Below are positions 1-64,000 of a DNA stretch of 64,000 nucleotides, piece by piece. The first letter of the stretch is position 1. Every line of letters begins with the position of its first letter. The stretch comes from Streptomyces sp. NBC_01465 (GTDB taxonomy: Bacteria; Actinomycetota; Actinomycetes; Streptomycetales; Streptomycetaceae). A program made the position numbers and the translations under genes. The stretch spans positions 7,068,001-7,132,000 of the forward strand of contig NZ_CP109467.1 in the NCBI RefSeq assembly GCF_036227325.1. Reading direction: 5' to 3'. The notes beneath the pieces are model-generated. The model saw nothing but the letters and a program-made list of their open reading frames with translations. It was not told the origin of the DNA and made no database searches.

Positions 1-174
1 GTCACCCGCCGCTTCGCCCTCGGCAGCCTGGCCTATCCGGCGACCGTGGCCCTGTCCTTCGTCTCCGCCCCGCTCACCCTCGCGGTGCACGGCCTGCTCG
101 CCGTCTACTACGGCTTCAACCAGCTGCCCGTCCCGCTGAAGGGTGCGGCAGAAGGGGAGGTGGAAGCCCTGTAG
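1..174 (+). CDS. TMEM175-family (DUF1211) channel-like protein, C-terminal fragment
   Basis: Only the last 57 codons are in the window; the gene enters from the left edge and stops at the TAG at 172-174. The fragment reads RRFALGSLAYPATVALSF and then a hydrophobic helix ending in YYGFNQLP, which is how I remember the end of bacterial TMEM175/DUF1211 proteins, a family of small potassium-channel-like membrane proteins with six helices. What is visible is one and a half membrane helices and a short acidic tail. The family assignment rests on this tail alone and is moderately sure; no activity can be inferred. Confidence 0.6.
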   Translation, partial: VTRRFALGSLAYPATVALSFVSAPLTLAVHGLLAVYYGFNQLPVPLKGAAEGEVEAL

Positions 175-184
175 CGTCGAGCCC

Positions 185-868
185 ATGACTGAGCGCGGAG
201 TGGTGGATGTCGGGGACGTACGGCTGTCGTACCGGAGCTGGGGCGACTCCTACGGCTCGCCGGTCGTGCTGCTGCACGGGCTGACCGGGTCCGCCGACTC
301 CTGGGAGACGGTCGGGCAGCTGCTCGGCGAGGAGTGGCGGGTCTACGCACTCGACCTGCGCGGACACGGCGAGAGCGACTGGCCGGACGAGTACTCCTTC
401 GAGCTCATGCGTGACGACGTGCTCGGCTTCCTCGACGAGCTCTCCCTGGACCGGGTCGGCATCGTCGGGCACTCGATGGGCGGACTCGTCGGCTATCTGC
501 TCGCCCAGGACCACCCCGACCGCGTCGAGCGTCTCGTCCTGGAGGACCCCGCGCCGCCGTACCCCCGCAAGCCGTTCGGATCCGCGGAGCCCGACGGCCC
601 TGTCGCCTACGACGCGAACCTGGTGCCCGCCATCTTCGCCCAGGTCTCCGACCCCGACCCCGAGTGGGCCGAGCGCATCGGCGAGATCGTGGCGCCCACC
701 CTCATCGTGGCGGGCGGGCCCGACAGCCCGATGCCCCAGGAGCGGCTCCACGACATGGCCGCCGGGATCCCCGACTGCCGGCTGATCGTCATCCCCGCCG
801 GTCACGACGTGCACGCGGCGCAGCCGCAGCAGTTCGTCGAGCAGGTCACGGAGTTCTTCACCAGCTGA
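185..868 (+). CDS. Alpha/beta-fold hydrolase
   Basis: A 227-residue cytoplasmic alpha/beta hydrolase, the usual size for the fold. The oxyanion-hole HG follows a hydrophobic strand at residues 31-32 (LLHGLTGS), the nucleophile elbow GHSMGG places the catalytic serine at residue 97, and the C-terminal PAGHDVH carries the probable catalytic histidine. The acid is likely the aspartate in AGGPDSPMP. I chose ATG at 185 because the conserved first strand begins soon after it; the reading frame opens earlier at 143. No strong ribosome-binding site is visible. It sits 10 bases after the upstream gene. The substrate (ester, lactone or haloalkane-like) cannot be told from sequence. Confidence 0.88.
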   Translation: MTERGVVDVGDVRLSYRSWGDSYGSPVVLLHGLTGSADSWETVGQLLGEEWRVYALDLRGHGESDWPDEYSFELMRDDVLGFLDELSLDRVGIVGHSMGGLVGYLLAQDHPDRVERLVLEDPAPPYPRKPFGSAEPDGPVAYDANLVPAIFAQVSDPDPEWAERIGEIVAPTLIVAGGPDSPMPQERLHDMAAGIPDCRLIVIPAGHDVHAAQPQQFVEQVTEFFTS

Positions 869-894
869 CCAACAGCCCTCCCTGTTACGGGGGT

Positions 895-907
895 TGACGG
901 GCCGTCA
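895..907. promoter_or_regulatory. Possible operator of the TetR regulator
   Basis: TGACGG-G-CCGTCA is a perfect 6+1+6 palindrome lying 22 bases before the start of the tetR-type gene. TetR repressors usually bind palindromes in their own promoter, so an autoregulatory operator is plausible. TTGACG at 894-899 could also be a -35 element, in which case the site would overlap it. No good -10 element was found. Confidence 0.35.
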
Positions 908-928
908 GTTCGGCGCGACGGTTGTCTT

Positions 929-1564
929 ATGTCGGAGACCCGATATAAGCGCAGCCAGGCCGAGCGCAAGACGGAGACCAGGGCGCGGCTGATCGACGCC
1001 GCCGCCGAGCTCTTCGCCCGCAAGGGATTCCACGCCGTCTCGGCCGAGGCCGTCGCCGCCTCGGCCGGGCGCACCACCGGCGCCCTCTACAGCCACTACG
1101 GCGGCAAGGAAGGCCTGCTCCTGGCCCTCCTGGAGGTGTGGAAGGAACGCACCGCCGCCGAGCTCACCGCCGAACTCGCCGGCAGCTCCGACCCCGCCGC
1201 GCACTTCGGCGCGATGTGGGGCTCCATCACCCGCCCCCGGGCCGACCGCGGGGACGCCTGGCTGCTCCTGGAGATGGAGCTCTGGCTGCACGGCGCACGC
1301 TCCCCGCTGGTGGGCTCCCGCCTCGCGGAGCGGTACGCGCAGATCCGCACCCAGCTGGGCGAGGGCCTGGCCGACTGGGCCGCGGCCACCGGAACCTCGC
1401 TGCCCAGGCCGCCCGAGGAGACGGGGGCCCTCGTCCTCGGCGTACTCCTCGGATGCGCGCTGCAGCACCGGCTCGACCCGCACGGCATACCCGACGAACT
1501 GGTCGTTGACGCCCTGCGCACGCTCCTCGGACTCGACGACCTTCCAGACAAGGACCGGCCATGA
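929..1564 (+). CDS. TetR/AcrR family transcriptional regulator
   Basis: A 211-residue repressor of typical family length. The N-terminal helix-turn-helix covers about residues 18-65 (RLIDAAAELFARKGF, then GRTTGALYSHYGGKEGLL, the recognition helix and the conserved Y/F-x-KE turn). The C-terminal half is the ligand-binding region and shows no recognisable specificity. Its stop overlaps the start of the P450 gene (ATGA), so both are made from one message and the regulator probably controls the P450 in response to the substrate or product. No clear Shine-Dalgarno precedes ATG 929, so translation may be leaderless or weak. Confidence 0.9.
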   Translation: MSETRYKRSQAERKTETRARLIDAAAELFARKGFHAVSAEAVAASAGRTTGALYSHYGGKEGLLLALLEVWKERTAAELTAELAGSSDPAAHFGAMWGSITRPRADRGDAWLLLEMELWLHGARSPLVGSRLAERYAQIRTQLGEGLADWAAATGTSLPRPPEETGALVLGVLLGCALQHRLDPHGIPDELVVDALRTLLGLDDLPDKDRP

Positions 1565-2775
1565 GCGAGATCGCCATCAATCTGCTCGAGGACACCTGGG
1601 CGCAGGGAGTGCCCCACGACCAGTTCGCCCGCCTCCGCCGCGAGGACCCCGTCCACTGGCACGAACTCCCCGGCGGCCACGAGGGGTTCTTCGCCGTCAC
1701 CCGCCACGAGGACATCGTCGCCCTCAGCCGCGAACCCGGCCTGTGGTCCGTGGAGCTGGGCTCCTTCTTCATCCGCGACCAGACCCCAGAGGCCCTCGCC
1801 AGCCTCGGCCTGACCCTCGTCGGGATGGACCCGCCCAAGCACACCCGCTACCGGCGCCTGGTCTCCACCGCCTTCTCGCCCCGCATGATCCGCAAGCTCA
1901 CCCAGGACATCGGCCGCAGGGCAGCGCTGCTCGCGGACACCGTGGCCGCGAAGGGCGGCGAGGTTGAGTTCGTCGAGGAGGTCGCGGCCCGGCTGCCGCT
2001 GCAGATCATCTGCGAGATGGTCGGCGTCCCGGCCGCCGACGAGGACCGGATCTTCGACTGGTCCAACCGCATGGTCGGCTTCCAGGACCCCGATTTCCGT
2101 ACGAGCCAGGAGGACGGGCAGAACGCGGCCGTCGAGATCTACATGTACTGCGACACCCTCGCCGCCGAGCGCGCCAAGGACCCCAGGGACGACATCCTCA
2201 GCGCCCTCGTCCACGCCGAACTCGACGGCGAGCGGCTCTCGGGCCACGAGATCAACATGTTCTTCGTGACGCTCTGCGTCGCGGGCAACGAGACCACCCG
2301 CAACCTCCTCGCCCAGACGATGCTCACCCTGGTGCAGCACCCGGACGTACGGGCCGACCTGGTCGCCGGGGTCGACGACGACGCGCTCTGGGCGAGCGCC
2401 ACCGAGGAGTTCCTGCGCTGGAACGGCTCGATCCACAACTTCCGGCGCACCGCCACCCGCGACACCGAGATCCGCGGTGTCCCCGTCCGGGCCGGCCAGA
2501 AGGCCGTCCTCTACTTCACCTCGGCCAACCGCGACGAGGACGTCTTCACCGACCCCGGCGTCCTCGACATCCGGCGCACCCCCAACGACCACCTCACCTT
2601 CGGCGGGGGAGGGCCGCACTACTGCCTGGGCGCGGGCCTCGCCCGCACCCAGATCACCGCGCTCACCAGGGAACTGCTGCGGCGCCACAGCGAGGTGGAG
2701 CTCACCGGGGAGCCGCGCCGGATGCGCTCGGACTTCATCAACGGGATCAAACACCTCCCGGTGCGCTTCGGCTGA
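1561..2775 (+). CDS. Cytochrome P450, CYP125/CYP142-like
   Basis: A 404-residue soluble class I P450 (heme monooxygenase). The I-helix oxygen-binding motif AGNETT is at residues 241-246, the K-helix ExxR is in TEEFLRWNGS, and the heme loop FGGGGPHYCLGAG puts the thiolate cysteine at residue 355. The GPHYCLG loop, the FFxTLxVAGNETTRN helix and the MDPPKHTRYRRL segment resemble the CYP125/CYP142/CYP124 group, which hydroxylates steroid side chains or branched lipids; that likeness is from memory and the substrate is an inference. It is coupled to the TetR gene by a 4-base overlap. No ferredoxin or reductase is adjacent, so redox partners must come from elsewhere. Confidence 0.92.
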   Translation: MSEIAINLLEDTWAQGVPHDQFARLRREDPVHWHELPGGHEGFFAVTRHEDIVALSREPGLWSVELGSFFIRDQTPEALASLGLTLVGMDPPKHTRYRRLVSTAFSPRMIRKLTQDIGRRAALLADTVAAKGGEVEFVEEVAARLPLQIICEMVGVPAADEDRIFDWSNRMVGFQDPDFRTSQEDGQNAAVEIYMYCDTLAAERAKDPRDDILSALVHAELDGERLSGHEINMFFVTLCVAGNETTRNLLAQTMLTLVQHPDVRADLVAGVDDDALWASATEEFLRWNGSIHNFRRTATRDTEIRGVPVRAGQKAVLYFTSANRDEDVFTDPGVLDIRRTPNDHLTFGGGGPHYCLGAGLARTQITALTRELLRRHSEVELTGEPRRMRSDFINGIKHLPVRFG

Positions 2776-2788
2776 CTGCCCGGGACGG

Positions 2789-3520
2789 CTACAGCACCGC
2801 GCCGTTGGTCGACTTGATCTGCTGGCGGCGGTGGTCGCGCTTGTTCTGGCGGCGCTCCCTGAACGACGGCTGCCGCGCCTCGGTCTCCTCCTCGGAGGCC
2901 TCAGCCGCGCCGTCGTCGGTGTCGTCGTCGCGGGGCAGCGAGTCGTCGAGCAGCGCATCGTCGGGCGCCTCGACTTCGGCGGTCCACTCCGCCTCCTCCT
3001 GCAGCCGGTCGTTGACCGACGGGACGATCACGACGCGTACGTGGTCGAGGGAGTCGGCCGGGACCCGGAAGGCGTACGTCGCCTTCCGGGTGCGCCGGCG
3101 CGGAACCGTGGTGTGCAGACCCGCCAGGATCGACTGCTCGGGGTCGTGGGTGCGGTGCGCCCGTACCTCGTCGGCCCAGAGCTGGACCCTGGCCTCCACC
3201 TCCATACGGACCGCGGCCCTGGCCTTCTTCGCCGCCTGGACCCGCTCGGCGGCACGCTTCTCGATCATCCGGGTGCGCGCCGCCTCGCTCAGGTCGCCGG
3301 AGGGTGCGGGGGCTCTCGGGTGCTCCCTGCGGTGGGCGCGCATGGCCTTCCGCGCCCGTGGTGACGTATTGCGGGCGCAGACGGTGAAACGGACGTAGGT
3401 GTCGCCGTCCTGGTGGTCGCGGTCGAGGTGGGTCGGGGCGAAGGGCTCAAGATCCTCGACGAGTACTTCGAGCCCTCCGTCGAAGGCGAGCCACTCGCCG
3501 ACTTCGCAGGTCTGGGACAT
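2789..3520 (-). CDS. Hypothetical protein with acidic/basic C-terminal tail
   Basis: A 243-residue protein I do not recognise. The N-terminal part (about 1-60, MSQTCEVGEWLAFDGG, then DGDTYVRFTVCARNTS) looks like a small beta domain reminiscent of DUF4352-type modules. Residues 80-125 form a charged, alanine/arginine-rich helix likely to be coiled coil, and the last 60 residues are first very acidic (DDDTDDGAAEASEEE), then strongly basic. There is no signal peptide or membrane segment. ATG at 3520 is chosen because AAAGG lies at suitable spacing upstream; an in-frame GTG/ATG extension to 3640 has no such site. It converges on the P450 with only 13 bases between stops. Confidence 0.75.
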   Translation of the reverse strand: MSQTCEVGEWLAFDGGLEVLVEDLEPFAPTHLDRDHQDGDTYVRFTVCARNTSPRARKAMRAHRREHPRAPAPSGDLSEAARTRMIEKRAAERVQAAKKARAAVRMEVEARVQLWADEVRAHRTHDPEQSILAGLHTTVPRRRTRKATYAFRVPADSLDHVRVVIVPSVNDRLQEEAEWTAEVEAPDDALLDDSLPRDDDTDDGAAEASEEETEARQPSFRERRQNKRDHRRQQIKSTNGAVL

Positions 3521-3611
3521 GCCACACGCCTTTCGGCTCGGTTCGCTCTGTGCGCTTTGCCTCCCATTGTGCGCGTTTGTTCTGTATAAGGCCTGGTCGG
3601 GGGCTCTGCGC

Positions 3612-4181
3612 CTACGGTTTCCACTCCGGGTCGCGCCCACTGAGCCCGATCACCCGGTCCTGCAGCGCGGAGCCCTCCGGCACCTCCACGACCGGCCCGA
3701 AGATCTCCCCGCGCAGCTCAGGACCGACGTCGAGCATCGCCTCCGCGATCTTCAGGCTCGCGGTGTCCGCCTCGTACGGCTGCCCGGTCGCCCTGGCCAG
3801 GTCCCAGCCGTGCACGACCAGCTCGTCGACGGCCACCTGGGCCACGACGGGCGCCGGGAAGGTGATGCCGCCGGCCTGGGTCTCGCCCTCCCAGGCGGCC
3901 GGGGAGTGCCAGGCGGCGACGAGCTCGTCGAGCTGGCGGGGGAGCACCGTGCGCCAGTCGTCGCCGAGGGTCGGGAGCGTGGAGCCGGGGTTGGCGGTGT
4001 ACGGGCCGAGGTCCTTGTCCGCGGCGTGACGGAAGGCCGCGGTCAGGCCGACGAGGTGGGCGAGGAGCTCCCGTACCGAGTAGTCGGGACAGGGGGTCGG
4101 GTCGTCGAGCTGGTCGTCCCGTACGGCGTCGAGGAGCTGGGCGACGGGCCGGGCGGCGGGTTCGAGATCGAAGATGTCCAT
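3612..4181 (-). CDS. TIGR03086/DinB-like metal-binding protein (maleylpyruvate isomerase N-terminal type)
   Basis: A 189-residue four-helix-bundle protein. The opening LLDAVRDDQLDDPTPCPDYSV is the signature of the actinobacterial TIGR03086 branch of the DinB/mycothiol-dependent maleylpyruvate isomerase superfamily. The expected metal-site histidines are in LLAHLVGLT, FRHAAD and ELVVHGWDLA. Members act as mycothiol-dependent enzymes or have unknown roles. The start could instead be ATG at 4214, just past the stop of the amidohydrolase gene (TGAGCGATG), which would allow translational coupling; I prefer 4181 (MDIFDLEPAARPV) by family alignment. It is probably co-transcribed with the amidohydrolase. 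Confidence 0.8.
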   Translation of the reverse strand: MDIFDLEPAARPVAQLLDAVRDDQLDDPTPCPDYSVRELLAHLVGLTAAFRHAADKDLGPYTANPGSTLPTLGDDWRTVLPRQLDELVAAWHSPAAWEGETQAGGITFPAPVVAQVAVDELVVHGWDLARATGQPYEADTASLKIAEAMLDVGPELRGEIFGPVVEVPEGSALQDRVIGLSGRDPEWKP

Positions 4182-4217
4182 ACGGTGCAGACTGCCCCCG
4201 CGCCCGGAACTCATCGC

Positions 4218-5270
4218 TCAGCGCACCACGCGTCCCCGCAGAATGATCCGGCTCGGATGCGGCAGCGCGCGCACCTCGCCCGTCGGGTCGGTGTCGTACG
4301 CGACGACATCGGCCGGCGCCCCGTCGGACAGCCCCGGCAGCCCCAGCCACTCCCGCGCCGTCCACGATGCGGCCCCCAGCGCGTCCAGCGGCGGGAGCCC
4401 GGCCCGCGCGAGCAGCGCCGCCTCGCCTGCGACAGTGCCGCACGGGAAGGTGTCGGTCCCCGCGAGTACGGTCACCCCCGCCTCGTGCGCGGACCGGACC
4501 GTCCCCGGGAGCGCGTCCCAGCCCGCCAGCCACAGATCGCGCCGGACGCTCGGCTCGGCGGCCCGCCGCTCCGGGGCCGACCCCGCGAAGGCGCCCAGCG
4601 TCGGCACGAAGGCGGTGCCCTGTGCGGCCATGCGATCCAGGAGGCCCGGGTCCAGACTCATCCCGTGCTCCAGGCTGTCGGCCCCGGCCAGCACGGCGTT
4701 GCGGCTGCCCTCGGCGGACTGGCAGTGCACGGCGACCTTGCCGCCCGCCGCGTGGACGGCCTCGACGACGGAGGTCAGCAGCTCCAGCGGCACGGGCGGC
4801 TCGTCGAGCTTCCAGTCGCCGACGACCTTGCACCATCCGGAGGAGGCCGCGGCCTCCTCCACGGCGGCCGCCACCAGCTCCGCCTCGGTGACATCGCGCC
4901 CGAACCCGGGAACGAACCGTCCGGGGGTGGCCAGCCACCGCCCCGCCGACGTCACACGCGGCAGCTCCTGGTCCTCCGCCACCCACTCCGGCATCCGCGC
5001 GGCGGTCCCCGGCGTGCGCACCGCGAGCACTCCGGCGTCCCGGTGTTCGGTCAACTGCCGCCGCAGCAGCGCCTCGTCGAAGGGGGACCCTGGCTTCTCG
5101 GCCCCCGGATGCGTATGCACATCGACGAGCCCCGGCAGCAACCACCCGCCGTCCACGACCGTTCGGGCCTCCGCCGCTCCCGGCGGCGGGGCGGTGTGCA
5201 GCCGGCCCCCGTCGATCCAGAAGGTGCGCTCCTCGCGCTCGGGCAGCACAACGCCTCGTATCCGCAGCAT
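4218..5270 (-). CDS. Amidohydrolase family protein (imidazolonepropionase-like)
   Basis: A 350-residue metal-dependent hydrolase of the amidohydrolase superfamily. Seen in order: a short N-terminal beta part, the metal-binding VHTHPG (His52, His54), a candidate bridging lysine in WCKVVGD (Lys148), His182 in VHCQS, His202 in SLEHG and Asp273 in AGTDTFPCG, then the returning beta strands ending IILRGRVV. This is the full ligand set for the fold, so an active enzyme is likely. Substrates in this branch include cyclic amides and prolidase-type peptides; none can be chosen here. Its stop is 4-6 bases from the next gene's alternative start. Confidence 0.88.
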   Translation of the reverse strand: MLRIRGVVLPEREERTFWIDGGRLHTAPPPGAAEARTVVDGGWLLPGLVDVHTHPGAEKPGSPFDEALLRRQLTEHRDAGVLAVRTPGTAARMPEWVAEDQELPRVTSAGRWLATPGRFVPGFGRDVTEAELVAAAVEEAAASSGWCKVVGDWKLDEPPVPLELLTSVVEAVHAAGGKVAVHCQSAEGSRNAVLAGADSLEHGMSLDPGLLDRMAAQGTAFVPTLGAFAGSAPERRAAEPSVRRDLWLAGWDALPGTVRSAHEAGVTVLAGTDTFPCGTVAGEAALLARAGLPPLDALGAASWTAREWLGLPGLSDGAPADVVAYDTDPTGEVRALPHPSRIILRGRVVR

Positions 5271-5286
5271 GATCCGATGCTAGGCG

Positions 5287-5784
5287 CTACAGCTCGGGCC
5301 ACTCGATCCTGAAATACACCACGCGCTCGTCGGCACAGGTGCGTTCCATGCCGACGGCGGCCATCACGCGCTGCGAGGCGATGTTGTCGAGGTCGGCGTC
5401 GCCGATCACGGCCCTGATCCCCAGATCACGCGCGAACTGCAGCAGCCCGCGCAGCGCCTCGGACGCATAGCCCTTGCCGCGGACTTCGGGGATCAGCGCG
5501 TAGCCGATCGGCACGATGCCCTCCTCGTCCGGCGGCCTGTTGAAGCCGAGGCCGCCTATGGCGAGTCCGTCGGTGCGGCGCCGGATCTCGTAGTTGCCGA
5601 ACGGCTGCGGATCACCGGTGCTCGCGCAGTGCTCCAGGAAGTGCGCGGCCCCCTCGACATCACCCGGAGCTGGATATCCCGGAGCCCATCGGTCACGGTC
5701 GGCGGGCTCGCCCGCGACGACGCGTTCCGCCTCGGCGACACTCATCGGGTGCAGCACCAGCCGCTCTGTCACAAGATCGTCCAT
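5287..5784 (-). CDS. GNAT family N-acetyltransferase (RimJ/RimL type)
   Basis: A 165-residue acetyltransferase. It begins VTERLVLHPMSVAEAERV, the normal start of RimJ/RimL-like members, and carries the acetyl-CoA-binding motif A as PEVRGKGYASEALRGLL (about residues 103-120, the R/Q-x-x-G-x-G/A loop). DADLDNIASQRVMAAVGM matches motif B, where the N-x-x-S-x-x-x-x-x-x-x-G element is typical. The enzyme transfers acetyl from acetyl-CoA to an amine, either a protein N-terminus or a small molecule; the acceptor is unknown. ATG 5784 is chosen by family alignment; the frame stays open much further upstream but that stretch is proline/arginine-rich shadow sequence overlapping the next gene. Confidence 0.87.
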   Translation of the reverse strand: MDDLVTERLVLHPMSVAEAERVVAGEPADRDRWAPGYPAPGDVEGAAHFLEHCASTGDPQPFGNYEIRRRTDGLAIGGLGFNRPPDEEGIVPIGYALIPEVRGKGYASEALRGLLQFARDLGIRAVIGDADLDNIASQRVMAAVGMERTCADERVVYFRIEWPEL

Positions 5785-5843
5785 GACACGCAGACGTATC
5801 ACGCAGCGGGGGCCGGGCACAGGGGAATGGCCCGACAGGGCGC

Positions 5844-6407
5844 TCAGTAGGCGCTGTTGACGTTGTCGATCGATCCGTACACGTGGTACGCGTAGTTGCT
5901 CGCGGCCGTGATGTTGGCGACCGGGTCGTAGAGGTCGTTCGAGGTTCCGGCGACGTGGTACGTGTCGAACGTCGGCTGGATGACCTGGAGAAGGCCCTTC
6001 GAGGGGACGCCGTTCTGGGCGTTGATGTCCCAGTCGTTGATGGCGTTCGGGTTGCCCGAGGACTCGCGCATGACGTTCTTGTAGATGCCGTCGTACGTGC
6101 CGGGGATGCCGTTCGCCTTCATGATGTCGAGCGACTCGTTGATCCAGCCGTTGAGGTCGTTCGAGTACGTCTTGGTCGACGCGGTCTTCGCCGTCGTGGC
6201 CGTCGAGTTCTTGGCGGCCGTGGTCTTCACCGCCGTCGTCTTCGCGGCAGTCGTCGTGCTCGCCGCGGTCACCGCCGTCTCCGGGGAGAGGGACGTCGCG
6301 GCGTACGCCACCGAGGAGGAACCGCCCACGAGCAGGACTGCGGCGCAGACTGCGGTGAGCGTGGTGCGGGAGGCCTTGACGGGGTGGTGGAGGGTGGGGC
6401 GGGGCAT
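5844..6407 (-). CDS. Secreted lytic transglycosylase (SLT fold)
   Basis: A 187-residue exported peptidoglycan lytic transglycosylase. The signal peptide is residues 1-37 (basic start, hydrophobic core CAAVLLVGGSSSVAYA, AxA cleavage). Residues 40-80 form a low-complexity Ala/Thr/Lys linker. The catalytic domain begins near YSNDLNGWINESLDIMKA; the general acid is Glu115 in NVMRESSGNPNAIN, followed by GLLQVIQPTFDTYHV and a C-terminal ITAASNYAYHVYGS. It cleaves glycan strands with 1,6-anhydro formation, acting at the wall during growth or spore outgrowth. A structured leader upstream resembles the c-di-AMP riboswitches that precede such genes in Streptomyces. Confidence 0.9.
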   Translation of the reverse strand: MPRPTLHHPVKASRTTLTAVCAAVLLVGGSSSVAYAATSLSPETAVTAASTTTAAKTTAVKTTAAKNSTATTAKTASTKTYSNDLNGWINESLDIMKANGIPGTYDGIYKNVMRESSGNPNAINDWDINAQNGVPSKGLLQVIQPTFDTYHVAGTSNDLYDPVANITAASNYAYHVYGSIDNVNSAY

Positions 6408-6412
6408 GGAGA

Positions 6413-6541
6413 GACCTAGCTTCGGGGACGGGGGGTGTCGCCGGAGCCCTGGCAGGGATGAGCGACCGATTCACCATGGAGGAGGTGGCCCAATCGGCGC
6501 AAAGAGGACATCTACTACCTGAAGCCGTACCAGGGCTTCAA
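6413..6541 (-). promoter_or_regulatory. Candidate c-di-AMP (ydaO-type) riboswitch leader of the transglycosylase gene
   Basis: Read on the minus strand, the leader contains GGTGAATCGG, then a CAGGG element, then CCCCGAAGCTAGGTC just before the start codon. The GGUGAAUC core, the AGGG pairing segment and a terminal CCGAAnnCTAnnnC block are recalled features of ydaO-type c-di-AMP riboswitches, which are known before cell-wall hydrolase genes in actinobacteria. A short hairpin (GAAGCC/GGCTTC, 6521-6540) lies at the 5' side. The match is by eye and several consensus positions differ, so this is a candidate only. The rest of 6542-6638 shows nothing clear. Confidence 0.42.
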
Positions 6542-6638
6542 AGGTCCAATCGGAAATAAACGCACATTCCGGCACTTCAGCGCGGTGTGCGGGGCCCCCG
6601 AGGCCGTCCGCCTCCGTACTAGGCCGGTTCGTACAGCA

Positions 6639-6678
6639 CCGAGGCCCCGTGGCGTATCGCACAGCCACGGGACCTCGG
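6639..6678 (-). terminator. Strong hairpin after aceB
   Basis: The arms 6639-6653 (CCGAGGCCCCGTGGC) and 6664-6678 (GCCACGGGACCTCGG) pair over 15 positions, with one non-Watson-Crick position that is G-U in the minus-strand RNA, around a 10-base loop. It lies 42 bases beyond the malate synthase stop codon and before the transglycosylase leader, where a terminator is expected. There is no strong T-run, as is usual in Streptomyces. Confidence 0.75.
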
Positions 6679-6719
6679 GTTCAGCTTTCTCTCATACGGC
6701 GTCGAGAGAGTTCACAGAC

Positions 6720-8342
6720 TCAGCCGACCAGCTGCTCGTACGCCGGCAGCGTCAGGAAGTCCGCGTAGTCCGCGTCGAGCGAGACCGTCAGCAGCAGGTC
6801 GTGCGCCTGCTGCCACTTGCCCGCAGCGAACGCCTCCTCGCCGACCTCCTCGCGGATCGCGGCCAGCTCCTCGGCCGCGATCTTGCGGGCGAGGTCCGCC
6901 GTGGCCTTCTCGCCGTTCTCGAAGACGACGCCCGCGTTGATCCACTGCCAGATCTGCGAGCGCGAGATCTCCGCGGTGGCCGCGTCCTCCATGAGGTTGA
7001 AGATGGCGACGGCGCCGAGGCCCCGCAGCCATGCCTCGATGTAGCGGGTGCCGACCTGGACGGCGTTGCGCAGCCCGTCGTACGTCGGCTTCGCGTCCAG
7101 CGAGTCGATCGCGATCAGGTCGCCGGGGGCCACCGAGACGTCCTCGCGCAGCCGCTCCTTCTGGTTCGGCTTCTCGCCGAGCACCGCGTCGAAGGAGGCC
7201 ATGGCGATCGGGACCAGGTCCGGGTGGGCGACCCAGGAGCCGTCGAAGCCGTCGCCCGCCTCGCGGTCCTTGTCCGCCTTGACCTTCTCGAAGGCGACCT
7301 TGTTGACCTCGGCGTCGCGCCGCGAGGGGATGAAGGCGGCCATGCCGCCGATCGCGTGCGCGCCGCGCTTGTGGCAGGTGCGGACCAGGAGCTCGGTGTA
7401 CGCCCGCATGAAGGGGGCGGTCATCGTCACCAGGTTGCGGTCGGGCAGGACGAACTTCGAGCCGCCGTCACGGAAGTTCTTGACGATGGAGAAGAGGTAG
7501 TCCCAGCGGCCCGCGTTCAGGCCCGACGCGTGGTCGCGCAGCTCGTAGAGGATCTCCTCCATCTCGTACGCCGCCGTGATCGTCTCGATCAGGACGGTCG
7601 CGCGGACGGTGCCCTGCGGGATGCCGACGTAGTCCTGCGCGAAGACGAAGATGTCGTTCCAGAGGCGCGCCTCCAGGTAGGACTCCGTCTTCGGGAGGTA
7701 GAAGTACGGGCCCTTGCCGAGCTCGATGAGGCGCTTGGCGTTGTGGAAGAAGTAGAGGCCGAAGTCGACCAGCGCACCGGGGACGGGGCTTCCGTCGAAC
7801 TGCAGGTGGCGCTCCTCCAGGTGCCAGCCGCGCGGGCGCATGACGACCGTCGCGAGCTCGGAGGCGTCCTTGAGGGCGTACGACTTGCCGGACTTCGCGT
7901 CGGTGAAGTCGATCCGGCGCGCATAGGCGTCGGTGAGGTTGAGCTGGCCGAGGACGACGTTCTCCCAGGTGGGAGCAGAGGCGTCCTCGAAGTCGGCGAG
8001 CCAGACCTTGGCGCCCGAGTTCAGGGCGTTGATGGTCATCTTGCGGTCGGTCGGACCGGTGATCTCCACCCGGCGGTCGTTCAGCGCGGCCGGGGCCGGC
8101 GCGACCTTCCAGGAGTCGTCCGCACGGATCGCAGCCGTCTCCGGCAGGAAGTCCAGCGTGGAGGTACGGGCGATCTCGGCGCGTCGCTCCCCGCGACGGG
8201 CGAGGAGCTCGTTGCGGCGCGGCGTGAAGTTCCGGTGCAGCTCGGCCACGAAGGCGAGGGCCGCGTCGGTCAGGACCTCGTCCTGCCGGGGCAGGGGCTC
8301 GGCATCGACGATGGCCAGCGGGGACGGCGCTGGTGCGGACAT
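6720..8342 (-). CDS. aceB: Malate synthase A
   Basis: A 540-residue cytoplasmic malate synthase, condensing glyoxylate with acetyl-CoA to give malate. Length is that of the A isoform. Visible family marks are [11 protein letters not shown] near residue 93, [10 protein letters not shown], the catalytic-barrel segment [17 protein letters not shown], and the signature [23 protein letters not shown] stands 9 bases before ATG 8342. No isocitrate lyase is nearby; instead the allantoin genes lie about 11 kb away and a matching palindrome occurs in front of both, which fits a role in using glyoxylate released from allantoate (AllR regulon, as known for S. coelicolor aceB2). Confidence 0.96.
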
Positions 8343-8494
8343 GAGCTGTCACTCCTTACAGCGGCGGTGCCCTGGGCGGCCGCCGGGCTGCGCATATGGC
8401 ACGGGGTGCCACAGGTGCCGAGATACGACCATGGGCGCCGTCTGGGGGTCGGGCGCTTCTGACGTGTGGATACTAGTTTCCTCATGGTGGAAGT

Positions 8495-8509
8495 TCAACG
8501 GTCTGTTGA
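8495..8509. promoter_or_regulatory. AllR-type operator upstream of aceB
   Basis: TCAACGGTCTGTTGA is a 6-3-6 dyad with one mismatch. It differs by a single base from the reverse complement of the perfect dyad TCAACAGACTGTTGA at 20141-20155 in front of allB. The site is about 150 bases upstream of the malate synthase start. A shared 15-bp palindrome at an aceB promoter and an allantoinase promoter, with an IclR regulator gene beside the latter, points to AllR; binding itself is inferred. Confidence 0.65.
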
Positions 8510-8558
8510 CGTCGAGATTCTCCGGGTCGACAGAAGCTGTCGCTGAGTGCCATACCCG

Positions 8559-9188
8559 TCACTCCAAGTGGATCAAGTCCTCGGCGGTGTCGATGTCGTA
8601 GTCCTCGGCCACATCACCGCACTCGACGAGCGTGATCGCCTCCTCGTGCGCCTTCAGATAGGCACGTGCCCCGCGATCGCCCACCGCACTCTCCGCGATG
8701 TCCGCCCAGCGGTCGGCGCCGAAGAGAACGGGGTGGCCGCGCTTCCCGTCGTACGCAGCCGCCGCGAGGCTCTCCGGCGAGCGGTACGCACCGAGCACCC
8801 GCGCCACCGCCCGCGCCCCGATCCCCGGCTGGTCCACCAGCGACACGAGCGCGGCCCCTGCCCCGGAGGAGGCCAGCGAACCGAGCCCGGCGCGCAGCGA
8901 GGAGCCCATCCCCTCCTCCCACTCCGGGTTCTCCACCACGACGCATCCCGCCAGGTCGGCCCGCTCCCGTACCTCATCGGCGGCCGCACCAAGGACCACG
9001 TGCACCACCTCGCACCCGCCCGCGCGCAGCACCCCCACCGCATGCTCGACCAGCGGCCGCCCGCGGTGCTCGAGGAGCGCCTTCGGCCGGCCGCCGAGCC
9101 GTCGGCCGCCGCCCGCGGCGAGCAGCAGCCCCGCGACCCGTCCCTCTGTGTCCGTACGCACCATGGGAACTGGATACCGTACGGACAC
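8559..9188 (-). CDS. MobA/MocA-like nucleotidyltransferase
   Basis: A 209-residue protein of the molybdenum-cofactor nucleotidyltransferase family. The nucleotide-binding opening VAGLLLAAGGGRRLGGRPKALL (residues 18-39) has the LAAGxxxRxGxxK loop, followed by VSLVDQPGIG with the metal-binding aspartate and a C-terminal DYDIDTAEDL. Relatives attach CMP or GMP to molybdopterin, often serving xanthine dehydrogenase; purine catabolism would suit the nearby allantoin genes, but this is inference. GTG 9188 has GAAGGA upstream at rather short spacing; ATG 9164 is an alternative without any such site. It lies divergent from a small membrane-protein gene and downstream neighbours aceB on the same strand. 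Confidence 0.85.
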   Translation of the reverse strand: MSVRYPVPMVRTDTEGRVAGLLLAAGGGRRLGGRPKALLEHRGRPLVEHAVGVLRAGGCEVVHVVLGAAADEVRERADLAGCVVVENPEWEEGMGSSLRAGLGSLASSGAGAALVSLVDQPGIGARAVARVLGAYRSPESLAAAAYDGKRGHPVLFGADRWADIAESAVGDRGARAYLKAHEEAITLVECGDVAEDYDIDTAEDLIHLE

Positions 9189-9348
9189 CGGTCCTTCGGC
9201 CTCAATTCCGTCTACGGAGTGGCGGAGAACAGGCCAAGTGGCGTTAACTTGCCCGCGGCCCCCGGCGTCCGACCAACGCCTGCACGGGACCAGAACTTCG
9301 GCGAGACCAGCGAGACCAGCACAACGGTGTGCGAGGGGGAGAGCTTTG

Positions 9349-9663
9349 TTGCAGAACGTGGGACAGAGGCACGTGACGGGCAGCGACGAGGATCCGAGGG
9401 TGACGGAGCTGCGCTCCGCCGTGTCCCGGCTCCGTCGTGAACTCGCCGGTCATCCGGGGGAGTTCGCCGACCGGGCGATCGCCGAGGACGAACTGGCGGC
9501 CCTGGACGCGATGGCGCTCAGCGGAGTGCCCGAGATTCCCCGGCTGCGCCGCTCGCTGCTGCTGATCGCGGGGGCGATCGGCTCGGTCAGCGCCCTGGCG
9601 CTCGCGCTCGCCGAGGTGCGCAACGCGGTGGACCTCTTCGGGAATCCGCCGCAGCAGCGCTGA
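9349..9663 (+). CDS. Small conserved Streptomyces protein, DUF5955-like
   Basis: A 104-residue protein. Residues 25-70 form charged helices (RVTELRSAVSRLRREL, FADRAIAEDELAALDAMA), then LRRSLLLIAGAIGSVSALALALAEV gives one hydrophobic segment, probably a membrane anchor or buried helix. I recall such proteins in Streptomyces under the label DUF5955, with no known function. The start is uncertain: TTG at 9346 or 9349 follows GAGGGGGA at good spacing, while GTG 9358 and 9373 lack one. It is transcribed away from the nucleotidyltransferase and converges on the response-regulator gene. Confidence 0.75.
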   Translation: MQNVGQRHVTGSDEDPRVTELRSAVSRLRRELAGHPGEFADRAIAEDELAALDAMALSGVPEIPRLRRSLLLIAGAIGSVSALALALAEVRNAVDLFGNPPQQR

Positions 9664-9675
9664 CGAGGGACACCC

Positions 9676-10302
9676 CTAGCGCCTGATCAGCCGCCGCGCG
9701 GTGGCCGCCGCCACCGCCGATGTCCGTGAATCGACCCCCAACTTGGCGTAGATGTGCACCAGATGGGACTTCACGGTCGCCTGGCTGAGGAAGAGTTCCT
9801 TGCTGATCTGCTGGTTGGACAGACCGTCCCCGACCAGCTGCAGCACCTCCAGCTCGCGCCGGGTCAGCGACTCCGCCGGCGTGCGCATCCGGTCCATCAG
9901 CCGGTGCGCGACCGCGGGCGCGAGCGCGGACTGGCCGGCGGCCGCCGTACGGACCGCGGCCGCCAGTTCCTCCGGCGGGGCGTCCTTCAGCAGATAGCCG
10001 CTGGCGCCCGCTTCGACCGCGGCGAGGATGTCCGCATCGGTGTCGTACGTCGTCAGGACCAGCACCCGCGGCCCCCCGGCGACGGCGGCGATCGCGGCCG
10101 TCGCCTGCGAGCCGTGCATCCCGTCCCCGAACTGCAGATCCATCAGCACCACGTCGGCGATCCCGGTCGCCGCCAGTTCCACCGCCCGCTCGGCCGTCGC
10201 GGCCTCCGCCACGATCTCGAACCCGGGCTCGGTCTCCAGCACGGCGCGCAGTCCTGCCCGTACCACCGGGTGGTCGTCGGCGAGCAGCAGGCGGATCGTC
10301 AT
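9676..10302 (-). CDS. NarL/LuxR-family response regulator
   Basis: A 208-residue two-domain regulator. The receiver domain has the acidic pair Asp9-Asp10, phospho-acceptor Asp55 (VVLMDLQFGD), Thr in VLVLTTYDT and Lys in GYLLKDAP. The C-terminal LuxR helix-turn-helix starts at about residue 147 (LTRRELEVLQLVGDGLSNQQIS) with recognition helix SQATVKSHLVHIYAKL. It overlaps the kinase stop by 4 bases (ATGA), so the pair is co-translated. Divergent transcription from the ABC exporter suggests that the exporter is its target, possibly through the dyad at 11513-11530. Confidence 0.93.
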   Translation of the reverse strand: MTIRLLLADDHPVVRAGLRAVLETEPGFEIVAEAATAERAVELAATGIADVVLMDLQFGDGMHGSQATAAIAAVAGGPRVLVLTTYDTDADILAAVEAGASGYLLKDAPPEELAAAVRTAAAGQSALAPAVAHRLMDRMRTPAESLTRRELEVLQLVGDGLSNQQISKELFLSQATVKSHLVHIYAKLGVDSRTSAVAAATARRLIRR

Positions 10303-11474
10303 CGCGCCGTCCCCCCGGCTGCGGGCAGCGGCAGCGTCACCGCGACGGCCGTGCCCTGGCCGGGCGCCGACTCGACGGCGAAGGTGCCGCCCAGCGACTC
10401 GGCGCGCGAGCGCATCGCGGGCAGCCCGAAGCCGCCGTCGGCCGCCGGGGCGCGGACCGGGTCGAACCCCTGGCCGTCGTCGACCACGTCCAGTGCCACT
10501 GCCGTGTCCATGAAGCTCAGGGTGATCTCGGCGCGCCCCGCCCCGGCGTGCCGGATGGTGTTGGACAGCGCCGACTGGGCGATGCGCAACAGCGCCACCT
10601 CGTACGGGGTGGGCAGGACGACGGGGGTGCCGCTCGCGGAGAAGCGGGCCCCGGGCGTACGTGAGGAGAGCCGCTCCAGCGCCCCGGACAGCGACCCGTG
10701 CTCCAGATCGGGCGGCGTGAGCTCCCGTACGAAACGCCGTGCCTCGGCCAGATTGTCCTGCGCCGCCTGCCGCGCCTGTTCGATGTGGGCGGCCGCAGGG
10801 GCGTCGGCGGGCAGGGTGCGGCCGGCGGCGCGCAGCAGCAGCTGGATGGAGGAGAGGCCCTGGGCGAGGGTGTCGTGGATCTCGCGGGCGAGGCGCTCGC
10901 GCTCGGCGAGCGTGCCCGCCGTGCGTTCGGCCTCCGCGAGTTCGGCGCGGGTGGCGATCAGCTCCTCGATGAGGCGCCGGCGCCGCTCGCTCTCCCGGTA
11001 GAGCGCCTGGTAGCCGAGCACGGTCGCGACGGCGACCGCCGCGCCGAGCAGCGGGCCTATGAACGCGCCCGGGTTCAGCGGGCCCCCGTGCAGCAGGTAG
11101 CCGGCGATCGCGGCCCCCGCCGTGGCGGCCACCGAGGGCAGCGCCCAGCGCGGCGGCAGCAGGTGCAGCTGCAGGAAGTACAGCGGGAAGGCGGTCCACA
11201 GGCCGTCGGGGGAGAGGACCAGCAGCACCAGCCAGGCGGCGCCCAGGCCGCCGAGCCAGACGGCGGCCGCGGTGCGCGAGGTGCCCACGGACGGCCATGC
11301 GGCGCCCAGGGCGTAGACCCCTCCGACGGCTGCGGCGGCCAGCGCCACGGCGGGCGCGTTAGAGGCGTCGTCGGTGAACGCGCGGACTGCGGCCAGCGCC
11401 AGCAGTCCCGCCATCAGCAGGTGCAGACAGACTCGCAGGACGCGCAGGGCCGGGGTGAGAGAACGTGGATCCAT
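10299..11474 (-). CDS. HisKA_3 sensor histidine kinase
   Basis: A 391-residue membrane kinase. About five to six hydrophobic segments occupy residues 10-160 with no sizeable extracellular loop, the layout of intramembrane-sensing kinases that detect envelope stress or cell-wall antibiotics. A coiled linker (ESERRRRLIEELIATRAEL) leads to the phospho-acceptor His200 in LAREIHDTLAQGLSS, then the ATPase domain with the N-box region ALSNTIRHAGAG and the G-boxes DDGQGFDP and GGFGLPAMRSRAESLGG. ATG at 11474 begins MDPRSLTPALRVLRV; the upstream open frame is a shadow of the divergent gene. The signal is unknown. Confidence 0.93.
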   Translation of the reverse strand: MDPRSLTPALRVLRVCLHLLMAGLLALAAVRAFTDDASNAPAVALAAAAVGGVYALGAAWPSVGTSRTAAAVWLGGLGAAWLVLLVLSPDGLWTAFPLYFLQLHLLPPRWALPSVAATAGAAIAGYLLHGGPLNPGAFIGPLLGAAVAVATVLGYQALYRESERRRRLIEELIATRAELAEAERTAGTLAERERLAREIHDTLAQGLSSIQLLLRAAGRTLPADAPAAAHIEQARQAAQDNLAEARRFVRELTPPDLEHGSLSGALERLSSRTPGARFSASGTPVVLPTPYEVALLRIAQSALSNTIRHAGAGRAEITLSFMDTAVALDVVDDGQGFDPVRAPAADGGFGLPAMRSRAESLGGTFAVESAPGQGTAVAVTLPLPAAGGTAR

Positions 11475-11512
11475 GACCCGTCCAGCGTAGGCGGGCCGCG
11501 ACACGGAACGGT

Positions 11513-11530
11513 CAATCGAAAGTTTGATTG
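11513..11530. promoter_or_regulatory. Dyad in the divergent promoter region of kinase and ABC exporter
   Basis: CAATCGAAAGTTTGATTG matches its own reverse complement at 14 of 18 positions (CAATC arms). It lies 39 bases from the kinase start and 80 from the permease start, inside a 135-base divergent intergenic region, and is markedly more AT-rich than its surroundings. This is where a LuxR-type regulator would bind; direct evidence is lacking. Confidence 0.4.
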
Positions 11531-11609
11531 CGGACTCCGTCTTTCGATCCGCCCGGAGCCATCCGTGGCGCGATGCCCCGCGGACCCCGCTCCCCGCAGG
11601 GTGGAGCCC

Positions 11610-12659
11610 ATGTTCGTCGCATGGAGAGACCTGAGATTCGCCAGGGGCCGATTTGCCCTGATGGGAGCGGTGATCGTACTGATCACCCTGCTGGTCGGGC
11701 TGCTGTCCGGACTCACGGCGGGGCTGGCCAGGGACAACACCTCGGCCGTCACCGGCCTGTCCGCATCGGCCGACCACCTGGCCTTCGCCGCGCCGCCCGC
11801 AGGACAGTCGGCCTCGTTCTCGGGCTCGCAGCTGGCGCCCCGTGTCTGGCAGACGTGGGCGGGGCAGCCGGGGGTCACCAGCGCGGAGCCGATCGCGATC
11901 TCCACGCTGAACGCGGCCTCGGGGGACCGTACGGCCGCGGTGTCCGAGTTCGCGGTACGCGACGGATCGGGGCCCGCACCCGTGGCCCCCGGCCCGGACG
12001 GGGTCGTGCTCTCCACCGGGGCGGCGAAGGACCTGGGCGCCGCGGCCGGGGACACGGTGAAGATCGCGGGCCGCTCGCTGGAGGTGACGGCGGTGTCGGG
12101 CGACGACTCGTACAGCCACACCCCCGTCGTCTGGACCGCGCTCGCCGACGGGCACAGCGCGACGGTCGTGGCGCTGGCCACGGACGGCGGCGCGGATCTC
12201 GCGGCCGGCGACCGGGCGGCCGGTACGCGGACGCTGTCGCTGGACGACTCCCTCGCCGCGCTCCCCTCGTACCAGGCGGAGAACGGCTCGCTCCAGCTGA
12301 TGCGTGGGTTCCTCTTCGCGATCTCCGCCCTGGTCATAGGGGCGTTCTTCACGGTCTGGACGATCCAGCGCAGCGGCGACATCGCGGTGCTGAAGGCGCT
12401 GGGCGCGTCCACCCCGTATCTGCTGCGCGACGCGCTCGGCCAGGCGGTGCTGATGCTGACGGCCGGAACGCTGCTCGGCACCGGACTCGCCACGGGGGTC
12501 GGCGCGCTGGTCCCCGCGGACGTCCCCTTCGTACTCGACCCGCTCACCGCGCTGGGCCCTGCCGCCGTGCTCATCGGCCTCGGCGCGGTCGGCGCGGGGC
12601 TCTCCGTGCGGCGGATCACCGCCGTCGACCCGCTGACCGCCCTGGGAAGTGCACGATGA
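11610..12659 (+). CDS. ABC transporter permease, FtsX/MacB type
   Basis: A 349-residue membrane protein. One N-terminal helix (FALMGAVIVLITLLVGLLSG, residues 16-35) is followed by an extracellular domain of about 200 residues, then three C-terminal helices beginning QLMRGFLFAISALVIGAFF with the FtsX-core segment AVLKALGASTPYLLRD between helices. This is the DevC/MacB topology, used for export or for mechanical control of envelope processes rather than uptake. GGTGGAG lies just upstream of ATG 11610. The stop overlaps the ATPase start (ATGA). It is divergent from the two-component system. Confidence 0.92.
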   Translation: MFVAWRDLRFARGRFALMGAVIVLITLLVGLLSGLTAGLARDNTSAVTGLSASADHLAFAAPPAGQSASFSGSQLAPRVWQTWAGQPGVTSAEPIAISTLNAASGDRTAAVSEFAVRDGSGPAPVAPGPDGVVLSTGAAKDLGAAAGDTVKIAGRSLEVTAVSGDDSYSHTPVVWTALADGHSATVVALATDGGADLAAGDRAAGTRTLSLDDSLAALPSYQAENGSLQLMRGFLFAISALVIGAFFTVWTIQRSGDIAVLKALGASTPYLLRDALGQAVLMLTAGTLLGTGLATGVGALVPADVPFVLDPLTALGPAAVLIGLGAVGAGLSVRRITAVDPLTALGSAR

Positions 12660-13342
12660 CCCTGCTCCTCGACGACGTCACCCTGACCTACCCCGACGGC
12701 GACGGCCGCCTCACCGCGCTGGACGCGGTGTCGCTGGAGGTCCCCTCCGGTTCGCTCACGGCGGTGGTCGGCCCCTCGGGCTCGGGCAAGTCGAGCCTGC
12801 TCGCAGTGGCGGCGACGCTGGTCGCCCCGGACCGGGGGCGGGTCGTCGTCGACGGTACGGAAACGGGCGCGCTGAGCCGGGCCGAGAAGGCGGAGCTGCG
12901 GCGTTCACGGATCGGGATCGTCTTCCAGCAGCCCAATCTGCTGGCGTCGCTGACGGCTGCGGAACAGCTGCAGGTGATGGCGCATCTCTCGGGCCGTCCG
13001 GCGCGTCAAGTACGGGACCGGGCAAGGGAGTTGCTGGCGTCCGTCGGTCTCGCGGAGAAGGCGGACCGGCGCCCGCACCAGCTCTCGGGCGGCCAGCGCC
13101 AGCGCGTGAACATCGCCCGCGCCCTGATGAACGAGCCGTCCGTCCTGCTGGTGGACGAACCGACCAGCGCGCTCGACCACGAGCGCGGCGCCTCGGTCCT
13201 GGAGCTGCTGGTGACGCTGACCAGGGAGCGCGGTACGGCAACGGTGCTGGTGACGCACGACGTCGCGCATCTGGACCGGATGGACCGCACGGTGACGATG
13301 GCGGACGGCCGCCTCGACGCGCCGGTCGTCGAGGCGGCCTGA
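12656..13342 (+). CDS. ABC transporter ATP-binding protein (LolD/MacB type)
   Basis: A 228-residue ATPase, complete. Walker A is GPSGSGKSS (about residues 38-46), the Q-loop is in FQQPNLLASL, the ABC signature is LSGGQRQRVN, Walker B is VLLVDEP with the catalytic glutamate, followed by the D-loop SALD and the H-loop THD. It pairs with the preceding FtsX-type permease, giving a half-transporter that would dimerise. Lying between a two-component system and a biosynthetic cluster it could export or protect against that cluster's product, but the promoter arrangement links it more closely to the two-component system. Confidence 0.93.
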   Translation: MTLLLDDVTLTYPDGDGRLTALDAVSLEVPSGSLTAVVGPSGSGKSSLLAVAATLVAPDRGRVVVDGTETGALSRAEKAELRRSRIGIVFQQPNLLASLTAAEQLQVMAHLSGRPARQVRDRARELLASVGLAEKADRRPHQLSGGQRQRVNIARALMNEPSVLLVDEPTSALDHERGASVLELLVTLTRERGTATVLVTHDVAHLDRMDRTVTMADGRLDAPVVEAA

Positions 13343-13386
13343 GGCTCCAACTCCGCACTCCTCCTGCCGAGGTGACCCGCACACCC

Positions 13387-13449
13387 ATGCGCACGATCAC
13401 TGATCAGGGTCGCTCTGTCGCCCGGCTGGAGGACTACTTCCGCTTGTGA
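13387..13449 (+). CDS. Possible 20-residue peptide ORF
   Basis: ATG 13387 opens a 20-codon frame (MRTITDQG, then RSVARLEDYFRL, TGA) preceded by GAGGTGA about 11 bases upstream. It lies between the exporter ATPase and the first ketosynthase gene. Nothing in the peptide matches a family I know; it has no cysteines or leader-core pattern of a modified peptide. It may be a regulatory upstream frame or chance. Codon third positions are not strongly GC-biased over so short a stretch. Confidence 0.25.
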   Translation: MRTITDQGRSVARLEDYFRL

Positions 13450-13488
13450 TGGTCGGTGCCGGTCCCCCTTCGTGTTTAACTCTCCGCA

Positions 13489-13518
13489 ACCGGAATCTCT
13501 CATTCCGCTACTTCCGGT
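13489..13518. promoter_or_regulatory. Nested inverted repeats before the ketosynthase cluster
   Basis: CGGAAT-ctctc-ATTCCG (13491-13507) is a perfect 6-5-6 inverted repeat, and ACCGGAA (13489-13495) also pairs with TTCCGGT (13512-13518) across 16 bases. The group ends 31 bases before the first gene of the cluster. It could be an operator for the whole operon or a leader hairpin. No regulator gene of the cluster itself is present. Confidence 0.4.
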
Positions 13519-13549
13519 GAATCATTTCTGCGCGAGGGGGGAAACGCCT

Positions 13550-14554
13550 GTGCCCGCGGCTGTTCTGGAGAGCGTTGCCGGCTGGGTGCCGCCGAGGACG
13601 GTGAGCAACGCCGAGCTGCCCGCGGGCTGGGGCGTCGACGACGCTTGGGTGCGCCGCCGTACCGGAATCGGCGTACGCCACTGGGCCGACCCCGGGACCA
13701 CGACCGGAGACCTCGCCCTCGAAGCGGCCGTCCGGGCCCTCGCCCTGGCAGGCGACCCGCAGGTGGACGCGGTCCTGGTGGCCACCTCCACCGGGGACCA
13801 GCCGATGCCTGCGATGGCACCCCGACTGGCCTCCCGGCTGGGCCGGGACGGCGCCGCGGCCTGGGACGTCTCGGCGGCCTGCAGCGGCTTCGTCTACGGA
13901 CTGGCCACCGCGGCCGGGATCCTGTGCGCGGGCATCGCCCAGCGCGTCCTGCTCGTGGCGGCCGAGGTGTACTCGACCCTGATCGCCCCCGACGACCGCA
14001 GCGCCGGAGTGGTGTTCGCGGACGGCGCCGGAGCCGTGGTGCTGCGGCGCGGCGAGCACGGGGAACCGGGCAGTGTGCTCGCCTTCGACCTGGGCAGCGA
14101 CGGCACCGGCCACGACCTGATCGCGGTCCCGGGCGGCGGTGCGCGGGAGCGGTCCGCACCGGCCCTGTACACCCCCGGCGACCGGCACTTCAGGATGGCG
14201 GGGCGCGAGGTGTTCCAGCACGCCGTGACCCGGATGACGGAGTCGTCGCGTGCGGTCCTCGCGCGGGCGAGCTGGTCCGTCGACGACGTCGACCACCTCG
14301 TCGCCCACCAGGCGAACGCCCGCATCCTGACCGCGGTGGGGGAGCGCCTGGAGCTCCCCGCCGACCGGCACATCGCCAACATCGACCGGGTCGGCAACAC
14401 CGGGGCGGCCTCCATCCCGCTGGCCCTGGCGGACGCGTCGTCCCGCAACGAACTGCGCCCCGGCCAGCGGGTGTTGCTGACCTCTTTCGGCGCGGGCCTC
14501 ACCTGGGGCTCGGCAGCCCTCCTGTGGCCTGACCCGGCTCCCGCCGCCTGCTGA
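13550..14554 (+). CDS. Beta-ketoacyl-ACP synthase III (KASIII/FabH-like)
   Basis: A 334-residue thiolase-fold ketosynthase that would start a chain by condensing an acyl-CoA with malonyl-ACP. The catalytic triad is intact: Cys111 in DVSAACSGFVYG, His253 in VAHQANARI and Asn283 in DRVGNTGAASIP. GTG 13550 is chosen because GGGGGGAAA lies 6-7 bases before it; upstream in-frame codons to 13472 do not resemble the family. It is the first gene of a six-gene row on one strand. Housekeeping fabH normally sits with fabD and fabF, so this is a secondary-metabolism copy. Starter specificity is not predictable by eye. Confidence 0.92.
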   Translation: MPAAVLESVAGWVPPRTVSNAELPAGWGVDDAWVRRRTGIGVRHWADPGTTTGDLALEAAVRALALAGDPQVDAVLVATSTGDQPMPAMAPRLASRLGRDGAAAWDVSAACSGFVYGLATAAGILCAGIAQRVLLVAAEVYSTLIAPDDRSAGVVFADGAGAVVLRRGEHGEPGSVLAFDLGSDGTGHDLIAVPGGGARERSAPALYTPGDRHFRMAGREVFQHAVTRMTESSRAVLARASWSVDDVDHLVAHQANARILTAVGERLELPADRHIANIDRVGNTGAASIPLALADASSRNELRPGQRVLLTSFGAGLTWGSAALLWPDPAPAAC

Positions 14555-14636
14555 CCTTCACTCCCCGGCCCGTCCCTTCGGGCCCTCCCCTGCCCCGACC
14601 GCCGTTCCCGGCGGTCACGTACCGAAAGGCATCGTC

Positions 14637-14885
14637 ATGTCCGACGTCACCACCGCCGTCCACTCCGTACTGACCGAGAAGTTCGAGGTCGTCCCCGCGG
14701 ACATCGCCCCCGCCGCCACCCTCGAAAGCCTCGACCTCGACTCGCTCTCGCTGGCCGAACTCGCCCTCGCCCTCCAGGAGCAGCTCGGCGTCAAGGTCGA
14801 GGAGCACGAGGCCGCCAAGGGCACCACCGTCGGCGAGCTCGTCGCGGCCATCGAGGCCAAGCTCGCCCTGGCAGGCGCCGAATGA
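14637..14885 (+). CDS. Acyl carrier protein
   Basis: An 82-residue free-standing acyl carrier protein. The phosphopantetheine attachment serine is Ser36 in LDLDSLSLAEL, within the usual four-helix length. The surrounding acidic helix II would dock the flanking ketosynthases. Its stop overlaps the KASII start (GAATGA). It lies 82 bases after the KASIII gene, a gap with a GGTACCGAAAGG-like region giving GAAAGG before ATG 14637. It probably carries the growing acyl chain made by the neighbouring enzymes and may present it to the P450. Confidence 0.93.
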   Translation: MSDVTTAVHSVLTEKFEVVPADIAPAATLESLDLDSLSLAELALALQEQLGVKVEEHEAAKGTTVGELVAAIEAKLALAGAE

Positions 14886-16114
14886 CCGCGGACGAACGCG
14901 CCGTGTCCGTCACCGGTCTGGGGCTCATCACCCCGGCCGGTGTCGGCCGCGAGGCGACCTGGGACGGGGTGCGCAGGGGCGTGCCCGTCGCGGCGACCGA
15001 CGCCCAACTCAAGGGCCTGCCCACCGACTTCTCCTGCCGTATCCCCCCGATGACCGAGGGGCAGGGGCGGATCGGCGGCGGCAAGGCCTGGCGGATGGCG
15101 CACTTCACGCAGCTCGCCGTACTGGCCGCCCGTGAAGCCGTCGCCGACGCCGGCCTCGACCCCGCCACCTGGGACGGTGCCCGGGTCGCGGTCGTGATCG
15201 GCTCCGGACTCGCGGGCGCCGCCCACCTGGAGGAGCAGTCCGTACGGTTCCAGCAGGCCGGCCCCGACCTGGTGTCACCCGTGCTGATCCCCATGCTGAT
15301 CTCCAACATGGCCGCCGGCGAGGTACTCCTCGACCTCGGCGCCCGCGGCCCCTCGCTCGCCACCGAGACCGCCTGCGCATCGGGGGCCAGCGCACTCGCC
15401 GTCGCCAGGGACCTGCTGCTGAGCGGGGCCTGCGACATCGCGATCGCGGGCGGTACGGAGGCGGCGATCACCCCTGTCGTCACGACCGGGTTCCAGCGGA
15501 TGGGGGCACTCTCGGCCCGCAGTGACGACCCCGCCGCGGCCTCCCGCCCGTTCGCCGCCGACCGGGACGGCTTCGTCATCTCCGAGGGCGCCGCCATCCT
15601 GGTCCTGGAGCGGACGCGCGACGCCAGGGCCCGCGGCCGCGGCGGCTACGCCCGACTCGCCGGTACGGGAATGAGTTCCGACGCCCACCACCCCACCGCC
15701 CCCGCCCCCGGCGGCACCGTCGCCGAGGTCGCCCTGCGCGCGGCTGTCGCCGACGCGGGCCTGCGCCCCTCGGACATCGACCACGTGAACGCACACGGCA
15801 CCTCGACCCCGAAGAACGACGAGACGGAGGCCGAACTCATCGGCCGGGTCCTGCCGCACCGCCCCAGCGTCACCGCCGCCAAGGGCGTGCTCGGCCACAG
15901 CCTCGGCGCGGCCGGCGCGATCGAGGCGGCGCTCACCGTACTGACGATCCACCACTCCACGGTGCCGCCGGTCGCCAACCTCACCCCGCAGACCCTCGCC
16001 TACGACCTCGACTGCGTCACCGGTGCGGAGCGCCGGCAGGAAGTACGGGCGGCGGTCAGCAACTCCTTCGGGTTCGGCGGCCACAACGTCGTCCTCGCCT
16101 TCCGCGCCAACTGA
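14882..16114 (+). CDS. Beta-ketoacyl-ACP synthase II (FabF-like)
   Basis: A 410-residue elongating ketosynthase, standard length. It begins VSVTGLGLITPAG; the active-site cysteine is Cys165 in TETACASGASAL, with His305 in NAHGTSTPKND and His339 in LGHSLGAAGAIEA, and a C-terminal NSFGFGGHN loop. All catalytic residues for decarboxylative condensation are present, so it is not a chain-length-factor-type inactive partner. With the coupled ACP it should extend a fatty-acyl chain, drawing ketoreductase, dehydratase and malonyltransferase from primary metabolism since none is encoded here. Confidence 0.94.
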   Translation: MTADERAVSVTGLGLITPAGVGREATWDGVRRGVPVAATDAQLKGLPTDFSCRIPPMTEGQGRIGGGKAWRMAHFTQLAVLAAREAVADAGLDPATWDGARVAVVIGSGLAGAAHLEEQSVRFQQAGPDLVSPVLIPMLISNMAAGEVLLDLGARGPSLATETACASGASALAVARDLLLSGACDIAIAGGTEAAITPVVTTGFQRMGALSARSDDPAAASRPFAADRDGFVISEGAAILVLERTRDARARGRGGYARLAGTGMSSDAHHPTAPAPGGTVAEVALRAAVADAGLRPSDIDHVNAHGTSTPKNDETEAELIGRVLPHRPSVTAAKGVLGHSLGAAGAIEAALTVLTIHHSTVPPVANLTPQTLAYDLDCVTGAERRQEVRAAVSNSFGFGGHNVVLAFRAN

Positions 16115-16138
16115 CAACTGACCGAGAAAGCAACCCCG

Positions 16139-17134
16139 TTGACCGTGCACAGCTCCATCGTCCACGCCGCCGTCCACATCCCCGAAGGACGCCAGAGCGC
16201 CGCCGAGGCCGAGGACCGCTTCCGGGCGGGCAACCCCGGCATCCCCATGTCCCGGGGCGTACTGCAGCACATGTACGGGCTCCTGGAGCGGACCGTCGCC
16301 CCCGCCGACGACCAGCCGTCCGACCTCGCGGCGCGGGCGGCCCGCACCGTACTCGAAGAGACCGGAACGGACCCCGCGGACATCGACCTGCTCCTCTTCG
16401 CGGGGATCCTCGCCGACATGGAGGAGCCCGCGACCGCACACGTCGTCGCCGACAAACTCGGCCTGAACGCCCCCGTGTTCGACGTGAAGAACGCCTGCAA
16501 CGGCGTCCTGAACGCCCTGGAGATCGCCGACGCGTTCATCCGCTCGGGCCAGTACCGCCGCATCCTCGTCACCACCGCCGAAGTCAGCACCCGCGAGAGC
16601 CGCTGGGTCCTCGACGACCCGGCCGACGTCATCACGGCCCTGCCCAGCCTCTCCACCGGAGACCTGGGCTCGGCACTTCTCGTCGAGGCGTCCGAGCGGC
16701 CCGGGATCCTCGGCTCCCGCTTCTTCGCCAACTCCTCGGGCTGGACGGCCGCCACCCTCCCCAACCCGTACGCCAACCACCGCACCCTAGGTCATCTGCA
16801 CATCGACTCGGGGCAGTTGGTGAACTCCTTCGACGGGCTCCCGGAGAAGGTGCGCGGCGGCCTGCACGACCTCGGTGTGAAGACGGGCGACCTGGACCTC
16901 GTCTGCATCCACCAGCCCTCGGTCGCCTTCACCAAGGTCGCCTGCGAGTGGGTCGGCGTCGAGCCCGACCGGATCCTCTCCACCTTCCCCGGCCACGGCA
17001 ACGTCGCCACCAACACCCTGCCGCTCCAACTGGCCACCGCCGTACGGACCGGACGGCTCCACCGGGGCGACCTGGTGGGCCTGTTCGGCTTCGCGAGCGG
17101 TGCGAGCGCGGGCTTCGTCGTCTGCGAATGGTGA
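16139..17134 (+). CDS. Second KASIII-like enzyme (thiolase superfamily)
   Basis: A 331-residue KASIII-family protein only distantly like the first one. Cys120 lies in VKNACNGVLNALEIA, His258 in CIHQPSVAFTKV and Asn288 in GHGNVATNTLPLQL, so the triad is complete. The KNACNG context differs from the AACSG of the upstream enzyme and recalls family members that condense two acyl chains or form esters or amides (OleA-, CerJ- or MxnB-like); I cannot place it. TTG 16139 or GTG 16145 is the start, after GAGAAAG. It is probably the product-defining step of the cluster. Confidence 0.88.
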   Translation: MTVHSSIVHAAVHIPEGRQSAAEAEDRFRAGNPGIPMSRGVLQHMYGLLERTVAPADDQPSDLAARAARTVLEETGTDPADIDLLLFAGILADMEEPATAHVVADKLGLNAPVFDVKNACNGVLNALEIADAFIRSGQYRRILVTTAEVSTRESRWVLDDPADVITALPSLSTGDLGSALLVEASERPGILGSRFFANSSGWTAATLPNPYANHRTLGHLHIDSGQLVNSFDGLPEKVRGGLHDLGVKTGDLDLVCIHQPSVAFTKVACEWVGVEPDRILSTFPGHGNVATNTLPLQLATAVRTGRLHRGDLVGLFGFASGASAGFVVCEW

Positions 17135-17171
17135 CCGCCGAACCTTCCCCGCACCTGCCCGGAGGCAGCTG

Positions 17172-17912
17172 ATGAACACGCCCGTGACCGCACCGCGCAT
17201 CCCGCCCGTCCCCCCGGCCGACTGGCCGCCGCCGCTCCACGCCGTACTGGAGGCCTCGAAGAAGGACGGCCCCGGCCGGGTCAACCTCTTCGGCACCCTC
17301 GCCCACCACCCCGCGCTGGCCTCCGCCTGGCTCGCGCTCGCCAAGGTGCTCACCCATGAAGGCACCCTCGCCGTACGGGACCGGGAGCTCGCCGTCCTGC
17401 GCACCGCCCACCGCCTCGGCTCCGCCTTCGTCTGGTCCCGGCACGCGTCCCAGGCGACCACGGCGGGCCTCGACGCCGAGGAGGCGCGGGCGACCGCCGA
17501 ACCCCTGGACGCGTACGCATGGGGAACCGGCGACCTCGACCTCCTGAGGGCGACCGACGCGCTCCTCGACCACGCCGACGTCCCCGACGACGTCTGGTCC
17601 GCACTCTCGCACCGCCTCCGGGAGCAGCAGCTGATCGAGCTCCTCGTCCTGGTCGGTCAGTGCTCGATGATGTGCATGACGCTCCGTACGCTGCGGACCC
17701 CGTCCGACGCCACCGGGCCGCAGGTGAGCATCTCCCGCGAACGGTGCTGCAGTTCGGGCCAGTGCGTCGCCACCGCGCCCGACGTCTTCGAGCAGAGCGA
17801 CGAGGACGGCCTGGTCACCCTCCTCGTGGACGCCCCGGGCCCGGAGCTCGCCGCAGACCTCCGGCTCGCCGCCGCACTCTGCCCGGGCGGCGCCATCACC
17901 GTGACCGAATAA
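17172..17912 (+). CDS. Fusion of a carboxymuconolactone-decarboxylase-like domain and a 3Fe-4S ferredoxin
   Basis: A 246-residue protein with two domains. Residues 20-175 are all-helical and read like the CMD/AhpD-like proteins of actinobacteria (LAVRDRELAVLRTAHRLGSAF, then EQQLIELLVLVGQ), with an unusual Cys164-x3-Cys168 pair. Residues 185-246 are a P450-type ferredoxin: Cys192 and Cys198 in RCCSSGQCV, and Cys237 in LCPGGAI, the three-cysteine pattern of a 3Fe-4S cluster. Ferredoxins like this usually stand alone next to a P450; here the P450 gene follows after 32 bases, making it the likely electron acceptor. GGAGG precedes ATG 17172. The fusion is unusual to my knowledge. Confidence 0.85.
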   Translation: MNTPVTAPRIPPVPPADWPPPLHAVLEASKKDGPGRVNLFGTLAHHPALASAWLALAKVLTHEGTLAVRDRELAVLRTAHRLGSAFVWSRHASQATTAGLDAEEARATAEPLDAYAWGTGDLDLLRATDALLDHADVPDDVWSALSHRLREQQLIELLVLVGQCSMMCMTLRTLRTPSDATGPQVSISRERCCSSGQCVATAPDVFEQSDEDGLVTLLVDAPGPELAADLRLAAALCPGGAITVTE

Positions 17913-17944
17913 CCCCGCCGCCGCCCGCGAAAGAGACCCCACCC

Positions 17945-19156
17945 GTGACGACCGCCCCCGCCCCAGCCCTCACCCTCCCTGCCCCGTACGGCAGTTGCCC
18001 CTTCGATCCGCCGCCCGCCTACACGCACGCGAGCCGCGAGAGCGCGATCACCGAGGCCGCGCTCCCCGACGGCGCCCCCTGCTGGCTGGTGACCGGCTAC
18101 AGCGAGGTCCGCGCCGTCCTCGCCGACCCCCGCTTCAGCGCCGACGCCCGCACCCCCGGCTTTCCCTTCCTCTCGCCGGGGCAGCGCCAACTGGCCACCG
18201 CCAAGCCGAGTTTCATCCGCATGGACGACCCCGAGCACGCCCGCCTGCGCCGCATGGTCACCAAGGACTTCCTGGTCAAGCGGATCGAGGCGCTGCGCCC
18301 CGGTATCCAGGCCATCGTCGACGAGACGATCGACCGGATGCTCGCCAAGGGCCAACCGGCCGATCTGGTCGGCGACTTCGCGCTCCCCGTCCCGTCCCTC
18401 GTGATCTGTCTGATGCTGGGCGTCCCGTACGAGGACCACGACCTCTTCCAGTCGCTGAGCCGCACCCTGCTCGACAACACCACCACCCGCGAACGCGCCG
18501 CCGAGGCCCACCACGAGCTGATGGACTATCTCGCGCGGCTCGCGGCCCACAAGGCGGACCACCCCGGCGACGACATCCTCAGCCGCCTGGTCGCCCGCGA
18601 GGACCTCAACGCTCAGGAGACCGCGTCGCTGGGCTTCCTGCTGCTGGTCACCGGGCACGAGTCCACCGCCAACATGAGCGCGATCGCGATGCTCGCGCTG
18701 CTCCGCGACCCGGATCGCGCGGCCGCACTGCGGGCCGACCCGGCGCTCGTACCCGGAGCCGTGGAGGAACTGCTGCGCTGGCTGACGATCATCCATCTCG
18801 GTCTTGGCAGGGCGGCCACCGAGGACGTGGAGATCGGCGGGCGCACGGTCCGGGCCGGCGACGGGGTCATCTGCATGCTCTCCACCGCCAACCGGGACCC
18901 GGACATGTTCGGCGGCGAGGGGGCCACGGACCCGGAGGAGCTCGACCTGACCAGGGACGCGCGGCGCCACGTCGCCTTCGGCTTCGGCGTGCACCAGTGC
19001 CTGGGCCAGCCGCTCGCGCGGGCCGAGCTGCAGATCATCGTGGAGACGCTGCTGCGCAGGCTCCCCGGACTGCGCCTGGCCGTACCGGAGCAGGAGCTCG
19101 CCTACAGCACCGAGAACATCGTCTACGGACTGAAGGCGCTCCCCGTCGCCTGGTGA
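17945..19156 (+). CDS. Cytochrome P450 of the ketosynthase cluster (CYP105-like)
   Basis: A 403-residue class I P450. The I-helix motif is TGHEST in LLLVTGHESTANMS, the K-helix ExxR is in VEELLRW, and the heme loop FGFGVHQCLGQPLAR gives Cys352. The N-terminal YGSCPFDPPPAY and the heme loop are typical of CYP105 relatives, which act on lipids, macrolides and other bulky molecules. It follows the ferredoxin fusion and ends the cluster, so hydroxylation or other oxidation of the ACP-derived acyl product is likely. GTG 17945 is preceded by GAAAGAG. It converges with allR with 9 bases between the genes. Confidence 0.93.
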   Translation: MTTAPAPALTLPAPYGSCPFDPPPAYTHASRESAITEAALPDGAPCWLVTGYSEVRAVLADPRFSADARTPGFPFLSPGQRQLATAKPSFIRMDDPEHARLRRMVTKDFLVKRIEALRPGIQAIVDETIDRMLAKGQPADLVGDFALPVPSLVICLMLGVPYEDHDLFQSLSRTLLDNTTTRERAAEAHHELMDYLARLAAHKADHPGDDILSRLVAREDLNAQETASLGFLLLVTGHESTANMSAIAMLALLRDPDRAAALRADPALVPGAVEELLRWLTIIHLGLGRAATEDVEIGGRTVRAGDGVICMLSTANRDPDMFGGEGATDPEELDLTRDARRHVAFGFGVHQCLGQPLARAELQIIVETLLRRLPGLRLAVPEQELAYSTENIVYGLKALPVAW

Positions 19157-19165
19157 AAGGACGGA

Positions 19166-19966
19166 CTAGGCCTGCGGAGTGCCCGCGCTCGCCAGAGCGG
19201 CCGACAGTTCCTGGGCGATCCCCTGCAGGATCGGCACGATCTTCTCCGTGGCGGCCTCGGTCACCCGGCCCGCCGGGCCCGAGATCGAGATCGCCGCGGC
19301 AGTGGGGGAGTTGGGCACGGGAACCGCGAGGCAGCGGACCCCGATCTCCTGCTCGTTGTCGTCGACCGCGTACCCCGTGCGCCGTACGAGCTCCAGTGCG
19401 TCCAGGAACCCCTCGGGCGTGGTGATCGTCTTCTCCGTCGCGGCCGGCATCCCCGTCCGCGCGAGCAGGGCCCGCACCTCCTCCGCGGGGGTGTGCGCGA
19501 GCAGCGCCTTGCCCACGCCGGTGGAGTGGGGGAGGACCCTGCGGCCCACCTCGGTGAACATCCGCATCGAGTGCTTGGAGGGCACCTGCGCGACGTAGAC
19601 GATCTCGTCCCCGTCGAGCAGCGCCATGTTCGCGGTCTCGCCCGTCTCCTCGACCAGGCGCGCGAGATACGGGCGCGCCCAGGTCCCGAGCAGCCGCGCC
19701 GACGACTCGCCGAGCCGGATCAGCCGGGGGCCCAGCGCATAGCGTCGGTTGGGCTGCTGTCGTACGTAGCCGCAGGCCACCAGCGTGCGCATCAGACGGT
19801 GGATGGTGGGAAGCGGCAGACCGCTGCTGGCGGAGAGCTCGCTGAGGCCGACCTCGCCCCCGGCGTCGGCCATTCGCTCGAGAAGATCGAAGGCGCGCTC
19901 AAGGGACTGGACACCCCCGCCGGCGGCGGCAGGCTTGGAAGCGTCGGTGGCGCTGGAGGTCGGCAC
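19166..19966 (-). CDS. allR: IclR-family repressor of allantoin genes
   Basis: A 266-residue IclR-type regulator. The winged helix-turn-helix is at about residues 19-80 (VQSLERAFDLLERMADAG, then LPLPTIHRLMRTLVACGYV) and the IclR effector domain follows (RPYLARLVEETGETANMALL, VGKALLAH, AVDDNEQEIGVRCLAVPV). Position divergent from allantoinase identifies it as AllR, which in S. coelicolor represses allantoin genes and a malate synthase and responds to allantoin-pathway intermediates (recalled literature). GTG 19966 has AAAGGAA upstream. The dyad at 20141-20155 lies in the shared promoter region. The symbol rests on synteny and family, not on a specificity motif. Confidence 0.88.
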   Translation of the reverse strand: MPTSSATDASKPAAAGGGVQSLERAFDLLERMADAGGEVGLSELSASSGLPLPTIHRLMRTLVACGYVRQQPNRRYALGPRLIRLGESSARLLGTWARPYLARLVEETGETANMALLDGDEIVYVAQVPSKHSMRMFTEVGRRVLPHSTGVGKALLAHTPAEEVRALLARTGMPAATEKTITTPEGFLDALELVRRTGYAVDDNEQEIGVRCLAVPVPNSPTAAAISISGPAGRVTEAATEKIVPILQGIAQELSAALASAGTPQA

Positions 19967-20140
19967 GGGCGCGGTTCCTTTCGAGGCGGGCAGGCAGGTC
20001 AGCAGCCTACCGGGCAGGGTCGGGCCTACCCCTCGCGTAGATCACTACATTCTGCACTGCGAAATATCTCTTTCATATTGTGGAAACCTCCAAGAGGAAG
20101 GGTGACTCTTGACGGGGATCCGCCCGGAGTGAAGACTCCG

Positions 20141-20155
20141 TCAACAGACTGTTGA
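20141..20155. promoter_or_regulatory. AllR operator upstream of allB
   Basis: TCAACA-GAC-TGTTGA is a perfect 6-3-6 palindrome ending 30 bases before the allantoinase start codon, in the 219-base divergent region between allR and allB. The only other near-identical copy noticed is before aceB (8495-8509). Placement at about the start of transcription would suit repression. AT-rich sequence at 20041-20090, with TTTC/GAAA half-repeats, probably holds the promoters. Confidence 0.7.
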
Positions 20156-20185
20156 TTTTCCGCTGTACGGAAGTGAGGGCCTCGG

Positions 20186-21529
20186 GTGTCCGACGTCAAC
20201 CTTGTGCTGCGCTCCACGCGCGTCATCACCCCCGAGGGGACACGGGCCGCGACGGTCACCGTGTCCGGCGGGACGATCGCGGCGGTCCTGCCGTACGACG
20301 CCGAGGTCCCGGCCGGTGCGCGGATCGAGGACTTCGGTGACGACGTCCTGCTCCCCGGCCTCGTCGACACGCATGTGCATGTGAACGACCCGGGCCGCAC
20401 CGAGTGGGAGGGCTTCTGGACCGCCACGCGCGCGGCGGCGGCCGGCGGCATCACCACGCTCGTGGACATGCCCCTCAACTCCCTGCCGCCGACCACCACG
20501 GTCGACAACCTCCGTACGAAGAAGGACGTCGCCGCCGCCAAGGCGCACATCGACGTCGGCTTCTGGGGCGGCGCGCTGCCGGACAACGTGGCGGACCTCA
20601 AGCCGCTCCACGACGCCGGGGTCTACGGCTTCAAGTGCTTCCTGTCGCCGTCGGGCGTGGACGAGTTCCCGCACCTCGACCAGGAGCGGCTGGCCGCGTC
20701 CATGGCGGAGATCGCCGGCTTCGACGGGCTCCTGATCGTGCACGCCGAGGACCCGCACGAGCTGGACGTCGCCCCGCACCTGAGCGGCCCCAAGTACGCG
20801 GACTATCTGCAGACCCGGCCGCCCGTCTCCGAGAACGTGGCGATCGAGGGCCTCATCGCCGTCGCGAAGCGCATCGGCGCCCGGGCCAGAGTGCATGTCC
20901 TGCACCTGTCGTCCGCCGCCGCGCTGCCGCTGATCGCCGCCGCCAAGCGCGAGGGCGTACGGCTCACGGTCGAGACCTGCCCGCACTACCTCACGCTCAC
21001 CGCCGAGGAAGTCCCGGACGGGGCAAGCGAGTTCAAGTGCTGCCCGCCCATCCGCGAGAGCGCCAACCAGGACCTGCTCTGGGCGGCCCTCGCCGACGGC
21101 ACCATCGACTGCATCGTCACCGACCACTCGCCGTCGACCGCCGACCTCAAGACGGACGACTTCGCGACGGCGTGGGGCGGCATCTCCGGCCTCCAGCTCA
21201 GCCTCCCGGCGATCTGGACCGAGGCCCGCAAGCGCGGCCACTCCCTGGAGGACGTCGTGCGCTGGATGTCGACGCGCACCTCCGAGCTGGTCGGCCTGAC
21301 GCAGAAGGGTGCGATCGAGGCCGGCCGCGACGCCGACTTCGCGGTCCTCGCACCCGAAGAGACCTTCACCGTCGACCCGGCGGAGCTCCAGCACCGCAAC
21401 CGGGTCACCGCGTACGCGGGCAAGACCCTGCACGGCGTCGTCAGGTCCACCTGGCTGCACGGCGAGCGCATCCTCGACGGCGGCACCTTCGCCGAGCCCG
21501 CCGGCCGCCTCCTCGAAAGGAACAACTGA
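20186..21529 (+). CDS. allB: Allantoinase
   Basis: A 447-residue cyclic amidohydrolase, hydrolysing allantoin to allantoate. Metal ligands are visible: His63 and His65 in [17 protein letters not shown], carbamylated Lys150 in [12 protein letters not shown], histidines in IVHAEDPHE and VLHLSS, and the aspartate in VTDHSPS. The [10 protein letters not shown] sequence is typical of allantoinase rather than dihydropyrimidinase or dihydroorotase. GTG 20186 follows GTGAGGG. It is first in an operon with allantoicase and is preceded by the AllR operator. Product allantoate passes to the next enzyme. Confidence 0.95.
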
Positions 21530-21531
21530 CC

Positions 21532-22644
21532 GTGGTCACCGCTCACTTCACCGGAGACGCCAGCCCCTACGGCGGCGGCGACCCGTACGCCGACTACCGG
21601 ACTGTTGAACTCCCCTTCACCGCGCTCGTCGACCTGGCCGACCGCCGGCTCGGCGCGGGCGTGATCGCCGCGAACGACGAGTTCTTCGCCGAGCGCGAGA
21701 ACATGCTCATACCCGAGCCCGCGCACTTCGACCCCGAGCGCTTCGGCCACAAGGGCAAGATCATGGACGGCTGGGAGACGCGGCGCAGGCGCGGCGCCTC
21801 GGCCGCGGAGCCGCACCCGACGGAGGACGACCACGACTGGGCGCTCGTACGGCTGGGGGCGCCGGGTGTGATCCGGGGGATCGTCGTCGACACCGCCCAC
21901 TTCCGCGGCAACTACCCGCAGGCAGTCTCGGTGGAGGCGGCGTCGGTGGCGGGCTCCCCGTCGCCCGACGACCTGCTGTCGGGTGACGTGAAGTGGACAA
22001 CTCTCGTTCCCCGTACGGCCATTGGCGGCCACGCGGCGAACGGCTTCGAGGTCGGCGTCGAGCAGCGCTTCACGCATCTAAGGGTCAACCAGCACCCCGA
22101 CGGGGGCATCGCGCGCCTGCGGGTCTACGGCGAGGTCGCCCCCGACCCGGCGTGGCTGACGGCGCTCGGCACGTTCGACGTGGTGGCCCTGGAGAACGGC
22201 GGCCAGGTCGAGGACGCCTCCGACCGCTTCTACTCCCCGGCCACCAACACCATCCAGCCGGGCCGCTCGCGGAAGATGGACGACGGCTGGGAGACGCGGA
22301 GGCGTCGCGACAAGGGCAATGACTGGATCCGCTATCAGTTGGTGGCCCAGTCCGAGATCCGCGCGGTCGAGATCGACACGGCGTATCTGAAGGGCAACTC
22401 GGCGGGCTGGGCGGCGCTTTCGCTGCGCGACGGCGAGGAGGGGGAGTGGACGGAGATCCTTCCCCGGACCCGCCTCCAGCCGGACACGAACCACCGGTTC
22501 GTGCTGCCCGCGCCCGTGGTCGGGACGCATGTCCGGGTGGACATCTACCCCGACGGCGGGATCTCGCGACTGCGCCTCTTCGGCAGCCTGACGCCGGAGG
22601 GCGCGACGACTCTGGCTGCGCGCCACGCGGAGCTCGGCGGCTGA
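21532..22644 (+). CDS. alc: Allantoicase
   Basis: A 370-residue enzyme that splits allantoate into ureidoglycolate and urea, leading on to glyoxylate. It has the characteristic duplicated domain: IMDGWETRRRRG near residue 80 with DHDWALVRLG and VDTAHFRGNYP, then MDDGWETRRRRDKGNDWIRY near residue 250 with IDTAYLKGNSAG, each half ending in a hydrophobic strand after HLRVNQHPDGGIARLR or HVRVDIYPDGGISRLR. GTG 21532 starts 3 bases after the allB stop with GAAAGGA upstream, so the two are co-transcribed. Two perfect hairpins follow its stop. Confidence 0.94.
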   Translation: MVTAHFTGDASPYGGGDPYADYRTVELPFTALVDLADRRLGAGVIAANDEFFAERENMLIPEPAHFDPERFGHKGKIMDGWETRRRRGASAAEPHPTEDDHDWALVRLGAPGVIRGIVVDTAHFRGNYPQAVSVEAASVAGSPSPDDLLSGDVKWTTLVPRTAIGGHAANGFEVGVEQRFTHLRVNQHPDGGIARLRVYGEVAPDPAWLTALGTFDVVALENGGQVEDASDRFYSPATNTIQPGRSRKMDDGWETRRRRDKGNDWIRYQLVAQSEIRAVEIDTAYLKGNSAGWAALSLRDGEEGEWTEILPRTRLQPDTNHRFVLPAPVVGTHVRVDIYPDGGISRLRLFGSLTPEGATTLAARHAELGG

Positions 22645-22741
22645 TCCCCGCCCCGGGGGCTCTGCCCCCGGACCCCCGCTCCTCAATCGCCGGAGGGGCT
22701 TGATCTTTCCCGGCGATTGAGGACAAGCGGCCGGAGGTCGC
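22645..22741. repeat. Streptomyces intergenic repeat with a 13-bp perfect inverted repeat
   Basis: The intergenic gap between alc and the convergent SDR gene is filled by a GGGGGCTCTGCCCCC hairpin, a GACCCCCGCTCCTCAATCG stretch and then CCTCAATCGCCGG (22681-22693) pairing exactly with CCGGCGATTGAGG (22710-22722). I recognise this wording as a very common repetitive element of Streptomyces genomes, usually between convergent genes; it would serve as a bidirectional terminator. Confidence 0.75.
22653..22671 (+). terminator. Hairpin after allantoicase
   Basis: CCGGGGGC (22653-22660), a 3-base loop and GCCCCCGG (22664-22671) form a perfect 8-bp GC stem 8 bases beyond the alc stop. This is the first half of a repeat found widely in Streptomyces intergenic regions and probably ends the allB-alc message. 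Confidence 0.7.
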
Positions 22742-23464
22742 CTACGCCGCGTGGCCCCCGTCCACCGCGATCTCCGCGCCCGTCACGTACGCCGCCTCCG
22801 TGCCCGCCAAGTACGCCACCAGTGCGGCGACTTCGTCGCGGTCGCCGAAGCGGCCCAGTGCCGTTCCGGCCCGCTGCGGCTCCGCGTACGGGCCGTCCGC
22901 CGGGTTGAGGTCCGTGTCGATCGGGCCCGGGTGGATCAGGTTGACCGTGATCGACCGGCCGCCCAGCTCCCTCGCCAGGGACTTCGTCAGGCCCGTGAGC
23001 GCCGACTTGCTCATCGCGTACAGCGTGCCGCCGGGGCCGCCCGCGTACTGCGTGAGACCCGAACCCACGGAGACGATCCGGCCCCCGTCCCGCAGCACCC
23101 CGGCCGCCGCCCGCGAACCCAGGAAGACCTCGCGCACATTGATGTCCAGCGTGCGGTCCACGTCCTCCACCGACAGGTCCCCGATCGGGCCGAGCACCCC
23201 GATGCCCGCGTTGTTCACCAGGATGTCGAGCCCCCCGAACTCCTCCGCGGCCCGCTCGACCGCCCCCGCCGCGTCCATCCGCAGCGCGAGGCCCCGCCGC
23301 CCCGCCGACTCGATCTTGCTGACGACCTCCTGGGCCGCCTCCTCGTTCCGTACGTAGGTGATCGCCACATCGGCGCCCTCCTGCGCCAGCCGCAGGGCGA
23401 CCGCCGCGCCGATGCCCCGGCTGCCGCCCGTGACCAGTGCCGTCTTGCCGTTCAGTGAAGACAT
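22742..23464 (-). CDS. SDR-family oxidoreductase (3-oxoacyl-ACP reductase-like)
   Basis: A 240-residue classical short-chain dehydrogenase using NAD(P)H. The cofactor loop is TGGSRGIG (residues 12-19), NNAG is in LVNNAGIGVLG, and the active-site YxxxK is YAMSKSAL; the upstream serine is in VSVGSGLTQ. The C-terminal VTGAEIAVDGGHAA closes the fold. An arginine after the first glycine loop region (YVRNEE) favours NADPH. ATG 23464 has AAGGGA upstream. Substrate unknown; it faces away from the AIM24 gene and stands alone, so a link to the ketosynthase cluster 4 kb away is only speculative. Confidence 0.9.
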   Translation of the reverse strand: MSSLNGKTALVTGGSRGIGAAVALRLAQEGADVAITYVRNEEAAQEVVSKIESAGRRGLALRMDAAGAVERAAEEFGGLDILVNNAGIGVLGPIGDLSVEDVDRTLDINVREVFLGSRAAAGVLRDGGRIVSVGSGLTQYAGGPGGTLYAMSKSALTGLTKSLARELGGRSITVNLIHPGPIDTDLNPADGPYAEPQRAGTALGRFGDRDEVAALVAYLAGTEAAYVTGAEIAVDGGHAA

Positions 23465-23611
23465 CTTCGTTCCCTTGTTCAGTGGAAGTAGAGGGGGAAG
23501 TGGTTGCGTGCTCAATAAAAGCCGCAGCGCCTCCGCAGCACCGGCGGGAATCGGACGCCGAGTACGGTTGACCAGCCGGAACCCCCGCACCACTCGTCAG
23601 GAGAACCCGCT

Positions 23612-24430
23612 GTGACCCTGCAGCAAGAGATCGTCGGAAACGCCATGCAGATGGCCGTCGTCAGCCTTCAGCCCGGCCAGACCGTCTACTGCGAGGCCGG
23701 CAAGTTCCTCTTCAAGACGTCCAACGTGACGATGGAGACCCGCCTCTCCGGACCGGGCAGCGGCGGAGGCGGCGCCCCGCAGGGCGGCCAGGGCGCCGGC
23801 ATGGGCGGCATGCTCCGCCAGGCCATGGGCACCGCGATGCAGGTCGGCCAGCGCGCCCTGGCCGGCGAGTCGCTCGCCTTCCAGTACTTCACCTCCACCG
23901 GCGGCGAGGGCACCGTCGGCTTCGCCGGTGTGCTCCCCGGCGAGATGCGCGCCCTGGAGCTGAACGGCAGCCGCGCCTGGTTCGCCGAGAAGGACGCCTT
24001 CGTGGCCGCCGAGTCCACCGTCGAGTTCGGCATCGCCTGGCAGGGCGGAAAGACCGGCCGCAGCGGCGGCGAGGGCTTCGTCCTGGAGAAGTTCACCGGC
24101 CGCGGCACCGTGATCATCTGCGGCGCGGGCAACTTCATCGATCTCAATCCGGCCGACTTCGGCGGCCGCATCGAGGTCGACACGGGCTGCATCGTCGCCT
24201 TCGAGGAGGGCATCGAGTACGGCGTCCAGCGCATCGGCGGCCTCAACCGCCAGGGCATGATGAACGCCGTCTTCGGTGGCGAGGGCCTCTCCCTCGCCAC
24301 CCTGGAGGGCAACGGCCGCGTCATCCTGCAGTCCCTCACCATCGAGGGCCTCGCCAACGCCCTCAAGAAGGCCCAGGGCGGCGACAAGCAGGGGCCGACC
24401 GGCGGTCTGTTCTCGACGGGCGTCGGATAG
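23612..24430 (+). CDS. AIM24 family protein
   Basis: A 272-residue protein of the AIM24/TIGR00266 family, a trimeric beta-barrel-like fold of unknown biochemical role; the yeast relative is mitochondrial. Visible are VSLQPGQTVYCEAGKFLF at the start, a glycine-rich insert (residues 48-66), the repeated beta motif ESLAFQYFTSTGGEGTVGF, GTVIICGAGNFIDLNPAD and a C-terminal ILQSLTIEGLANAL. No signal peptide or membrane segment. GTG 23612 follows AGGAG. It is divergent from the SDR gene across 147 bases. Confidence 0.88.
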   Translation: MTLQQEIVGNAMQMAVVSLQPGQTVYCEAGKFLFKTSNVTMETRLSGPGSGGGGAPQGGQGAGMGGMLRQAMGTAMQVGQRALAGESLAFQYFTSTGGEGTVGFAGVLPGEMRALELNGSRAWFAEKDAFVAAESTVEFGIAWQGGKTGRSGGEGFVLEKFTGRGTVIICGAGNFIDLNPADFGGRIEVDTGCIVAFEEGIEYGVQRIGGLNRQGMMNAVFGGEGLSLATLEGNGRVILQSLTIEGLANALKKAQGGDKQGPTGGLFSTGVG

Positions 24431-24500
24431 AGCGATGAATTCCGGGTGAGGGTGGAGTCAGAAAGGCAAGAGCTCCCCACGACGGAGAAGGGCCCGCGCC

Positions 24501-25115
24501 ATGAAGATCACCCTCACCCAGTTCCTCACCCTCGACGGCGTCTACCAGGCGCCCGGCGGCCCCGAGGAGGACCCCAGCGGCGGCTTCACGCACGGCGGCT
24601 GGACCTTCCCGTACGACGACGAGGACTTCGGCGCCTTCGTCACCGAGAACTTCTCCCGGGTCGACGCCTTCCTGCTCGGCCGCCGTACGTACGAGATCTT
24701 CGCCTCCTTCTGGCCGAAGATGACCGACCCCGCCGACCCGGTCGCCTCCCGCCTCAACGCCCTCCCCAAGTACGTGGCGAGCACCACCCTGACCAGCGCC
24801 GACTGGGAGGGCACCCGGATCATCGGCGCCGACGACCTGGTCAAGGACGTCACCGCGCTGAAGGAGCAGCCGGGACGCGAGCTGCAGATCCACGGCAGCG
24901 GCGCCCTCGCGCAGTCGCTGATGGCGCACGACCTGATCGACACCCTCCACCTGATGACGTTCCCCGTGGTCCTGGGCGCCGGCAAGCGCCTCTTCGCGGA
25001 CTACGCCACGCCCACCGCGTTCCGGCACACCGCCTCGCGCGTCACGAGCAAGGGCGTCACGATCTCCACGTACGACCTCGCAGGCCGGCCCGCGTACGGG
25101 AGCTTCGCCGTCTAG
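24501..25115 (+). CDS. Dihydrofolate reductase family protein (RibD C-terminal-like)
   Basis: A 204-residue protein with the RibD C-terminal/DHFR fold. It starts KITLTQFLTLDGVYQAPG, contains the NADPH-binding LLGRRTYEIFASFWP and a GREL-x-IHGSGALAQSLMAHDL glycine loop, and ends with HTASRVTSKGVTISTYD. Stand-alone members are common in actinobacteria and reduce unidentified substrates rather than serving folate or riboflavin synthesis. GGAGAAGGG precedes ATG 24501. Its stop codon directly abuts the stop of the convergent small membrane protein gene. Confidence 0.9.
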   Translation: MKITLTQFLTLDGVYQAPGGPEEDPSGGFTHGGWTFPYDDEDFGAFVTENFSRVDAFLLGRRTYEIFASFWPKMTDPADPVASRLNALPKYVASTTLTSADWEGTRIIGADDLVKDVTALKEQPGRELQIHGSGALAQSLMAHDLIDTLHLMTFPVVLGAGKRLFADYATPTAFRHTASRVTSKGVTISTYDLAGRPAYGSFAV

Positions 25116-25322
25116 TCAGCGGTCGGTGACCCGATCCGAGGCGATCAGCACGGCGCAGCCCACCACCGTGAGCACGATGTCGGCGAAGACCTCGTAGCCA
25201 TTGAGGAATCCCAGCCGGGTCACCAGGCCCGTCAGCGGGAACCAGTCGAACCATTCGTGCAGCAGCCCGCCCACCCCCTGGATCAGCAGGAGCAACCCGG
25301 CAACCTCGAAGATCTTCTTCAT
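25116..25322 (-). CDS. Small two-helix membrane protein
   Basis: A 68-residue hypothetical. Two hydrophobic segments are evident: VAGLLLLIQGVGGLLHEWF (about 6-24) and FADIVLTVVGCAVLIASD (about 45-62), joined by a loop with aromatic residues. ATG 25322 begins MKKIFEVAG, a plausible membrane-protein start; a longer frame from 25352 adds basic residues. Its stop codon touches that of the reductase gene. I do not recognise a family. Confidence 0.7.
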   Translation of the reverse strand: MKKIFEVAGLLLLIQGVGGLLHEWFDWFPLTGLVTRLGFLNGYEVFADIVLTVVGCAVLIASDRVTDR

Positions 25323-25467
25323 ACGGACAGCGTGTCCGCGGCGCGCCCCCACCGGTATCGGCCGTCGGGCGCTCTGCCCGGTCCGAAAGGCTGAGCCGCG
25401 GAAACTTTGGTCTGTACTCGGCGGCCGGGGGCCGCATTCGCCTCGCCGCCTGCGTAGTTTTGTCGAT

Positions 25468-26679
25468 ATGACGCGTCCGGATTACCCCTGGCTGCTGCCC
25501 TCCTCCCTCGCCGATCCGGCGCTGACGACCGACGGGGAGCGGCCGCGCCGTACCGCGCGCGACTGGATCGTGGACATCACGGCCTTCCTGATCGCCGCGG
25601 GCATCGGCATCCTGGCGCTCGACACGGTCTCCGAGGCCAACAACTCCGACCTCGTGACGCTGGCCGACCAGATCGCGGGCGCCACCGCCTGCTGTGCGCT
25701 GTGGGTGCGCAGGCGGTGGCCGGTCGGGCTCGCGGTGGGGCTCCTCGTCCTCGGTCTGGTGGAGCCGCTGGCCGCCGGTGCGCTGCTCGTGGCGCTGTTC
25801 AGTCTCGCCGTGCACCGGCCGTTCAAGCCCGTGGCGATCATCGGCGGCGCCGCCGTGCTCGGCGGGCCACTGAGCGCCTGGCTGCGGCCCGACCCGACGA
25901 CGAGCTGGCTCGCCTCGACGCTGGTCGGGGCGCTGTTGGTGCTGCTGGTGATCGCGTGGGGGATGTTCGTACGCTCCCGGCGCCAGCTCCTGGTCGTACT
26001 GCAGGAACGCGCCCTGCGCGCCGAGGCCGAGGCGGAGCTCCGTGCCGAGCAGGCCCAGCGGCTCGCCCGTGAGGCCATCGCACGGGAGATGCACGACGTG
26101 CTCGCCCACCGGCTGACCCTGCTCAGCGTGCACGCGGGCGCCCTCGAATTCCGCCCCGACGCACCGCCCGCCGAGGTCGCCCGAGCGGCGGGCGTCATCC
26201 GGGACAGCGCCCATGAGGCGCTGCAGGACCTGCGCGAGATCATCGGGGTGCTGCGGGCGCCGGGCGAGGGGGACGAGCACCGGCCGCAGCCCACCCTCGT
26301 CACTCTCGAAGCGCTGGTCGCCGAGTCGAGGCAGGCCGGAATGAAGGTCGCCCTGGATCTACGGGTCGACGACCCGGGCGCCGTCCCTGCCGCTACGGGA
26401 CGGACCGCGTACCGGATCGCCCAGGAAGGTCTGACCAACGCCCGCAAGCACGCCCCGGGAACGGAAGTCACCGTCACCGTCGAGGGCAGCCCCGGCAACG
26501 GACTCACCGTCGAGGTGCGCAATCCGGCCCCTGTCGGCGAGTTCGAGAAGGTCCCCGGATCGGGGCAGGGGCTCATCGGGCTCACGGAACGCGCCACCCT
26601 CGCCGGCGGCCGCCTCGACCACGGAACGACGGGGGAGGGCGGCTTCCTCGTCGGCGCCTGGCTACCGTGGCCCGCATGA
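25468..26679 (+). CDS. HisKA_3 sensor histidine kinase
   Basis: A 403-residue kinase. Four to five hydrophobic helices cover residues 32-170 with short loops, then a coiled linker (LLVVLQERALRAEAEAELRAEQ). The phospho-acceptor is His209 in IAREMHDVLAHRL and the ATPase domain has the N-box ALTNARKH-like GLTNARKHAPG and G-box SGQGLIGLTERATLAGG. TAGTTT at 25455-25460 sits so that transcription could begin at about ATG 25468, suggesting a leaderless message. The stop overlaps the response-regulator start (ATGA). Target genes are unknown; the P450 follows the regulator by 4 bases. Confidence 0.93.
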   Translation: MTRPDYPWLLPSSLADPALTTDGERPRRTARDWIVDITAFLIAAGIGILALDTVSEANNSDLVTLADQIAGATACCALWVRRRWPVGLAVGLLVLGLVEPLAAGALLVALFSLAVHRPFKPVAIIGGAAVLGGPLSAWLRPDPTTSWLASTLVGALLVLLVIAWGMFVRSRRQLLVVLQERALRAEAEAELRAEQAQRLAREAIAREMHDVLAHRLTLLSVHAGALEFRPDAPPAEVARAAGVIRDSAHEALQDLREIIGVLRAPGEGDEHRPQPTLVTLEALVAESRQAGMKVALDLRVDDPGAVPAATGRTAYRIAQEGLTNARKHAPGTEVTVTVEGSPGNGLTVEVRNPAPVGEFEKVPGSGQGLIGLTERATLAGGRLDHGTTGEGGFLVGAWLPWPA

Positions 26680-27350
26680 CCATCAAGCTGCTCATCGTCG
26701 ACGACGACCCGCTCGTACGCGCCGGACTCTCGCTCATGCTCGGCGGCGCCGAGGACATCGACATCGTCGGGGAGGCCGCCGACGGCAGCGAGGTGGAGGC
26801 GGCGGTCGGACGGTTCGGCCCCGATGTCGTCCTCATGGACATCCGGATGCCGGGCGTCGACGGGCTGACGGCGACCGAGCAGTTGCGCGCCCGGCCCGGC
26901 GCACCCGACGTCATCGTCCTCACCACGTTCCACGCCGACGAACAGGTGCTGCGCGCGCTGCGGGCAGGCGCCGCCGGATTCGTACTGAAGGACACACCGC
27001 CCGTCGAGATTGTCGCCGCGGTACGGCGCGTGGCGGGCGGCGACCCCGTCCTCTCACCCGCGGTGACACGGCAGTTGATGTCGCACGTGGCGGGCGCGGC
27101 CCCCGACGACCGGCAGGGCAGGGCGCGCGGCCGGCTCGCCCAACTCGCCGACCGGGAACGGGAGGTGGCGGTCGCGGTCGGGCGCGGACAGTCCAACGCG
27201 GAGATCGCCGCCGCGCTGTATCTGAGCCTGCCGACCGTGAAGACGCACGTCTCGCGGATCCTGTCCCGGCTCGGCCTCAACAACCGTGTCCAGATCGCGC
27301 TGTTGGTTCACGACGCGGGGATCCTCGACGAGGGCGGCGACGTAGGCTGA
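26676..27350 (+). CDS. NarL/LuxR-family response regulator
   Basis: A 224-residue partner of the preceding kinase. Receiver: acidic triad Asp9-Asp10-Asp11, phospho-acceptor Asp55 (VVLMDIRMPG), threonines in IVLTTFH and Lys in FVLKDTPP. Output: LuxR helix-turn-helix from about residue 160 (LADREREVAVAVGRGQSNAEIA) with recognition helix LPTVKTHVSRILSRLGLNN. Co-translated with the kinase through ATGA. The P450 gene starts 4 bases downstream and may be in the same message. Confidence 0.93.
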   Translation: MTIKLLIVDDDPLVRAGLSLMLGGAEDIDIVGEAADGSEVEAAVGRFGPDVVLMDIRMPGVDGLTATEQLRARPGAPDVIVLTTFHADEQVLRALRAGAAGFVLKDTPPVEIVAAVRRVAGGDPVLSPAVTRQLMSHVAGAAPDDRQGRARGRLAQLADREREVAVAVGRGQSNAEIAAALYLSLPTVKTHVSRILSRLGLNNRVQIALLVHDAGILDEGGDVG

Positions 27351-27354
27351 CCCG

Positions 27355-28536
27355 ATGGTGGACATCGATCTTGCCGCATGGGGCGACGACTTCGTCGCCG
27401 ATCCTTATCCGTACTACGCGAAACTGCGTGATGCAGGGCCCGTTCACGAGGTGGTCCACCAGAACGGCATGCCGTTCTGGATGCTCGTGGGCCACGAGGA
27501 GGCCAGGGCCGCGCTCGCCGACCCGCGGTTCTCCAAGGACTGGCGCGCCAACGGCGAATGGGACTGGGAGACCAGCGCCGTCAACGCCAACATGCTGGAG
27601 TCCGATCCGCCGCACCACACCCGGCTGCGCAAGCTGGTGGTGCGGGAGTTCACCCCGCGCCGCATCGAGCAGCTCGCCCCGCGCATCCAGCAGATCACCG
27701 ACGAACTCCTCGACGCGATGCTCGCCGCACCGGGCGGCCCCGCCGACCTCGTCGACGCGCTGGCCTTCCCGCTGCCCATGACCGTCATCTGCGAACTGCT
27801 CGGGGTGCCCGACCTGGACCGCGACAGCTTCCGCAAGTGGTCGAACGAGATCGTCGCCCCGACCGGCCCGGACGCGGAGGGCGAGGCGGGCGCCGCGATG
27901 GCCGCCTACCTCGTCGAGCTCATCGAGGACAAGCGCTGCAGCCCCGGCGACGACCTGATGAGCGCCCTGATCCGCACCGTGCACGAGGACGGTGACCGCC
28001 TCTCGCCCGACGAACTCGTCGGCATGGCGTTCCTGCTGCTCGTCGCGGGCCATGAGACGACCGTCAATCTGATCGCCAACGGGGTACGGGCACTGCTCGA
28101 CCACCCGGGCCAACTGGCCGCCCTGCGCGCCGACTTGAGCCTGATCGACAACGCCGTCGAGGAGATGCTCCGCTACGACGGCCCGGTCGAGGGCGCCACC
28201 TTCCGCTTCACCCGCGAACCCGTCCCCGTCGCGGGCTCCGTCATCCCGGCGCGCGCCACCGTCCTCGTCGCCCTCGCCGCTGCCGACCGCGACCCGGACA
28301 AGTACGCCGACCCCGACCGCTTCGACATCCAACGCGAGACGCAGGGCCATCTCGCCTTCGGCCACGGCATCCACTACTGCCTGGGCGCACCGCTCGCCCG
28401 CATGGAGGGCAGGATCGCCGTCCGTTCGCTCCTGGAGCGCTGCCCGGACCTCGCCCTCGACCCCGACCGTGCCCCGTACGACTGGATCCCCGGGATGCTC
28501 ATGCGCGGCGTGCGCCGCCTGCCGGTGCGCTGGTGA
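27355..28536 (+). CDS. Cytochrome P450
   Basis: A 393-residue class I P450. AGHETT lies in LLLVAGHETTVNLIANG, the K-helix ExxR in VEEMLRYDGPVEG, and the heme loop FGHGIHYCLGAPLARMEG gives Cys342. It is closely similar to the P450 at 29792 (matching PYPYYAKLRDAGPVH, REFTPRRIEQLAPRIQ and heme loops), pointing to an old duplication; the family looks like CYP107/CYP105-type, where roles are mostly in secondary metabolism. No ferredoxin is adjacent. Its last 38 bases overlap the end of a gene on the other strand. Confidence 0.92.
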   Translation: MVDIDLAAWGDDFVADPYPYYAKLRDAGPVHEVVHQNGMPFWMLVGHEEARAALADPRFSKDWRANGEWDWETSAVNANMLESDPPHHTRLRKLVVREFTPRRIEQLAPRIQQITDELLDAMLAAPGGPADLVDALAFPLPMTVICELLGVPDLDRDSFRKWSNEIVAPTGPDAEGEAGAAMAAYLVELIEDKRCSPGDDLMSALIRTVHEDGDRLSPDELVGMAFLLLVAGHETTVNLIANGVRALLDHPGQLAALRADLSLIDNAVEEMLRYDGPVEGATFRFTREPVPVAGSVIPARATVLVALAAADRDPDKYADPDRFDIQRETQGHLAFGHGIHYCLGAPLARMEGRIAVRSLLERCPDLALDPDRAPYDWIPGMLMRGVRRLPVRW

Positions 28537-29269
28537 CGGAGCGCCGCCGGTGTTCGCCGCGCAGCACCAGGGCCGGCCATTCGTCCCCGTACGCGCCACA
28601 GGCCGAGAGCGACCACAGCGACCACTTCTGCGGTACGGAGTAGTACGGGACCAGCACCCGGACCCGGCGCAGCCGCGACACCTTCACCGGGATCAGCGCG
28701 GGCAGCACGTCGGGCGCCTGCCCCGCCAGGATCGCCTTGCGGCACGAGGCGCACCCGGGGCGGCGGTCGGCCGCCGCCCCGCGCGGCCGGATCCGGCGCT
28801 TGGCGCTGCGCCGCTCCGGGCGGTGCGGGCGCTCGGCGGCCGCATGGAGGGGGTTGTAGTAGCAGCGCTCCGCCGGCTTCGGCGGATGCGCCGCCCCGGC
28901 GAGCCGGGCGTGGACGGCGGCGAACCGCTCCAGCGCCCGCTCGGCGAGGACGGCGGCTGCCGCCAGGTCGGGCAGATCGCCGGCCTCGTCGAGGACCTTC
29001 CCCGCGGCGGCGAAGGCGTCCAGCGCCCACTGGTAGTCGCGCCGGACCACGGCATCCAATTCGGCTTCCCCGACCGGGAGTTCGGCCTCGCGCAGGATGT
29101 CGCCCACCGCCGCCACCCGCTCGGCGGAGATCCGCTGCAGCCGCTCGTACGCGGCCTCCCACTCCTCGATGACCAGGTGCTGCGCCTCCCGGCTCAGCCC
29201 CTTGCCCCGCACCGCGCCCGCACCCTGGGCCGGGCGCATCTGCCCCACGAACCACCACCGTCTGAACAC
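28499..29269 (-). CDS. Hypothetical protein with a cysteine-pair C-terminal module
   Basis: A 256-residue protein I do not recognise. Residues 20-130 are helical and charged (LVIEEWEAAYERLQRISAER), resembling a coiled or bundle domain; then a basic linker rich in RRSAKRRIRPRG; then GCASCRKAILAGQ with a CxxC and a beta-rich tail (LRRVRVLVPYYSVPQKWS, ending GEHRR). No signal peptide. GTG 29269 (FRRWWFVGQM) is chosen with GGAGG upstream; GTG 29290 is possible. It overlaps the P450 gene tail by 38 bases on the opposite strand. Confidence 0.65.
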   Translation of the reverse strand: MFRRWWFVGQMRPAQGAGAVRGKGLSREAQHLVIEEWEAAYERLQRISAERVAAVGDILREAELPVGEAELDAVVRRDYQWALDAFAAAGKVLDEAGDLPDLAAAAVLAERALERFAAVHARLAGAAHPPKPAERCYYNPLHAAAERPHRPERRSAKRRIRPRGAAADRRPGCASCRKAILAGQAPDVLPALIPVKVSRLRRVRVLVPYYSVPQKWSLWSLSACGAYGDEWPALVLRGEHRRRSVTSAPAGGARRA

Positions 29270-29358
29270 CTGGCCTCGCCTCCCCACCACAAGAGTAGAA
29301 GTGCGCCGGGCGGCAGTGGAGTTAGGGTGAGCTGTCCGATCTTGAAGGAGGAGCGACC

Positions 29359-29778
29359 GTGCCGGAACTTGATCTGGAAATGGCCCGCAAGACCCTGGAC
29401 GGCCAGCCGTTCAGCCGTCTCGTCCAGGCGCGGATCGCCGAGTTCGGTGACGGGAAGGCCGTCCTGGAGATCGACATCCGCGAGGAGCTGCTCCAGCAGA
29501 ACGGCTTCGTGCACGGTGGGGTCCTGGCGTACGCGGCCGACAACGCCCTCACCTTCGCCGCCGGTACGGCCCTCGGATCCGCCGTCCTGACCAGCGGCTT
29601 CTCCATCCAGTACGTACGGCCCGCGACCGGCGTCAGCCTCGCCGCCCGCGCCCAGGTCGTCCACGCGGGTCGCCGCCAGGCCACCGTCCGCTGCGAGCTG
29701 TTCACCGTGAAGGAGGACGGCGCCGAGGCACTCTGCGCCGTCGCGCAAGGCACCGTACTGTCCGCACAGCCGTCTTGA
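29359..29778 (+). CDS. PaaI-type hotdog thioesterase
   Basis: A 139-residue hotdog-fold thioesterase. The active-site segment is QNGFVHGGVLAYAADNALTFAAG, with the HGG turn and the acidic residue (Asp) positioned as in PaaI-like enzymes, followed by SIQYVRPATGVSLAARA. It would hydrolyse acyl- or aryl-CoA thioesters. AAGGAGGAG stands 7 bases before GTG 29359. It is 13 bases upstream of a P450 gene on the same strand, so the two are probably co-transcribed, and a sister P450 lies 0.8 kb before it. Confidence 0.92.
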   Translation: MPELDLEMARKTLDGQPFSRLVQARIAEFGDGKAVLEIDIREELLQQNGFVHGGVLAYAADNALTFAAGTALGSAVLTSGFSIQYVRPATGVSLAARAQVVHAGRRQATVRCELFTVKEDGAEALCAVAQGTVLSAQPS

Positions 29779-29791
29779 GAGGACGCCGCCT

Positions 29792-31003
29792 GTGACCGCC
29801 GATGCCCCCGCCGCCATAGTCGATCTCGCCGCACTCGGCGAGGACTTCACCCGGAACCCGTACCCCGTCTACGCGAAGCTCCGCGAGGCGGGCCCCGTCC
29901 ACCGCATCCGGATGCCCGAGGGCTCCGACGCCTGGCTCGTCGTCGGCTACGAGGCCGGGCGCGCCCTCCTCGCCGACCCGCGGCTCTCCAAGGAGTGGCG
30001 CAACGCCTCGCCCGCGCTGGGCGTCGCCCAGGTCTCGTCGGGGCGCACCATGCTCAGCTCGGACCCGCCGTTGCACGCCCGGCTCCGGGGGCTCGTCACC
30101 CGCGAGTTCACACCCCGCCGCATCGAGCAACTCGCCCCGCGCATCCAGGAGATGACCGACGGACTGCTCGACGCGATGCTCGCCGCCGCTCCCGGTGGGC
30201 GCGCCGATCTCGTCGAGTCGCTGGCCTTCCCGCTCCCGATGGGTGTGATCTGCGAACTGCTCGGCGTCCCCTTCCTCGATCGGGCGTCGTTCCGCGACCT
30301 CTCCAACGTCGCGATCTCCTCGACCGATCCCGAGGAGCGGGCCGCGGCCGCCAAGGCCATGCCCGCCTACCTCTCCCAGCTGCTCGCCTCCAAGCGCGAA
30401 CAGCCCGGCGACGACCTGATGAGCGCGCTCATCACCGCTTCGGACGAGGAGGGCGACCGTCTCTCCGGGGAGGAACTCCTCGGCATGGCCTGGTTGCTGC
30501 TGGTCGCCGGCCACGAGACCACGGTCAATCTCATCTCCAACGGTGTCCTGGCCCTGCTCACCCACCCTGACCAACTGGCCGCCCTGCGCGCCGACGTCGG
30601 CCTCATCGACCAGGCGGTGGAGGAGATGCTCCGCTACGAGGGCCCGGTGGAGACCCCCACGTACCGCTTCACCACCGAGCCCCTCGACATCGGCGGCACC
30701 GTGATCCCCGGCGGCGGCGAACTGGTCCTGGTCGCGCTCTCCGACGCCAACCGCGACCCGGCCCGCTACCAGGACCCGGACCGCTTCGACATCCGGCGCA
30801 CCGACGCCCGCAGCCACCTCTCCTTCGGCCACGGCATCCACTACTGCCTGGGCGCACCGCTGGCCCGCCTGGAGGCGCGCATCGCGATCCGCTCCCTCCT
30901 GGAGCGCTGCCCGGACCTCTCGCTGGAGATCGACCCGGCGGCGGTCTCCTGGCGTACGGGCATGCTCATCCGGGGCCCGCACGCCCTCCCCGTCAGCTGG
31001 TAG
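29792..31003 (+). CDS. Cytochrome P450
   Basis: A 403-residue class I P450 closely related to the one at 27355. AGHETT lies in LLLVAGHETTVNLISNG, ExxR in VEEMLRYEGPVET, and the heme loop FGHGIHYCLGAPLARLEAR gives Cys352. GTG 29792 follows AGAGGA. The thioesterase gene directly upstream suggests a shared role with a CoA- or thioester-linked lipid or aromatic substrate, but this is inference. Its last 11 bases overlap the end of the convergent dehydrogenase gene. Confidence 0.92.
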   Translation: MTADAPAAIVDLAALGEDFTRNPYPVYAKLREAGPVHRIRMPEGSDAWLVVGYEAGRALLADPRLSKEWRNASPALGVAQVSSGRTMLSSDPPLHARLRGLVTREFTPRRIEQLAPRIQEMTDGLLDAMLAAAPGGRADLVESLAFPLPMGVICELLGVPFLDRASFRDLSNVAISSTDPEERAAAAKAMPAYLSQLLASKREQPGDDLMSALITASDEEGDRLSGEELLGMAWLLLVAGHETTVNLISNGVLALLTHPDQLAALRADVGLIDQAVEEMLRYEGPVETPTYRFTTEPLDIGGTVIPGGGELVLVALSDANRDPARYQDPDRFDIRRTDARSHLSFGHGIHYCLGAPLARLEARIAIRSLLERCPDLSLEIDPAAVSWRTGMLIRGPHALPVSW

Positions 31004-31997
31004 GGATCTCCGCGACACGGACCGGGCGCCGCTCGCGCCGCGAGAGCTCGCAGGCCTCGGCGATGCGCAGGGCGTGCAGCGCCTCGCGGCCGTCGCAGGG
31101 GTTGGCGAGCTCTCCCCGTACGACCTGGAGGAAGGCGTCCAACTCGGCCTCGTAGGCGGGGGCGAAGCGCTCCAGGAAGCCCGGCCAGGGCTTGTCCGCG
31201 GGCGGCGGGCCCTGGGGTTCGGCGGAGGTGAGGGGCGTACGGTCGTCGAGCCCGGCCGCGATCTGGTCGAGCTCCCCGGCCAGCTCCATGCGGACGTCGT
31301 AGCCCGCCCCGTTGCACCGGGTCGCGGTGGCCGTGGCGAGGACCCCGTCGTCGAGGGTGAGGACGGCGGCGGCCGTGTCGATGTCCCCGGCCTCGCGGAA
31401 CATCGCGGGCCCCGCGTCGGACCCCGTCGCGTACACCTCGACGACCTCCCGCCCGGTCACCCACCGCATCATGTCGAAGTCGTGCACCAGACAGTCCCGG
31501 TAGAGGCCGCCCGACAGCGGCAGATACGCGGCGGGCGGCGGCGCGGGATCCGACGTCATGGCGCGTACGGTGTGCAGCCGCCCGAGCGCACCGGAGCGCA
31601 CCAGGGAGCGCGCCGCTACGTAGCCCGCGTCGAAGCGCCGCATGAAGCCCAGTTGGAGGACCGTCCCCGCCGCCTCGACCTCGTGCAGCGCGGCCAGGGT
31701 CCCGGGCAGGTCGAGGGCGATCGGCTTCTCGCAGAAGACGGGGAGCCCGGCCCGGGCGGCGCGGCCGATCAGTTCGGCGTGCGAGGAGGTGGCGGAGGCG
31801 ACGACCAGCGCGTCGAGGTCCTGCGCGAACAGCGCGTCGACCGAGGCCGCGGCGCTCGCACCGGTCCGTACCGCCACCTCTGCCGCCCGCGCCCCGTCGG
31901 TGTCCGCGACCACCAGGGACTCCACGCGGGGGTGGGCGCCGAGCACCCCCGCGTGGAAGGAGCCGATCCGTCCCGTGCCGATGAGTCCGATTCGCAT
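30993..31997 (-). CDS. Gfo/Idh/MocA family oxidoreductase (inositol 2-dehydrogenase-like)
   Basis: A 334-residue NAD(P)-dependent sugar or polyol dehydrogenase. The Rossmann loop is MRIGLIGTGRIGSFH, the conserved lysine motif is FCEKPIALD, and the catalytic histidine/aspartate region is LYRDCLVHDFDMMRWV, as in inositol dehydrogenases. The C-terminal alpha/beta half is complete. A promoter with a TGTCCTGACA palindrome-like site sits at 32004-32051, and the same element precedes the GntR gene and the CUT2 operon 6-7 kb away, so this enzyme is probably the catabolic dehydrogenase for the sugar or polyol carried by that transporter. Confidence 0.9.
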   Translation of the reverse strand: MRIGLIGTGRIGSFHAGVLGAHPRVESLVVADTDGARAAEVAVRTGASAAASVDALFAQDLDALVVASATSSHAELIGRAARAGLPVFCEKPIALDLPGTLAALHEVEAAGTVLQLGFMRRFDAGYVAARSLVRSGALGRLHTVRAMTSDPAPPPAAYLPLSGGLYRDCLVHDFDMMRWVTGREVVEVYATGSDAGPAMFREAGDIDTAAAVLTLDDGVLATATATRCNGAGYDVRMELAGELDQIAAGLDDRTPLTSAEPQGPPPADKPWPGFLERFAPAYEAELDAFLQVVRGELANPCDGREALHALRIAEACELSRRERRPVRVAEIPTS

Positions 31998-32003
31998 GGC
32001 CCC

Positions 32004-32051
32004 AACGTGCCGTCGGCCGCCCGGTCCTGTCAACGGTATGTCCTGACAAAC
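32004..32051 (-). promoter_or_regulatory. Promoter and GntR-type operator of the Gfo/Idh gene
   Basis: On the minus strand GTTTGTCAGGACAT (32051-32038) is followed by TTGACA (32033-32028) and, after 18 bases, CACGTT (32009-32004). Transcription would start near the ATG at 31997. TGTCCTGACA matches TGTCCGGACA at the gntR promoter in 9 of 10 positions and the site at 39313-39326 almost exactly. Confidence 0.6.
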
Positions 32052-32061
32052 TCCCGGCCGG

Positions 32062-34002
32062 CTAAAGGGTGTTCGCCGCGTCGAGACGCAGCACCACCAC
32101 CCCGTACGGAGGCAGCACCACCGTGTCCACCGCGCCGCCCCCCGGTTCGGAGAGCAGGTGCCCGGCCTCGGTCACCGGCTTCACCCGGAGCTCCTCCGGG
32201 CTCTGGCTGACCAGCCAGACGAAGCGGTGCCCCTCCTCGTGGACCAGCAGGTCCACGGCGACGCGCGGATCGTCGACGGTCACCGGACGCCGTACCCCCG
32301 CGTGCACGGCGAGCGCGTCGTACAGCCTGCTCGTCGCCTCCGGATTGACCCGCGGAGTCACGGCCGCCATGTGCTCCAGCGGATACGTGCACAGCACCAC
32401 GCTCCCGGCGCCGATCCGGCGGCTCAGCAGCGCGGGCCGTCCCCGGCCGTCGGTCGCGAGCACCTCGGCGCCCTCCGGCTCCACCGGCAGGAACGATCTG
32501 CTGCTGTCGGTGCCGGCGGTACGGAAGGCCAGGGTGGCGCCCTCGGGGAGGTTGCCGAAGGGCTGCAGGAAGGTCAGGACGGTCTCGTCGTCCTCGATCG
32601 GGTTGACCATCCCGTACTCCAACTGGTGTTGCACGCCGAAGAGTTGGTCGAGGTGTGCGTACCAGGGCCCGCGCTGCTCGTCGTGGCTGCCCGCGCAGTA
32701 CGAGACATAGACCGTGGCCCCGCCGCGCGCCAGCTCCTCCAGCCGGTACCAGCCGGAGGCGAGCAACTGCTTGGTGGCGGGCACCAGATACAGCCGGTGG
32801 CCCTCCGGCAGCCCGTTGCTCTCGCGGACCACGGCGGCGGGGGCGTCGGCGAGGCGGGCCGCGATCCACGACTGCCGGGCGGTCTGCTCCACATGCCGGC
32901 GGTCCTCGGGCCGGGTGAAGGGGTAGAGCGTGTCGAGGTACGAGGAGACGACCAGGGCCGTGTCCGTCTCCGCGCGGGTGCACCGCTCGAAGTCGACCGC
33001 CTCCAACACCCGAGCGAAGTCGCGGAGTTCGAGCAGCTGGGGCTTGGCGGCTCCGGTGGAGTCGGTGAGCCCGAAGTGCATCTCGAAGGGATGGTGGCTG
33101 TACGGGGGCTGGTCGCGCAGCGTGTCGTAGTCGGTGTTGTTCCAGGCGATCCAGCCCGTCGCCCCGGCCAGCAGAGAGTTGTGCAGGGCCTGGCGGTAGT
33201 AGCGGGCCGCATGGGCGCCCGAGGCGAAGTCGGAGGTCAGGCCGAACTCCTCCAGGACCACGGGGCGGCCGAAGGACCCGGTCAGCTCGCAGACCCAGGC
33301 GGCCGCGTAGTGCTGGCGCACCACGTCGTCCTCCATGCGGTAGACGTGCGGGCCCAGCCAGTCGGTGAGGGCGGCGGTGTCGCGCAGTGAGAAACCGTTG
33401 TCGTGGCCGGAGTTCTCCAGACCCCAGGCGCCGTCGCCGAGCGAGACGGGCTGGGTGGCGCCGCCGGCCCGCACCGCGTCGACGAGGATCTGGGCCCAGG
33501 AGGCGACGGACTCGCGGGTGGCACCCTCGGCGCCGTAGATCGGCATCTCGTTGGAGATCAGCCAGCCCGCCACGGCCGGATGGTCCTTGAAGCGCCGGGT
33601 CATCTCGCGGGCGAACCAGGCCTGTCGGGCGACCAGCCAGACGTCGGTGTAGAGGTCGCGGCCCCCGCGCCAGACGGGGTCCCAGTTCTCGCCGGACATG
33701 TGGCCGACGATGAAGGTCGGCACGGTGGTCATGCCGAGCTCCTGGTGCCGGTCGAGGAAGTCCCGGTAGCGGTCGCAGAGGACGTCGTCGACGCGGTGCG
33801 GTTCGGGGTGGAAGTCCGGCCAGTAGAAGAACGACCGGGTCATGTTGAGCCCGTGCTCGTGCAGGACGCGCAGCTCCCCGGTGACGGTCTCCCCGTCGTA
33901 CGAGCGCCACATCAGCGGACCCCCGGCGCGGGACCAGAAGTTGGCGCCCAGCCAGGTGGCGGGGGAGCGGTCGGAGGGAATGCGGGCAGCAGGACGCTCC
34001 AT
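32062..34002 (-). CDS. Glycoside hydrolase, clan GH-A (GH5/mannanase-like)
   Basis: A 646-residue TIM-barrel glycosidase without a signal peptide, so probably cytoplasmic and acting on imported oligosaccharides. The general acid is Glu152 in WLISNEMP and the nucleophile is in VVLEEFGLTS (Glu251/252), the paired sites of clan GH-A. After the barrel (to about residue 330) come a beta-galactosidase-trimerisation-like domain (ALVVSSYLDTLYPFTR, YVSYCAGSHDEQ) and a C-terminal beta domain ending GVVVLRLDA. AGGGAGA precedes ATG 34002. Two LacI-type operators lie in its promoter beside the lacI-type gene. Linkage specificity (beta-mannan, beta-glucan or beta-galactan) is not decidable. Confidence 0.88.
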   Translation of the reverse strand: MERPAARIPSDRSPATWLGANFWSRAGGPLMWRSYDGETVTGELRVLHEHGLNMTRSFFYWPDFHPEPHRVDDVLCDRYRDFLDRHQELGMTTVPTFIVGHMSGENWDPVWRGGRDLYTDVWLVARQAWFAREMTRRFKDHPAVAGWLISNEMPIYGAEGATRESVASWAQILVDAVRAGGATQPVSLGDGAWGLENSGHDNGFSLRDTAALTDWLGPHVYRMEDDVVRQHYAAAWVCELTGSFGRPVVLEEFGLTSDFASGAHAARYYRQALHNSLLAGATGWIAWNNTDYDTLRDQPPYSHHPFEMHFGLTDSTGAAKPQLLELRDFARVLEAVDFERCTRAETDTALVVSSYLDTLYPFTRPEDRRHVEQTARQSWIAARLADAPAAVVRESNGLPEGHRLYLVPATKQLLASGWYRLEELARGGATVYVSYCAGSHDEQRGPWYAHLDQLFGVQHQLEYGMVNPIEDDETVLTFLQPFGNLPEGATLAFRTAGTDSSRSFLPVEPEGAEVLATDGRGRPALLSRRIGAGSVVLCTYPLEHMAAVTPRVNPEATSRLYDALAVHAGVRRPVTVDDPRVAVDLLVHEEGHRFVWLVSQSPEELRVKPVTEAGHLLSEPGGGAVDTVVLPPYGVVVLRLDAANTL

Positions 34003-34087
34003 CGGTGAATTCTCCCTGAGGGCGCTGAGGGCAGCTGGCATGACAGGTGCGGCCCGTTGCGGACGGGCGTGCCGCGCTTTCCACAGC

Positions 34088-34137
34088 AGTGAACCGCTGT
34101 ACCGGTTTAGCGTCAACCCCTCGGTAAACCGGTTTAC
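34088..34137 (-). promoter_or_regulatory. Promoter of the glycoside hydrolase gene with two LacI-type operators
   Basis: GTAAACCGGTTTAC (34124-34137) is a perfect 14-bp palindrome; a second, CTAAACCGGTACAG on the minus strand (34110-34097), shares the AAACCGGT core. Between them on the minus strand is TTGACG (34116-34111), with TTCACT (34093-34088) 17 bases further as a weak -10. A CCGG-centred palindrome is the classic LacI-family operator form, and one copy lies between -35 and -10, ideal for repression. The first palindrome overlaps the lacI-type stop codon. Confidence 0.7.
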
Positions 34138-35147
34138 TTGACCGGGGCCGCCACGCTCCCCCGCAGCGTCAGCCGGGGCGCGGGATCCTCCAGGTCCGCC
34201 ACCTCGAGCCCGCCCGCCGCCGCCCGCAGCAGCCGCGCCGCATGGGCCCCGTACCCGGCGATGTCCCGGCTGAGGGCCGTCAGTGCGGGGTGGACCAGCT
34301 CGCAGAGGGCGGAGTCGTCCCAGGCCACCAGTGAGACGTCGGCGGGCACGTGCAGCCCCATCGACTGGACGGTGGCGAGCCCGGAGACGGCCATCACGTC
34401 GTTGTCGTACATGATCGCCGTCGGCGCCTCGCCGCCGGACAGCAGCGCCCGGGTGGCCGCGGCTCCCGCCTCCCCGCTGTAGTCGGTCTCCACCGTGCAC
34501 CCCGACAGCCCCAACTCCCGTACGGCCGCGTCGAATGCGGCCCCACGGATCACGGTGTGCCGCAGCCGCTCGGGTCCGCCCACCCGCGCCAGCCTGCGAT
34601 GCCCCAGGTCGGCGAGGTGGCGTACGACGGTGTGCACGGCGGCCGCGTCGTCGCTCCAGACCGCGGGCAGCGCGCCCGTGCCGACCGGCGCGCCGAGCAC
34701 CACGGCCGGCATGCCGAGCTCTTCGAGCACCGTCACCCGGGCGTCGTCGGCCTGCAGGTCCACCAGGAACACCCCGTCCACGCGGCGCTGCGCCCACCAG
34801 GACTTGTAGAGCGCGACCTCCGCCGCCTGGTCCTCGGCCATGGTGAGCACCAACGGCGTTGCGTCCCTGATCAGTTCGGACTGGATCCCCGAGATCAGCT
34901 GCATGAAGAAGGGTTCCAGGCCGAGGGTGCGCGCCGGCCGGTCGATGACCAGGCCGAACGCCCCCGCCCTTCCGTCGGAGAGCGCGCGGGCGGCGCTGTT
35001 GGGCTGCCAGCCGAGCTCCTCCGCGATGGCGAGGATGCGGCGGCGGGTCGGTTCGGAGACGCCGGGGCGGTTGTTGAGCGCAAAAGACACCGCGCCCTTG
35101 GTGACTCCGGCGCGCCGGGCGATGTCCGCCATCGTGGGGCGCTTCAC
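34134..35147 (-). CDS. LacI-family transcriptional repressor
   Basis: A 337-residue sugar-responsive repressor. The DNA-binding part is at the N-terminus: TMADIARRAGVTKGAVSFALNN, with hinge GWQPNSAARALSDGR. The periplasmic-binding-like core follows (FGLVIDRPA, GVFLVDLQ, HLADLGHRRLARVGGP, DVSLVAWDDS). GTG 35147 (VKRPTMADI) is chosen by family alignment; ATG 35219 would add 24 residues and neither has a good ribosome-binding site. It lies between the glycoside hydrolase gene and a divergent CUT1 sugar transporter, with CCGG-centred sites in front of both, so it probably controls both plus itself. Confidence 0.9.
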   Translation of the reverse strand: MKRPTMADIARRAGVTKGAVSFALNNRPGVSEPTRRRILAIAEELGWQPNSAARALSDGRAGAFGLVIDRPARTLGLEPFFMQLISGIQSELIRDATPLVLTMAEDQAAEVALYKSWWAQRRVDGVFLVDLQADDARVTVLEELGMPAVVLGAPVGTGALPAVWSDDAAAVHTVVRHLADLGHRRLARVGGPERLRHTVIRGAAFDAAVRELGLSGCTVETDYSGEAGAAATRALLSGGEAPTAIMYDNDVMAVSGLATVQSMGLHVPADVSLVAWDDSALCELVHPALTALSRDIAGYGAHAARLLRAAAGGLEVADLEDPAPRLTLRGSVAAPVK

Positions 35148-35178
35148 GGGCGGGACCTGGGAGTTCGATTCATTTCGA

Positions 35179-35192
35179 CTAATCCGGTTCAG
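35179..35192. promoter_or_regulatory. Probable LacI operator in the lacI/ABC divergent region
   Basis: CTAATCCGGTTCAG matches its reverse complement at 10 of 14 positions and shares the CCGG centre with the two operators at 34097-34137. It lies 32 bases before the repressor start codon and about 70 bases upstream of the transporter promoter, suitable for autoregulation and perhaps control of the transporter. Confidence 0.5.
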
Positions 35193-35257
35193 TAGACGGG
35201 GCGGATTGATTCTCGACATCGTCGGACATCGCTCGGCAGAAAAGCAATGCACCGGCA

Positions 35258-35287
35258 TTGACTCAGGCTTTCCGGCGCCCTTAATTT
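35258..35287 (+). promoter_or_regulatory. Vegetative-type promoter of the CUT1 transporter operon
   Basis: TTGACT (35258-35263) and TAATTT (35282-35287) are separated by 18 bases, close to the HrdB consensus and embedded in the only AT-rich patch of the divergent region. The start codon of the binding-protein gene is 70 bases downstream, leaving a leader with GAGCTAGGGA before ATG 35358. Confidence 0.65.
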
Positions 35288-35357
35288 TCACGGCACCGAC
35301 GGTGCGCGGACCGCCGTTCGGCCCTCCATCCGTGCCACGACGAGCTAGGGAACAGCC

Positions 35358-36695
35358 ATGGTGCACATACGGATACGGACACGGACAACGACGTTCGCCG
35401 GAGCGCTGGTCGCCACCGCGCTGCTGACCGCGGCCTGCACCGGCAGCGGAGGCAGTGCGAAGGGAGCGGACGCGAAGGCCCCCACGGACCCGAAGAAGGT
35501 CTCGGGGACCATCACCGTCCTCACCCACAAGACCGACCTGGTGCAGGACGGCACGATGAAGAGGTACGCGGACGAGTTCAACAAGATCTACCCCAAGGTG
35601 ACGGTCAAGTTCGATGCCATCACCGACTACGAGGGGGAGGTCAAGATCCGGATGAACACGGAGAACTACGGCGACGTCCTGATGATCCCCGGCGTCATCC
35701 CCAAGGCCGACTACCCCAGGTTCTTCGCCTCCCTCGGCACCGAGGCCGAGCGCAGCAAGAAGTACCGCTTCACCGCGTTCACGACGGTCGGCGGCAAGAC
35801 GTACGGCCAGAGCCCGATGGGGTCGATCCCCGGGTTCACGTACAACAAGAAGGTGTGGAGTCAGGCAGGGATCACCAAGTGGCCCACCACGCCTGCGGAG
35901 TTCCTCGCCGACCTGAAGCAGATCAAGACGAAGACGGCGTCGATCCCGTACTACACCAACTTCAAGGACATGTGGCCGATGACCGCATGGACCTTCGCGA
36001 ACGGTTCGCTCAGCTGCGACGTCCAGGCCAACAACAAGCTCACCACCACCGACCCGTGGGCGAAGAACGGCGGCGAGCTGCGCACCGTCGACACCCTGCT
36101 CTACGACATCGTGCACGACGGGTACGCGGAGAAGGACCCGACGACCACGGCCTGGGAGGCGTCCAAGACCAAGCTGGCCAAGGGGCAGATCGCCACGATG
36201 TGGCTCGGCTCCTGGGCGACCGTGCAGATGCAGGGTGCCGCGAAGAGCGTCGGCACGAACCCCGACGACATCGGGTTCATGCCCTTCCCCGCCCAGGTGG
36301 ACGGCAAGTACTGCCCGGTCACGTCCCCGGACTACAACCAGGCCGTGAACATCCACTCCGCGCACAAGGAGGCGGCCCGCGCCTGGATCGACTGGTTCAC
36401 CGACAAGTCGGGTTACGCGGACTCGCAACTGACCATCTCGCCGCTCAAGTCGGCCCCGCTGCCCGCGATCCTCAAGCCGTACGAGGACGCGGGGGTCAAG
36501 TTCATCGAGCTCGACCAGACCAAGGGCGCACAGGTCAACGCGATCGACAACGAGTCGGAGATCGGCCTGAACAAGCCCGACTACCGGCAGGACCTGGTCG
36601 ACATCGCCCGCGGCGCCAAGAAGCAGAGCCTGGAGTCGTTCTTCGCCGACCTCTCCAAGCGCTGGACCGCCGCGCAGAAGTCCGCAGGGCAGTGA
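35358..36695 (+). CDS. CUT1 sugar ABC transporter substrate-binding lipoprotein
   Basis: A 445-residue extracellular solute-binding protein, family 1. The lipoprotein signal ends in LLTAAC with lipidated Cys27 and then a Gly/Ser/Ala-rich spacer. The mature part has the expected two-lobe layout (DEFNKIYPKVTVKFD, VLMIPGVI, FTYNKKVWSQAGI, GQIATMWLGSWA, AARAWIDWFT). It captures an oligosaccharide for the two permeases that follow. The GH-A glycosidase under the same regulator probably hydrolyses that sugar inside the cell. Its stop overlaps the next start (TGATG). Confidence 0.93.
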   Translation: MVHIRIRTRTTTFAGALVATALLTAACTGSGGSAKGADAKAPTDPKKVSGTITVLTHKTDLVQDGTMKRYADEFNKIYPKVTVKFDAITDYEGEVKIRMNTENYGDVLMIPGVIPKADYPRFFASLGTEAERSKKYRFTAFTTVGGKTYGQSPMGSIPGFTYNKKVWSQAGITKWPTTPAEFLADLKQIKTKTASIPYYTNFKDMWPMTAWTFANGSLSCDVQANNKLTTTDPWAKNGGELRTVDTLLYDIVHDGYAEKDPTTTAWEASKTKLAKGQIATMWLGSWATVQMQGAAKSVGTNPDDIGFMPFPAQVDGKYCPVTSPDYNQAVNIHSAHKEAARAWIDWFTDKSGYADSQLTISPLKSAPLPAILKPYEDAGVKFIELDQTKGAQVNAIDNESEIGLNKPDYRQDLVDIARGAKKQSLESFFADLSKRWTAAQKSAGQ

Positions 36696-37639
36696 TGGCA
36701 CAGACCACCGCACACCAGGCTCCCCCGGTGCAGCACGCGGTGCGGCCGGCGGAGGCGAAAGCCCCTGCACGCGCCCGCCGTTGGCGCGCCGTCACACCCT
36801 GGCTCTTCCTCGCCGCCCCACTGGTGCTCCTGGGGGTCTTCACCTACGCACCGGTCGCGAACATGATCGCGTACAGCTTCACCGACTGGGACGGCATCAG
36901 CCCCGAACTGCACTACACCGGGGTGGAGAACTACACCGAACTCTTCACCCGGCCCGCGCTGTTCCAGGTCTTCTTCGTCAGCGCCTACTACCTGGCCGCG
37001 TCCGTCGTGCAGATCGTCCTGGCCCTCTACTTCGCCACGATCCTCAGCTTCGACATCCGCTTCCGCAACCTCTTCAAGGGGCTGCTGTTCTTCCCGTACC
37101 TCATCAACGGTGTCGCCATCGGCTTCGTCTTCCTCTACTTCTTCCAGGACGGCGGCACCCTGGACACCGTCCTCGGTCTCTTCGGGGCCGGCGGCCACCG
37201 CGCGTGGCTCGGCACGGCGGAGTCCGCCAACAGCTCCATGGCCGGGGTGTCCGTCTGGCGCTACCTGGGTCTCAACTTCGTCCTCTTCCTCGGAGCGATC
37301 CAGTCGATCCCCGGCGAGCTGTACGAGGCGGCGGAGCTCGACGGCGCCAATCGCTGGCAGCAGTTCCGGCACATCATCGCGCCGAGCATCAGACCGATCC
37401 TGAGCCTGACCGTGATCCTGTCGATCTCCGGGTCGCTCTCCGCCTTCGAGATCCCGTACATCATGACCGGCGGTGCGACGGGCACGGAGACGTTCGTCAT
37501 CCAGACCGTGAAGCTCGCCTTCCAGTTCAACAAGACAGGGCTCGCCTCGGCCGCCGCGATCGTGCTGCTGCTGATCATCCTCGGGGTGACCTGGGTGCAG
37601 CGCCGTCTGGTCCCCGACGAAAAGGTCGACCTCGTATGA
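36695..37639 (+). CDS. CUT1 ABC transporter permease (MalF type)
   Basis: A 314-residue membrane protein with six predicted helices, the first at PWLFLAAPLVLLGVFTYAP. The EAA loop that contacts the ATPase is ELYEAAELDGANRWQQFRHI. It pairs with the next permease. ATG 36695 overlaps the binding-protein stop and its own end overlaps the next start (ATGAG), giving a tightly coupled operon. No ATPase gene is present; in Streptomyces such CUT1 importers share the MsiK ATPase encoded elsewhere. Confidence 0.94.
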   Translation: MAQTTAHQAPPVQHAVRPAEAKAPARARRWRAVTPWLFLAAPLVLLGVFTYAPVANMIAYSFTDWDGISPELHYTGVENYTELFTRPALFQVFFVSAYYLAASVVQIVLALYFATILSFDIRFRNLFKGLLFFPYLINGVAIGFVFLYFFQDGGTLDTVLGLFGAGGHRAWLGTAESANSSMAGVSVWRYLGLNFVLFLGAIQSIPGELYEAAELDGANRWQQFRHIIAPSIRPILSLTVILSISGSLSAFEIPYIMTGGATGTETFVIQTVKLAFQFNKTGLASAAAIVLLLIILGVTWVQRRLVPDEKVDLV

Positions 37640-38484
37640 GTACGCACACTGCCCGGGGCATGAACCGGACGGCCTCCGCGCTGCGTTACACGTCCCTGGT
37701 GGCAGCCTGCCTGGTCGTGCTGCTGCCGCTGGCCGCCGTCTTTCTGACCTCCCTCAAGAGCGCGCAGGAAATGGCGGACTCCGACGGGGCGCTGACCCTG
37801 CCGCACAACTGGCTGAACTTCGACAACTACGTCACGGCGTTCCGGGACGGCCGGATGCTCTCGGCCTTCGGCAACACGGCGTTCATCCTCTTCTTCTCGA
37901 TCACCGGCACGGTGCTCATCGGCTCCATGACGGCGTACGCCATCGACCGGTTCACGTTCCGTTTCAAGAAGCTGGTCGTCGCGCTCTTCCTGATCGCGAC
38001 ACTGGTGCCGGGGGTCACCACCCAGGTCGCGACCTTCCAGATCGTCAACAGCTTCGGCATGTTCGACACCCGGTGGGCGCCCATCGCCCTCTACATGGGC
38101 ACGGACATCGTCTCGATCTACATCTTCCTGCAGTTCATCCGCGGGATCCCGGTCTCCCTGGACGAATCGGCCCGCCTCGACGGCGCCAACGCCTTCACCA
38201 TCTACCGCAAGATCATCTTTCCGCTCCTGAAGCCGGCGATCGCGACGGTCGTCATCATCAAGGGCATCACCGTCTACAACGACTTCTACATCCCGTTCCT
38301 GTACATGCCGTCCGACGACCTGGGCACGATCTCCACCTCGCTCTTCCGCTTCAAAGGCCCCTTCGGAGCGCACTGGGAGACCATCTCGGCCGGCGCGGTG
38401 CTCGTCATCCTGCCGACCCTCGCCGTCTTCCTCTTCCTGCAGCGGTACATCTACAACGGGTTCACCCGGGGAGCGACCCGGTGA
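37636..38484 (+). CDS. CUT1 ABC transporter permease (MalG type)
   Basis: A 282-residue membrane protein with six helices (first YTSLVAACLVVLLPLAAVFL) and the EAA motif ESARLDGANAFTIYRKIIFPLLKP. It completes the importer with the upstream permease and binding protein. It overlaps the upstream gene by 4 bases. The next gene, a GntR regulator, starts 43 bases later behind its own promoter and palindrome and belongs to a different sugar system. Confidence 0.94.
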   Translation: MSTHTARGMNRTASALRYTSLVAACLVVLLPLAAVFLTSLKSAQEMADSDGALTLPHNWLNFDNYVTAFRDGRMLSAFGNTAFILFFSITGTVLIGSMTAYAIDRFTFRFKKLVVALFLIATLVPGVTTQVATFQIVNSFGMFDTRWAPIALYMGTDIVSIYIFLQFIRGIPVSLDESARLDGANAFTIYRKIIFPLLKPAIATVVIIKGITVYNDFYIPFLYMPSDDLGTISTSLFRFKGPFGAHWETISAGAVLVILPTLAVFLFLQRYIYNGFTRGATR

Positions 38485-38491
38485 CTACCCT

Positions 38492-38521
38492 TTGTCCGGA
38501 CAACCGGACGAGGACTACGCT
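38492..38521 (+). promoter_or_regulatory. Promoter and operator of the GntR gene
   Basis: TTGTCCGGACAA (38492-38503) is a perfect 12-bp palindrome. Its first half can serve as the -35 (TTGTCC), and TACGCT (38516-38521) is 18 bases on as a -10. Transcription would then begin at about 38528, exactly the GTG start, predicting a leaderless message repressed by GntR itself. Related half-sites stand at 32038-32051 and 39313-39326. Confidence 0.6.
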
Positions 38522-38527
38522 CCCCCC

Positions 38528-39292
38528 GTGTCCAAACCCATGGCCGACCCCGCGCTCAGTCTTGAACTCGGCGTGGACCGCACCAGCCCGGTCCCGCTCT
38601 ACTTCCAGCTCGCCCAGCAGTTGGAGGCGGCCATCGAGCGCGGCCGGCTCACCCCCGGCACCCTCCTCGGCAACGAGATCGACCTCGCGGGCCGCCTCGG
38701 GCTCTCCCGCCCGACCGTCCGCCAGGCCATCCAGTCGCTGGTCGACAAGGGCCTTCTCGTACGCCGCCGGGGGGTGGGCACCCAGGTCGTGCACAGCCAG
38801 GTCAAGCGCCCGCTCGAACTGAGCAGCCTCTACGACGACCTCCTCGCGGCGGGCCAGCGCCCCACGACCCGCGTCCTGTGCAACGACACCGTCCCCGCGA
38901 CCGCCGAGATCGCGGCAGCCCTCGCGGTCCCCGAGGGCAGCGAGGTCCAGCACGTCGAGCGACTGCGGCTCGCGTACGACGAGCCCATGGCGCACCTCTG
39001 CAACTACCTCCCCACCGGTCTACTGTCCCTGGACACCGACCAGTTGGAGGCCACGGGCCTCTACCGGATGATGCGCGCGGCGGGCATCACCCTGCACAGC
39101 GCCCGCCAGTCGGTGGGCGCCCGCGCCGCCGGCGCCGCGGAGGCCGTACGGCTCGGGGAGCCCGACGGGGCGCCGCTGCTCACGATGCAGCGCACCACCT
39201 TCGACTCCACCGGACGGGCCGTCGAATTCGGCACCCACGCCTACCGGGCCTCGCGCTACGCCTTCGAGTTCCAGCTCCTGGTCCGCCCGTAG
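38528..39292 (+). CDS. GntR-family regulator (HutC/UTRA type)
   Basis: A 254-residue repressor. The winged helix-turn-helix spans about residues 14-80 (VPLYFQLAQQLEAAIERG, then RLGLSRPTVRQAIQSLVDKGLLVRRRGVGT), and the UTRA effector domain follows (RVLCNDTVPATAEIAAAL, VQHVERLRLAYDEPMAHL, LLTMQRTTFDSTGRAVEF). UTRA domains bind sugars, sugar phosphates or related small molecules. GTG 38528 is preferred over ATG 38540 because the promoter points to it. It sits just before the CUT2 operon; the shared TGTyCkGACA sites suggest it controls itself, the operon and the Gfo/Idh gene. Confidence 0.9.
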   Translation: MSKPMADPALSLELGVDRTSPVPLYFQLAQQLEAAIERGRLTPGTLLGNEIDLAGRLGLSRPTVRQAIQSLVDKGLLVRRRGVGTQVVHSQVKRPLELSSLYDDLLAAGQRPTTRVLCNDTVPATAEIAAALAVPEGSEVQHVERLRLAYDEPMAHLCNYLPTGLLSLDTDQLEATGLYRMMRAAGITLHSARQSVGARAAGAAEAVRLGEPDGAPLLTMQRTTFDSTGRAVEFGTHAYRASRYAFEFQLLVRP

Positions 39293-39312
39293 AGCCGGTG
39301 GAGTTCGTAAGA

Positions 39313-39358
39313 ATGTTCTGACAAACCATTGACGGGGCAGCGCGCCCGCCGCTAGAAC
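39313..39358 (+). promoter_or_regulatory. Promoter and GntR-type operator of the CUT2 sugar operon
   Basis: ATGTTCTGACAAAC (39313-39326) lies three bases before TTGACG (39329-39334); TAGAAC (39353-39358) follows after 18 bases. The operator differs by one base from ATGTCCTGACAAAC at the Gfo/Idh promoter, where it also directly precedes the -35. Repression would occur by blocking polymerase at the -35. Confidence 0.6.
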
Positions 39359-39400
39359 TCCTCTGCCGCAACCCGGCGGCCGGGAGAGAAGGCGGACCCC

Positions 39401-40396
39401 ATGCGTACGACCCGTACAGCAGCAGCACTCCTCGTCGCCACGCTGACGCTCGCCGCCGCCGGCTGCTCGGGCTCGGGCGGCAAGGACGCCGAACCGAAGC
39501 CGTCCCAGCCGTCCAACGGTAAAGGGGTCTCCACCCCGCGTCTGAAGATCGCGATGATCACCCACTCCGGCGAGGGCGACACCTTCTGGGACATCGTCCA
39601 GAGCGGCGCCAAACAGGCCGCGGCCAAGGACAACGTGCAGTTCCTGTACTCCGCCAACAAGGACGGCGGCCAGCAGGCCCAGCTCATCCAGGCCGCCATC
39701 GACCAGAAGGTCGACGGGATCGTCGTCACCCTCGCCAAGCCCGACGCGGTCAAGGACGTCGTGAAGAAGGCCGTCCAGGCCGGCATCCCCGTGATCTCCA
39801 TCAACTCCGGCGCCGAGTTCTCCCAGCAGCTCGGCGCGCTCGGTCACATAGGCCAGGACGAGTCCGTCGCGGGCGAGGCGGTCGGCGAACAGCTCAACAC
39901 CGAGGGCAAGAAGAAGGCCCTCTGCGTCATCCACGAACAGGGCAACGTCTCCCTCGAAGCGCGCTGCGCGGGCGTGAAGAAGACCTTCAAGGGCTCCGTC
40001 TCGAACGTCAACGTCGACGGCACCAACACGCCCGCCGCCGCCTCCTCGATCACCGCGAAGCTCCAGGCCGCGAAGGACACCGACGCCGTCGTCACCCTCG
40101 GCGCGCCGATGGCGGACGCCGCAGTGAAGGCGAAGGGCGACGCGGGCTCGTCGGCCGAGGTGGACACCTTCGACCTCAACGCCAAGGTCGTGTCGTCCAT
40201 GAAGTCCGGCGCCATCGGCTTCGCCGTCGACCAGCAGCCGTACCTCCAGGGCTACCTCGCCATCGACGAACTGTGGCTCTACAAGACCAACCTCAACGTC
40301 ATCGGCGGCGGAAAGCCGGTCCTCACCGGACCCGCGATCCTCACCAAGAAGGACGTACCCGCACTGGAGAAGTACACCGCCGCCGGTACCCGATGA
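39401..40396 (+). CDS. CUT2 sugar ABC transporter substrate-binding lipoprotein (copy 1)
   Basis: A 331-residue ribose-binding-type (Peripla_BP_4) lipoprotein. The signal peptide ends LAAAGC with lipidated Cys22, followed by a Gly/Lys/Pro spacer. The core shows ITHSGEGDTFWDIVQSGAKQ, DGIVVTLAKPDAV, IPVISINSG and GFAVDQQPYLQGY, the sugar-contacting and hinge segments of the inositol/ribose class. A near-duplicate follows directly. Its promoter carries a GntR-type operator. Ligand likely a monosaccharide or polyol, unresolved. Confidence 0.92.
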   Translation: MRTTRTAAALLVATLTLAAAGCSGSGGKDAEPKPSQPSNGKGVSTPRLKIAMITHSGEGDTFWDIVQSGAKQAAAKDNVQFLYSANKDGGQQAQLIQAAIDQKVDGIVVTLAKPDAVKDVVKKAVQAGIPVISINSGAEFSQQLGALGHIGQDESVAGEAVGEQLNTEGKKKALCVIHEQGNVSLEARCAGVKKTFKGSVSNVNVDGTNTPAAASSITAKLQAAKDTDAVVTLGAPMADAAVKAKGDAGSSAEVDTFDLNAKVVSSMKSGAIGFAVDQQPYLQGYLAIDELWLYKTNLNVIGGGKPVLTGPAILTKKDVPALEKYTAAGTR

Positions 40397-40469
40397 CGGC
40401 CCCGCGACCTCACGTGACCCATACTTGGCCCGCACGAGATGTACGGAAGACCAAGAAGGGCACCACGTC

Positions 40470-41480
40470 GTGGCAAGGGTTCGGACAGGGGTACGCGCGG
40501 TGAGCGCGGTGCTGGCGGCGGTGCTCGGAGCGTCCCTCGCGGGGTGCAGCAGCACGGGCGGCAAGCGCGCCGAGGAGCGGGCCGCACAGGCCGCATCGGG
40601 CAAGGCGGCGGTGGACACACCCCGCTGGAAAGTCGCGATGGTCACCCACTCGGGCGATGGCGACACCTTCTGGGACATCGTCCAGAAGGGTGCCGAGCAG
40701 GCGGCCGCCAAGGACAACATCGACTTCCTGTACGCCCACAGCGACCAGGCCCAGGAGCAGGCCCAGCTGGTCGACTCCTACGTCTCCAAGGGCGTCGACG
40801 GCCTGGTCGTCACGCTCGCCAAGCCGGACGCCATGAAGGAGGCCGTCGCCAGGGCCGAGAAGGCCGGCATCCCGGTGATCACCGTGAACTCGGGCTCCGA
40901 GGTCTCCAAGGCCTTCGGCGCGCTCGCCCACATCGGCCAGGACGAGACGATCGCCGGCGAGGCCGTCGGCGAGGAGCTCAACAAGCGCGGCAAGGAGAAG
41001 GCCATCTGCGTCCTGCACGAGCAGGGCAACGTCGGCCACGAGCAGCGCTGCGCCGGAGCGAAGAAGACGTTCAAGGGCACGATGCAGAACCTCTACGTCG
41101 ACGGCACCAACATGCCCGACGTCCAGGCGTCCATCGAGGCCAAGCTCCAGGCCGACAAGTCCGTCGACTCCGTCGTGACCCTCGGTGCGCCCTTCGCGGA
41201 CGCCGCCGTCCAGGCCAAGGAGACCGCGCAGTCCTCGGCCGAGATCGACACCTTCGACCTCAACGCCGCCGTCGCCACCGCGCTCTCCGCCGGCACCCTC
41301 GGCTTCGCCGTGGACCAGCAGCCGTACCTCCAGGGCTACGAGGCCGTGGACCTCATCTGGCTCTACAAGTACAACCTCAACGTGCTCGGCGGCGGAAAGC
41401 CGGTCCTCACCGGACCGCAGATCATCACCAAGGACGACGCCGGAGCTCTGCAGAAGTACACGGAGCGGGGGACCCGATGA
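40470..41480 (+). CDS. CUT2 sugar ABC transporter substrate-binding lipoprotein (copy 2)
   Basis: A 336-residue paralogue of the preceding protein, with nearly every motif matched (VTHSGDGDTFWDIVQKGAEQ, GLVVTLAKPDAM, GFAVDQQPYLQGY). GTG 40470 is chosen: AAGAAGGG lies upstream and the resulting N-terminus (basic start, hydrophobic core, SLAGC with Cys26) is a proper lipoprotein signal; the frame open to 40425 would spoil it. The two copies may bind anomers or related sugars for the single permease that follows. Its stop overlaps the permease start (ATGA). Confidence 0.92.
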   Translation: MARVRTGVRAVSAVLAAVLGASLAGCSSTGGKRAEERAAQAASGKAAVDTPRWKVAMVTHSGDGDTFWDIVQKGAEQAAAKDNIDFLYAHSDQAQEQAQLVDSYVSKGVDGLVVTLAKPDAMKEAVARAEKAGIPVITVNSGSEVSKAFGALAHIGQDETIAGEAVGEELNKRGKEKAICVLHEQGNVGHEQRCAGAKKTFKGTMQNLYVDGTNMPDVQASIEAKLQADKSVDSVVTLGAPFADAAVQAKETAQSSAEIDTFDLNAAVATALSAGTLGFAVDQQPYLQGYEAVDLIWLYKYNLNVLGGGKPVLTGPQIITKDDAGALQKYTERGTR

Positions 41481-42514
41481 CCACAGTCGCACCACCGGCG
41501 GACGAACGGCTGCTCAGGCCGTCGCTGCTGCGCAGACTCCTCGGCCGGCCCGAGCTCGGCTCGGTCGTCGGCGCGGTCGCCGTCTTCATCTTCTTCTCGA
41601 TCGTCGCGGACAGCTTCCTGCAGCTCTCCAGTCTCTCGACCGTGCTGTACGCGGCCTCGACCATCGGCATCATGGCGGTCCCCGTCGCGCTGCTGATGAT
41701 CGGCGGCGAGTTCGACCTCTCCGCCGGTGTGCTGGTGACCAGCGCCGCGCTGATCTCCTCGATGTTCAGCTACCAGATGACCGCGAACGTCTGGGTGGGC
41801 GTCTTCGTCTCGCTCGCCGTCACGCTCGCCATCGGCGCGTTCAACGGCTTCATGCTGACCCGCACCAAGCTCCCCAGCTTCATCATCACGCTGGGCACGT
41901 TCCTGATGCTGACCGGTCTGAACCTCGGCTTCACCAAGCTCATCAGCGGCACGGTCTCCACGAAGGCCATCGGCAACATGGAGGGCTTCTCCTCGGCGAA
42001 GGAAGTCTTCGCCTCGCAGCTCACCATCGGCTCCGTCAACCTCAAGGTGACCATCCTGTGGTGGGCGGCGCTGATCGCCGTCGCCACCTGGATCCTGCTG
42101 CGCACCAAGGCCGGTAACTGGATCTTCGCGGTCGGCGGCAACGCGGACGCGGCCCGCGCGGTCGGCGTCCCGGTCGTCAAGACCCGTATCGGCCTCTACA
42201 TGGGTGTGGCCTTCGCGGCCTGGATCTCCGGCCAGCACCTGCTCTTCAGCTACGACGTGGTGCAGTCCGGCGAGGGCGTCGGCAACGAGCTGACGTACAT
42301 CATCGCGGCCGTCATCGGCGGCTGTCTGATCACCGGCGGCTACGGCTCCGCGGTCGGCTCGGCGGTCGGCGCGTTCATCTTCGGCATGACCAGCAAGGGC
42401 ATCGTGTACGCGGAGTGGAACCCGGACTGGTTCAAGTTCTTCCTGGGGGCGATGCTGCTCCTGGCCACGCTGCTCAACGCCTGGGTACGCAAGCGAGCGG
42501 AGGCATCGCGATGA
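41477..42514 (+). CDS. CUT2 sugar ABC transporter permease
   Basis: A 345-residue membrane protein of the RbsC/XylH type with eight to ten hydrophobic helices, beginning [19 protein letters not shown]. Family segments are [49 protein letters not shown] and [19 protein letters not shown]. It overlaps both flanking genes by 4 bases (ATGA), so the transporter is translated as a coupled unit. It serves two binding proteins. Confidence 0.94.
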
Positions 42515-43329
42515 CAGCTCTTGTCGAACTCGACGGCGTAGCGAAGTTCTACGGCAACATCAAAGCCCTCGAGGACGTCTCGCTCCTGGTCAACGCGGGC
42601 GAGATCACCTGCGTCCTCGGCGACAACGGGGCGGGCAAGTCCACCCTCATCAAGATCATCTCCGGGCTGCACCAGCACGACGCGGGCACCTTCCGCATCG
42701 ACGGCGAGGAGACCACCCTCACCAAGCCGCGCGAGGCCCTCGACAAGGGCATCGCCACGGTCTACCAGGACCTCGCCGTCGTCCCCCTGATGCCGGTCTG
42801 GCGGAACTTCTTCCTCGGCTCCGAACCCACAAAGGGTGCAGGACCGCTCAAGCGCCTCGACGTGCAGAAGATGCGCGAGACGACCCGCGCCGAGCTCCTG
42901 CGCATGGGCATCGACCTGCGCGACGTCGACCAGCCCATCGGCACCCTCTCCGGCGGCGAGCGCCAGTGCGTGGCCATCGCCCGCGCCGTCCACTTCGGCG
43001 CCAAGGTCCTCGTCCTCGACGAGCCGACCGCGGCCCTCGGCGTCAAGCAGTCCGGCGTCGTCCTGAAGTACGTCGCCGCCGCCCGCGACCAGGGCCTCGG
43101 CGTGGTCCTCATCACGCACAACCCGCACCACGCCCACCTGGTCGGCGACCGGTTCGTCCTCCTCAAGCGCGGTGCCATGTTCGGCAGCTACACCAAGGAC
43201 GAGATCACCCTCGACGAGCTGACGCGCCAGATGGCCGGCGGCAGCGAGCTGGAGGAGCTCAGCCACGAACTGCAGCGCGCCACGGTGCTCCCCGAGGTCC
43301 CCGTGAAGAAGCTCCCGGACGCCTCCTGA
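42511..43329 (+). CDS. CUT2 sugar ABC transporter ATP-binding protein (single domain)
   Basis: A 272-residue ATPase with one nucleotide-binding domain. Walker A is GDNGAGKST, the signature is [15 protein letters not shown] and Walker B is [11 protein letters not shown]; the H-loop is ITHNPHHAH. RbsA-type proteins normally carry two such domains of about 500 residues; this actinobacterial half-size form would dimerise. It contains a recognisable CUT2 stretch ([31 protein letters not shown]). It is 25 bases upstream of the ROK kinase gene. Confidence 0.94.
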
Positions 43330-43354
43330 CATCTCGGATGGCAGAATCGGCCCG

Positions 43355-44491
43355 ATGAGTACGTACCGCGACTTCGCGCACCGGGGCTCCGCCCGCGCCA
43401 CCGTCCTGAAGACCGTCGGCACCCGCGAGCGCCGTTCCCACCTCACGGCGCCCCGGGTCCCGACGGTCGGGATCGACATCGGCGGTACGAAGGTGATGGC
43501 CGGCGTCGTCGACGCGGACGGCGTGATCCTGGAGCGGATCAAGACCGAGACGCCCGACAAGTCCAAGAGCGCCAAGGTCGTCGAGGACGTCATCACCGAG
43601 CTGGTCCTCGACCTCTCCGACCGGCACGACGTCCACGCCGTGGGCATCGGCGCGGCCGGCTGGGTCGACGCCGACCGCTCGCGCGTGCTGTTCGCCCCCC
43701 ACCTGGCCTGGCGCGACGAGCCGCTGCGCGACGCGCTTCAGGCCCGTCTCGCGGTCCCCGTCATGGTCGACAACGACGCCAACACCGCCGCCTGGGCGGA
43801 GTGGCGCTTCGGCGCGGGGCGCGGCGAGGACCACCTCGTCATGATCACGCTGGGCACCGGCATCGGCGGCGCGATCCTGGAGGACGGGCAGGTCAAGCGC
43901 GGCAAGTTCGGGGTCGCGGGCGAGTTCGGCCATATGCAGGTCGTGCCCGGCGGCCACCGCTGCCCGTGCGGCAACCGCGGCTGCTGGGAGCAGTACAGCT
44001 CCGGCAACGCCCTGGTCCGCGAGGCGCGCGAGCTCGCCGCCGCCGACTCGCCGGTCGCGTACAACCTCATCGAGCGGGTCAAGGGCAGCATCCCCGACAT
44101 CACGGGGCCGCTGATCACCGAGCTCGCCCGCGAGGGCGACGCGATGTGCATCGAGCTCTTCCAGGACATCGGCCAGTGGCTCGGCGTCGGCATCGCCAAC
44201 CTCGCCGCCGCCCTCGACCCCTCCTGCTTCGTGATCGGCGGCGGCGTCAGCGCCGCCGACGACCTCCTCATCGGCCCCGCCCGCGACGCGTTCAAGCGCC
44301 AGCTGACCGGCCGCGGCTACCGCCCCGAGGCCCGGATCGTGAAGGCGGAGCTCGGCCCCGAGGCCGGCATGGTCGGCGCCGCCGACCTGGCCAGGCTGAT
44401 CGCCCGCCGCTTCCGCCGCGCCAACCGGCGGCGTGTGGAGCGCTACGAGCGCTACGCCCGCGCCTCCCGTACCACCCAGGGATCCGCATGA
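43355..44491 (+). CDS. ROK-family sugar kinase
   Basis: A 378-residue cytoplasmic sugar kinase, probably phosphorylating the sugar brought in by the CUT2 transporter. ATP-binding DIGGTKVMAG follows a 38-residue N-terminal extension; the sugar-binding and catalytic region is DNDANTAAWAEWRFG, and the zinc motif is GGHRCPCGNRGCWEQYSSG (GHxxxCxCGxxGCxE). The extension lacks a helix-turn-helix, so this is a kinase and not a ROK repressor. Its stop overlaps the start of the next gene. Family members include glucokinase, fructokinase and N-acetylmannosamine kinase. Confidence 0.92.
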   Translation: MSTYRDFAHRGSARATVLKTVGTRERRSHLTAPRVPTVGIDIGGTKVMAGVVDADGVILERIKTETPDKSKSAKVVEDVITELVLDLSDRHDVHAVGIGAAGWVDADRSRVLFAPHLAWRDEPLRDALQARLAVPVMVDNDANTAAWAEWRFGAGRGEDHLVMITLGTGIGGAILEDGQVKRGKFGVAGEFGHMQVVPGGHRCPCGNRGCWEQYSSGNALVREARELAAADSPVAYNLIERVKGSIPDITGPLITELAREGDAMCIELFQDIGQWLGVGIANLAAALDPSCFVIGGGVSAADDLLIGPARDAFKRQLTGRGYRPEARIVKAELGPEAGMVGAADLARLIARRFRRANRRRVERYERYARASRTTQGSA

Positions 44492-45075
44492 TGACCGCAG
44501 CCGTGCCGCGCCAGTCCTCGCCCCCGGACGAACCCGGCCGCAAGCCCCCCGAGGACCGGCGCCATGTGGTCCGCCGCCGGATCATCACCTTGCTGATCAT
44601 CCTGCTCCTGGTCGGCGTACCGGCCGGCTATCTGCTGATCTCCGCCGAGCAGAGCCGCCAGAGCGGCCGCGACAAGGAGAAGGAGGCCGCGGCCACCGGG
44701 CTGCTCCCGGGCCGGCCCTCCACCGTCCAGCGCTCCATCTACGACGTCCCCGTCCCGGCGGGATCCACCAGCACCGGGTACTACGAGACGAGCAACTGGA
44801 AGGTCAGCCGCCTCTACACCCAGTTCCGTACGTCGGCGGCCGGACTCGACCAGTTCATGAAGGGCGTCGGCACCAGCACCTCCGCCCTGGAGGCCGGCAA
44901 GGTGACGATCAGCGCGAGCGACGCGAAGGTCGTCGGCTGGACCTTCCCCGAGGGCCGCAAATGGGCCGGCACCACCTTCACGCAGAAGGACCCGCAGCCC
45001 ACGGTGAACATCACCGTGGACCTGACGAACCCGTCGAGCCCGATGGTGTACGTCGTCTCGGCGACGAAGCCCTGA
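44488..45075 (+). CDS. Membrane-anchored hypothetical protein of the ROK operon
   Basis: A 195-residue protein I do not recognise. A basic cytoplasmic stretch (residues 1-31) precedes one membrane helix (IITLLIILLLVGVPAGYLLIS, about 32-52). The rest is predicted extracellular: a charged linker, then a beta-rich domain (TGYYETSNWKVSRLYTQF, then EAGKVTISASDAKVVGW, NITVDLTNPSSPMVYVV). ATG 44488 or 44491 overlaps the ROK stop. It ends the GntR-controlled operon; a sugar-sensing or transporter-stabilising role is guesswork. Confidence 0.75.
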   Translation: MMTAAVPRQSSPPDEPGRKPPEDRRHVVRRRIITLLIILLLVGVPAGYLLISAEQSRQSGRDKEKEAAATGLLPGRPSTVQRSIYDVPVPAGSTSTGYYETSNWKVSRLYTQFRTSAAGLDQFMKGVGTSTSALEAGKVTISASDAKVVGWTFPEGRKWAGTTFTQKDPQPTVNITVDLTNPSSPMVYVVSATKP

Positions 45076-45087
45076 GGCCACGGACCC

Positions 45088-45345
45088 TCAGCGGACCGGG
45101 AGCGGTCCGGTGTCCGACTCGATGACGGTCAGGACGTCCACCACGCGATGGAGCCGCCCCCGCACCCGGGCGGCGTCGGCCGAGGCCACGACGACCTCGG
45201 CGGTGGCCCGGGCGGGAGCGGAGACCGCGTAGGTCAGCTCCTGCACCGGCACCGGGCGCAGAGCGGAGACGATCCGGCCGAGCGCCCCGCCACTGTCGCG
45301 GAGCGTGACCGTGATCCGGCGGGGAGAGTACGAGTCGGGCGTCAT
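45088..45345 (-). CDS. Small stand-alone ACT-domain protein (IlvN-like)
   Basis: An 85-residue protein with the length and pattern of a single ACT domain: ITVTLRDSGGALGRIVSAL (strand, then helix), two middle strands (ELTYAVSAP, TAEVVVAS) and RVRGRLHRVVDVLTVIES. It resembles the regulatory domain of acetolactate synthase small subunits, which bind branched-chain amino acids. AAGGAAG precedes ATG 45345. A terminator-like attenuator and a short open frame lie upstream (45412-45614), consistent with amino-acid-responsive control. No catalytic partner is adjacent. The reading frame stays open to 45564 but the hairpin and ribosome site favour 45345. Confidence 0.75.
   Translation of the reverse strand: MTPDSYSPRRITVTLRDSGGALGRIVSALRPVPVQELTYAVSAPARATAEVVVASADAARVRGRLHRVVDVLTVIESDTGPLPVR
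45092..45109 (+). terminator. Possible terminator of the CUT2-ROK operon
   Basis: CGGACCG (45092-45098) and CGGTCCG (45103-45109) form a perfect 7-bp stem with a 4-base loop, 17 bases after the end of the operon's last gene. It overlaps the 3' end of the convergent ACT-domain gene, so selection on the hairpin is constrained by coding. Confidence 0.4.
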
Positions 45346-45411
45346 GGCGGTGCTTCCTTGTCTTGGTCTGACGGCCGGGTGAGGCCGTTCGCACGGAGGG
45401 GGAAAGCAGAA

Positions 45412-45438
45412 AGACCCCTCGCGGAGGGCGAGAGGTCT
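45412..45438 (-). terminator. Attenuator-type terminator upstream of the ACT-domain gene
   Basis: On the minus strand AGACCTCTCGC (45438-45428), a 5-base loop and GCGAGGGGTCT (45422-45412) form an 11-bp stem with one mismatch, followed by TTCTGCTTTCC. It lies 67 bases before the ACT gene start, inside its leader, and a second potential hairpin (CCCGGAGG/CCTCCCGGG) lies between it and the stop of a short upstream frame. This order (short frame, alternative hairpin, terminator, amino-acid-related gene) is that of transcription attenuation. Confidence 0.7.
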
Positions 45439-45479
45439 GCGTGCGGGCGGTGAGCTGCCCGGGAGGGGTCGCCTCCGGG

Positions 45480-45614
45480 TCATCTCGGTGCCGGCACGCC
45501 GCAGCCGATAATGAGCTGACGCAGCATGGCGCGGATGCTCGCACCGAACCGGCTGTCCCAGCAACGGCGTCTCATGCTGCGGACAGCGGACGCCATGACC
45601 TGACCGTGCGTCAT
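45480..45614 (-). CDS. Possible leader peptide ORF
   Basis: A 44-codon frame (start ATG 45614 after GCAGGTG; a shorter start at ATG 45575 gives MRRRCWDSRFG and 31 codons). It ends LRQLIIGCGVPAPR, with Leu-Ile-Ile and two cysteines and a tryptophan but no run of one regulatory amino acid. Its stop is 42 bases before the attenuator stem. Position rather than sequence suggests a leader. Between 45656 and 45816 I see no gene, only the presumed promoters of the leader and of the peptide operon. Confidence 0.35.
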   Translation of the reverse strand: MTHGQVMASAVRSMRRRCWDSRFGASIRAMLRQLIIGCGVPAPR

Positions 45615-45633
45615 CGCACCTGCCGCGCGCTCT

Positions 45634-45655
45634 CGTTCGTCGGCGCCGACGAACG
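45634..45655. repeat. 22-bp perfect palindrome
   Basis: CGTTCGTCGGC followed directly by GCCGACGAACG is perfectly self-complementary over 22 bases. It lies in the 471-base divergent region between the ACT-domain leader and the peptide-uptake operon, 20 bases upstream of the longer leader ORF. It could be an operator for either direction or a cruciform; it cannot be a simple terminator since there is no loop. Confidence 0.55.
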
Positions 45656-45816
45656 GGGCCGCTCCGCCTTGTAGCGAGCGACGAAGTGCCTGCGCTCCCA
45701 CCTCCCCTACGTTTCGGACATCACCGGCTCGTAGCCTCGGAAGTGGGGATCCGCATGACCACGTGCGCTGAGCTCAACCGTCCGTCCGTCACGCCTGCGC
45801 ACCCGCGGGTGTCGGT

Positions 45817-47433
45817 ATGAGAGGCACCGCGGCACACACCGGACGCGCCCTGCCCCTGGTGGCGGCCGTCGCGCTTCTGACCGCCGGCTGCGGCGGGGCG
45901 TCGGGGTCCGGCAGCGGCGGCGGGGAGGGCAAGCTCGCAAACGGCAGGACGTTCACCACGGCCGTCGCCTCCGACCCCGGAGCCCTCGACCCGGCGAAGA
46001 CGGTGTTGTCGATCGCCATCGGGATCAACCGCTACCTGTACGACCCGCTCATCCACCTCGACGACCGCGGCGAGCCCGAGGCGGGCCTCGCGCAGAAGTG
46101 GCAGGCGACCGTCAGCACGGCGTCCTTCACCCTGCGCCCCGGCCTCACGTGCTCCGACGGTTCGCCGCTGACCGCGAGCGATGTGGCCGCGAACATCAAC
46201 TACATCGGTGCCCCGGAGAACAAGTCGCCGATGGCAGGCGTGCTCGTGCAGCCGGGCACCAAGGCCCGGGCCGACGACGGGAAGCGGACCGTCACGCTCA
46301 CCAGCGGCGCCCCCGACGCGTTCCTGCTGCGCAACGCCGGTTCCGTACCGATCGCCTGCGGTGCGGGTCTCAAGGACCGCACGGTGCTGGCCAAGGGCGG
46401 CAAGGGGAGCGGCACCGGCATGTTCACCCTGACCGAAGCCGTCGCCGGGGACCACTACACCCTCACCCGGCGCAAGGACTACAGCTGGGGCCCGGGCGCC
46501 TCCACGCAGAAGGCCGAAGGGCTGCCGGACAAGGTGACGATACGGGTGATCCCCAACGAGACCACGGCCGCCAACCTGCTCACCTCCGGAGAGCTGAACG
46601 CCGCTGTGGTCGCCGGCCCCGAACAGAAGCGGCTGGCCGCGCAGAAGCTGTTCCACGCGGATGTGCAGGCACCGCTGGGCGAGCTGTACTTCAACCAGAC
46701 CGCAGGCCGCCCCGGAGCGGACGAGACGGTGCGCCGGGCGCTGGTCCAGGCGCTGAGCCTGCCCGACGTGGGCAAGGTGATCACCAACGGCACCGGAAAG
46801 CCCTCCCAGGGCCTGGTCACCGACGAACCACGGGCCTGCACCGGCGACTCGGTCACCGGCAACCTTCTCCGGCACGACCTCGCCGCCGCCAAGTCCGCAC
46901 TGGACGCGGCAGGTTGGACACCCGGCCCCGGCGGGACACGGACCAAGGACGGCAAGAAGCTCGCACTGAGCCTGATGTACGCCACCCAGAACGGGCCCGC
47001 CGTGGCCGCGGGCGCCGAACTGATCCAGCAGGAGTGGAAGAGCCTGGGGGCCGACGTCACGCTGAAGCCGGCGGACAGCCCCGCGCTGAACAGCACGCTC
47101 TACGGCTCCGGCAACTGGGACGTCTCCATGGCCCCGTTCGGCCTCGGTGCGCCGACCCAGCTGGTCCCGTTCATGTCGGGGCCGACACCGCCGAAGGGCC
47201 TGAACTTCGCCGGCGTCCAGAACCCCGCCTACACCGCGCTCGTGCAGCAGGCCTCGTCCCGGGCAGGCTCAGCCGGCTGCCCGCAGTGGCAGCAGGCCGA
47301 GACGGAGTTGATCAAGCACCTCGATGCGGTGCCGTACTACAACTCCCTCACCCCGGTCTTCGGCGCTTCCGCCCGCTTCAGGGTCAGTCAGAGCGCGATC
47401 GTCCCGTCCTCGATCCGCATGTACGCCAACTAG
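45817..47433 (+). CDS. Peptide ABC transporter substrate-binding lipoprotein (SBP family 5)
   Basis: A 538-residue DppA/OppA-type lipoprotein. The signal ends LLTAGC (Cys25) before a Gly/Ser spacer. Family segments include ASDPGALDPAKTVLS, DPLIHLDDRGEPEAGLAQKW, LTASDVAANINYI, GTGMFTLTEAVAGDHYTLTRRKDYSWG and TADNLL-like TAANLLTSGELNAAVV. It would bind di- or oligopeptides at the cell surface. First gene of a nine-gene row that carries transporter, peptidases and the racemisation enzymes. The next gene follows 13 bases later. Confidence 0.93.
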   Translation: MRGTAAHTGRALPLVAAVALLTAGCGGASGSGSGGGEGKLANGRTFTTAVASDPGALDPAKTVLSIAIGINRYLYDPLIHLDDRGEPEAGLAQKWQATVSTASFTLRPGLTCSDGSPLTASDVAANINYIGAPENKSPMAGVLVQPGTKARADDGKRTVTLTSGAPDAFLLRNAGSVPIACGAGLKDRTVLAKGGKGSGTGMFTLTEAVAGDHYTLTRRKDYSWGPGASTQKAEGLPDKVTIRVIPNETTAANLLTSGELNAAVVAGPEQKRLAAQKLFHADVQAPLGELYFNQTAGRPGADETVRRALVQALSLPDVGKVITNGTGKPSQGLVTDEPRACTGDSVTGNLLRHDLAAAKSALDAAGWTPGPGGTRTKDGKKLALSLMYATQNGPAVAAGAELIQQEWKSLGADVTLKPADSPALNSTLYGSGNWDVSMAPFGLGAPTQLVPFMSGPTPPKGLNFAGVQNPAYTALVQQASSRAGSAGCPQWQQAETELIKHLDAVPYYNSLTPVFGASARFRVSQSAIVPSSIRMYAN

Positions 47434-47446
47434 AAGGGGCGGCTCG

Positions 47447-48451
47447 ATGACGACTGCGACAGCCGTCGCGACGGCGCCCGCGACGCCGGCCTCCACCTGG
47501 CGCGCCAACCGCTGGCTGCGGTTCGGCCTCCGCAGATCGGCCCGGCTCGCCGTGTCGCTGTGGGTCCTGGTCACCGCGGCGTTCCTGATGATCCATCTCG
47601 TTCCCGGTGACCCGGTCCGCGCCGCCCTGGGCATGACCGCCTCGCCCGGCATGGTCGCGGCGCGGCGCGCGGAGCTCGGTCTCGACACCCCGCTGTGGCA
47701 CCAGTATCTGCACTTCCTGGGCGGGCTGTTCACCGGCGAACTGGGCAGCTCCACCATCAGCGGCCAGCCCGTGACGCAGACCATCGGCGACCGGCTGCCC
47801 GCGACCCTGCAACTGGCCGGCCTCGCCTTCGTACTGGCCCTCGTCATCGCGGTCCCCCTCGGCACGGCGATGGCAGCCCTGACCCGGGGCGGGCGCAGGC
47901 GCGGCGCCGAACTCGCCTTCACCTCGGGCAGCGTGCTGCTGGCCGCCGTACCGGAGTTCCTGCTCGCCGTCGTACTCGCCTACGTGTTCGCGGTACGCCT
48001 GGGCTGGTTCCCCGTCGCGGGCAGACAGGGCCCCGGCTCCTACGTCCTGCCGGTGCTCGCCCTGGCCGCAGGCCCCGCATCCGTACTGGCCAGGATCGGC
48101 AGGGTGGAGATGCTGTCGGTCCTCTCCCACGACTACGTACGCACCGCGCGCGCCAAGCGGCTGCCGCCGCGCCGGGTGTACGTACGCCACGCGCTTCCCA
48201 ACGCACTGACCGCCACGCTCACCCTCGGCGGTCTGCTGCTCTCGGCGCTGGTCGCGGGAACCGTGCTGGTGGAGAACGTCTTCGCCTGGCCGGGACTCGG
48301 CTCCACGATCGTGCAGTCCATCCTGCAGAAGGACTACCCGGTGGTGCAGGGCATCGTCCTCGTCTACGGGACGGGCGTGCTCGTGGTGAACCTGCTGGTC
48401 GATGTGGCACTCGCCCTGCTCGACCCGCGCTCCGCGATCAGGGAGGCCTGA
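47447..48451 (+). CDS. Peptide ABC transporter permease (DppB type)
   Basis: A 334-residue membrane protein with six helices. After the first helix comes IHLVPGDPVRAALGM, the conserved DppB/OppB loop, and the EAA-like coupling segment is DYVRTARAKRLPPRRVYVRHALPNAL. C-terminal VFAWPGLGSTIVQSILQKDYPVVQG is also typical. AGAAGGGG precedes ATG 47447; the stop shares a base with the next start (TGATG). Confidence 0.94.
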   Translation: MTTATAVATAPATPASTWRANRWLRFGLRRSARLAVSLWVLVTAAFLMIHLVPGDPVRAALGMTASPGMVAARRAELGLDTPLWHQYLHFLGGLFTGELGSSTISGQPVTQTIGDRLPATLQLAGLAFVLALVIAVPLGTAMAALTRGGRRRGAELAFTSGSVLLAAVPEFLLAVVLAYVFAVRLGWFPVAGRQGPGSYVLPVLALAAGPASVLARIGRVEMLSVLSHDYVRTARAKRLPPRRVYVRHALPNALTATLTLGGLLLSALVAGTVLVENVFAWPGLGSTIVQSILQKDYPVVQGIVLVYGTGVLVVNLLVDVALALLDPRSAIREA

Positions 48452-50379
48452 TGCCTGCCCCCGCCTCTCGTTCCCGCTGGGCAGCGGTCGCCCGTACCCC
48501 CGTGGGTGCCGGCGCCGGGCTGCTGCTCCTCGCGGTCGTCGTCCTGGCCGTCGTCGCCCCGGTCCTGTGGGGGGACCGGGCGTCCGCGGTCGACACGTCA
48601 GCCCTCCAGGAAGGGCCTTCCGGCGCCCACCTGTTGGGCACGGACAACCTGGGCCGCGACATCCTCTTCCGCGTGTTGGTGGCGACCCGGCTGTCGCTGG
48701 TCCTCGCGGTGACCGCGACCCTCATCGGCCTGGTCCTCGGACTGCTCCTGGGCGCGGTGCCCTCGGTCCTGCCGCGTCGTACGGGCAGGCTCGTGACCTC
48801 CGCGGTGAACATCGCCGTGGCCTTCCCCGGTCTGCTGCTCGCCCTGTTCTTCGCCGTCATCTTCGGAGTGGGCGCGACCGGCGCGGTGCTCGCCATCGGC
48901 CTCGCGATGGCCCCGGCCTTCGCCCGGCTCACCCAGACCCTCGGCGCAGCGGTCGCGGGCCAGGACTTCGTGGCCGCCGCCCGGACCGTCGGCGTGGGCC
49001 GGATCCGGATCCTCGTACGCCACATCCTGCCCAATATCGCCGAGCCGCTGGCCGTCAACGCCACCATCGGCGCGGGCAGTTCACTGCTGGCCTTCGCCGG
49101 ACTCTCCTTCCTGGGCCTGGGCATACAGGCACCGGACTACGACTGGGGCCGGCTGCTCGGCGAGGGGCTGGGCCGTATCAGCCTCACCCCCGCCCCCGCG
49201 CTCGCACCGTGCGTCGCGGTCGTCGTCACCGGCTTGGCGTTCAACCTCTTCGGCGAGGCCGCGGCCGCCGCCCTCGGCGTTCGCACCCTGTCGCCGGGCA
49301 CCCCCGGGTGCAGCCCCCTCCCGGCGCCCGCCGCGGACGTCGTCCCGAGGGAGCCTGACGACCAGGGGCAGCCGGTCCTCGCGGTGGAGGACCTGCGGGT
49401 GGCCTTCCTCGGCCCGACAGGCTGGACCACCCCGGTGCGCGGCGTCAGCTTCGCCGTACGGCCGGGCGAAGCCGTCGGTGTGGTGGGGGAGTCCGGTTCG
49501 GGGAAGAGCCTGACCGCGATGGCGGTGTCCCGGCTCGTCGAACCACCGGCCCAAGTCACCGCCGCACGGCTGGAGTTCGCGGGTGTGCCCCTGCTCGAAA
49601 CCGGCGAACGGGAACTGCGTTCCCTGCTCGGCACCTCGCTGGCGATGGTCTTCCAGGACCCGATGTCCTCGTTCAACCCGGTCACGACCGTGGGGCGGCA
49701 GCTCGCCGAGGTCGCCGAACAGCATCAACACCTCAGCCGGCGGGCCGCGTTCGCGCGGGCCGTGGACCGGCTGCGCGCCGTACGCATACCCGCACCGGAG
49801 CGGCGCGCGCGCCAGTACCCGTACGAGTTCAGCGGAGGGATGCGGCAGCGCGCCATGATCGGCATGGGGCTGATGGGCGACCCCCGGCTGATCATCGCGG
49901 ACGAGCCGACCACCGCCCTCGACGTCACCGTGCAGCAGCAGGTGCTGCGCCTGCTCGCCGAGGTGCGCGAACAGCGCTCCACCGCCGTTCTGCTGATCAG
50001 CCATGACATCACGGTCGTCGCCGGCACCTGCGACCGGGTGCTGGTCATGTACGCCGGCCGGATCGTCGAGGAGCTGCCCGCCGCCGACCTGTTCAGCGGC
50101 GCCCAACACCCCTACACGCGGGCGCTGTTGGCCGCCGTACCGGACCTCGACACCGACCGCGACCGGCCCCTGGCGGTGATCCCCGGCCGTCCACCGGAGC
50201 CGGACCAGGTGGAGCGGGGGTGCGCGTTCGCCCCGCGCTGCCCGCGCGCCGACGACCACTGCCGCCGCGAGGATCCCGAGCCCGTCACCCGCTCCGGCGG
50301 GAGCCGGATCGCCTGCTGGCACCCCGTCCGGGGCGGGAGCGAACTCTTCGAGCAGAGCACCACAGGAGGCACCGCATGA
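48451..50379 (+). CDS. Fusion of a DppC-type permease and a DppD-type ATPase
   Basis: A 642-residue protein joining two transporter subunits that are usually separate. Residues 1-285 are a DppC permease (first helix GLLLLAVVVLAVVAPVL; HLLGTDNLGRDILFRVL; coupling segment DFVAAARTVGVGRIRILVRHILPN; SLLAFAGLSFLGLGIQAP). A Pro/Gly linker near 286-310 leads to the ATPase (310-642): Walker A GESGSGKS, FQDPMSSFNPV, signature FSGGMRQRAMIG, Walker B LIIADEP and the C-terminal oligopeptide-transporter motif RCAFAPRCP-like GCAFAPRCPRADDHC with four cysteines. No frameshift; the frame is continuous. Overlaps the next gene by ATGA. Confidence 0.94.
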   Translation: MPAPASRSRWAAVARTPVGAGAGLLLLAVVVLAVVAPVLWGDRASAVDTSALQEGPSGAHLLGTDNLGRDILFRVLVATRLSLVLAVTATLIGLVLGLLLGAVPSVLPRRTGRLVTSAVNIAVAFPGLLLALFFAVIFGVGATGAVLAIGLAMAPAFARLTQTLGAAVAGQDFVAAARTVGVGRIRILVRHILPNIAEPLAVNATIGAGSSLLAFAGLSFLGLGIQAPDYDWGRLLGEGLGRISLTPAPALAPCVAVVVTGLAFNLFGEAAAAALGVRTLSPGTPGCSPLPAPAADVVPREPDDQGQPVLAVEDLRVAFLGPTGWTTPVRGVSFAVRPGEAVGVVGESGSGKSLTAMAVSRLVEPPAQVTAARLEFAGVPLLETGERELRSLLGTSLAMVFQDPMSSFNPVTTVGRQLAEVAEQHQHLSRRAAFARAVDRLRAVRIPAPERRARQYPYEFSGGMRQRAMIGMGLMGDPRLIIADEPTTALDVTVQQQVLRLLAEVREQRSTAVLLISHDITVVAGTCDRVLVMYAGRIVEELPAADLFSGAQHPYTRALLAAVPDLDTDRDRPLAVIPGRPPEPDQVERGCAFAPRCPRADDHCRREDPEPVTRSGGSRIACWHPVRGGSELFEQSTTGGTA

Positions 50380-51140
50380 GCGAGCTGGTTTTCGAGGGGG
50401 TGAGCGTACGGTACGGCTCCCGGCGGCACGCCCTGACCGCGGTGGACGGCGTGGATCTGACGGTGCCGTCCGGCCAAGTGGTGGGCCTGGTGGGGGAGTC
50501 GGGCTCGGGCAAGTCGACGCTGGCCCGCGCCGCCGTCGGCCTGGCGCCGCTCGCCGCGGGCCGCATCCTGCTCGACGGGGCCGATGTGCGGCGGCTGTCC
50601 GGGCGCCGTCGCCCGCTGCAGATGGTCTTCCAGGACCCGTACTCCTCGCTCGACCCGCGGATGAGCGTCGGCGACTCCATCGCCGAAGCGATGCCGCGCG
50701 AAGGGGGCCGCGGCGGCGGCGCGGCCCGCCGTACCCAGGTGGCCCGGCTGCTCGAACAGGTCAGCCTCGATCCGGGCCGGGCCCCGATGCTCCCCGGGCA
50801 GCTCTCCGGCGGCCAGCGCCAGCGCGTGGCGCTGGCCCGGGCCCTGGCGGGCCGGCCGCAGGTCGTCATCGCCGACGAGATCACCTCGGCCCTCGACGTC
50901 TCCGTCCAGGGCTCCGTGCTCAACCTGGTGCGCGGTGTGCAGCGGGAGTTGAAGCTGACCATGCTGTTCATCTCGCACAACCTGGCCGTGGTGCGCTACC
51001 TCAGCGACCACATCGCCGTGATGCATCTCGGCAGGATCGTCGAGGCGGGCCCCACCGACGAAGTCCTCGCCGACCCGCAGCACCCCTACACCCGCGAGCT
51101 GCTCGCCGCCGTACCCCGCCGTACGGAAGGTGCTTTGTGA
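50376..51140 (+). CDS. Peptide ABC transporter ATP-binding protein (DppF type)
   Basis: A 254-residue second ATPase of the importer. Walker A GESGSGKST, FQDPYSSLDPRMSVG, signature LSGGQRQRVALARAL, Walker B VVIADEITSALDVSVQ, H-loop ISHN. It lacks the long C-terminal cysteine extension seen in some DppF proteins, ending soon after HPYTRELLAAVPRR. Note the Walker B glutamate is followed by ITSALD rather than PTSALD. Start ATG 50376 overlaps the upstream stop, and the stop overlaps the peptidase start (GTGA). Confidence 0.94.
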   Translation: MSELVFEGVSVRYGSRRHALTAVDGVDLTVPSGQVVGLVGESGSGKSTLARAAVGLAPLAAGRILLDGADVRRLSGRRRPLQMVFQDPYSSLDPRMSVGDSIAEAMPREGGRGGGAARRTQVARLLEQVSLDPGRAPMLPGQLSGGQRQRVALARALAGRPQVVIADEITSALDVSVQGSVLNLVRGVQRELKLTMLFISHNLAVVRYLSDHIAVMHLGRIVEAGPTDEVLADPQHPYTRELLAAVPRRTEGAL

Positions 51141-54100
51141 AACTCGTACCACCGAACCTGTCCACCCCGTCCACAAGGAGCCGGCACACCGTGACGCGAC
51201 GCCTGGGTTTCGACGATCTCTACTCCATCGCGCTGCCGGAGCAGCCGGCGCTGTCCCCGGACGGCACACGCATCGTCTACGTACTGCACACCGCCGACCG
51301 CGAACACGACCGTGAGGACCGGGCGTTGTGGACCGTGGCGGCCGGCGGCGGCAGCGCACGCAGGCTCACCCGCGGCACCGCCGACACCGCGCCGGCGTGG
51401 TCGCCCGACGGCCGGTGGATCGCGTTCCTGCGCGGCGGCGAAGGCCCGCAGCAGCTGTGGCTCCTGCCCTCCGAGGGGGGCGAACCCGAGCAGGTCACCA
51501 GTCTTCCCGGGGGTGCGGGGGCGCCGGTGTGGAGCCCGGACGGCACCGCGCTCGCCTTCCCGGCCCCTGTCGACAGCCGCCACGATGCGGGGAGTTCCGT
51601 AGAGGTGCCCGCCCCCGTGGTGGCGGACCGGATCGGCTACAAGGCCGACGGCCGGGGCCCGTTCGGCACCGTCCGCAGCCATCTGCACGTCGTGGACCTC
51701 GACAGCCGCGAGACCAGGCAGGTCACCCACGGCGACTGGCATGCGGGAGCGCCGGCCTGGTCGCCGGACGGGCGCAGCCTCGCCTTCTGCGCGGCACGTG
51801 GCGCCGACGCCGATCTGACGCTGCGCTCCGAGGCGTACGTCGTCGACCGCCTCACCCCCGGCGCCGAACCGCTGCGCGTCGGCACCGCAGAAGGCGCCGC
51901 GCACGCCGTCAACTGGACCTCCGACGGCGAGGCGTTGCTCGTCGTAGGCCGTACGGACACCGCGCTGGGCCACGCGAGCGTGCTGCGCGTCCCGCTGGAC
52001 GGCGGCGCACCGGCCGACCTCACGGCCGGACTCGACCGCAATGTGATGCCCGGCGGTCCCGGCTACCCGGGCGCACTGCCCCGGCCTGCTCCCGACGGTC
52101 GGTCGGTGCTGTTCTGCCTGCGCGACCACGGTTGCACGCACCTGTACGCGACGAGCGCCGACGGCGGCGCACCCCGCGTGCTCGTCGGCGGTGCGGGCCG
52201 TGTCGTCTCCGGACTGTCCACCGCAGGTGACACCGCCGTGGTCGTCCTGGCGACCGCTGACTCGTACGGCGAGGTCGTGGCCGTCGAGCTCTCCACCGGC
52301 CGCGAACGGGTGCTCACCCGGCACGGGGCCAGCCTGGGGGAGACGGCGCTGTTCGCGCCGCAGGAACGGGAGTTCACCGTCTCGGACGGCACCGTCGTGC
52401 ACGGATGGCTGCTGCGCGACCCGGCCGCCGCAGGCCCCGGTCCGCTGCTGCTCGACATCCACGGCGGCCCGCACAACGCCTGGAACGGCGCGGCGGATCC
52501 CTTCCACCCGTACCACCAGGTGCTGGTCGCCCGCGGCTGGTCGGTGCTGCTGCTCAACCCCCGCGGCAGCGACGGCTACGGGGAGGAGTTCTTCACCGCG
52601 GCAATCGGCGCCTGGGGCACGGCCGACGCACCCGACCTCCTCGAACCGCTGGACACCCTGGTCGCCGAGCAGATAGCCGACCCGCGGCGCCTCGCCGTCG
52701 CCGGCTACAGCTACGGCGGCTACATGACCTGCTACCTGACCGGCCGAGACGACCGCTTCGCCGCCGCCGTCGCCGGAGGCGTAGTCAGCGACCTCACCAG
52801 CATGTGCGGTACGAGCGACGAGGCCCACTCGCTGGCGGTGGCCGAACTCGGCGGCCCGCCGTGGGAGAACCGCGAGCGCTACGCCGAACTCTCCCCGATC
52901 TCCCGGGTGGAGCACGTCCACACCCCGACCCTCGTCGTGCACGGAGCAGTCGACGAGCGCTGCCCGGCCGGACAGGCCGAGCAGTGGTTCACCGCGCTCA
53001 GGACGCGCGGCGTCCCCACCCGACTCGTGCTCTACCCGGGCGGTTCTCACCTCTTCCTGCTCGAAGGACCGCCCTCCCACCGCGTCGATCTCGGCCGCCG
53101 CATCGTCGACTGGGTGGAACGCCACGCCGGCGAGCGCGGACGTCCCGGCCGCCCTCCGCTGGACACCGCGCACTGGCAGCGACGGCTCGACGAGCTCGCG
53201 GCCCGCCACCGTGTGCCGGGCGCCGTCCTGGGCATCTCGCGCGGCGGCGAACTCGCCCTGGCGGCAAGCGGTCTGCTCAACAAGGACACCGGGGTGCGGA
53301 CCACCGAGGACTCGCTCTTCCAGATCGGGTCGATCACCAAGGTGTGGACCACGACCCTGATCATGCAACTGGCCGACGAGGGGAAACTCGACCTCGACGC
53401 CCCCGTCACCGACGTCCTGCCGGAGCTGCGGCTCTCCGATCCGTACGCGGCGAAGCAGCTGACCGTACGGCATCTGCTCACCCACACCAGCGGCGTCGAC
53501 GGCGACATCTTCACCGACACCGGCCGGGGCGACGACTGCCTGGAGAGCTACGTCGGCGAACTCCGCTCGGCGGCGCAGATCCATCCGCTGGGCGAGACGT
53601 TCTCGTACTGCAACTCCGGGTTCGTGCTGGCCGGCCGGATCGTCGAGAAGCTCACCGGCACGACCTGGGACAACGCCCTCAAGGAGCGCCTCTGCGCACC
53701 CCTGGGGCTCACGCACACCGTCACCCTGCCCGAGGAGGCGCTCCGTTTCCGTACGGCGACGGGCCACGACGCCCAGGGCGATGAGGACCCGCGGCCGGTT
53801 CCGGTGTGGGGCCTGCCCCGCTCGTGCGGACCGGCCGGACTGATCACCGCGACGGCCGCCGACGTGCTCGCCTTCGCCCGCATGCACCTGTCGGGCGGCA
53901 CCACCGCCGACGGCACCCGCGTCCTGACGCAACAGGCCGCACACGCGATGACCGAGCAGCAGGTCGCCCTGCCGGACGTGCACACGCTCGGGGACTCCTG
54001 GGGGCTGGGCTGGATCCGCTTCGGCGCCGACGGCCACCGGCTCGTCGGACACGACGGCAACACCATCGGCCAGTCGGCGTTCCTGCGCCTGCTGCCCGAC

Positions 54101-54520
54101 CAGGATCTCGCCGTCACGCTCCTCACCAACGGAGGGGGCGCCCGCGACCTCTACCTGGACCTGTTCGGCGAGCTCTTCGCCGAACTGGCCGGAGTCGACC
54201 TGCCGCAGCCGCTGGAGCCGCCCGCCGAGCCGGTGACCGTCGACATCGGCCGCCACCTCGGCACGTACGAACGGGCCGGTGCGCGCCTGGAGGTCCTTGA
54301 GGGCGCCGACGGACCGCGCCTGCGCCACACGGTGACGGGACCGCTCGCCGCCATGACGCCCGATCCGGTGCAGGAGGCCGACCTGGTGCCCGTGAAGGAC
54401 GACCTCTTCGTCGTACGGCTGCCGGGCAGCGTGGCCTGGACCCCCGTGACGTTCTACGCACTCCCGACGGGCGAGCCGTATCTGCACTTCGGCGTGCGCG
54501 CGACCCCGAAGGTGTCCTGA
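51137..54520 (+). CDS. Fusion of an S9 prolyl-oligopeptidase-type peptidase and an S12/beta-lactamase-fold serine hydrolase
   Basis: A 1127-residue two-enzyme fusion without a signal peptide, so cytoplasmic. Residues 20-390 form a WD/PD40-like beta-propeller (repeated PAWSPDGR motifs); 400-650 are the S9 catalytic domain with Ser525 in GYSYGGYMT, an acid in HGAVDERCP and the histidine in GGSHLF. Residues 660-1010 are a class-C beta-lactamase/D-aminopeptidase-like domain with Ser732-x-x-Lys735 (SITK), Tyr824-x-Asn (YCN) and His972-x-Gly (HDG); a beta-rich tail follows. Both active sites are intact. S12 relatives cleave D-residue peptides, which fits the racemase genes downstream. GTG 51137 is coupled to the ATPase stop; GTG 51191 with AAGGAG is an equally good start. 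Confidence 0.92.
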   Translation: MKLVPPNLSTPSTRSRHTVTRRLGFDDLYSIALPEQPALSPDGTRIVYVLHTADREHDREDRALWTVAAGGGSARRLTRGTADTAPAWSPDGRWIAFLRGGEGPQQLWLLPSEGGEPEQVTSLPGGAGAPVWSPDGTALAFPAPVDSRHDAGSSVEVPAPVVADRIGYKADGRGPFGTVRSHLHVVDLDSRETRQVTHGDWHAGAPAWSPDGRSLAFCAARGADADLTLRSEAYVVDRLTPGAEPLRVGTAEGAAHAVNWTSDGEALLVVGRTDTALGHASVLRVPLDGGAPADLTAGLDRNVMPGGPGYPGALPRPAPDGRSVLFCLRDHGCTHLYATSADGGAPRVLVGGAGRVVSGLSTAGDTAVVVLATADSYGEVVAVELSTGRERVLTRHGASLGETALFAPQEREFTVSDGTVVHGWLLRDPAAAGPGPLLLDIHGGPHNAWNGAADPFHPYHQVLVARGWSVLLLNPRGSDGYGEEFFTAAIGAWGTADAPDLLEPLDTLVAEQIADPRRLAVAGYSYGGYMTCYLTGRDDRFAAAVAGGVVSDLTSMCGTSDEAHSLAVAELGGPPWENRERYAELSPISRVEHVHTPTLVVHGAVDERCPAGQAEQWFTALRTRGVPTRLVLYPGGSHLFLLEGPPSHRVDLGRRIVDWVERHAGERGRPGRPPLDTAHWQRRLDELAARHRVPGAVLGISRGGELALAASGLLNKDTGVRTTEDSLFQIGSITKVWTTTLIMQLADEGKLDLDAPVTDVLPELRLSDPYAAKQLTVRHLLTHTSGVDGDIFTDTGRGDDCLESYVGELRSAAQIHPLGETFSYCNSGFVLAGRIVEKLTGTTWDNALKERLCAPLGLTHTVTLPEEALRFRTATGHDAQGDEDPRPVPVWGLPRSCGPAGLITATAADVLAFARMHLSGGTTADGTRVLTQQAAHAMTEQQVALPDVHTLGDSWGLGWIRFGADGHRLVGHDGNTIGQSAFLRLLPDQDLAVTLLTNGGGARDLYLDLFGELFAELAGVDLPQPLEPPAEPVTVDIGRHLGTYERAGARLEVLEGADGPRLRHTVTGPLAAMTPDPVQEADLVPVKDDLFVVRLPGSVAWTPVTFYALPTGEPYLHFGVRATPKVS

Positions 54521-54521
54521 C

Positions 54522-55700
54522 ATGGAGCAGATGTACGGCATGCAGACCTCCCGAAGTCCCCTCGGTATCGCCCTGTTCGAGGACGCACTGCCCGCCATGA
54601 CCGACGACATCGGGCGCCTGGTGCGCACCGAGTCGCCCTCGTCCGACCTGGCCGCCGTGGCCCGCAGTGCGGAGGTGGTCGCCGAGGTCGCCGCACCGTA
54701 TCTGGGCACCGGTCCCGAGGTGCTCACCGCGGACGGCCGCACCCATCTGCGCTGGCGGCTGGGCAGCGGACCCCGGCGGGTCCTGCTGCTCGGCCACCAC
54801 GACACCGTGTGGCCCCTCGGGTCCCTGGCCGCGCAGCCCTTCACCGTCCGCGACGGTGTGCTGCGGGGGCCCGGCTGCTTCGACATGAAGGCCGGACTCG
54901 TCATGGCCTTCCACGCCCTGGCCGCGCTGGCCGCCGTAGGAACGGTCGACGGGGTGACGCTCCTGGTGACCGGGGACGAGGAGCTCGGCTCGCCGTCGTC
55001 GCGGGAGCTGATCGAGTCCGAGGCGGCCGGGTGCGCGGCGGCGCTGGTCCTGGAGGCGTCGGCCGACGGCGGCGCGCTGAAGACGGAACGCAAAGGAGTC
55101 TCCCTGTACGAGATACGGGTCGACGGCCGGGCCGCCCACGCGGGCCTGGAGCCGGAGCGCGGAGTCAACGCCGCCGTCGAGACCGCCCACCAGATCCTCG
55201 CGGTCGCCGCACTGTCCGCCCCCGGCACCGGCACCACGGTCACCCCGACCCTCCTGAGTGCGGGGACCACCTCCAACACCGTTCCCGCGCACGGTCTGTT
55301 CCACGCCGACGTCCGCGTGCGCGACACCGCCGAACAGGACCGCGTGGACGCCGCTCTCCACGGGCTGAGGCCCGTACTGGACGGCGCGCAGGTCACCGTG
55401 ACCGGCGGACCGAACCGCCCGCCCCTGCCCCGTACGGCATCGGACGCGCTCTACCGCCGTGCCCGGCGACTCGCCGGAGAGCTGGGCATCGGAGAGCTCG
55501 CGTCCGCCGCCGTGGGCGGAGCGTCGGACGGCAACTTCACCGCGGGCATCGGCGTCCCGACCCTGGACGGGCTCGGCGCGGTGGGCGGCGGTGCGCACGC
55601 CGCCGACGAACATGTGCTCGTCGCCGAACTCCCGCGCCGTACAGCCCTGTTGGCGGCACTCGTCGACTCCCTTCTCGCTGCCGGCGGGAGCACCCGATGA
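54522..55700 (+). CDS. M20-family deacylase/peptidase (CPG2-like; probable N-succinyl-L-amino acid desuccinylase)
   Basis: A 392-residue zinc hydrolase. Metal and catalytic residues visible: His92-x-Asp94 in GHHDTVWP, bridging Asp121 in GCFDMKAG, Glu153-Glu154 in TGDEELGS, and GRAAHAGLEPERGVNA for the dimerisation domain; the last ligand histidine is in GGGAHAADEHV. The HHDTVWP/ERGVNA pattern is that of carboxypeptidase G2-like M20 enzymes, which hydrolyse N-acyl-L-amino acids or peptides. With the GNAT and racemase genes directly after it, the simplest role is L-specific removal of the succinyl group. The exact start among ATG 54522, 54531 and 54540 is unclear. Confidence 0.9.
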   Translation: MEQMYGMQTSRSPLGIALFEDALPAMTDDIGRLVRTESPSSDLAAVARSAEVVAEVAAPYLGTGPEVLTADGRTHLRWRLGSGPRRVLLLGHHDTVWPLGSLAAQPFTVRDGVLRGPGCFDMKAGLVMAFHALAALAAVGTVDGVTLLVTGDEELGSPSSRELIESEAAGCAAALVLEASADGGALKTERKGVSLYEIRVDGRAAHAGLEPERGVNAAVETAHQILAVAALSAPGTGTTVTPTLLSAGTTSNTVPAHGLFHADVRVRDTAEQDRVDAALHGLRPVLDGAQVTVTGGPNRPPLPRTASDALYRRARRLAGELGIGELASAAVGGASDGNFTAGIGVPTLDGLGAVGGGAHAADEHVLVAELPRRTALLAALVDSLLAAGGSTR

Positions 55701-56608
55701 CGGACAGCCCCGCCGCCCCTCCCTCCGCCCCCGAAGCCGTCGACGCGATCGTGGCGGACGCCCTGACCGCGGCCGATGCCGCAGCGCGGGCGGCCGGCTG
55801 CCGGGTGGGGCCGATCAGCGCCCTGGCGGATCTGGAGGCGACCTGCCGGCTCTTCGAAGGCATCTGGAAACCGGCCGGCGAGAACGGGCTGGCCACGACC
55901 GAACTGCTGCGTGCCATGGACAAGGCCGGCAGCTACGTCGCGGCCGCCTTCGACGGAGAGAGCGGCGACGAACTCGTCGGCGCCTGCATCGGCTTCTTCG
56001 GCCCGCCGCCCCACGGCGCGCTGCACAGCCACATCGCCGGAGTGGCGGCCGGGCTGCGCGGCCGCAACGTCGGGTTCGCCCTCAAGGTGCACCAGCGCTC
56101 GTGGGCGCTGCAGCGCGGCGCCGCCCAGGTGTCCTGGACCTTCGACCCGCTGGTGCGGCGCAACGCCTACTTCAACATCGGCAAGCTCGCCGGCCGGGCC
56201 GCGCAGTACCTGCCCAACTTCTACGGCCCCATGAACGACGGCATCAACGGCGCCGACGACACCGACCGCCTCCTGGTCGAGTGGCAGCTGGACGCCCCCG
56301 AAGTCGCCGCCGCCTGCCACGGCCGCCCCCGCACCACCGACGCGACCGCCGAACGGGCGGGGGGCGCCGCCGTGACCCTGTCCGCCACCGCGGACGGCCG
56401 GCCGCACGCCCACCACGTCACCGGGGAGCGGTGCCTGGTCGCCGTACCCGAGGACATCGAGCGACTGCGCCGCACCGACCCCCGGTCCGCTGCGGCCTGG
56501 CGCGGCGCCGTGCGCGACGTCCTCGGCGAGCTCCTCGCCGACGGGTGGCAGGTGACGGGCTTCGACCGGGCCGGCTGGTACCTCCTCGTACGAAAGGACA
56601 CACCGTGA
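55697..56608 (+). CDS. COG3375-type GNAT acyltransferase (probable D-amino acid N-succinyltransferase)
   Basis: A 303-residue GNAT protein. After an N-terminal helix rich in alanine come CRVGPISALADLEATCRLFEGIW, the beta-strand region SYVAAAF and VGACIGFFG, an acyl-CoA loop GLRGRNVGFALKVHQRSWAL (about 117-136), WTFDPLVRRNAYFNIGKL and YLPNFYGPMNDGINGADDTDR. The last two blocks mark the COG3375 group that I remember beside o-succinylbenzoate synthase/N-succinylamino acid racemase genes. In Geobacillus such a protein is a succinyl-CoA:D-amino acid succinyltransferase. It overlaps both neighbours (ATGA and GTGA). Confidence 0.88.
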   Translation: MTDSPAAPPSAPEAVDAIVADALTAADAAARAAGCRVGPISALADLEATCRLFEGIWKPAGENGLATTELLRAMDKAGSYVAAAFDGESGDELVGACIGFFGPPPHGALHSHIAGVAAGLRGRNVGFALKVHQRSWALQRGAAQVSWTFDPLVRRNAYFNIGKLAGRAAQYLPNFYGPMNDGINGADDTDRLLVEWQLDAPEVAAACHGRPRTTDATAERAGGAAVTLSATADGRPHAHHVTGERCLVAVPEDIERLRRTDPRSAAAWRGAVRDVLGELLADGWQVTGFDRAGWYLLVRKDTP

Positions 56609-57711
56609 AGCTCACCGGAGTCGAACTCCGCCGCGTCCGGCTGCCGTTGGTGGCACCCTTCCGCACCTCGTTCGGTACGCAGACCGAGCGCACGGCGCTG
56701 CTGCTGCGCGCCGTGGGCGCCGACGCGGAGGGCTGGGGCGAGTGCGTGGCCATGGCCGATCCGCTCTACTCCTCGGAGTACGAGGGCGCCTGCGCCGACG
56801 TGCTGCGCCGCTTCCTGATCCCCGCGCTGGGCGGCCTCCGCCGGCTGGACGCGGCAGCCGTCGCCCCTGCGCTCGCTCCGTTCAAGGGCCACCGGATGGC
56901 GAAGGCCGCACTGGAGATGGCCGTGCTCGACGCCGAACTGCGCACCCGGGGCGAGCCGTTGGCGCGCGCACTGGGCGCCGTCCACGACCGGGTGCCCTGC
57001 GGGGTGTCCGTGGGCATCATGGACTCGGTGCCCGAACTGCTCGACGCGGTGGCCGGCTACCTCGACGAGGGATACCTCCGCATCAAGCTGAAGATCGAGC
57101 CCGGCTGGGACATCGAACCGGTCCGTGCCGTCCGCGAGAGATTCGGCGACGAACTGCTGCTCCAGGTCGACGCCAACACCGCGTACACCCTCGCGGACAC
57201 CCGGCATCTGGCCCGACTCGACGCGTTCGGACTGCTGTTGATCGAGCAGCCGCTGGAGGAGGAGGACCTCCTCGGCCACGCGCAGCTCGCCAGGAGCCTG
57301 GCCACACCGGTGTGCCTGGACGAGTCGATCACCTCGGCCCGGTCCGCGGCGGCCGCGATCACCCTGGGCGCGTGCAGCATCGTGAACATCAAGCCCGGCC
57401 GGGTCGGCGGCTATCTGGAGGCCCGCCGTATCCACGACGTGTGCGCCGCGCACGGCGTGCCCGTCTGGTGCGGCGGCATGCTGGAGACCGGCCTCGGCCG
57501 CGCCGCGAACGTCGCCCTGGCCGCGCTGCCCGGCTTCACCCTGCCCGGCGACACCTCCGCATCGGACCGCTTCTACCGCACCGACATCACCGACCCGTTC
57601 GTCCTGGCCGACGGCCACCTGCCTGTACCCGACAGCCCCGGCCTCGGCGTCGTACCGCTCCCGGAGGTCCTGGAGGAGGTGACCGTCGGCACCGAGTGGA
57701 TCCCACTGTGA
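56605..57711 (+). CDS. Enolase-superfamily N-succinylamino acid racemase / o-succinylbenzoate synthase
   Basis: A 368-residue enzyme of the muconate lactonising enzyme subgroup. It opens LRRVRLPLVAPFRTSFGTQTER and GWGECVAMADPLYSSEY, typical of NSAR/OSBS. Catalytic lysines are Lys161 and Lys163 in the KLK motif and Lys263 in NIKPGRVGGY; magnesium ligands are Asp189, Glu214 and Asp239. Length and these positions coincide with those I recall for the Amycolatopsis NSAR (368 residues, Lys163/Lys263). It would equilibrate N-succinyl-D- and L-amino acids. Menaquinone genes are absent here, so a pure OSBS role is less likely. GTG 56605 overlaps the GNAT stop. Confidence 0.93.
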   Translation: MKLTGVELRRVRLPLVAPFRTSFGTQTERTALLLRAVGADAEGWGECVAMADPLYSSEYEGACADVLRRFLIPALGGLRRLDAAAVAPALAPFKGHRMAKAALEMAVLDAELRTRGEPLARALGAVHDRVPCGVSVGIMDSVPELLDAVAGYLDEGYLRIKLKIEPGWDIEPVRAVRERFGDELLLQVDANTAYTLADTRHLARLDAFGLLLIEQPLEEEDLLGHAQLARSLATPVCLDESITSARSAAAAITLGACSIVNIKPGRVGGYLEARRIHDVCAAHGVPVWCGGMLETGLGRAANVALAALPGFTLPGDTSASDRFYRTDITDPFVLADGHLPVPDSPGLGVVPLPEVLEEVTVGTEWIPL

Positions 57712-57784
57712 CGGGGCCTTGTGGCCGCCGACAGAAACACCGCACAATCCCGTCGACACCGACGAAGCGGGGGTACGGGGCACC

Positions 57785-59419
57785 GTGAACACGCAGCCGC
57801 GGGCCAGTCTCAGACGGGTCCTGGAAGATCTCGGCACGACCCTGCTCGACCTCGTGTGCGGAGACCCGGACATGGCGGACGAGATCGGCGGGGTGGTCAT
57901 CCACGACGCCCTGGACGAGCCGGTGCTGCCGCGGCAGGCGCTGGTGCTCGGCATCGGTGTCCACGGGGCGGCCGAGACCGCACGGCTCCTCACCGCCCTC
58001 GGTGACGCCGGGGCGGCGGCGCTGGTGGTCCGTTCCCCCGTACCGGCCGACGCCGTACTCACCCGGGCGGCGGAGAGTTCCGGCGTCGCACTGCTCGCAC
58101 TGACCCGCGGCGCCTCCTGGGCCCAACTCGCCGCACTCTTGCGCTCGTTGCTCGCGGACGGCGACATCGGGGAGGCGGGCCCGCAGACACTCGGCGGCAC
58201 CCCGTCCGGCGATCTGTTCGCGCTGGCCAACGCGGTCGCCGCGCTGCTGGACGCCCCCGTCACCATCGAGGACCGCAGCTCCCGCGTCCTGGCCTTCTCC
58301 GGCCGCCAGGACGAAGCCGACGCGTCCCGCGTGGAGACCGTCCTCGGACGGCAGGTCCCCGAACGCTTCACCCGCTACCTCGAGGACAGCGGGATCTTCC
58401 GCTCCCTGTACCGCAGCGACCAGCCGGTCCACGTCGCCCCGCCCGAGACCGACGGATTCCACATCCCGCGCACCGCCATCGCCGTACGCGCGGGGGACGA
58501 AGTCCTCGGCTCCATCTGGGCCGTCGTCCGCACCCCGCTCACCCCGCAGCGCTGCCGTGCGCTGCACGACGCGGCGAAGCTCGTCGCCCTGCACCTGCTG
58601 CGCCTGCGGGCGGGCGCCGACGTCGAGCGCAGACTCCGCGCCGACCTGGTCTCCACCGCCCTGGAAGGCGGAGCGGGCGCCGCCGAGGCGCTGGGCCGGC
58701 TCGGCCTGACCGACTCCGCGGGCGTCGTCCTCGCCCTGGCCGTGCCCGACCCGCCCGAACTCACCGGCTCCGCCGACCTGCACGCCCAGCACACCGCCGA
58801 ACGCCAGCGGCTCGCCGACGCCTTCGCCATGCACCTCTCCGCCATCCACGCGCGCGCCGCCACGGCGCTCATCGGCGACGTCGCCTACGGCATCCTCCCC
58901 GTACCGCTCCGGCAGACGGACGCGGAGGAGCGGGCGGCCCGTACCGGCACCGACTTCCTCACGCGCGTCGGCGACCGGCTGTCCCCGCTGATCGGCATCG
59001 GCCCGGCGGCCAGGGACGGCAGCGCCCTGGCCCGCTCCCGCGAAGGAGCAGACCGGGCACTGCGCGTCCTGCGGACCAACGGAGGCCCCCGCCGGCTCGC
59101 CCGCATCACGGACGTCCACGTCGAAGCGCTCCTGCTGGACCTCGCCGACCTCACCGCCGAGCGCGGCGATCCGCCGACCGGGCCGCTGGCCCGGCTGCTC
59201 GCGTACGACCGGCAGCACGACTCCCAGCTGGTCGACACGGTCTGCGCCTGGCTCGACGCCTTCGGCGACGTACCGGCGTCGGCCGTGGCGATGTACGTCC
59301 ACCAGAACACCTTCAGGTACCGGCTGCGCCGCGCCGTCGAGGTGGCGCAGGCCGACCTCACCGACTCGGACGTCCGCTTCGCGCTGATGCTGCAACTGCG
59401 GCTGCTGCGCCGCGCCTGA
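57785..59419 (+). CDS. PucR/CdaR-family transcriptional regulator
   Basis: A 544-residue regulator. The N-terminal PucR-type domain (residues 1-140, LEDLGTTLLDLVCGDPDM, ALVVRSPVP, SSGVALLALTRGASWAQL) is followed by a GAF-like middle (LFALANAVAALLDAPVTIEDRSSRVLAFS), a GGDEF-derived segment and the C-terminal helix-turn-helix SAVAMYVHQNTFRYRLRRAVEV. PucR-like activators govern use of purines, amino acids and similar nitrogen sources. It is 73 bases downstream of the racemase on the same strand and probably controls the peptide operon. GTG 57785 follows GGGGTACGGGG. Confidence 0.9.
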   Translation: MNTQPRASLRRVLEDLGTTLLDLVCGDPDMADEIGGVVIHDALDEPVLPRQALVLGIGVHGAAETARLLTALGDAGAAALVVRSPVPADAVLTRAAESSGVALLALTRGASWAQLAALLRSLLADGDIGEAGPQTLGGTPSGDLFALANAVAALLDAPVTIEDRSSRVLAFSGRQDEADASRVETVLGRQVPERFTRYLEDSGIFRSLYRSDQPVHVAPPETDGFHIPRTAIAVRAGDEVLGSIWAVVRTPLTPQRCRALHDAAKLVALHLLRLRAGADVERRLRADLVSTALEGGAGAAEALGRLGLTDSAGVVLALAVPDPPELTGSADLHAQHTAERQRLADAFAMHLSAIHARAATALIGDVAYGILPVPLRQTDAEERAARTGTDFLTRVGDRLSPLIGIGPAARDGSALARSREGADRALRVLRTNGGPRRLARITDVHVEALLLDLADLTAERGDPPTGPLARLLAYDRQHDSQLVDTVCAWLDAFGDVPASAVAMYVHQNTFRYRLRRAVEVAQADLTDSDVRFALMLQLRLLRRA

Positions 59420-59425
59420 GCGGGG

Positions 59426-60586
59426 TCACTTCGGGCAGTACTCCGCGTCGATGACCGCCTGGCTGTTGCCCGCCCAGTCGCCGTTGAAGTTGAACGACAG
59501 CGCGTGCCTGCCGTCCGCGGTGGTCACGGCCTGGGAGGCCGAGCCCTGGATGTTGCCGCCGTGTCCCCACACCGAGACGCCGCAGCTCAGATCGAACTTC
59601 ATCAGCCCCAGCCCGTAGGCCGTGATCAGACCGGCCCCGCTGACCGGCACGGTCGTTTTCATCTCGGCGAGCTGGTGTGCGGGGAGCAGTTTCCCGCCCA
59701 GCAGCGCCGAGTAGAAGCGGTTCAGATCGGCGGAGGTGGAGATCATCGCGCCTGCGGAGCCCGCGGCGGACGGATTGAGTTCGGTGACGTCGTAGGTCGG
59801 CCCCGTGGGCTGCGGCGTCAGGGAGAGCTTGGAGTACGCACGGGAACTCGGCACCGGCATCGACGCGTCGGTGCGGGGGACACTGGTGGCGAACAGGCCG
59901 AGCGGCTGGACGATGCGCCGCTTGATCTCGTCCTCGTACGGGCGGCCCGTGACCTTCTCGATGATCATTCCGGCCAGGACGTAGTTGGTGTTCGAGTAGC
60001 TCCAGGCCGTCCCCGGGGCGAACAGCGGTTTGTACCGCATCGCGATGTCCACCAACTGCCGTGGTGTGTAGGTGTCGTAGCGGTGCTCCAGGAACTCCTC
60101 GGTGAACCCCCGCTCCAGGAACTCCGGATCGGCGGTGTAGCTGGGAATCCCGCTGGTGTGGCGGAGCAGTTGCCGTACGGTGACCAGGCTGCCGTCGTTG
60201 CCGTTGCCCCGGACCACACCGGGCAGCCATCTCTCGACCTTGCTGTCGAGGTCGATCCTGCCCTCCGCCTCCAGCTGGAGCAGCACGGTCGCGACGAACG
60301 TCTTGGTCATGCTGCCGATCCGGTAGCGGTCGACGGATGTGCGCGGCGCTCCCGTCCTGAGGTTCCCGACGCCCGACGTCCCCGTCCAGACCGCGTACGC
60401 GTCGTTGACCTGCCCGGTGACGCCGGGCACTCCGTCCTTGACCGCGGTGTCCATGGCCTGTTGGGTCTGTGCGTGCCCCAGCCCTTGGCCCTGGCCCGCC
60501 GCCGCGGGTGAGGTGAAGCAGGCGGCGGTCAATGCCGCCGCTGCCACCAGGCCCACCGCGCCGGCGCGTGCTCTGCGCACTGTCAT
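59426..60586 (-). CDS. Secreted S12 serine hydrolase (D-alanyl-D-alanine carboxypeptidase/alkaline D-peptidase type)
   Basis: A 386-residue exported enzyme. The signal peptide is about residues 1-31 (TVRRARAGAVGLVAAAALTA, cleavage near SPAAA). Catalytic motifs are SMTK in RIGSMTKTFVAT, YSN in WSYSNTNYVLAG and HGG in VWGHGGNIQGS, all intact. Streptomyces R61-like DD-peptidases and D-peptidases have this layout, acting on D-Ala-D-Ala ends of peptidoglycan stems. AAGGGCAG precedes ATG 60586. It converges on the regulator of the D-amino acid operon, with 6 bases between the two, so it could release substrate peptides for it outside the cell. Confidence 0.92.
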   Translation of the reverse strand: MTVRRARAGAVGLVAAAALTAACFTSPAAAGQGQGLGHAQTQQAMDTAVKDGVPGVTGQVNDAYAVWTGTSGVGNLRTGAPRTSVDRYRIGSMTKTFVATVLLQLEAEGRIDLDSKVERWLPGVVRGNGNDGSLVTVRQLLRHTSGIPSYTADPEFLERGFTEEFLEHRYDTYTPRQLVDIAMRYKPLFAPGTAWSYSNTNYVLAGMIIEKVTGRPYEDEIKRRIVQPLGLFATSVPRTDASMPVPSSRAYSKLSLTPQPTGPTYDVTELNPSAAGSAGAMISTSADLNRFYSALLGGKLLPAHQLAEMKTTVPVSGAGLITAYGLGLMKFDLSCGVSVWGHGGNIQGSASQAVTTADGRHALSFNFNGDWAGNSQAVIDAEYCPK

Positions 60587-60789
60587 CTGCTGCCCTTGCC
60601 CGTCTCTCGATCCGGTGATGTCCGGAAGGTAGGGGCAGCCGCGGGACCGCCGCTTCGTCGCGGGCGACAACGCGGAGCGGGACGCTCATCGGGGGCGACG
60701 AACCTCATGCGAAGCTACGGATGCCGCAGGCGGTCTTCTGTGCGATCCGGGCCCGGGGCGCCCGCCGTACACGTGGCTAGCATCCGACG

Positions 60790-62073
60790 ATGCCCACAAC
60801 TCTGGACGCGTACCGCCGGGTGATCGGCCTGACCGGGCCGGCGCTTCCGATGCTGTCGTTCCTCGGCCGGCTCCCCGTCGCCATGATCCAGTTCGGCAGC
60901 GTCCTGCTGGTGGCGCAGACCAGCGGCTCCCTGGCCACCGGCGGTCTCGCGGCCTGTGCGCTGGCCCTGGGCCAGGTGACCATGGGCCCGTACGTCGGGC
61001 GGCTCGCCGACCGCCACGGCCAACGGACCGTGGCGCTGCGCTTCTCCCTGCTCAACGCCCTCGGCATCGCGGCGTACACCCTGGGAGCGATCCTGGAGGT
61101 CCCCGTACCGCTGCTCCTCGCGCTGGGCGTGATCGCGGGCGGCACCATCCCGGGCATCGGCCCTCTGGCCAGGGCGAGGATCGTTCCGCTGGCCCGCGGC
61201 GCGAGCGCCGACGACCGCCTCGTCAACACCGCGCTGTCGCTGGAGAGCACCATGGACGAACTGTCCTTCGTGCTCGGCCCTGCCGTGGTGGGCATCGCGG
61301 CGGTGGCGCTGCACCCCGCGTACGCGTTCGGTGCGGCCGCGGTCCTGGTCGCGGTCTGCGGCTCCGCCTTCGCGCTGCACCCGACGGCCCGCACGGTGCG
61401 GCCCGGACACGAGAGCCGGGCGACGAAGGCGAGGCGCCCCAAACTTCCGCGCGTCGTGTACGTGGTGCGGGCCGGGCTGGTCTTCGTCGGCGTACTGCTC
61501 GGTGCGTGCGGGGCCGGAATCACCGCGCTCACCGAGGAGTTGGGGCAGCGGGGGCAGGCGGGCCTGGTGTACGCGGCCATGGGCGTGACGAGCGCCGCGG
61601 TGGGGCTCTCGATGGCCGCGCTGCCGGAACGCTTCGGCCTGCACCTGCGCTGGCGCGTCGCGACGGCCGCCGCCGTACTGCTCTCCCTCCCCTTGGTGTG
61701 GACGCACAGCATGCTCGGTCTCTATCTGGTGGTGACGGTGTTCGGCGGCATCTACGCCCCCAACCTCCTCACCGGATTCGCCCTCACCGAACGGCTGGTG
61801 CCACCGCACCGGCTGGCCGAGGGGATGGCCTTCGCGGTGAGCGCCTTCGTCGGAGGCCAGGCGGTCACGCTCGCGGTGGCCGGACGCCTCGCCGAGTCGT
61901 ACGGGGCCGGGGCGGCCTTCGCCCTGGGCAGCGCGGCGGCGGCCGTGGCGTTCGCGATCGCGCTGATCGCCCGCCCCGGCCGCCGAACGGCACCTTCGCT
62001 TACGGCAGGAACGCGTAGAACGGACCGTCAGGTGCGCGATCGCGAGAGCACAACGTCACGTCCCTCCCCTTGA
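60790..62073 (+). CDS. MFS transporter
   Basis: A 427-residue membrane protein with about twelve hydrophobic helices. The loop 2-3 motif A is present as GRLADRHGQRTVAL, and motif-like repeats recur in the second half. A central cytoplasmic stretch (HPTARTVRPGHESRATKARRPK) separates the two six-helix bundles. Drug-efflux and small-solute exporters share this form; the substrate is unknown. The last 25 codons are Arg/Thr/Ser-rich and overlap the SUKH gene on the other strand by 74 bases, so the true biological end may matter little for function. No clear ribosome-binding site precedes ATG 60790. Confidence 0.9.
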   Translation: MPTTLDAYRRVIGLTGPALPMLSFLGRLPVAMIQFGSVLLVAQTSGSLATGGLAACALALGQVTMGPYVGRLADRHGQRTVALRFSLLNALGIAAYTLGAILEVPVPLLLALGVIAGGTIPGIGPLARARIVPLARGASADDRLVNTALSLESTMDELSFVLGPAVVGIAAVALHPAYAFGAAAVLVAVCGSAFALHPTARTVRPGHESRATKARRPKLPRVVYVVRAGLVFVGVLLGACGAGITALTEELGQRGQAGLVYAAMGVTSAAVGLSMAALPERFGLHLRWRVATAAAVLLSLPLVWTHSMLGLYLVVTVFGGIYAPNLLTGFALTERLVPPHRLAEGMAFAVSAFVGGQAVTLAVAGRLAESYGAGAAFALGSAAAAVAFAIALIARPGRRTAPSLTAGTRRTDRQVRDRESTTSRPSP

Positions 62074-62521
62074 GATACGCCAGCAACCAGTCGCTGAACG
62101 TCATTTCGTAGTGGGTCCAGGCGGGGCTGTCGAACTCCTGGACCACGACGTTCCAGGGCGACGACGGGGTGTCGGGCACGCGCAGGAACACCGCCTCGCC
62201 CGTCGTCGCCGACGCCACCGGCATCAGTTCCGCGGGTTTCGCCCCCGCCGGGCTCGGCAGGTACTCCACCATGTCCTCGTCGCGCCAGAGTTCGAGATCG
62301 CCCCTGATGCTCTCTCCCAGACTGTGCAGAAGATGGCCGGCGGGGTGGTTCAGATACAGCTGCCCATTGATCTCGACGGACCCGTAGGCGTCCACGATCT
62401 CGCGGAAGTCGGCAGGGAAGGTGATGCCGAGTTCTTCCTCCAGTTCGATCCAGGGTGCCGGATCCGACCAGTTGAACCGGGGTTCGCCCAGCAGGGCCTT
62501 GATGTCGGGAAGCGTCGCCAT
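62000..62521 (-). CDS. SMI1/KNR4 (SUKH) family protein
   Basis: A 173-residue SUKH-fold protein. The family core shows as EELGITFPADFREIVDAYGSVEINGQLYLNHP, with an upstream WSDPAPWIELEEEL helix, and a later WRDEDMVEYLP and VVQEFDSPAWTHYEM. Many bacterial SUKH proteins are immunity factors against secreted or contact-dependent toxins; others have unknown roles. ATG 62521 shares a base with the stop of the amidase gene on the same strand, so it is translationally coupled to a secreted peptidoglycan-acting enzyme. Its 3' end overlaps the MFS gene by 74 bases. Confidence 0.85.
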   Translation of the reverse strand: MATLPDIKALLGEPRFNWSDPAPWIELEEELGITFPADFREIVDAYGSVEINGQLYLNHPAGHLLHSLGESIRGDLELWRDEDMVEYLPSPAGAKPAELMPVASATTGEAVFLRVPDTPSSPWNVVVQEFDSPAWTHYEMTFSDWLLAYLKGRDVTLCSRDRAPDGPFYAFLP

Positions 62522-64000
62522 CACGGGGCCAGGGTCTGGCCGATGTGCAGGCCGGCCGGGAGGCCCAGGGCCGAAGTGCCGTAGAAGACACCCGTACTGG
62601 GGGTGATGCCGGTGGTGCTGGAGGTGTCGATTTGGAGGATGGTGCCGTTGCCGGCGTCTTCTCCGTCGACGCCGATGGCGAGGTCGGCGCGGCCGTATCC
62701 GGAGAGGTCGGTCAGCGAGACGGATGAGCCGAGGCGGTCGCCGGTTTCGGCGGAGCCGGGAACTCCGGTGGTCTCCTGGCTGTAGGCGGCCGATCCTGCG
62801 TCGGTGAGGCCGGTGGCGCTGCCGCGCAGGACGAGGATCTGGCCGGCGTTGGCCTGGTTGACGCCGGAGCGGGTGAGGTCCTCGTTGGGGAGGCCCGTCA
62901 CGACGTCGGCGTAGCCGTCGAGGTTGACGTCGCCGATGGAGATCGAGGCACCCATGTCGTCGCCTGTTTCGCCGCTGCCGGGGACGGCTCCGGTGTCCTG
63001 GCTGATGGTTTTGCGGCCGGTGGCTGTGAGGCCGGTGGCGGAGCCCAGGAGTGTGGTGACGGCGCCGCCCTTGGCGGTGGTGCCGGATTCGGTGGAGCCG
63101 GGCTGGCCGATGGCGAGGTCGGTGTAGCCGTCGCCGTTGAGGTCGCCGGTGGCCAGGGTGCGGCCGCCGCGGGTGGCGAGGATCCCGAAGCGGACCAGGC
63201 CGGTGGGCGAGCCCTTGAGGACCAGGAGGCGGGCGACGCCGGACGGGTCGCGGTAGTTGACGGCCACGTCCGCGTAGCCGTCCATGTTGAAGTCGCCGGT
63301 GGCTGCGGCCGCGTAGGCGACGGCGCCGGTGTAGGCGCTGGTGTTGAGGTAGCCGGATTTGGCGGTGGCGGTCTTGGCGTCCCAGGCCCACCAGCGGCCG
63401 GGCTTGCCGGGGGCGACGGAGAAGATGTCGGACTTGCCGTCGGCGTTGAAGTCGCCGGTGGCGACCGTGGTGCCGAGCTTTTCGCCGGTGACGCGGGGTG
63501 AAGTGACGTAGCCCTTGCCGGAGTTGAGGCCGGGGCCGTAGACGACGGTGACGGTGCCGGAGTCGGCTTCGGCGGAGGTGCCGTCCTCGCCGGGGGAGCC
63601 GGTGATGAGGTCGGCGTAGCCGTCGCCGTTCACGTCGCCCCAGGTGTTGGAGGCACCGAAGTTGTCACCGGCCTCGTTCCCGCCGGGGATCCCCGCACTG
63701 TTCTGGTCGAAGGTACGGCGACCGGTGCTGGTGGGGCCGTCCACCGTGCTGGGCAGGACGGTGACCGAACCCGCCCCGTTCACGGCCTTCGGCACGCCGA
63801 CGGCCAGGTCGGTGACGCCGTCACGGCCCTGATTGACCTTGCCGTCCGCGCCCTTGACAGCCCCGGAGAGCCCGTCGGAGGTGGCGAGGGCGTGCGAGAT
63901 GCCGGGGGTCGCTGCCAGGGTGGCGATCCGCTTCAGCTTGGCCTTGAGGCCGGCACCCGGGCAGGCGGTGGCGTTGGTGTTGAAGTGCCCGAAGACGCGG
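62521..64000 (-). CDS. Peptidoglycan-recognition amidase with FG-GAP/VCBS repeats, C-terminal part
   Basis: The gene runs off the right edge; the 493 C-terminal codons are visible. At the edge, reading on the minus strand, the sequence is RVFGHFNTNATACPGAGL, then KAKLKRIATLAA, the end of an N-acetylmuramoyl-L-alanine amidase/PGRP domain with a zinc-site His and Cys (ATACPG). Then come about seven FG-GAP-type repeats with calcium-binding-like loops (GDVNGDGYADLITG, GDFNADGKSDIF, GDLNGDGYTDLAIG, GDVNLDGYADVVTG), forming an integrin-alpha-like propeller, and a short tail. Such Streptomyces proteins are secreted and cleave peptidoglycan; the N-terminal signal is outside the window. Confidence 0.88.
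   Translation of the reverse strand, partial: RVFGHFNTNATACPGAGLKAKLKRIATLAATPGISHALATSDGLSGAVKGADGKVNQGRDGVTDLAVGVPKAVNGAGSVTVLPSTVDGPTSTGRRTFDQNSAGIPGGNEAGDNFGASNTWGDVNGDGYADLITGSPGEDGTSAEADSGTVTVVYGPGLNSGKGYVTSPRVTGEKLGTTVATGDFNADGKSDIFSVAPGKPGRWWAWDAKTATAKSGYLNTSAYTGAVAYAAAATGDFNMDGYADVAVNYRDPSGVARLLVLKGSPTGLVRFGILATRGGRTLATGDLNGDGYTDLAIGQPGSTESGTTAKGGAVTTLLGSATGLTATGRKTISQDTGAVPGSGETGDDMGASISIGDVNLDGYADVVTGLPNEDLTRSGVNQANAGQILVLRGSATGLTDAGSAAYSQETTGVPGSAETGDRLGSSVSLTDLSGYGRADLAIGVDGEDAGNGTILQIDTSSTTGITPSTGVFYGTSALGLPAGLHIGQTLAP

Follow-up and report, generated by a model that had tools for sequence, protein, structure and literature searches.

The nine-gene row described here, in a Streptomyces chromosome, is probably a unit for scavenging peptides that contain D-residues, in which import, cutting and D- to L-conversion are combined. 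It occupies positions 45817-59419 of the window, i.e. the whole stretch of 64,000 nucleotides that was analysed (Table 1). A lipoprotein-dependent ABC importer would take up short peptides, and a cytosolic S9-S12 protein would trim them and release D-amino acids, the S12 half being the one that tolerates D-residues or is specific for them. The GNAT enzyme would succinylate the free D-amino acid with succinyl-CoA as donor, the N-succinylamino acid racemase (NSAR) would racemise the N-succinyl-amino acid, and the M20 hydrolase would desuccinylate the L form alone, by which the balance would be drawn irreversibly towards the L-amino acid. The gene row may be controlled by the PucR protein. In this scheme we infer every activity, the stereospecificity, the succinyl group, the peptide substrate and the cytosolic location of the enzymes. 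The D- to L-core is known; the combined operon, with its putative activities, appears to be new. No earlier description of it was found in the titles and abstract openings of the open-access literature searched.

Table 1. Genes of the operon, with positions in the window and the evidence for each assignment.
Gene product	Position	Strand	Evidence
Family-5 (oligopeptide/dipeptide type) substrate-binding protein, lipoprotein	45817..47433	+	PF00496, 173.5 bits
Peptide ABC permease, DppB/OppB type	47447..48451	+	PF00528 + PF19300
Fused peptide ABC permease (DppC/OppC type) and ATPase (DppD/OppD type), one frame	48451..50379	+	PF00528, PF00005, PF08352
Second peptide ABC ATPase, DppF/OppF type	50376..51140	+	PF00005 + PF08352
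S9-S12 double peptidase, 1127 aa	51137..54520	+	PF07676, PF00326, PF00144
M20 metallohydrolase, carboxypeptidase-G2-like	54522..55700	+	PF01546, PF07687
GNAT acyltransferase, 303 aa	55697..56608	+	AlphaFold model, GNAT folds in PDB, racemase adjacency
NSAR/OSBS-family racemase (enolase superfamily)	56605..57711	+	1SJA 617 bits; TIGR01928 303.6 bits
PucR-type regulator, C-terminal HTH	57785..59419	+	PF13556

All genes named in the earlier note are real and lie on a single strand, at the coordinates it gives. From the binding protein to PucR, the gaps are 13, -1, -4, -4, 1, -4, -4 and 73 bp, so that seven of the eight junctions are overlaps or spacers of at most 13 bp. None of the nine genes contains an internal stop, and their GC3 values range from 0.885 to 0.931. 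Domain fusions are found in two genes, the permease-ATPase gene (PF00528 at 93-269, PF00005 at 330-488 and PF08352 at 539-604) and the S9-S12 gene. In the 17 related loci that share the exact gene order, PucR follows the racemase on the same strand; the racemase-PucR spacing is about 0.8 kb larger in L047, L049 and L105. A further S12 gene (59426-60670, minus strand) adjoins the operon. We weighed its inclusion and decided against it, because in L039 and L040, the relatives nearest to the window, where about 2 kb past PucR are available, the query matched the operon's own S12 only.

Residues 1-366 of the 368-residue racemase align to the Amycolatopsis NSAR/OSBS enzyme 1SJA, and the TIGR01928 match lies above the cut-off of 200.65 bits. 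Residues K161, K163, D189, E214, D239, K263 and R266 are shared by at least 97% of 121 sequences; we take K163 and K263 to be the catalytic lysine pair and D189, E214 and D239 to be the metal ligands. R266, an arginine in the window and a glutamine at the same position in 7S8W, is tied to NSAR activity. On these sequence comparisons we propose that the protein is an NSAR. The automatic label 'menC' instead makes the enolase an o-succinylbenzoate synthase (OSBS) for menaquinone, in line with its score above the TIGR01928 equivalog cut-off and with the menC annotation of plasmid-borne relatives. Against this, the best match to MenD, the sole men gene searched in the genome, reaches 56.5 bits with a cut-off of 244.2, and two MqnA/MqnD-type genes are present. 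These two observations make an OSBS role unlikely and led us to drop the menaquinone reading, which also fits poorly with a relative truly inside a men operon (L170), beside which no GNAT is annotated; we give it next to no probability. Direct action on peptides as a dipeptide epimerase is likewise highly improbable. The enolase does sit in a peptide context, and L-Ala-D/L-Glu epimerases belong to the same superfamily (1jpm, 124.6 bits), yet it scores 61.7 of 500 and 47.7 of 343 bits against the epimerase models, values on which this reading was dropped, compared with 617 bits to NSAR, and its constant GNAT partner would have no role in dipeptide epimerisation. The NSAR-type identity given in the earlier note is thus borne out.

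The GNAT, labelled COG3375 in the earlier note, matches neither Pfam nor NCBIfam models, and its best sequence match in the PDB (E 0.24) is not a clear one. Its AlphaFold model (pLDDT 94.1) yields 382 Foldseek matches in the PDB at E<=0.001, and the alignments with GNAT structures span about 160-210 columns of the 303 residues, by which the predicted model supports a GNAT fold. We propose a function as D-amino acid N-succinyltransferase. The best PDB matches of the M20 protein are to carboxypeptidase G2, and its metal site is intact; H92, D94, D121, E153, E154, E178 and H359 are shared by at least 97% of 71 sequences.

Irreversible conversion of D- to L-amino acids by a GNAT succinyltransferase, an NSAR and an L-desuccinylase of the M20 family is reported for Geobacillus kaustophilus (Sakai et al. 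2006, Biochemistry 45:4455). The Geobacillus pathway and the window share these three adjacent enzyme kinds, to which the window adds a peptide ABC importer, the S9-S12 peptidase and the PucR regulator. Bacillaceae plasmid clusters served as a stand-in for Geobacillus in the sequence comparison. The window racemase is 42-46% identical to the racemases of three such clusters and the GNAT aligns with those of two clusters at 26-28% identity, whereas a BLASTP comparison at E<=1e-3 left the M20 protein without a match among those of the three clusters. Because it is carboxypeptidase-G2-like and lacks such a match, its proposed role as N-succinyl-L-amino acid desuccinylase is by analogy. The D- to L-route suggested earlier for this DNA is upheld for the NSAR type and for the constant pairing of GNAT and racemase, and is carried by analogy at the M20 step. 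Use of the G. kaustophilus enzymes in NSAR/L-succinylase biocatalysis is covered in a review (PMC7431475).

The importer has the same parts as Dpp/Opp peptide utilisation operons. The N-terminus of the binding protein carries, by eye, a lipobox-like LTAGC; the protein meets no NCBIfam cut-off. The usual operons of Dpp/Opp genes and peptidases are not known to contain a stereo-inverting enzyme set. The S9 half of the double peptidase combines a propeller with a prolyl-oligopeptidase fold and the S12 half has a beta-lactamase/DD-peptidase fold; a predicted model of the whole protein (pLDDT 62.4, from a ten-sequence alignment) was set aside. No signal peptide is visible by eye, and translation could also start from a GTG at 51191. 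The S9 residues S525, D606 and H638 are present and shared by at least 97% of 29 S9 sequences, as are the S12 motifs SxxK (732/735), YxN (824/826) and HxG (972/974) by at least 97% of 44 S12 sequences. These three motifs are also found in beta-lactamases and esterases and are therefore not specific for D-peptidases, and the S12 half reaches 43.7 bits against the curated D-aminopeptidase model, below its cut-off of 443. Its D-specificity is a prediction.

The distribution of these genes was followed in 150 Streptomyces genomes, own genome included, with racemases counted at >=66% identity. Per genome, the top candidates were scored (4 for S9-S12, 13 for the racemase and 15 for GNAT), so that weaker copies may be missed. 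GNAT is present in 41 genomes and the racemase in the same 41; 46 of the 47 GNAT places lie at most 1.3 kb upstream of a racemase on the same strand. S9-bearing matches occur in eight genomes, all of which contain the racemase. Seven genomes without the racemase have S12 relatives at about 50% identity. A second set of loci combined the best 80 of at least 588 confirmed relatives with 40 of the 50 racemase places outside the window's genome and, after removal of three duplicates (L096, L115 and L138), comprised 117 loci. Presence was defined as a tblastn match at E<=1e-6 between 13.5 kb upstream and 11 kb downstream on either strand, a rule by which paralogues are counted too. GNAT is the most constant partner of the racemase here (108/117). 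This constancy in both sets is the opposite of the consistent absence of the pair that the earlier note had named as counting against its proposal.

The search for the same gene set, also suggested there, recovered the exact order of 11 domains on one strand in 17 of the 117 loci and in six genera, so the arrangement is not due to chance. The complete unit is present in 20 of the 117 loci (19 of 120 with a 25% identity floor). When the same queries and E-value were applied to 20 random regions of 19.6 kb (19 from genus genomes, one own), M20, S9 and GNAT were never found, S12 and a complete ABC set once each, and an ABC ATPase alone four times. Fisher tests on the 92 long-flank loci, which ignore kinship and are descriptive, gave p=6e-4 for ABC-M20, 3e-7 for S12-M20, 9e-7 for S9-M20 and 3e-8 for S9-ABC, and no significance for PucR with M20 (p=0.15). 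Tree-aware independent-pair tests, with too few informative pairs, gave no significance (median p of 0.5-1 across the four outcomes listed). The complete unit is dispersed over the racemase tree, with 11 label changes (at least six of them forced by starred branches) against 18.8 after shuffling, truncated loci being scored as 'rest'. Such a pattern is compatible with repeated gain, loss or transfer.

These data also bear on a reading in which the operon serves L-peptide nutrition in general and the GNAT-racemase pair only detoxifies occasional D-amino acids. S9 peptidases usually cut ordinary peptides, and 18 family-5 binding-protein matches are found in the genome; as three of these share one frame, about 15 such genes exist besides the operon's own, which points to broad peptide use. 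On the other hand, among the 33 ABC-complete loci S9 never occurs without S12, while S12 occurs without S9 in seven, and the S9-bearing matches are confined to racemase genomes; we regard L-peptide nutrition as quite improbable.

The position before M20 varies among the 64 loci with an M20-GNAT-racemase row, which is a new observation. It is occupied by S12 or S9-S12 in 26, an M19 dipeptidase in 14 (five were put to Pfam and all five confirmed), a D-aminoacylase-type gene in seven, S9 in one and other genes in 16; M19 and the D-aminoacylase type had no match in the 20 random regions. M19 dipeptidases and D-aminoacylases act on D-residue substrates, and their occurrence in this slot thus supports D-residue release in the window operon. 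The swap is not a strict exclusion, because a D-aminoacylase-type gene and S9-S12 can share one cluster. The importer and hydrolases could instead salvage N-acyl- or otherwise modified amino acids: the racemase and M20, with D-aminoacylase in relatives, would resolve mixed N-acyl-D/L-amino acids and GNAT would re-acylate stray D-amino acids. The seven D-aminoacylase-type genes would suit this alternative, as would a binding protein below every NCBIfam cut-off, which leaves room for other ligands, and the acceptance of many N-acyl groups by NSARs noted in PMC7431475. Since S12, S9-S12, S9 and M19 peptidases are commoner before M20 (41/64), and a GNAT of this kind, the most constant partner, needs a free amine, we consider it unlikely, and D-peptide scavenging remains our preferred reading.

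Related clusters show how the surroundings of the racemase change. In Amycolatopsis orientalis DSM 43388 (L091), the racemase gene, whose product is almost identical to 1SJA (802 bits) and 75% identical to that of the window, lies in a D-aminoacylase-type-M20-GNAT-racemase-PucR row, the first gene taking the slot of S9-S12. Three Deinococcus plasmid clusters (L160, L167 and L168) resemble the window: S12 hydrolases and an annotated D-aminoacylase or amidohydrolase accompany the racemase-GNAT pair, two ABC permeases and a binding protein, and L160 has an M19 dipeptidase as well. They differ in that no M20 is annotated in these stretches, BLASTP finds no match between the binding proteins of L160 and the window, the L160 and L167 amidohydrolases fall under the NF006560 cut-off, and a MurR/RpiR regulator is present in L167 and L168 where the window has PucR. 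D. radiodurans has the racemase, binding protein and GNAT together and no more. A Lysinibacillus row consists of an oligopeptide:H+ symporter, M20, GNAT and racemase; a Priestia relative has frames resembling an amino acid permease by eye, a Sulfitobacter relative has an amino acid ABC importer in place of the peptide type, and a Microbispora locus (L129), without a GNAT match, has a GntP permease. The coupling proposed in the earlier note therefore recurs with peptide importers and D-associated hydrolase families, also in Deinococcus, but is not general: in this sample, which includes truncated contigs, the M20-GNAT-racemase row is missing in 53 and a complete ABC set in 84 of the 117 loci. 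Tentatively, and with somewhat less than even confidence, GNAT and NSAR might be the invariant centre of a stereo-salvage system, seen here in Actinomycetota and Deinococcota, that is modular and moves horizontally; importers and D-releasing enzymes (S9-S12, M19 dipeptidase, D-aminoacylase) would be exchanged as plug-ins.

The natural role of the promiscuous NSAR/OSBS enzymes is debated, and the conserved neighbourhood offers a concrete, testable role for them. The 'menC' annotations of relatives would be corrected, and the loci would provide ready gene sets to degrade peptides with D-residues; peptide antibiotics and wall fragments left intact by ordinary peptidases may be among these. If the modular reading is true, the host would use as food D-rich peptides that derive from cell walls or from the non-ribosomal antibiotics of competitors, and the long-studied Amycolatopsis NSAR would gain a natural role.

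The operon lies in a genome of 9.14 Mb in a single contig and comprises nine genes, separated in order by 13, -1, -4, -4, 1, -4, -4 and 73 bp. None of the genes contains an internal stop, and their GC3 values are 0.885-0.931. The gene row named in the earlier note (importer, S9-S12 protein, M20 hydrolase, GNAT, racemase and PucR regulator) is present on one strand, as assigned by Pfam and, for the GNAT, which matched neither Pfam nor NCBIfam, by a structural model. This AlphaFold model, built from 50 sequences, has a mean pLDDT of 94.1 and gave 382 PDB matches at E<=0.001, many of which are GNAT structures; the matches listed span 163-213 alignment columns of the 303 residues. The S12 gene that converges with the PucR gene has its closest match among the mapped loci in L123 (56% identity), and the nearest relatives, L039 and L040, have no counterpart of it after PucR.

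Features of the operon and its surroundings in the window
Feature	Position	Strand	Basis
Sugar-type ABC importer genes and a ROK-like protein, just upstream	about 40439-44491		translations alone
Small ORF, divergent from operon start, resembling an ACT domain	45088-45564	minus	translation
Operon, nine genes	45817-59419	plus	
Family-5 binding protein	operon	plus	Pfam
Permease	operon	plus	Pfam
Permease-ATPase fusion	operon	plus	Pfam
ATPase	operon	plus	Pfam
S9-S12 fusion	operon	plus	Pfam
M20 hydrolase	operon	plus	Pfam
GNAT	operon	plus	structural model
MR/MLE enolase (racemase)	operon	plus	Pfam
PucR-type regulator	operon	plus	Pfam
S12 gene, DD-carboxypeptidase-like, putatively secreted	59426-60670	minus	sequence

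The enolase is of the NSAR type, as had been proposed. It aligns end to end with the Amycolatopsis NSAR/OSBS 1SJA (617 bits) and keeps K161, K163, D189, E214, D239, K263 and R266, which are at least 97% conserved among 121 sequences. A dipeptide epimerase was rejected, since the protein scores far under the NCBIfam dipeptide epimerase models. It does exceed the cut-off of the NCBIfam o-succinylbenzoate synthase model (303.6 versus 200.65 bits); judging from gene content, it is nevertheless unlikely to serve as the OSBS of menaquinone synthesis, because the men-gene search of this genome, made with MenD, found nothing over the cut-off (best 56.5 versus 244.2) and two MqnA/MqnD-type genes are present. 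No GNAT is annotated in L170, a relative located in a men operon.

The pairing of GNAT and NSAR-type racemase is recurrent in the genus. The GNAT was found in 41 of 150 Streptomyces genomes, the window's genome among the 150, and a racemase of at least 66% identity in the same 41; for 46 of the 47 GNAT places in these 150 genomes, a same-strand racemase follows within 1.3 kb downstream. The sole unpaired place, on contig C297 of G028 (a draft of 1300 contigs), consists of part of a GNAT gene; the other part starts contig C117, where it adjoins the racemase. At the search threshold, no GNAT accompanies five racemase places (41-50% identity, one in each of five genomes); next to two of these, L075 and L076, there is a weaker GNAT match (30%). 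The S9 part occurs in eight of the 150 genomes, always with the racemase (in G028 on a separate contig), and S12-only relatives in 11 further genomes, seven of them without a racemase. Streptomyces loci L059-L074 carry GNAT-racemase pairs of 66-68% identity with no match to M20 or the peptide importer; in 15 of 16, a PucR homologue is encoded on the opposing strand. The three checked (L059, L066, L074) have a 263-aa gene downstream, which in L059 is SepM-like with a score below cut-off.

Around racemase relatives, 120 loci were mapped, 80 from a named-genome scan (the best 80 of at least 588 confirmed relatives) and 40 from the genus sample; removal of three duplicates left 117. In two locus pairs, L042 with L115 (S. 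aurantiacus) and L045 with L096 (S. naganishii), a genus-sample racemase is identical across its last 300 residues to the one in a named Streptomyces record, in line with treating the window as Streptomyces DNA. Of the 117 loci, 108 have the GNAT adjoining the racemase and 64 the M20-GNAT-racemase row. A complete ABC set and S9 were each found in 33, S12 in 56 and a PucR homologue in 80; 20 loci have all of these. The combined unit of the earlier note recurs in the exact gene order of the window in 17 loci from six genera: Streptomyces (seven, five from the genus sample), Nocardioides (four), Microbacterium (three), and Kibdelosporangium, Actinomadura and Arthrobacter (one each). Among 20 random regions, S12 and a complete ABC set were each found in one and an ABC ATPase alone in four, while M20, S9 and GNAT were found in none. 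The 33 ABC-complete loci hold S12 in 30 and S9 in 23, never S9 without S12; the two share one frame at some loci and are adjoining separate genes at others. Copies also occur on records filed as plasmids. In some Streptomyces the S9 gene has apparently decayed and the adjoining S12 is retained; S9 is 37% covered in L047 and has one in-frame stop in G075:C5:191541-193490. Jiangella L146 carries a class A beta-lactamase-like gene (PF13354, 7172-7999) between S9-S12 and M20, and Jiangella L191 two similarly sized serine hydrolase genes (10077-10979 and 1008-1901).

The gene directly upstream of M20 varies. In the 64 M20-GNAT-racemase loci, this slot is most often taken by S12 or S9-S12 (26 loci), followed by an M19 dipeptidase (14), a D-aminoacylase-type amidohydrolase (seven) and S9 (one); the other 16 have a different member of the row, a gene of some other kind or no recognisable gene there. 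L-D dipeptides are substrates of M19 enzymes, and D-aminoacylases release D-amino acids. All five M19 genes checked in Pfam, out of 14, were M19, and two of the seven D-aminoacylase-type genes were checked, giving Amidohydro_3 and Amidohydro_1; the query for the latter type was a Kutzneria protein (L103) scoring 658 bits against NF006560 (cut-off 340). Neither family matched in the 20 random regions. The swap is not a strict exclusion, because both types occur together in Amycolatopsis L092 and L097 (D-aminoacylase type and S9-S12) and on one Streptomyces plasmid, where an amidohydrolase-M20-GNAT-racemase-HTH regulator row is followed by S12-type serine hydrolases, an importer and an S9-S12 protein.

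Outside Actinomycetota, the Deinococcus plasmids L160, L167 and L168 combine racemase, GNAT, ABC permeases, binding protein and S12 with a gene annotated as D-aminoacylase or amidohydrolase; L160 additionally has an M19 dipeptidase. Scans of two such amidohydrolases gave 176-177 bits, under the NF006560 cut-off of 340. BLASTP matched the L160 GNAT and the S12 proteins of both L160 and L167 to their counterparts in the window, and gave no match between the L160 binding protein and that of the window. D. radiodurans has the racemase, a binding protein and the GNAT alone together. Lysinibacillus has an oligopeptide:H+ symporter-M20-GNAT-racemase row, Priestia M20, GNAT and racemase with frames resembling an amino acid permease by eye, Cytobacillus M20-racemase with no annotated GNAT adjoining it, and Sulfitobacter racemase and GNAT with an amino acid ABC importer. 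Thus, the GNAT-racemase combination is the most constant component, and the uptake genes differ from row to row. The record L164, filed as Stenotrophomonas, has the same gene layout as Lysinibacillus plasmid L163, and the record L170, filed under Pseudomonas fluorescens, encodes a sporulation protein as well as a men operon; in both cases, Bacillaceae DNA may have been misfiled.

Our best reading is a pathway of predicted activities, in which short peptides would be imported, the S9-S12 protein would free D-amino acids intracellularly, the GNAT would N-succinylate them, the NSAR would racemise the products and the M20 enzyme would desuccinylate them L-selectively. The last three steps would parallel the Geobacillus kaustophilus pathway, which reportedly consists of N-succinylation, racemisation and L-desuccinylation. 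Of the path from D-peptides to L-amino acids proposed earlier, the NSAR-type identity of the racemase and its pairing with the GNAT held up, whereas the M20 step is weak, because the enzyme is carboxypeptidase-G2-like and has no BLASTP match to the Bacillaceae M20. The weakest links are this step, the presumed D-specificity of S12 and the precise substrate.

The core D- to L- pathway is already known. In the open-access literature searched, we found no description of this core joined to peptide import and to D-associated hydrolases, in agreement with the earlier note, nor of the order conservation across genera or the exchangeable slot. The racemase of A. orientalis DSM 43388 is nearly identical to the crystallised Amycolatopsis enzyme, and its gene sits in an M20-GNAT-racemase row with a D-aminoacylase-type slot gene (L091), which suggests a natural role for the crystallised NSAR/OSBS.
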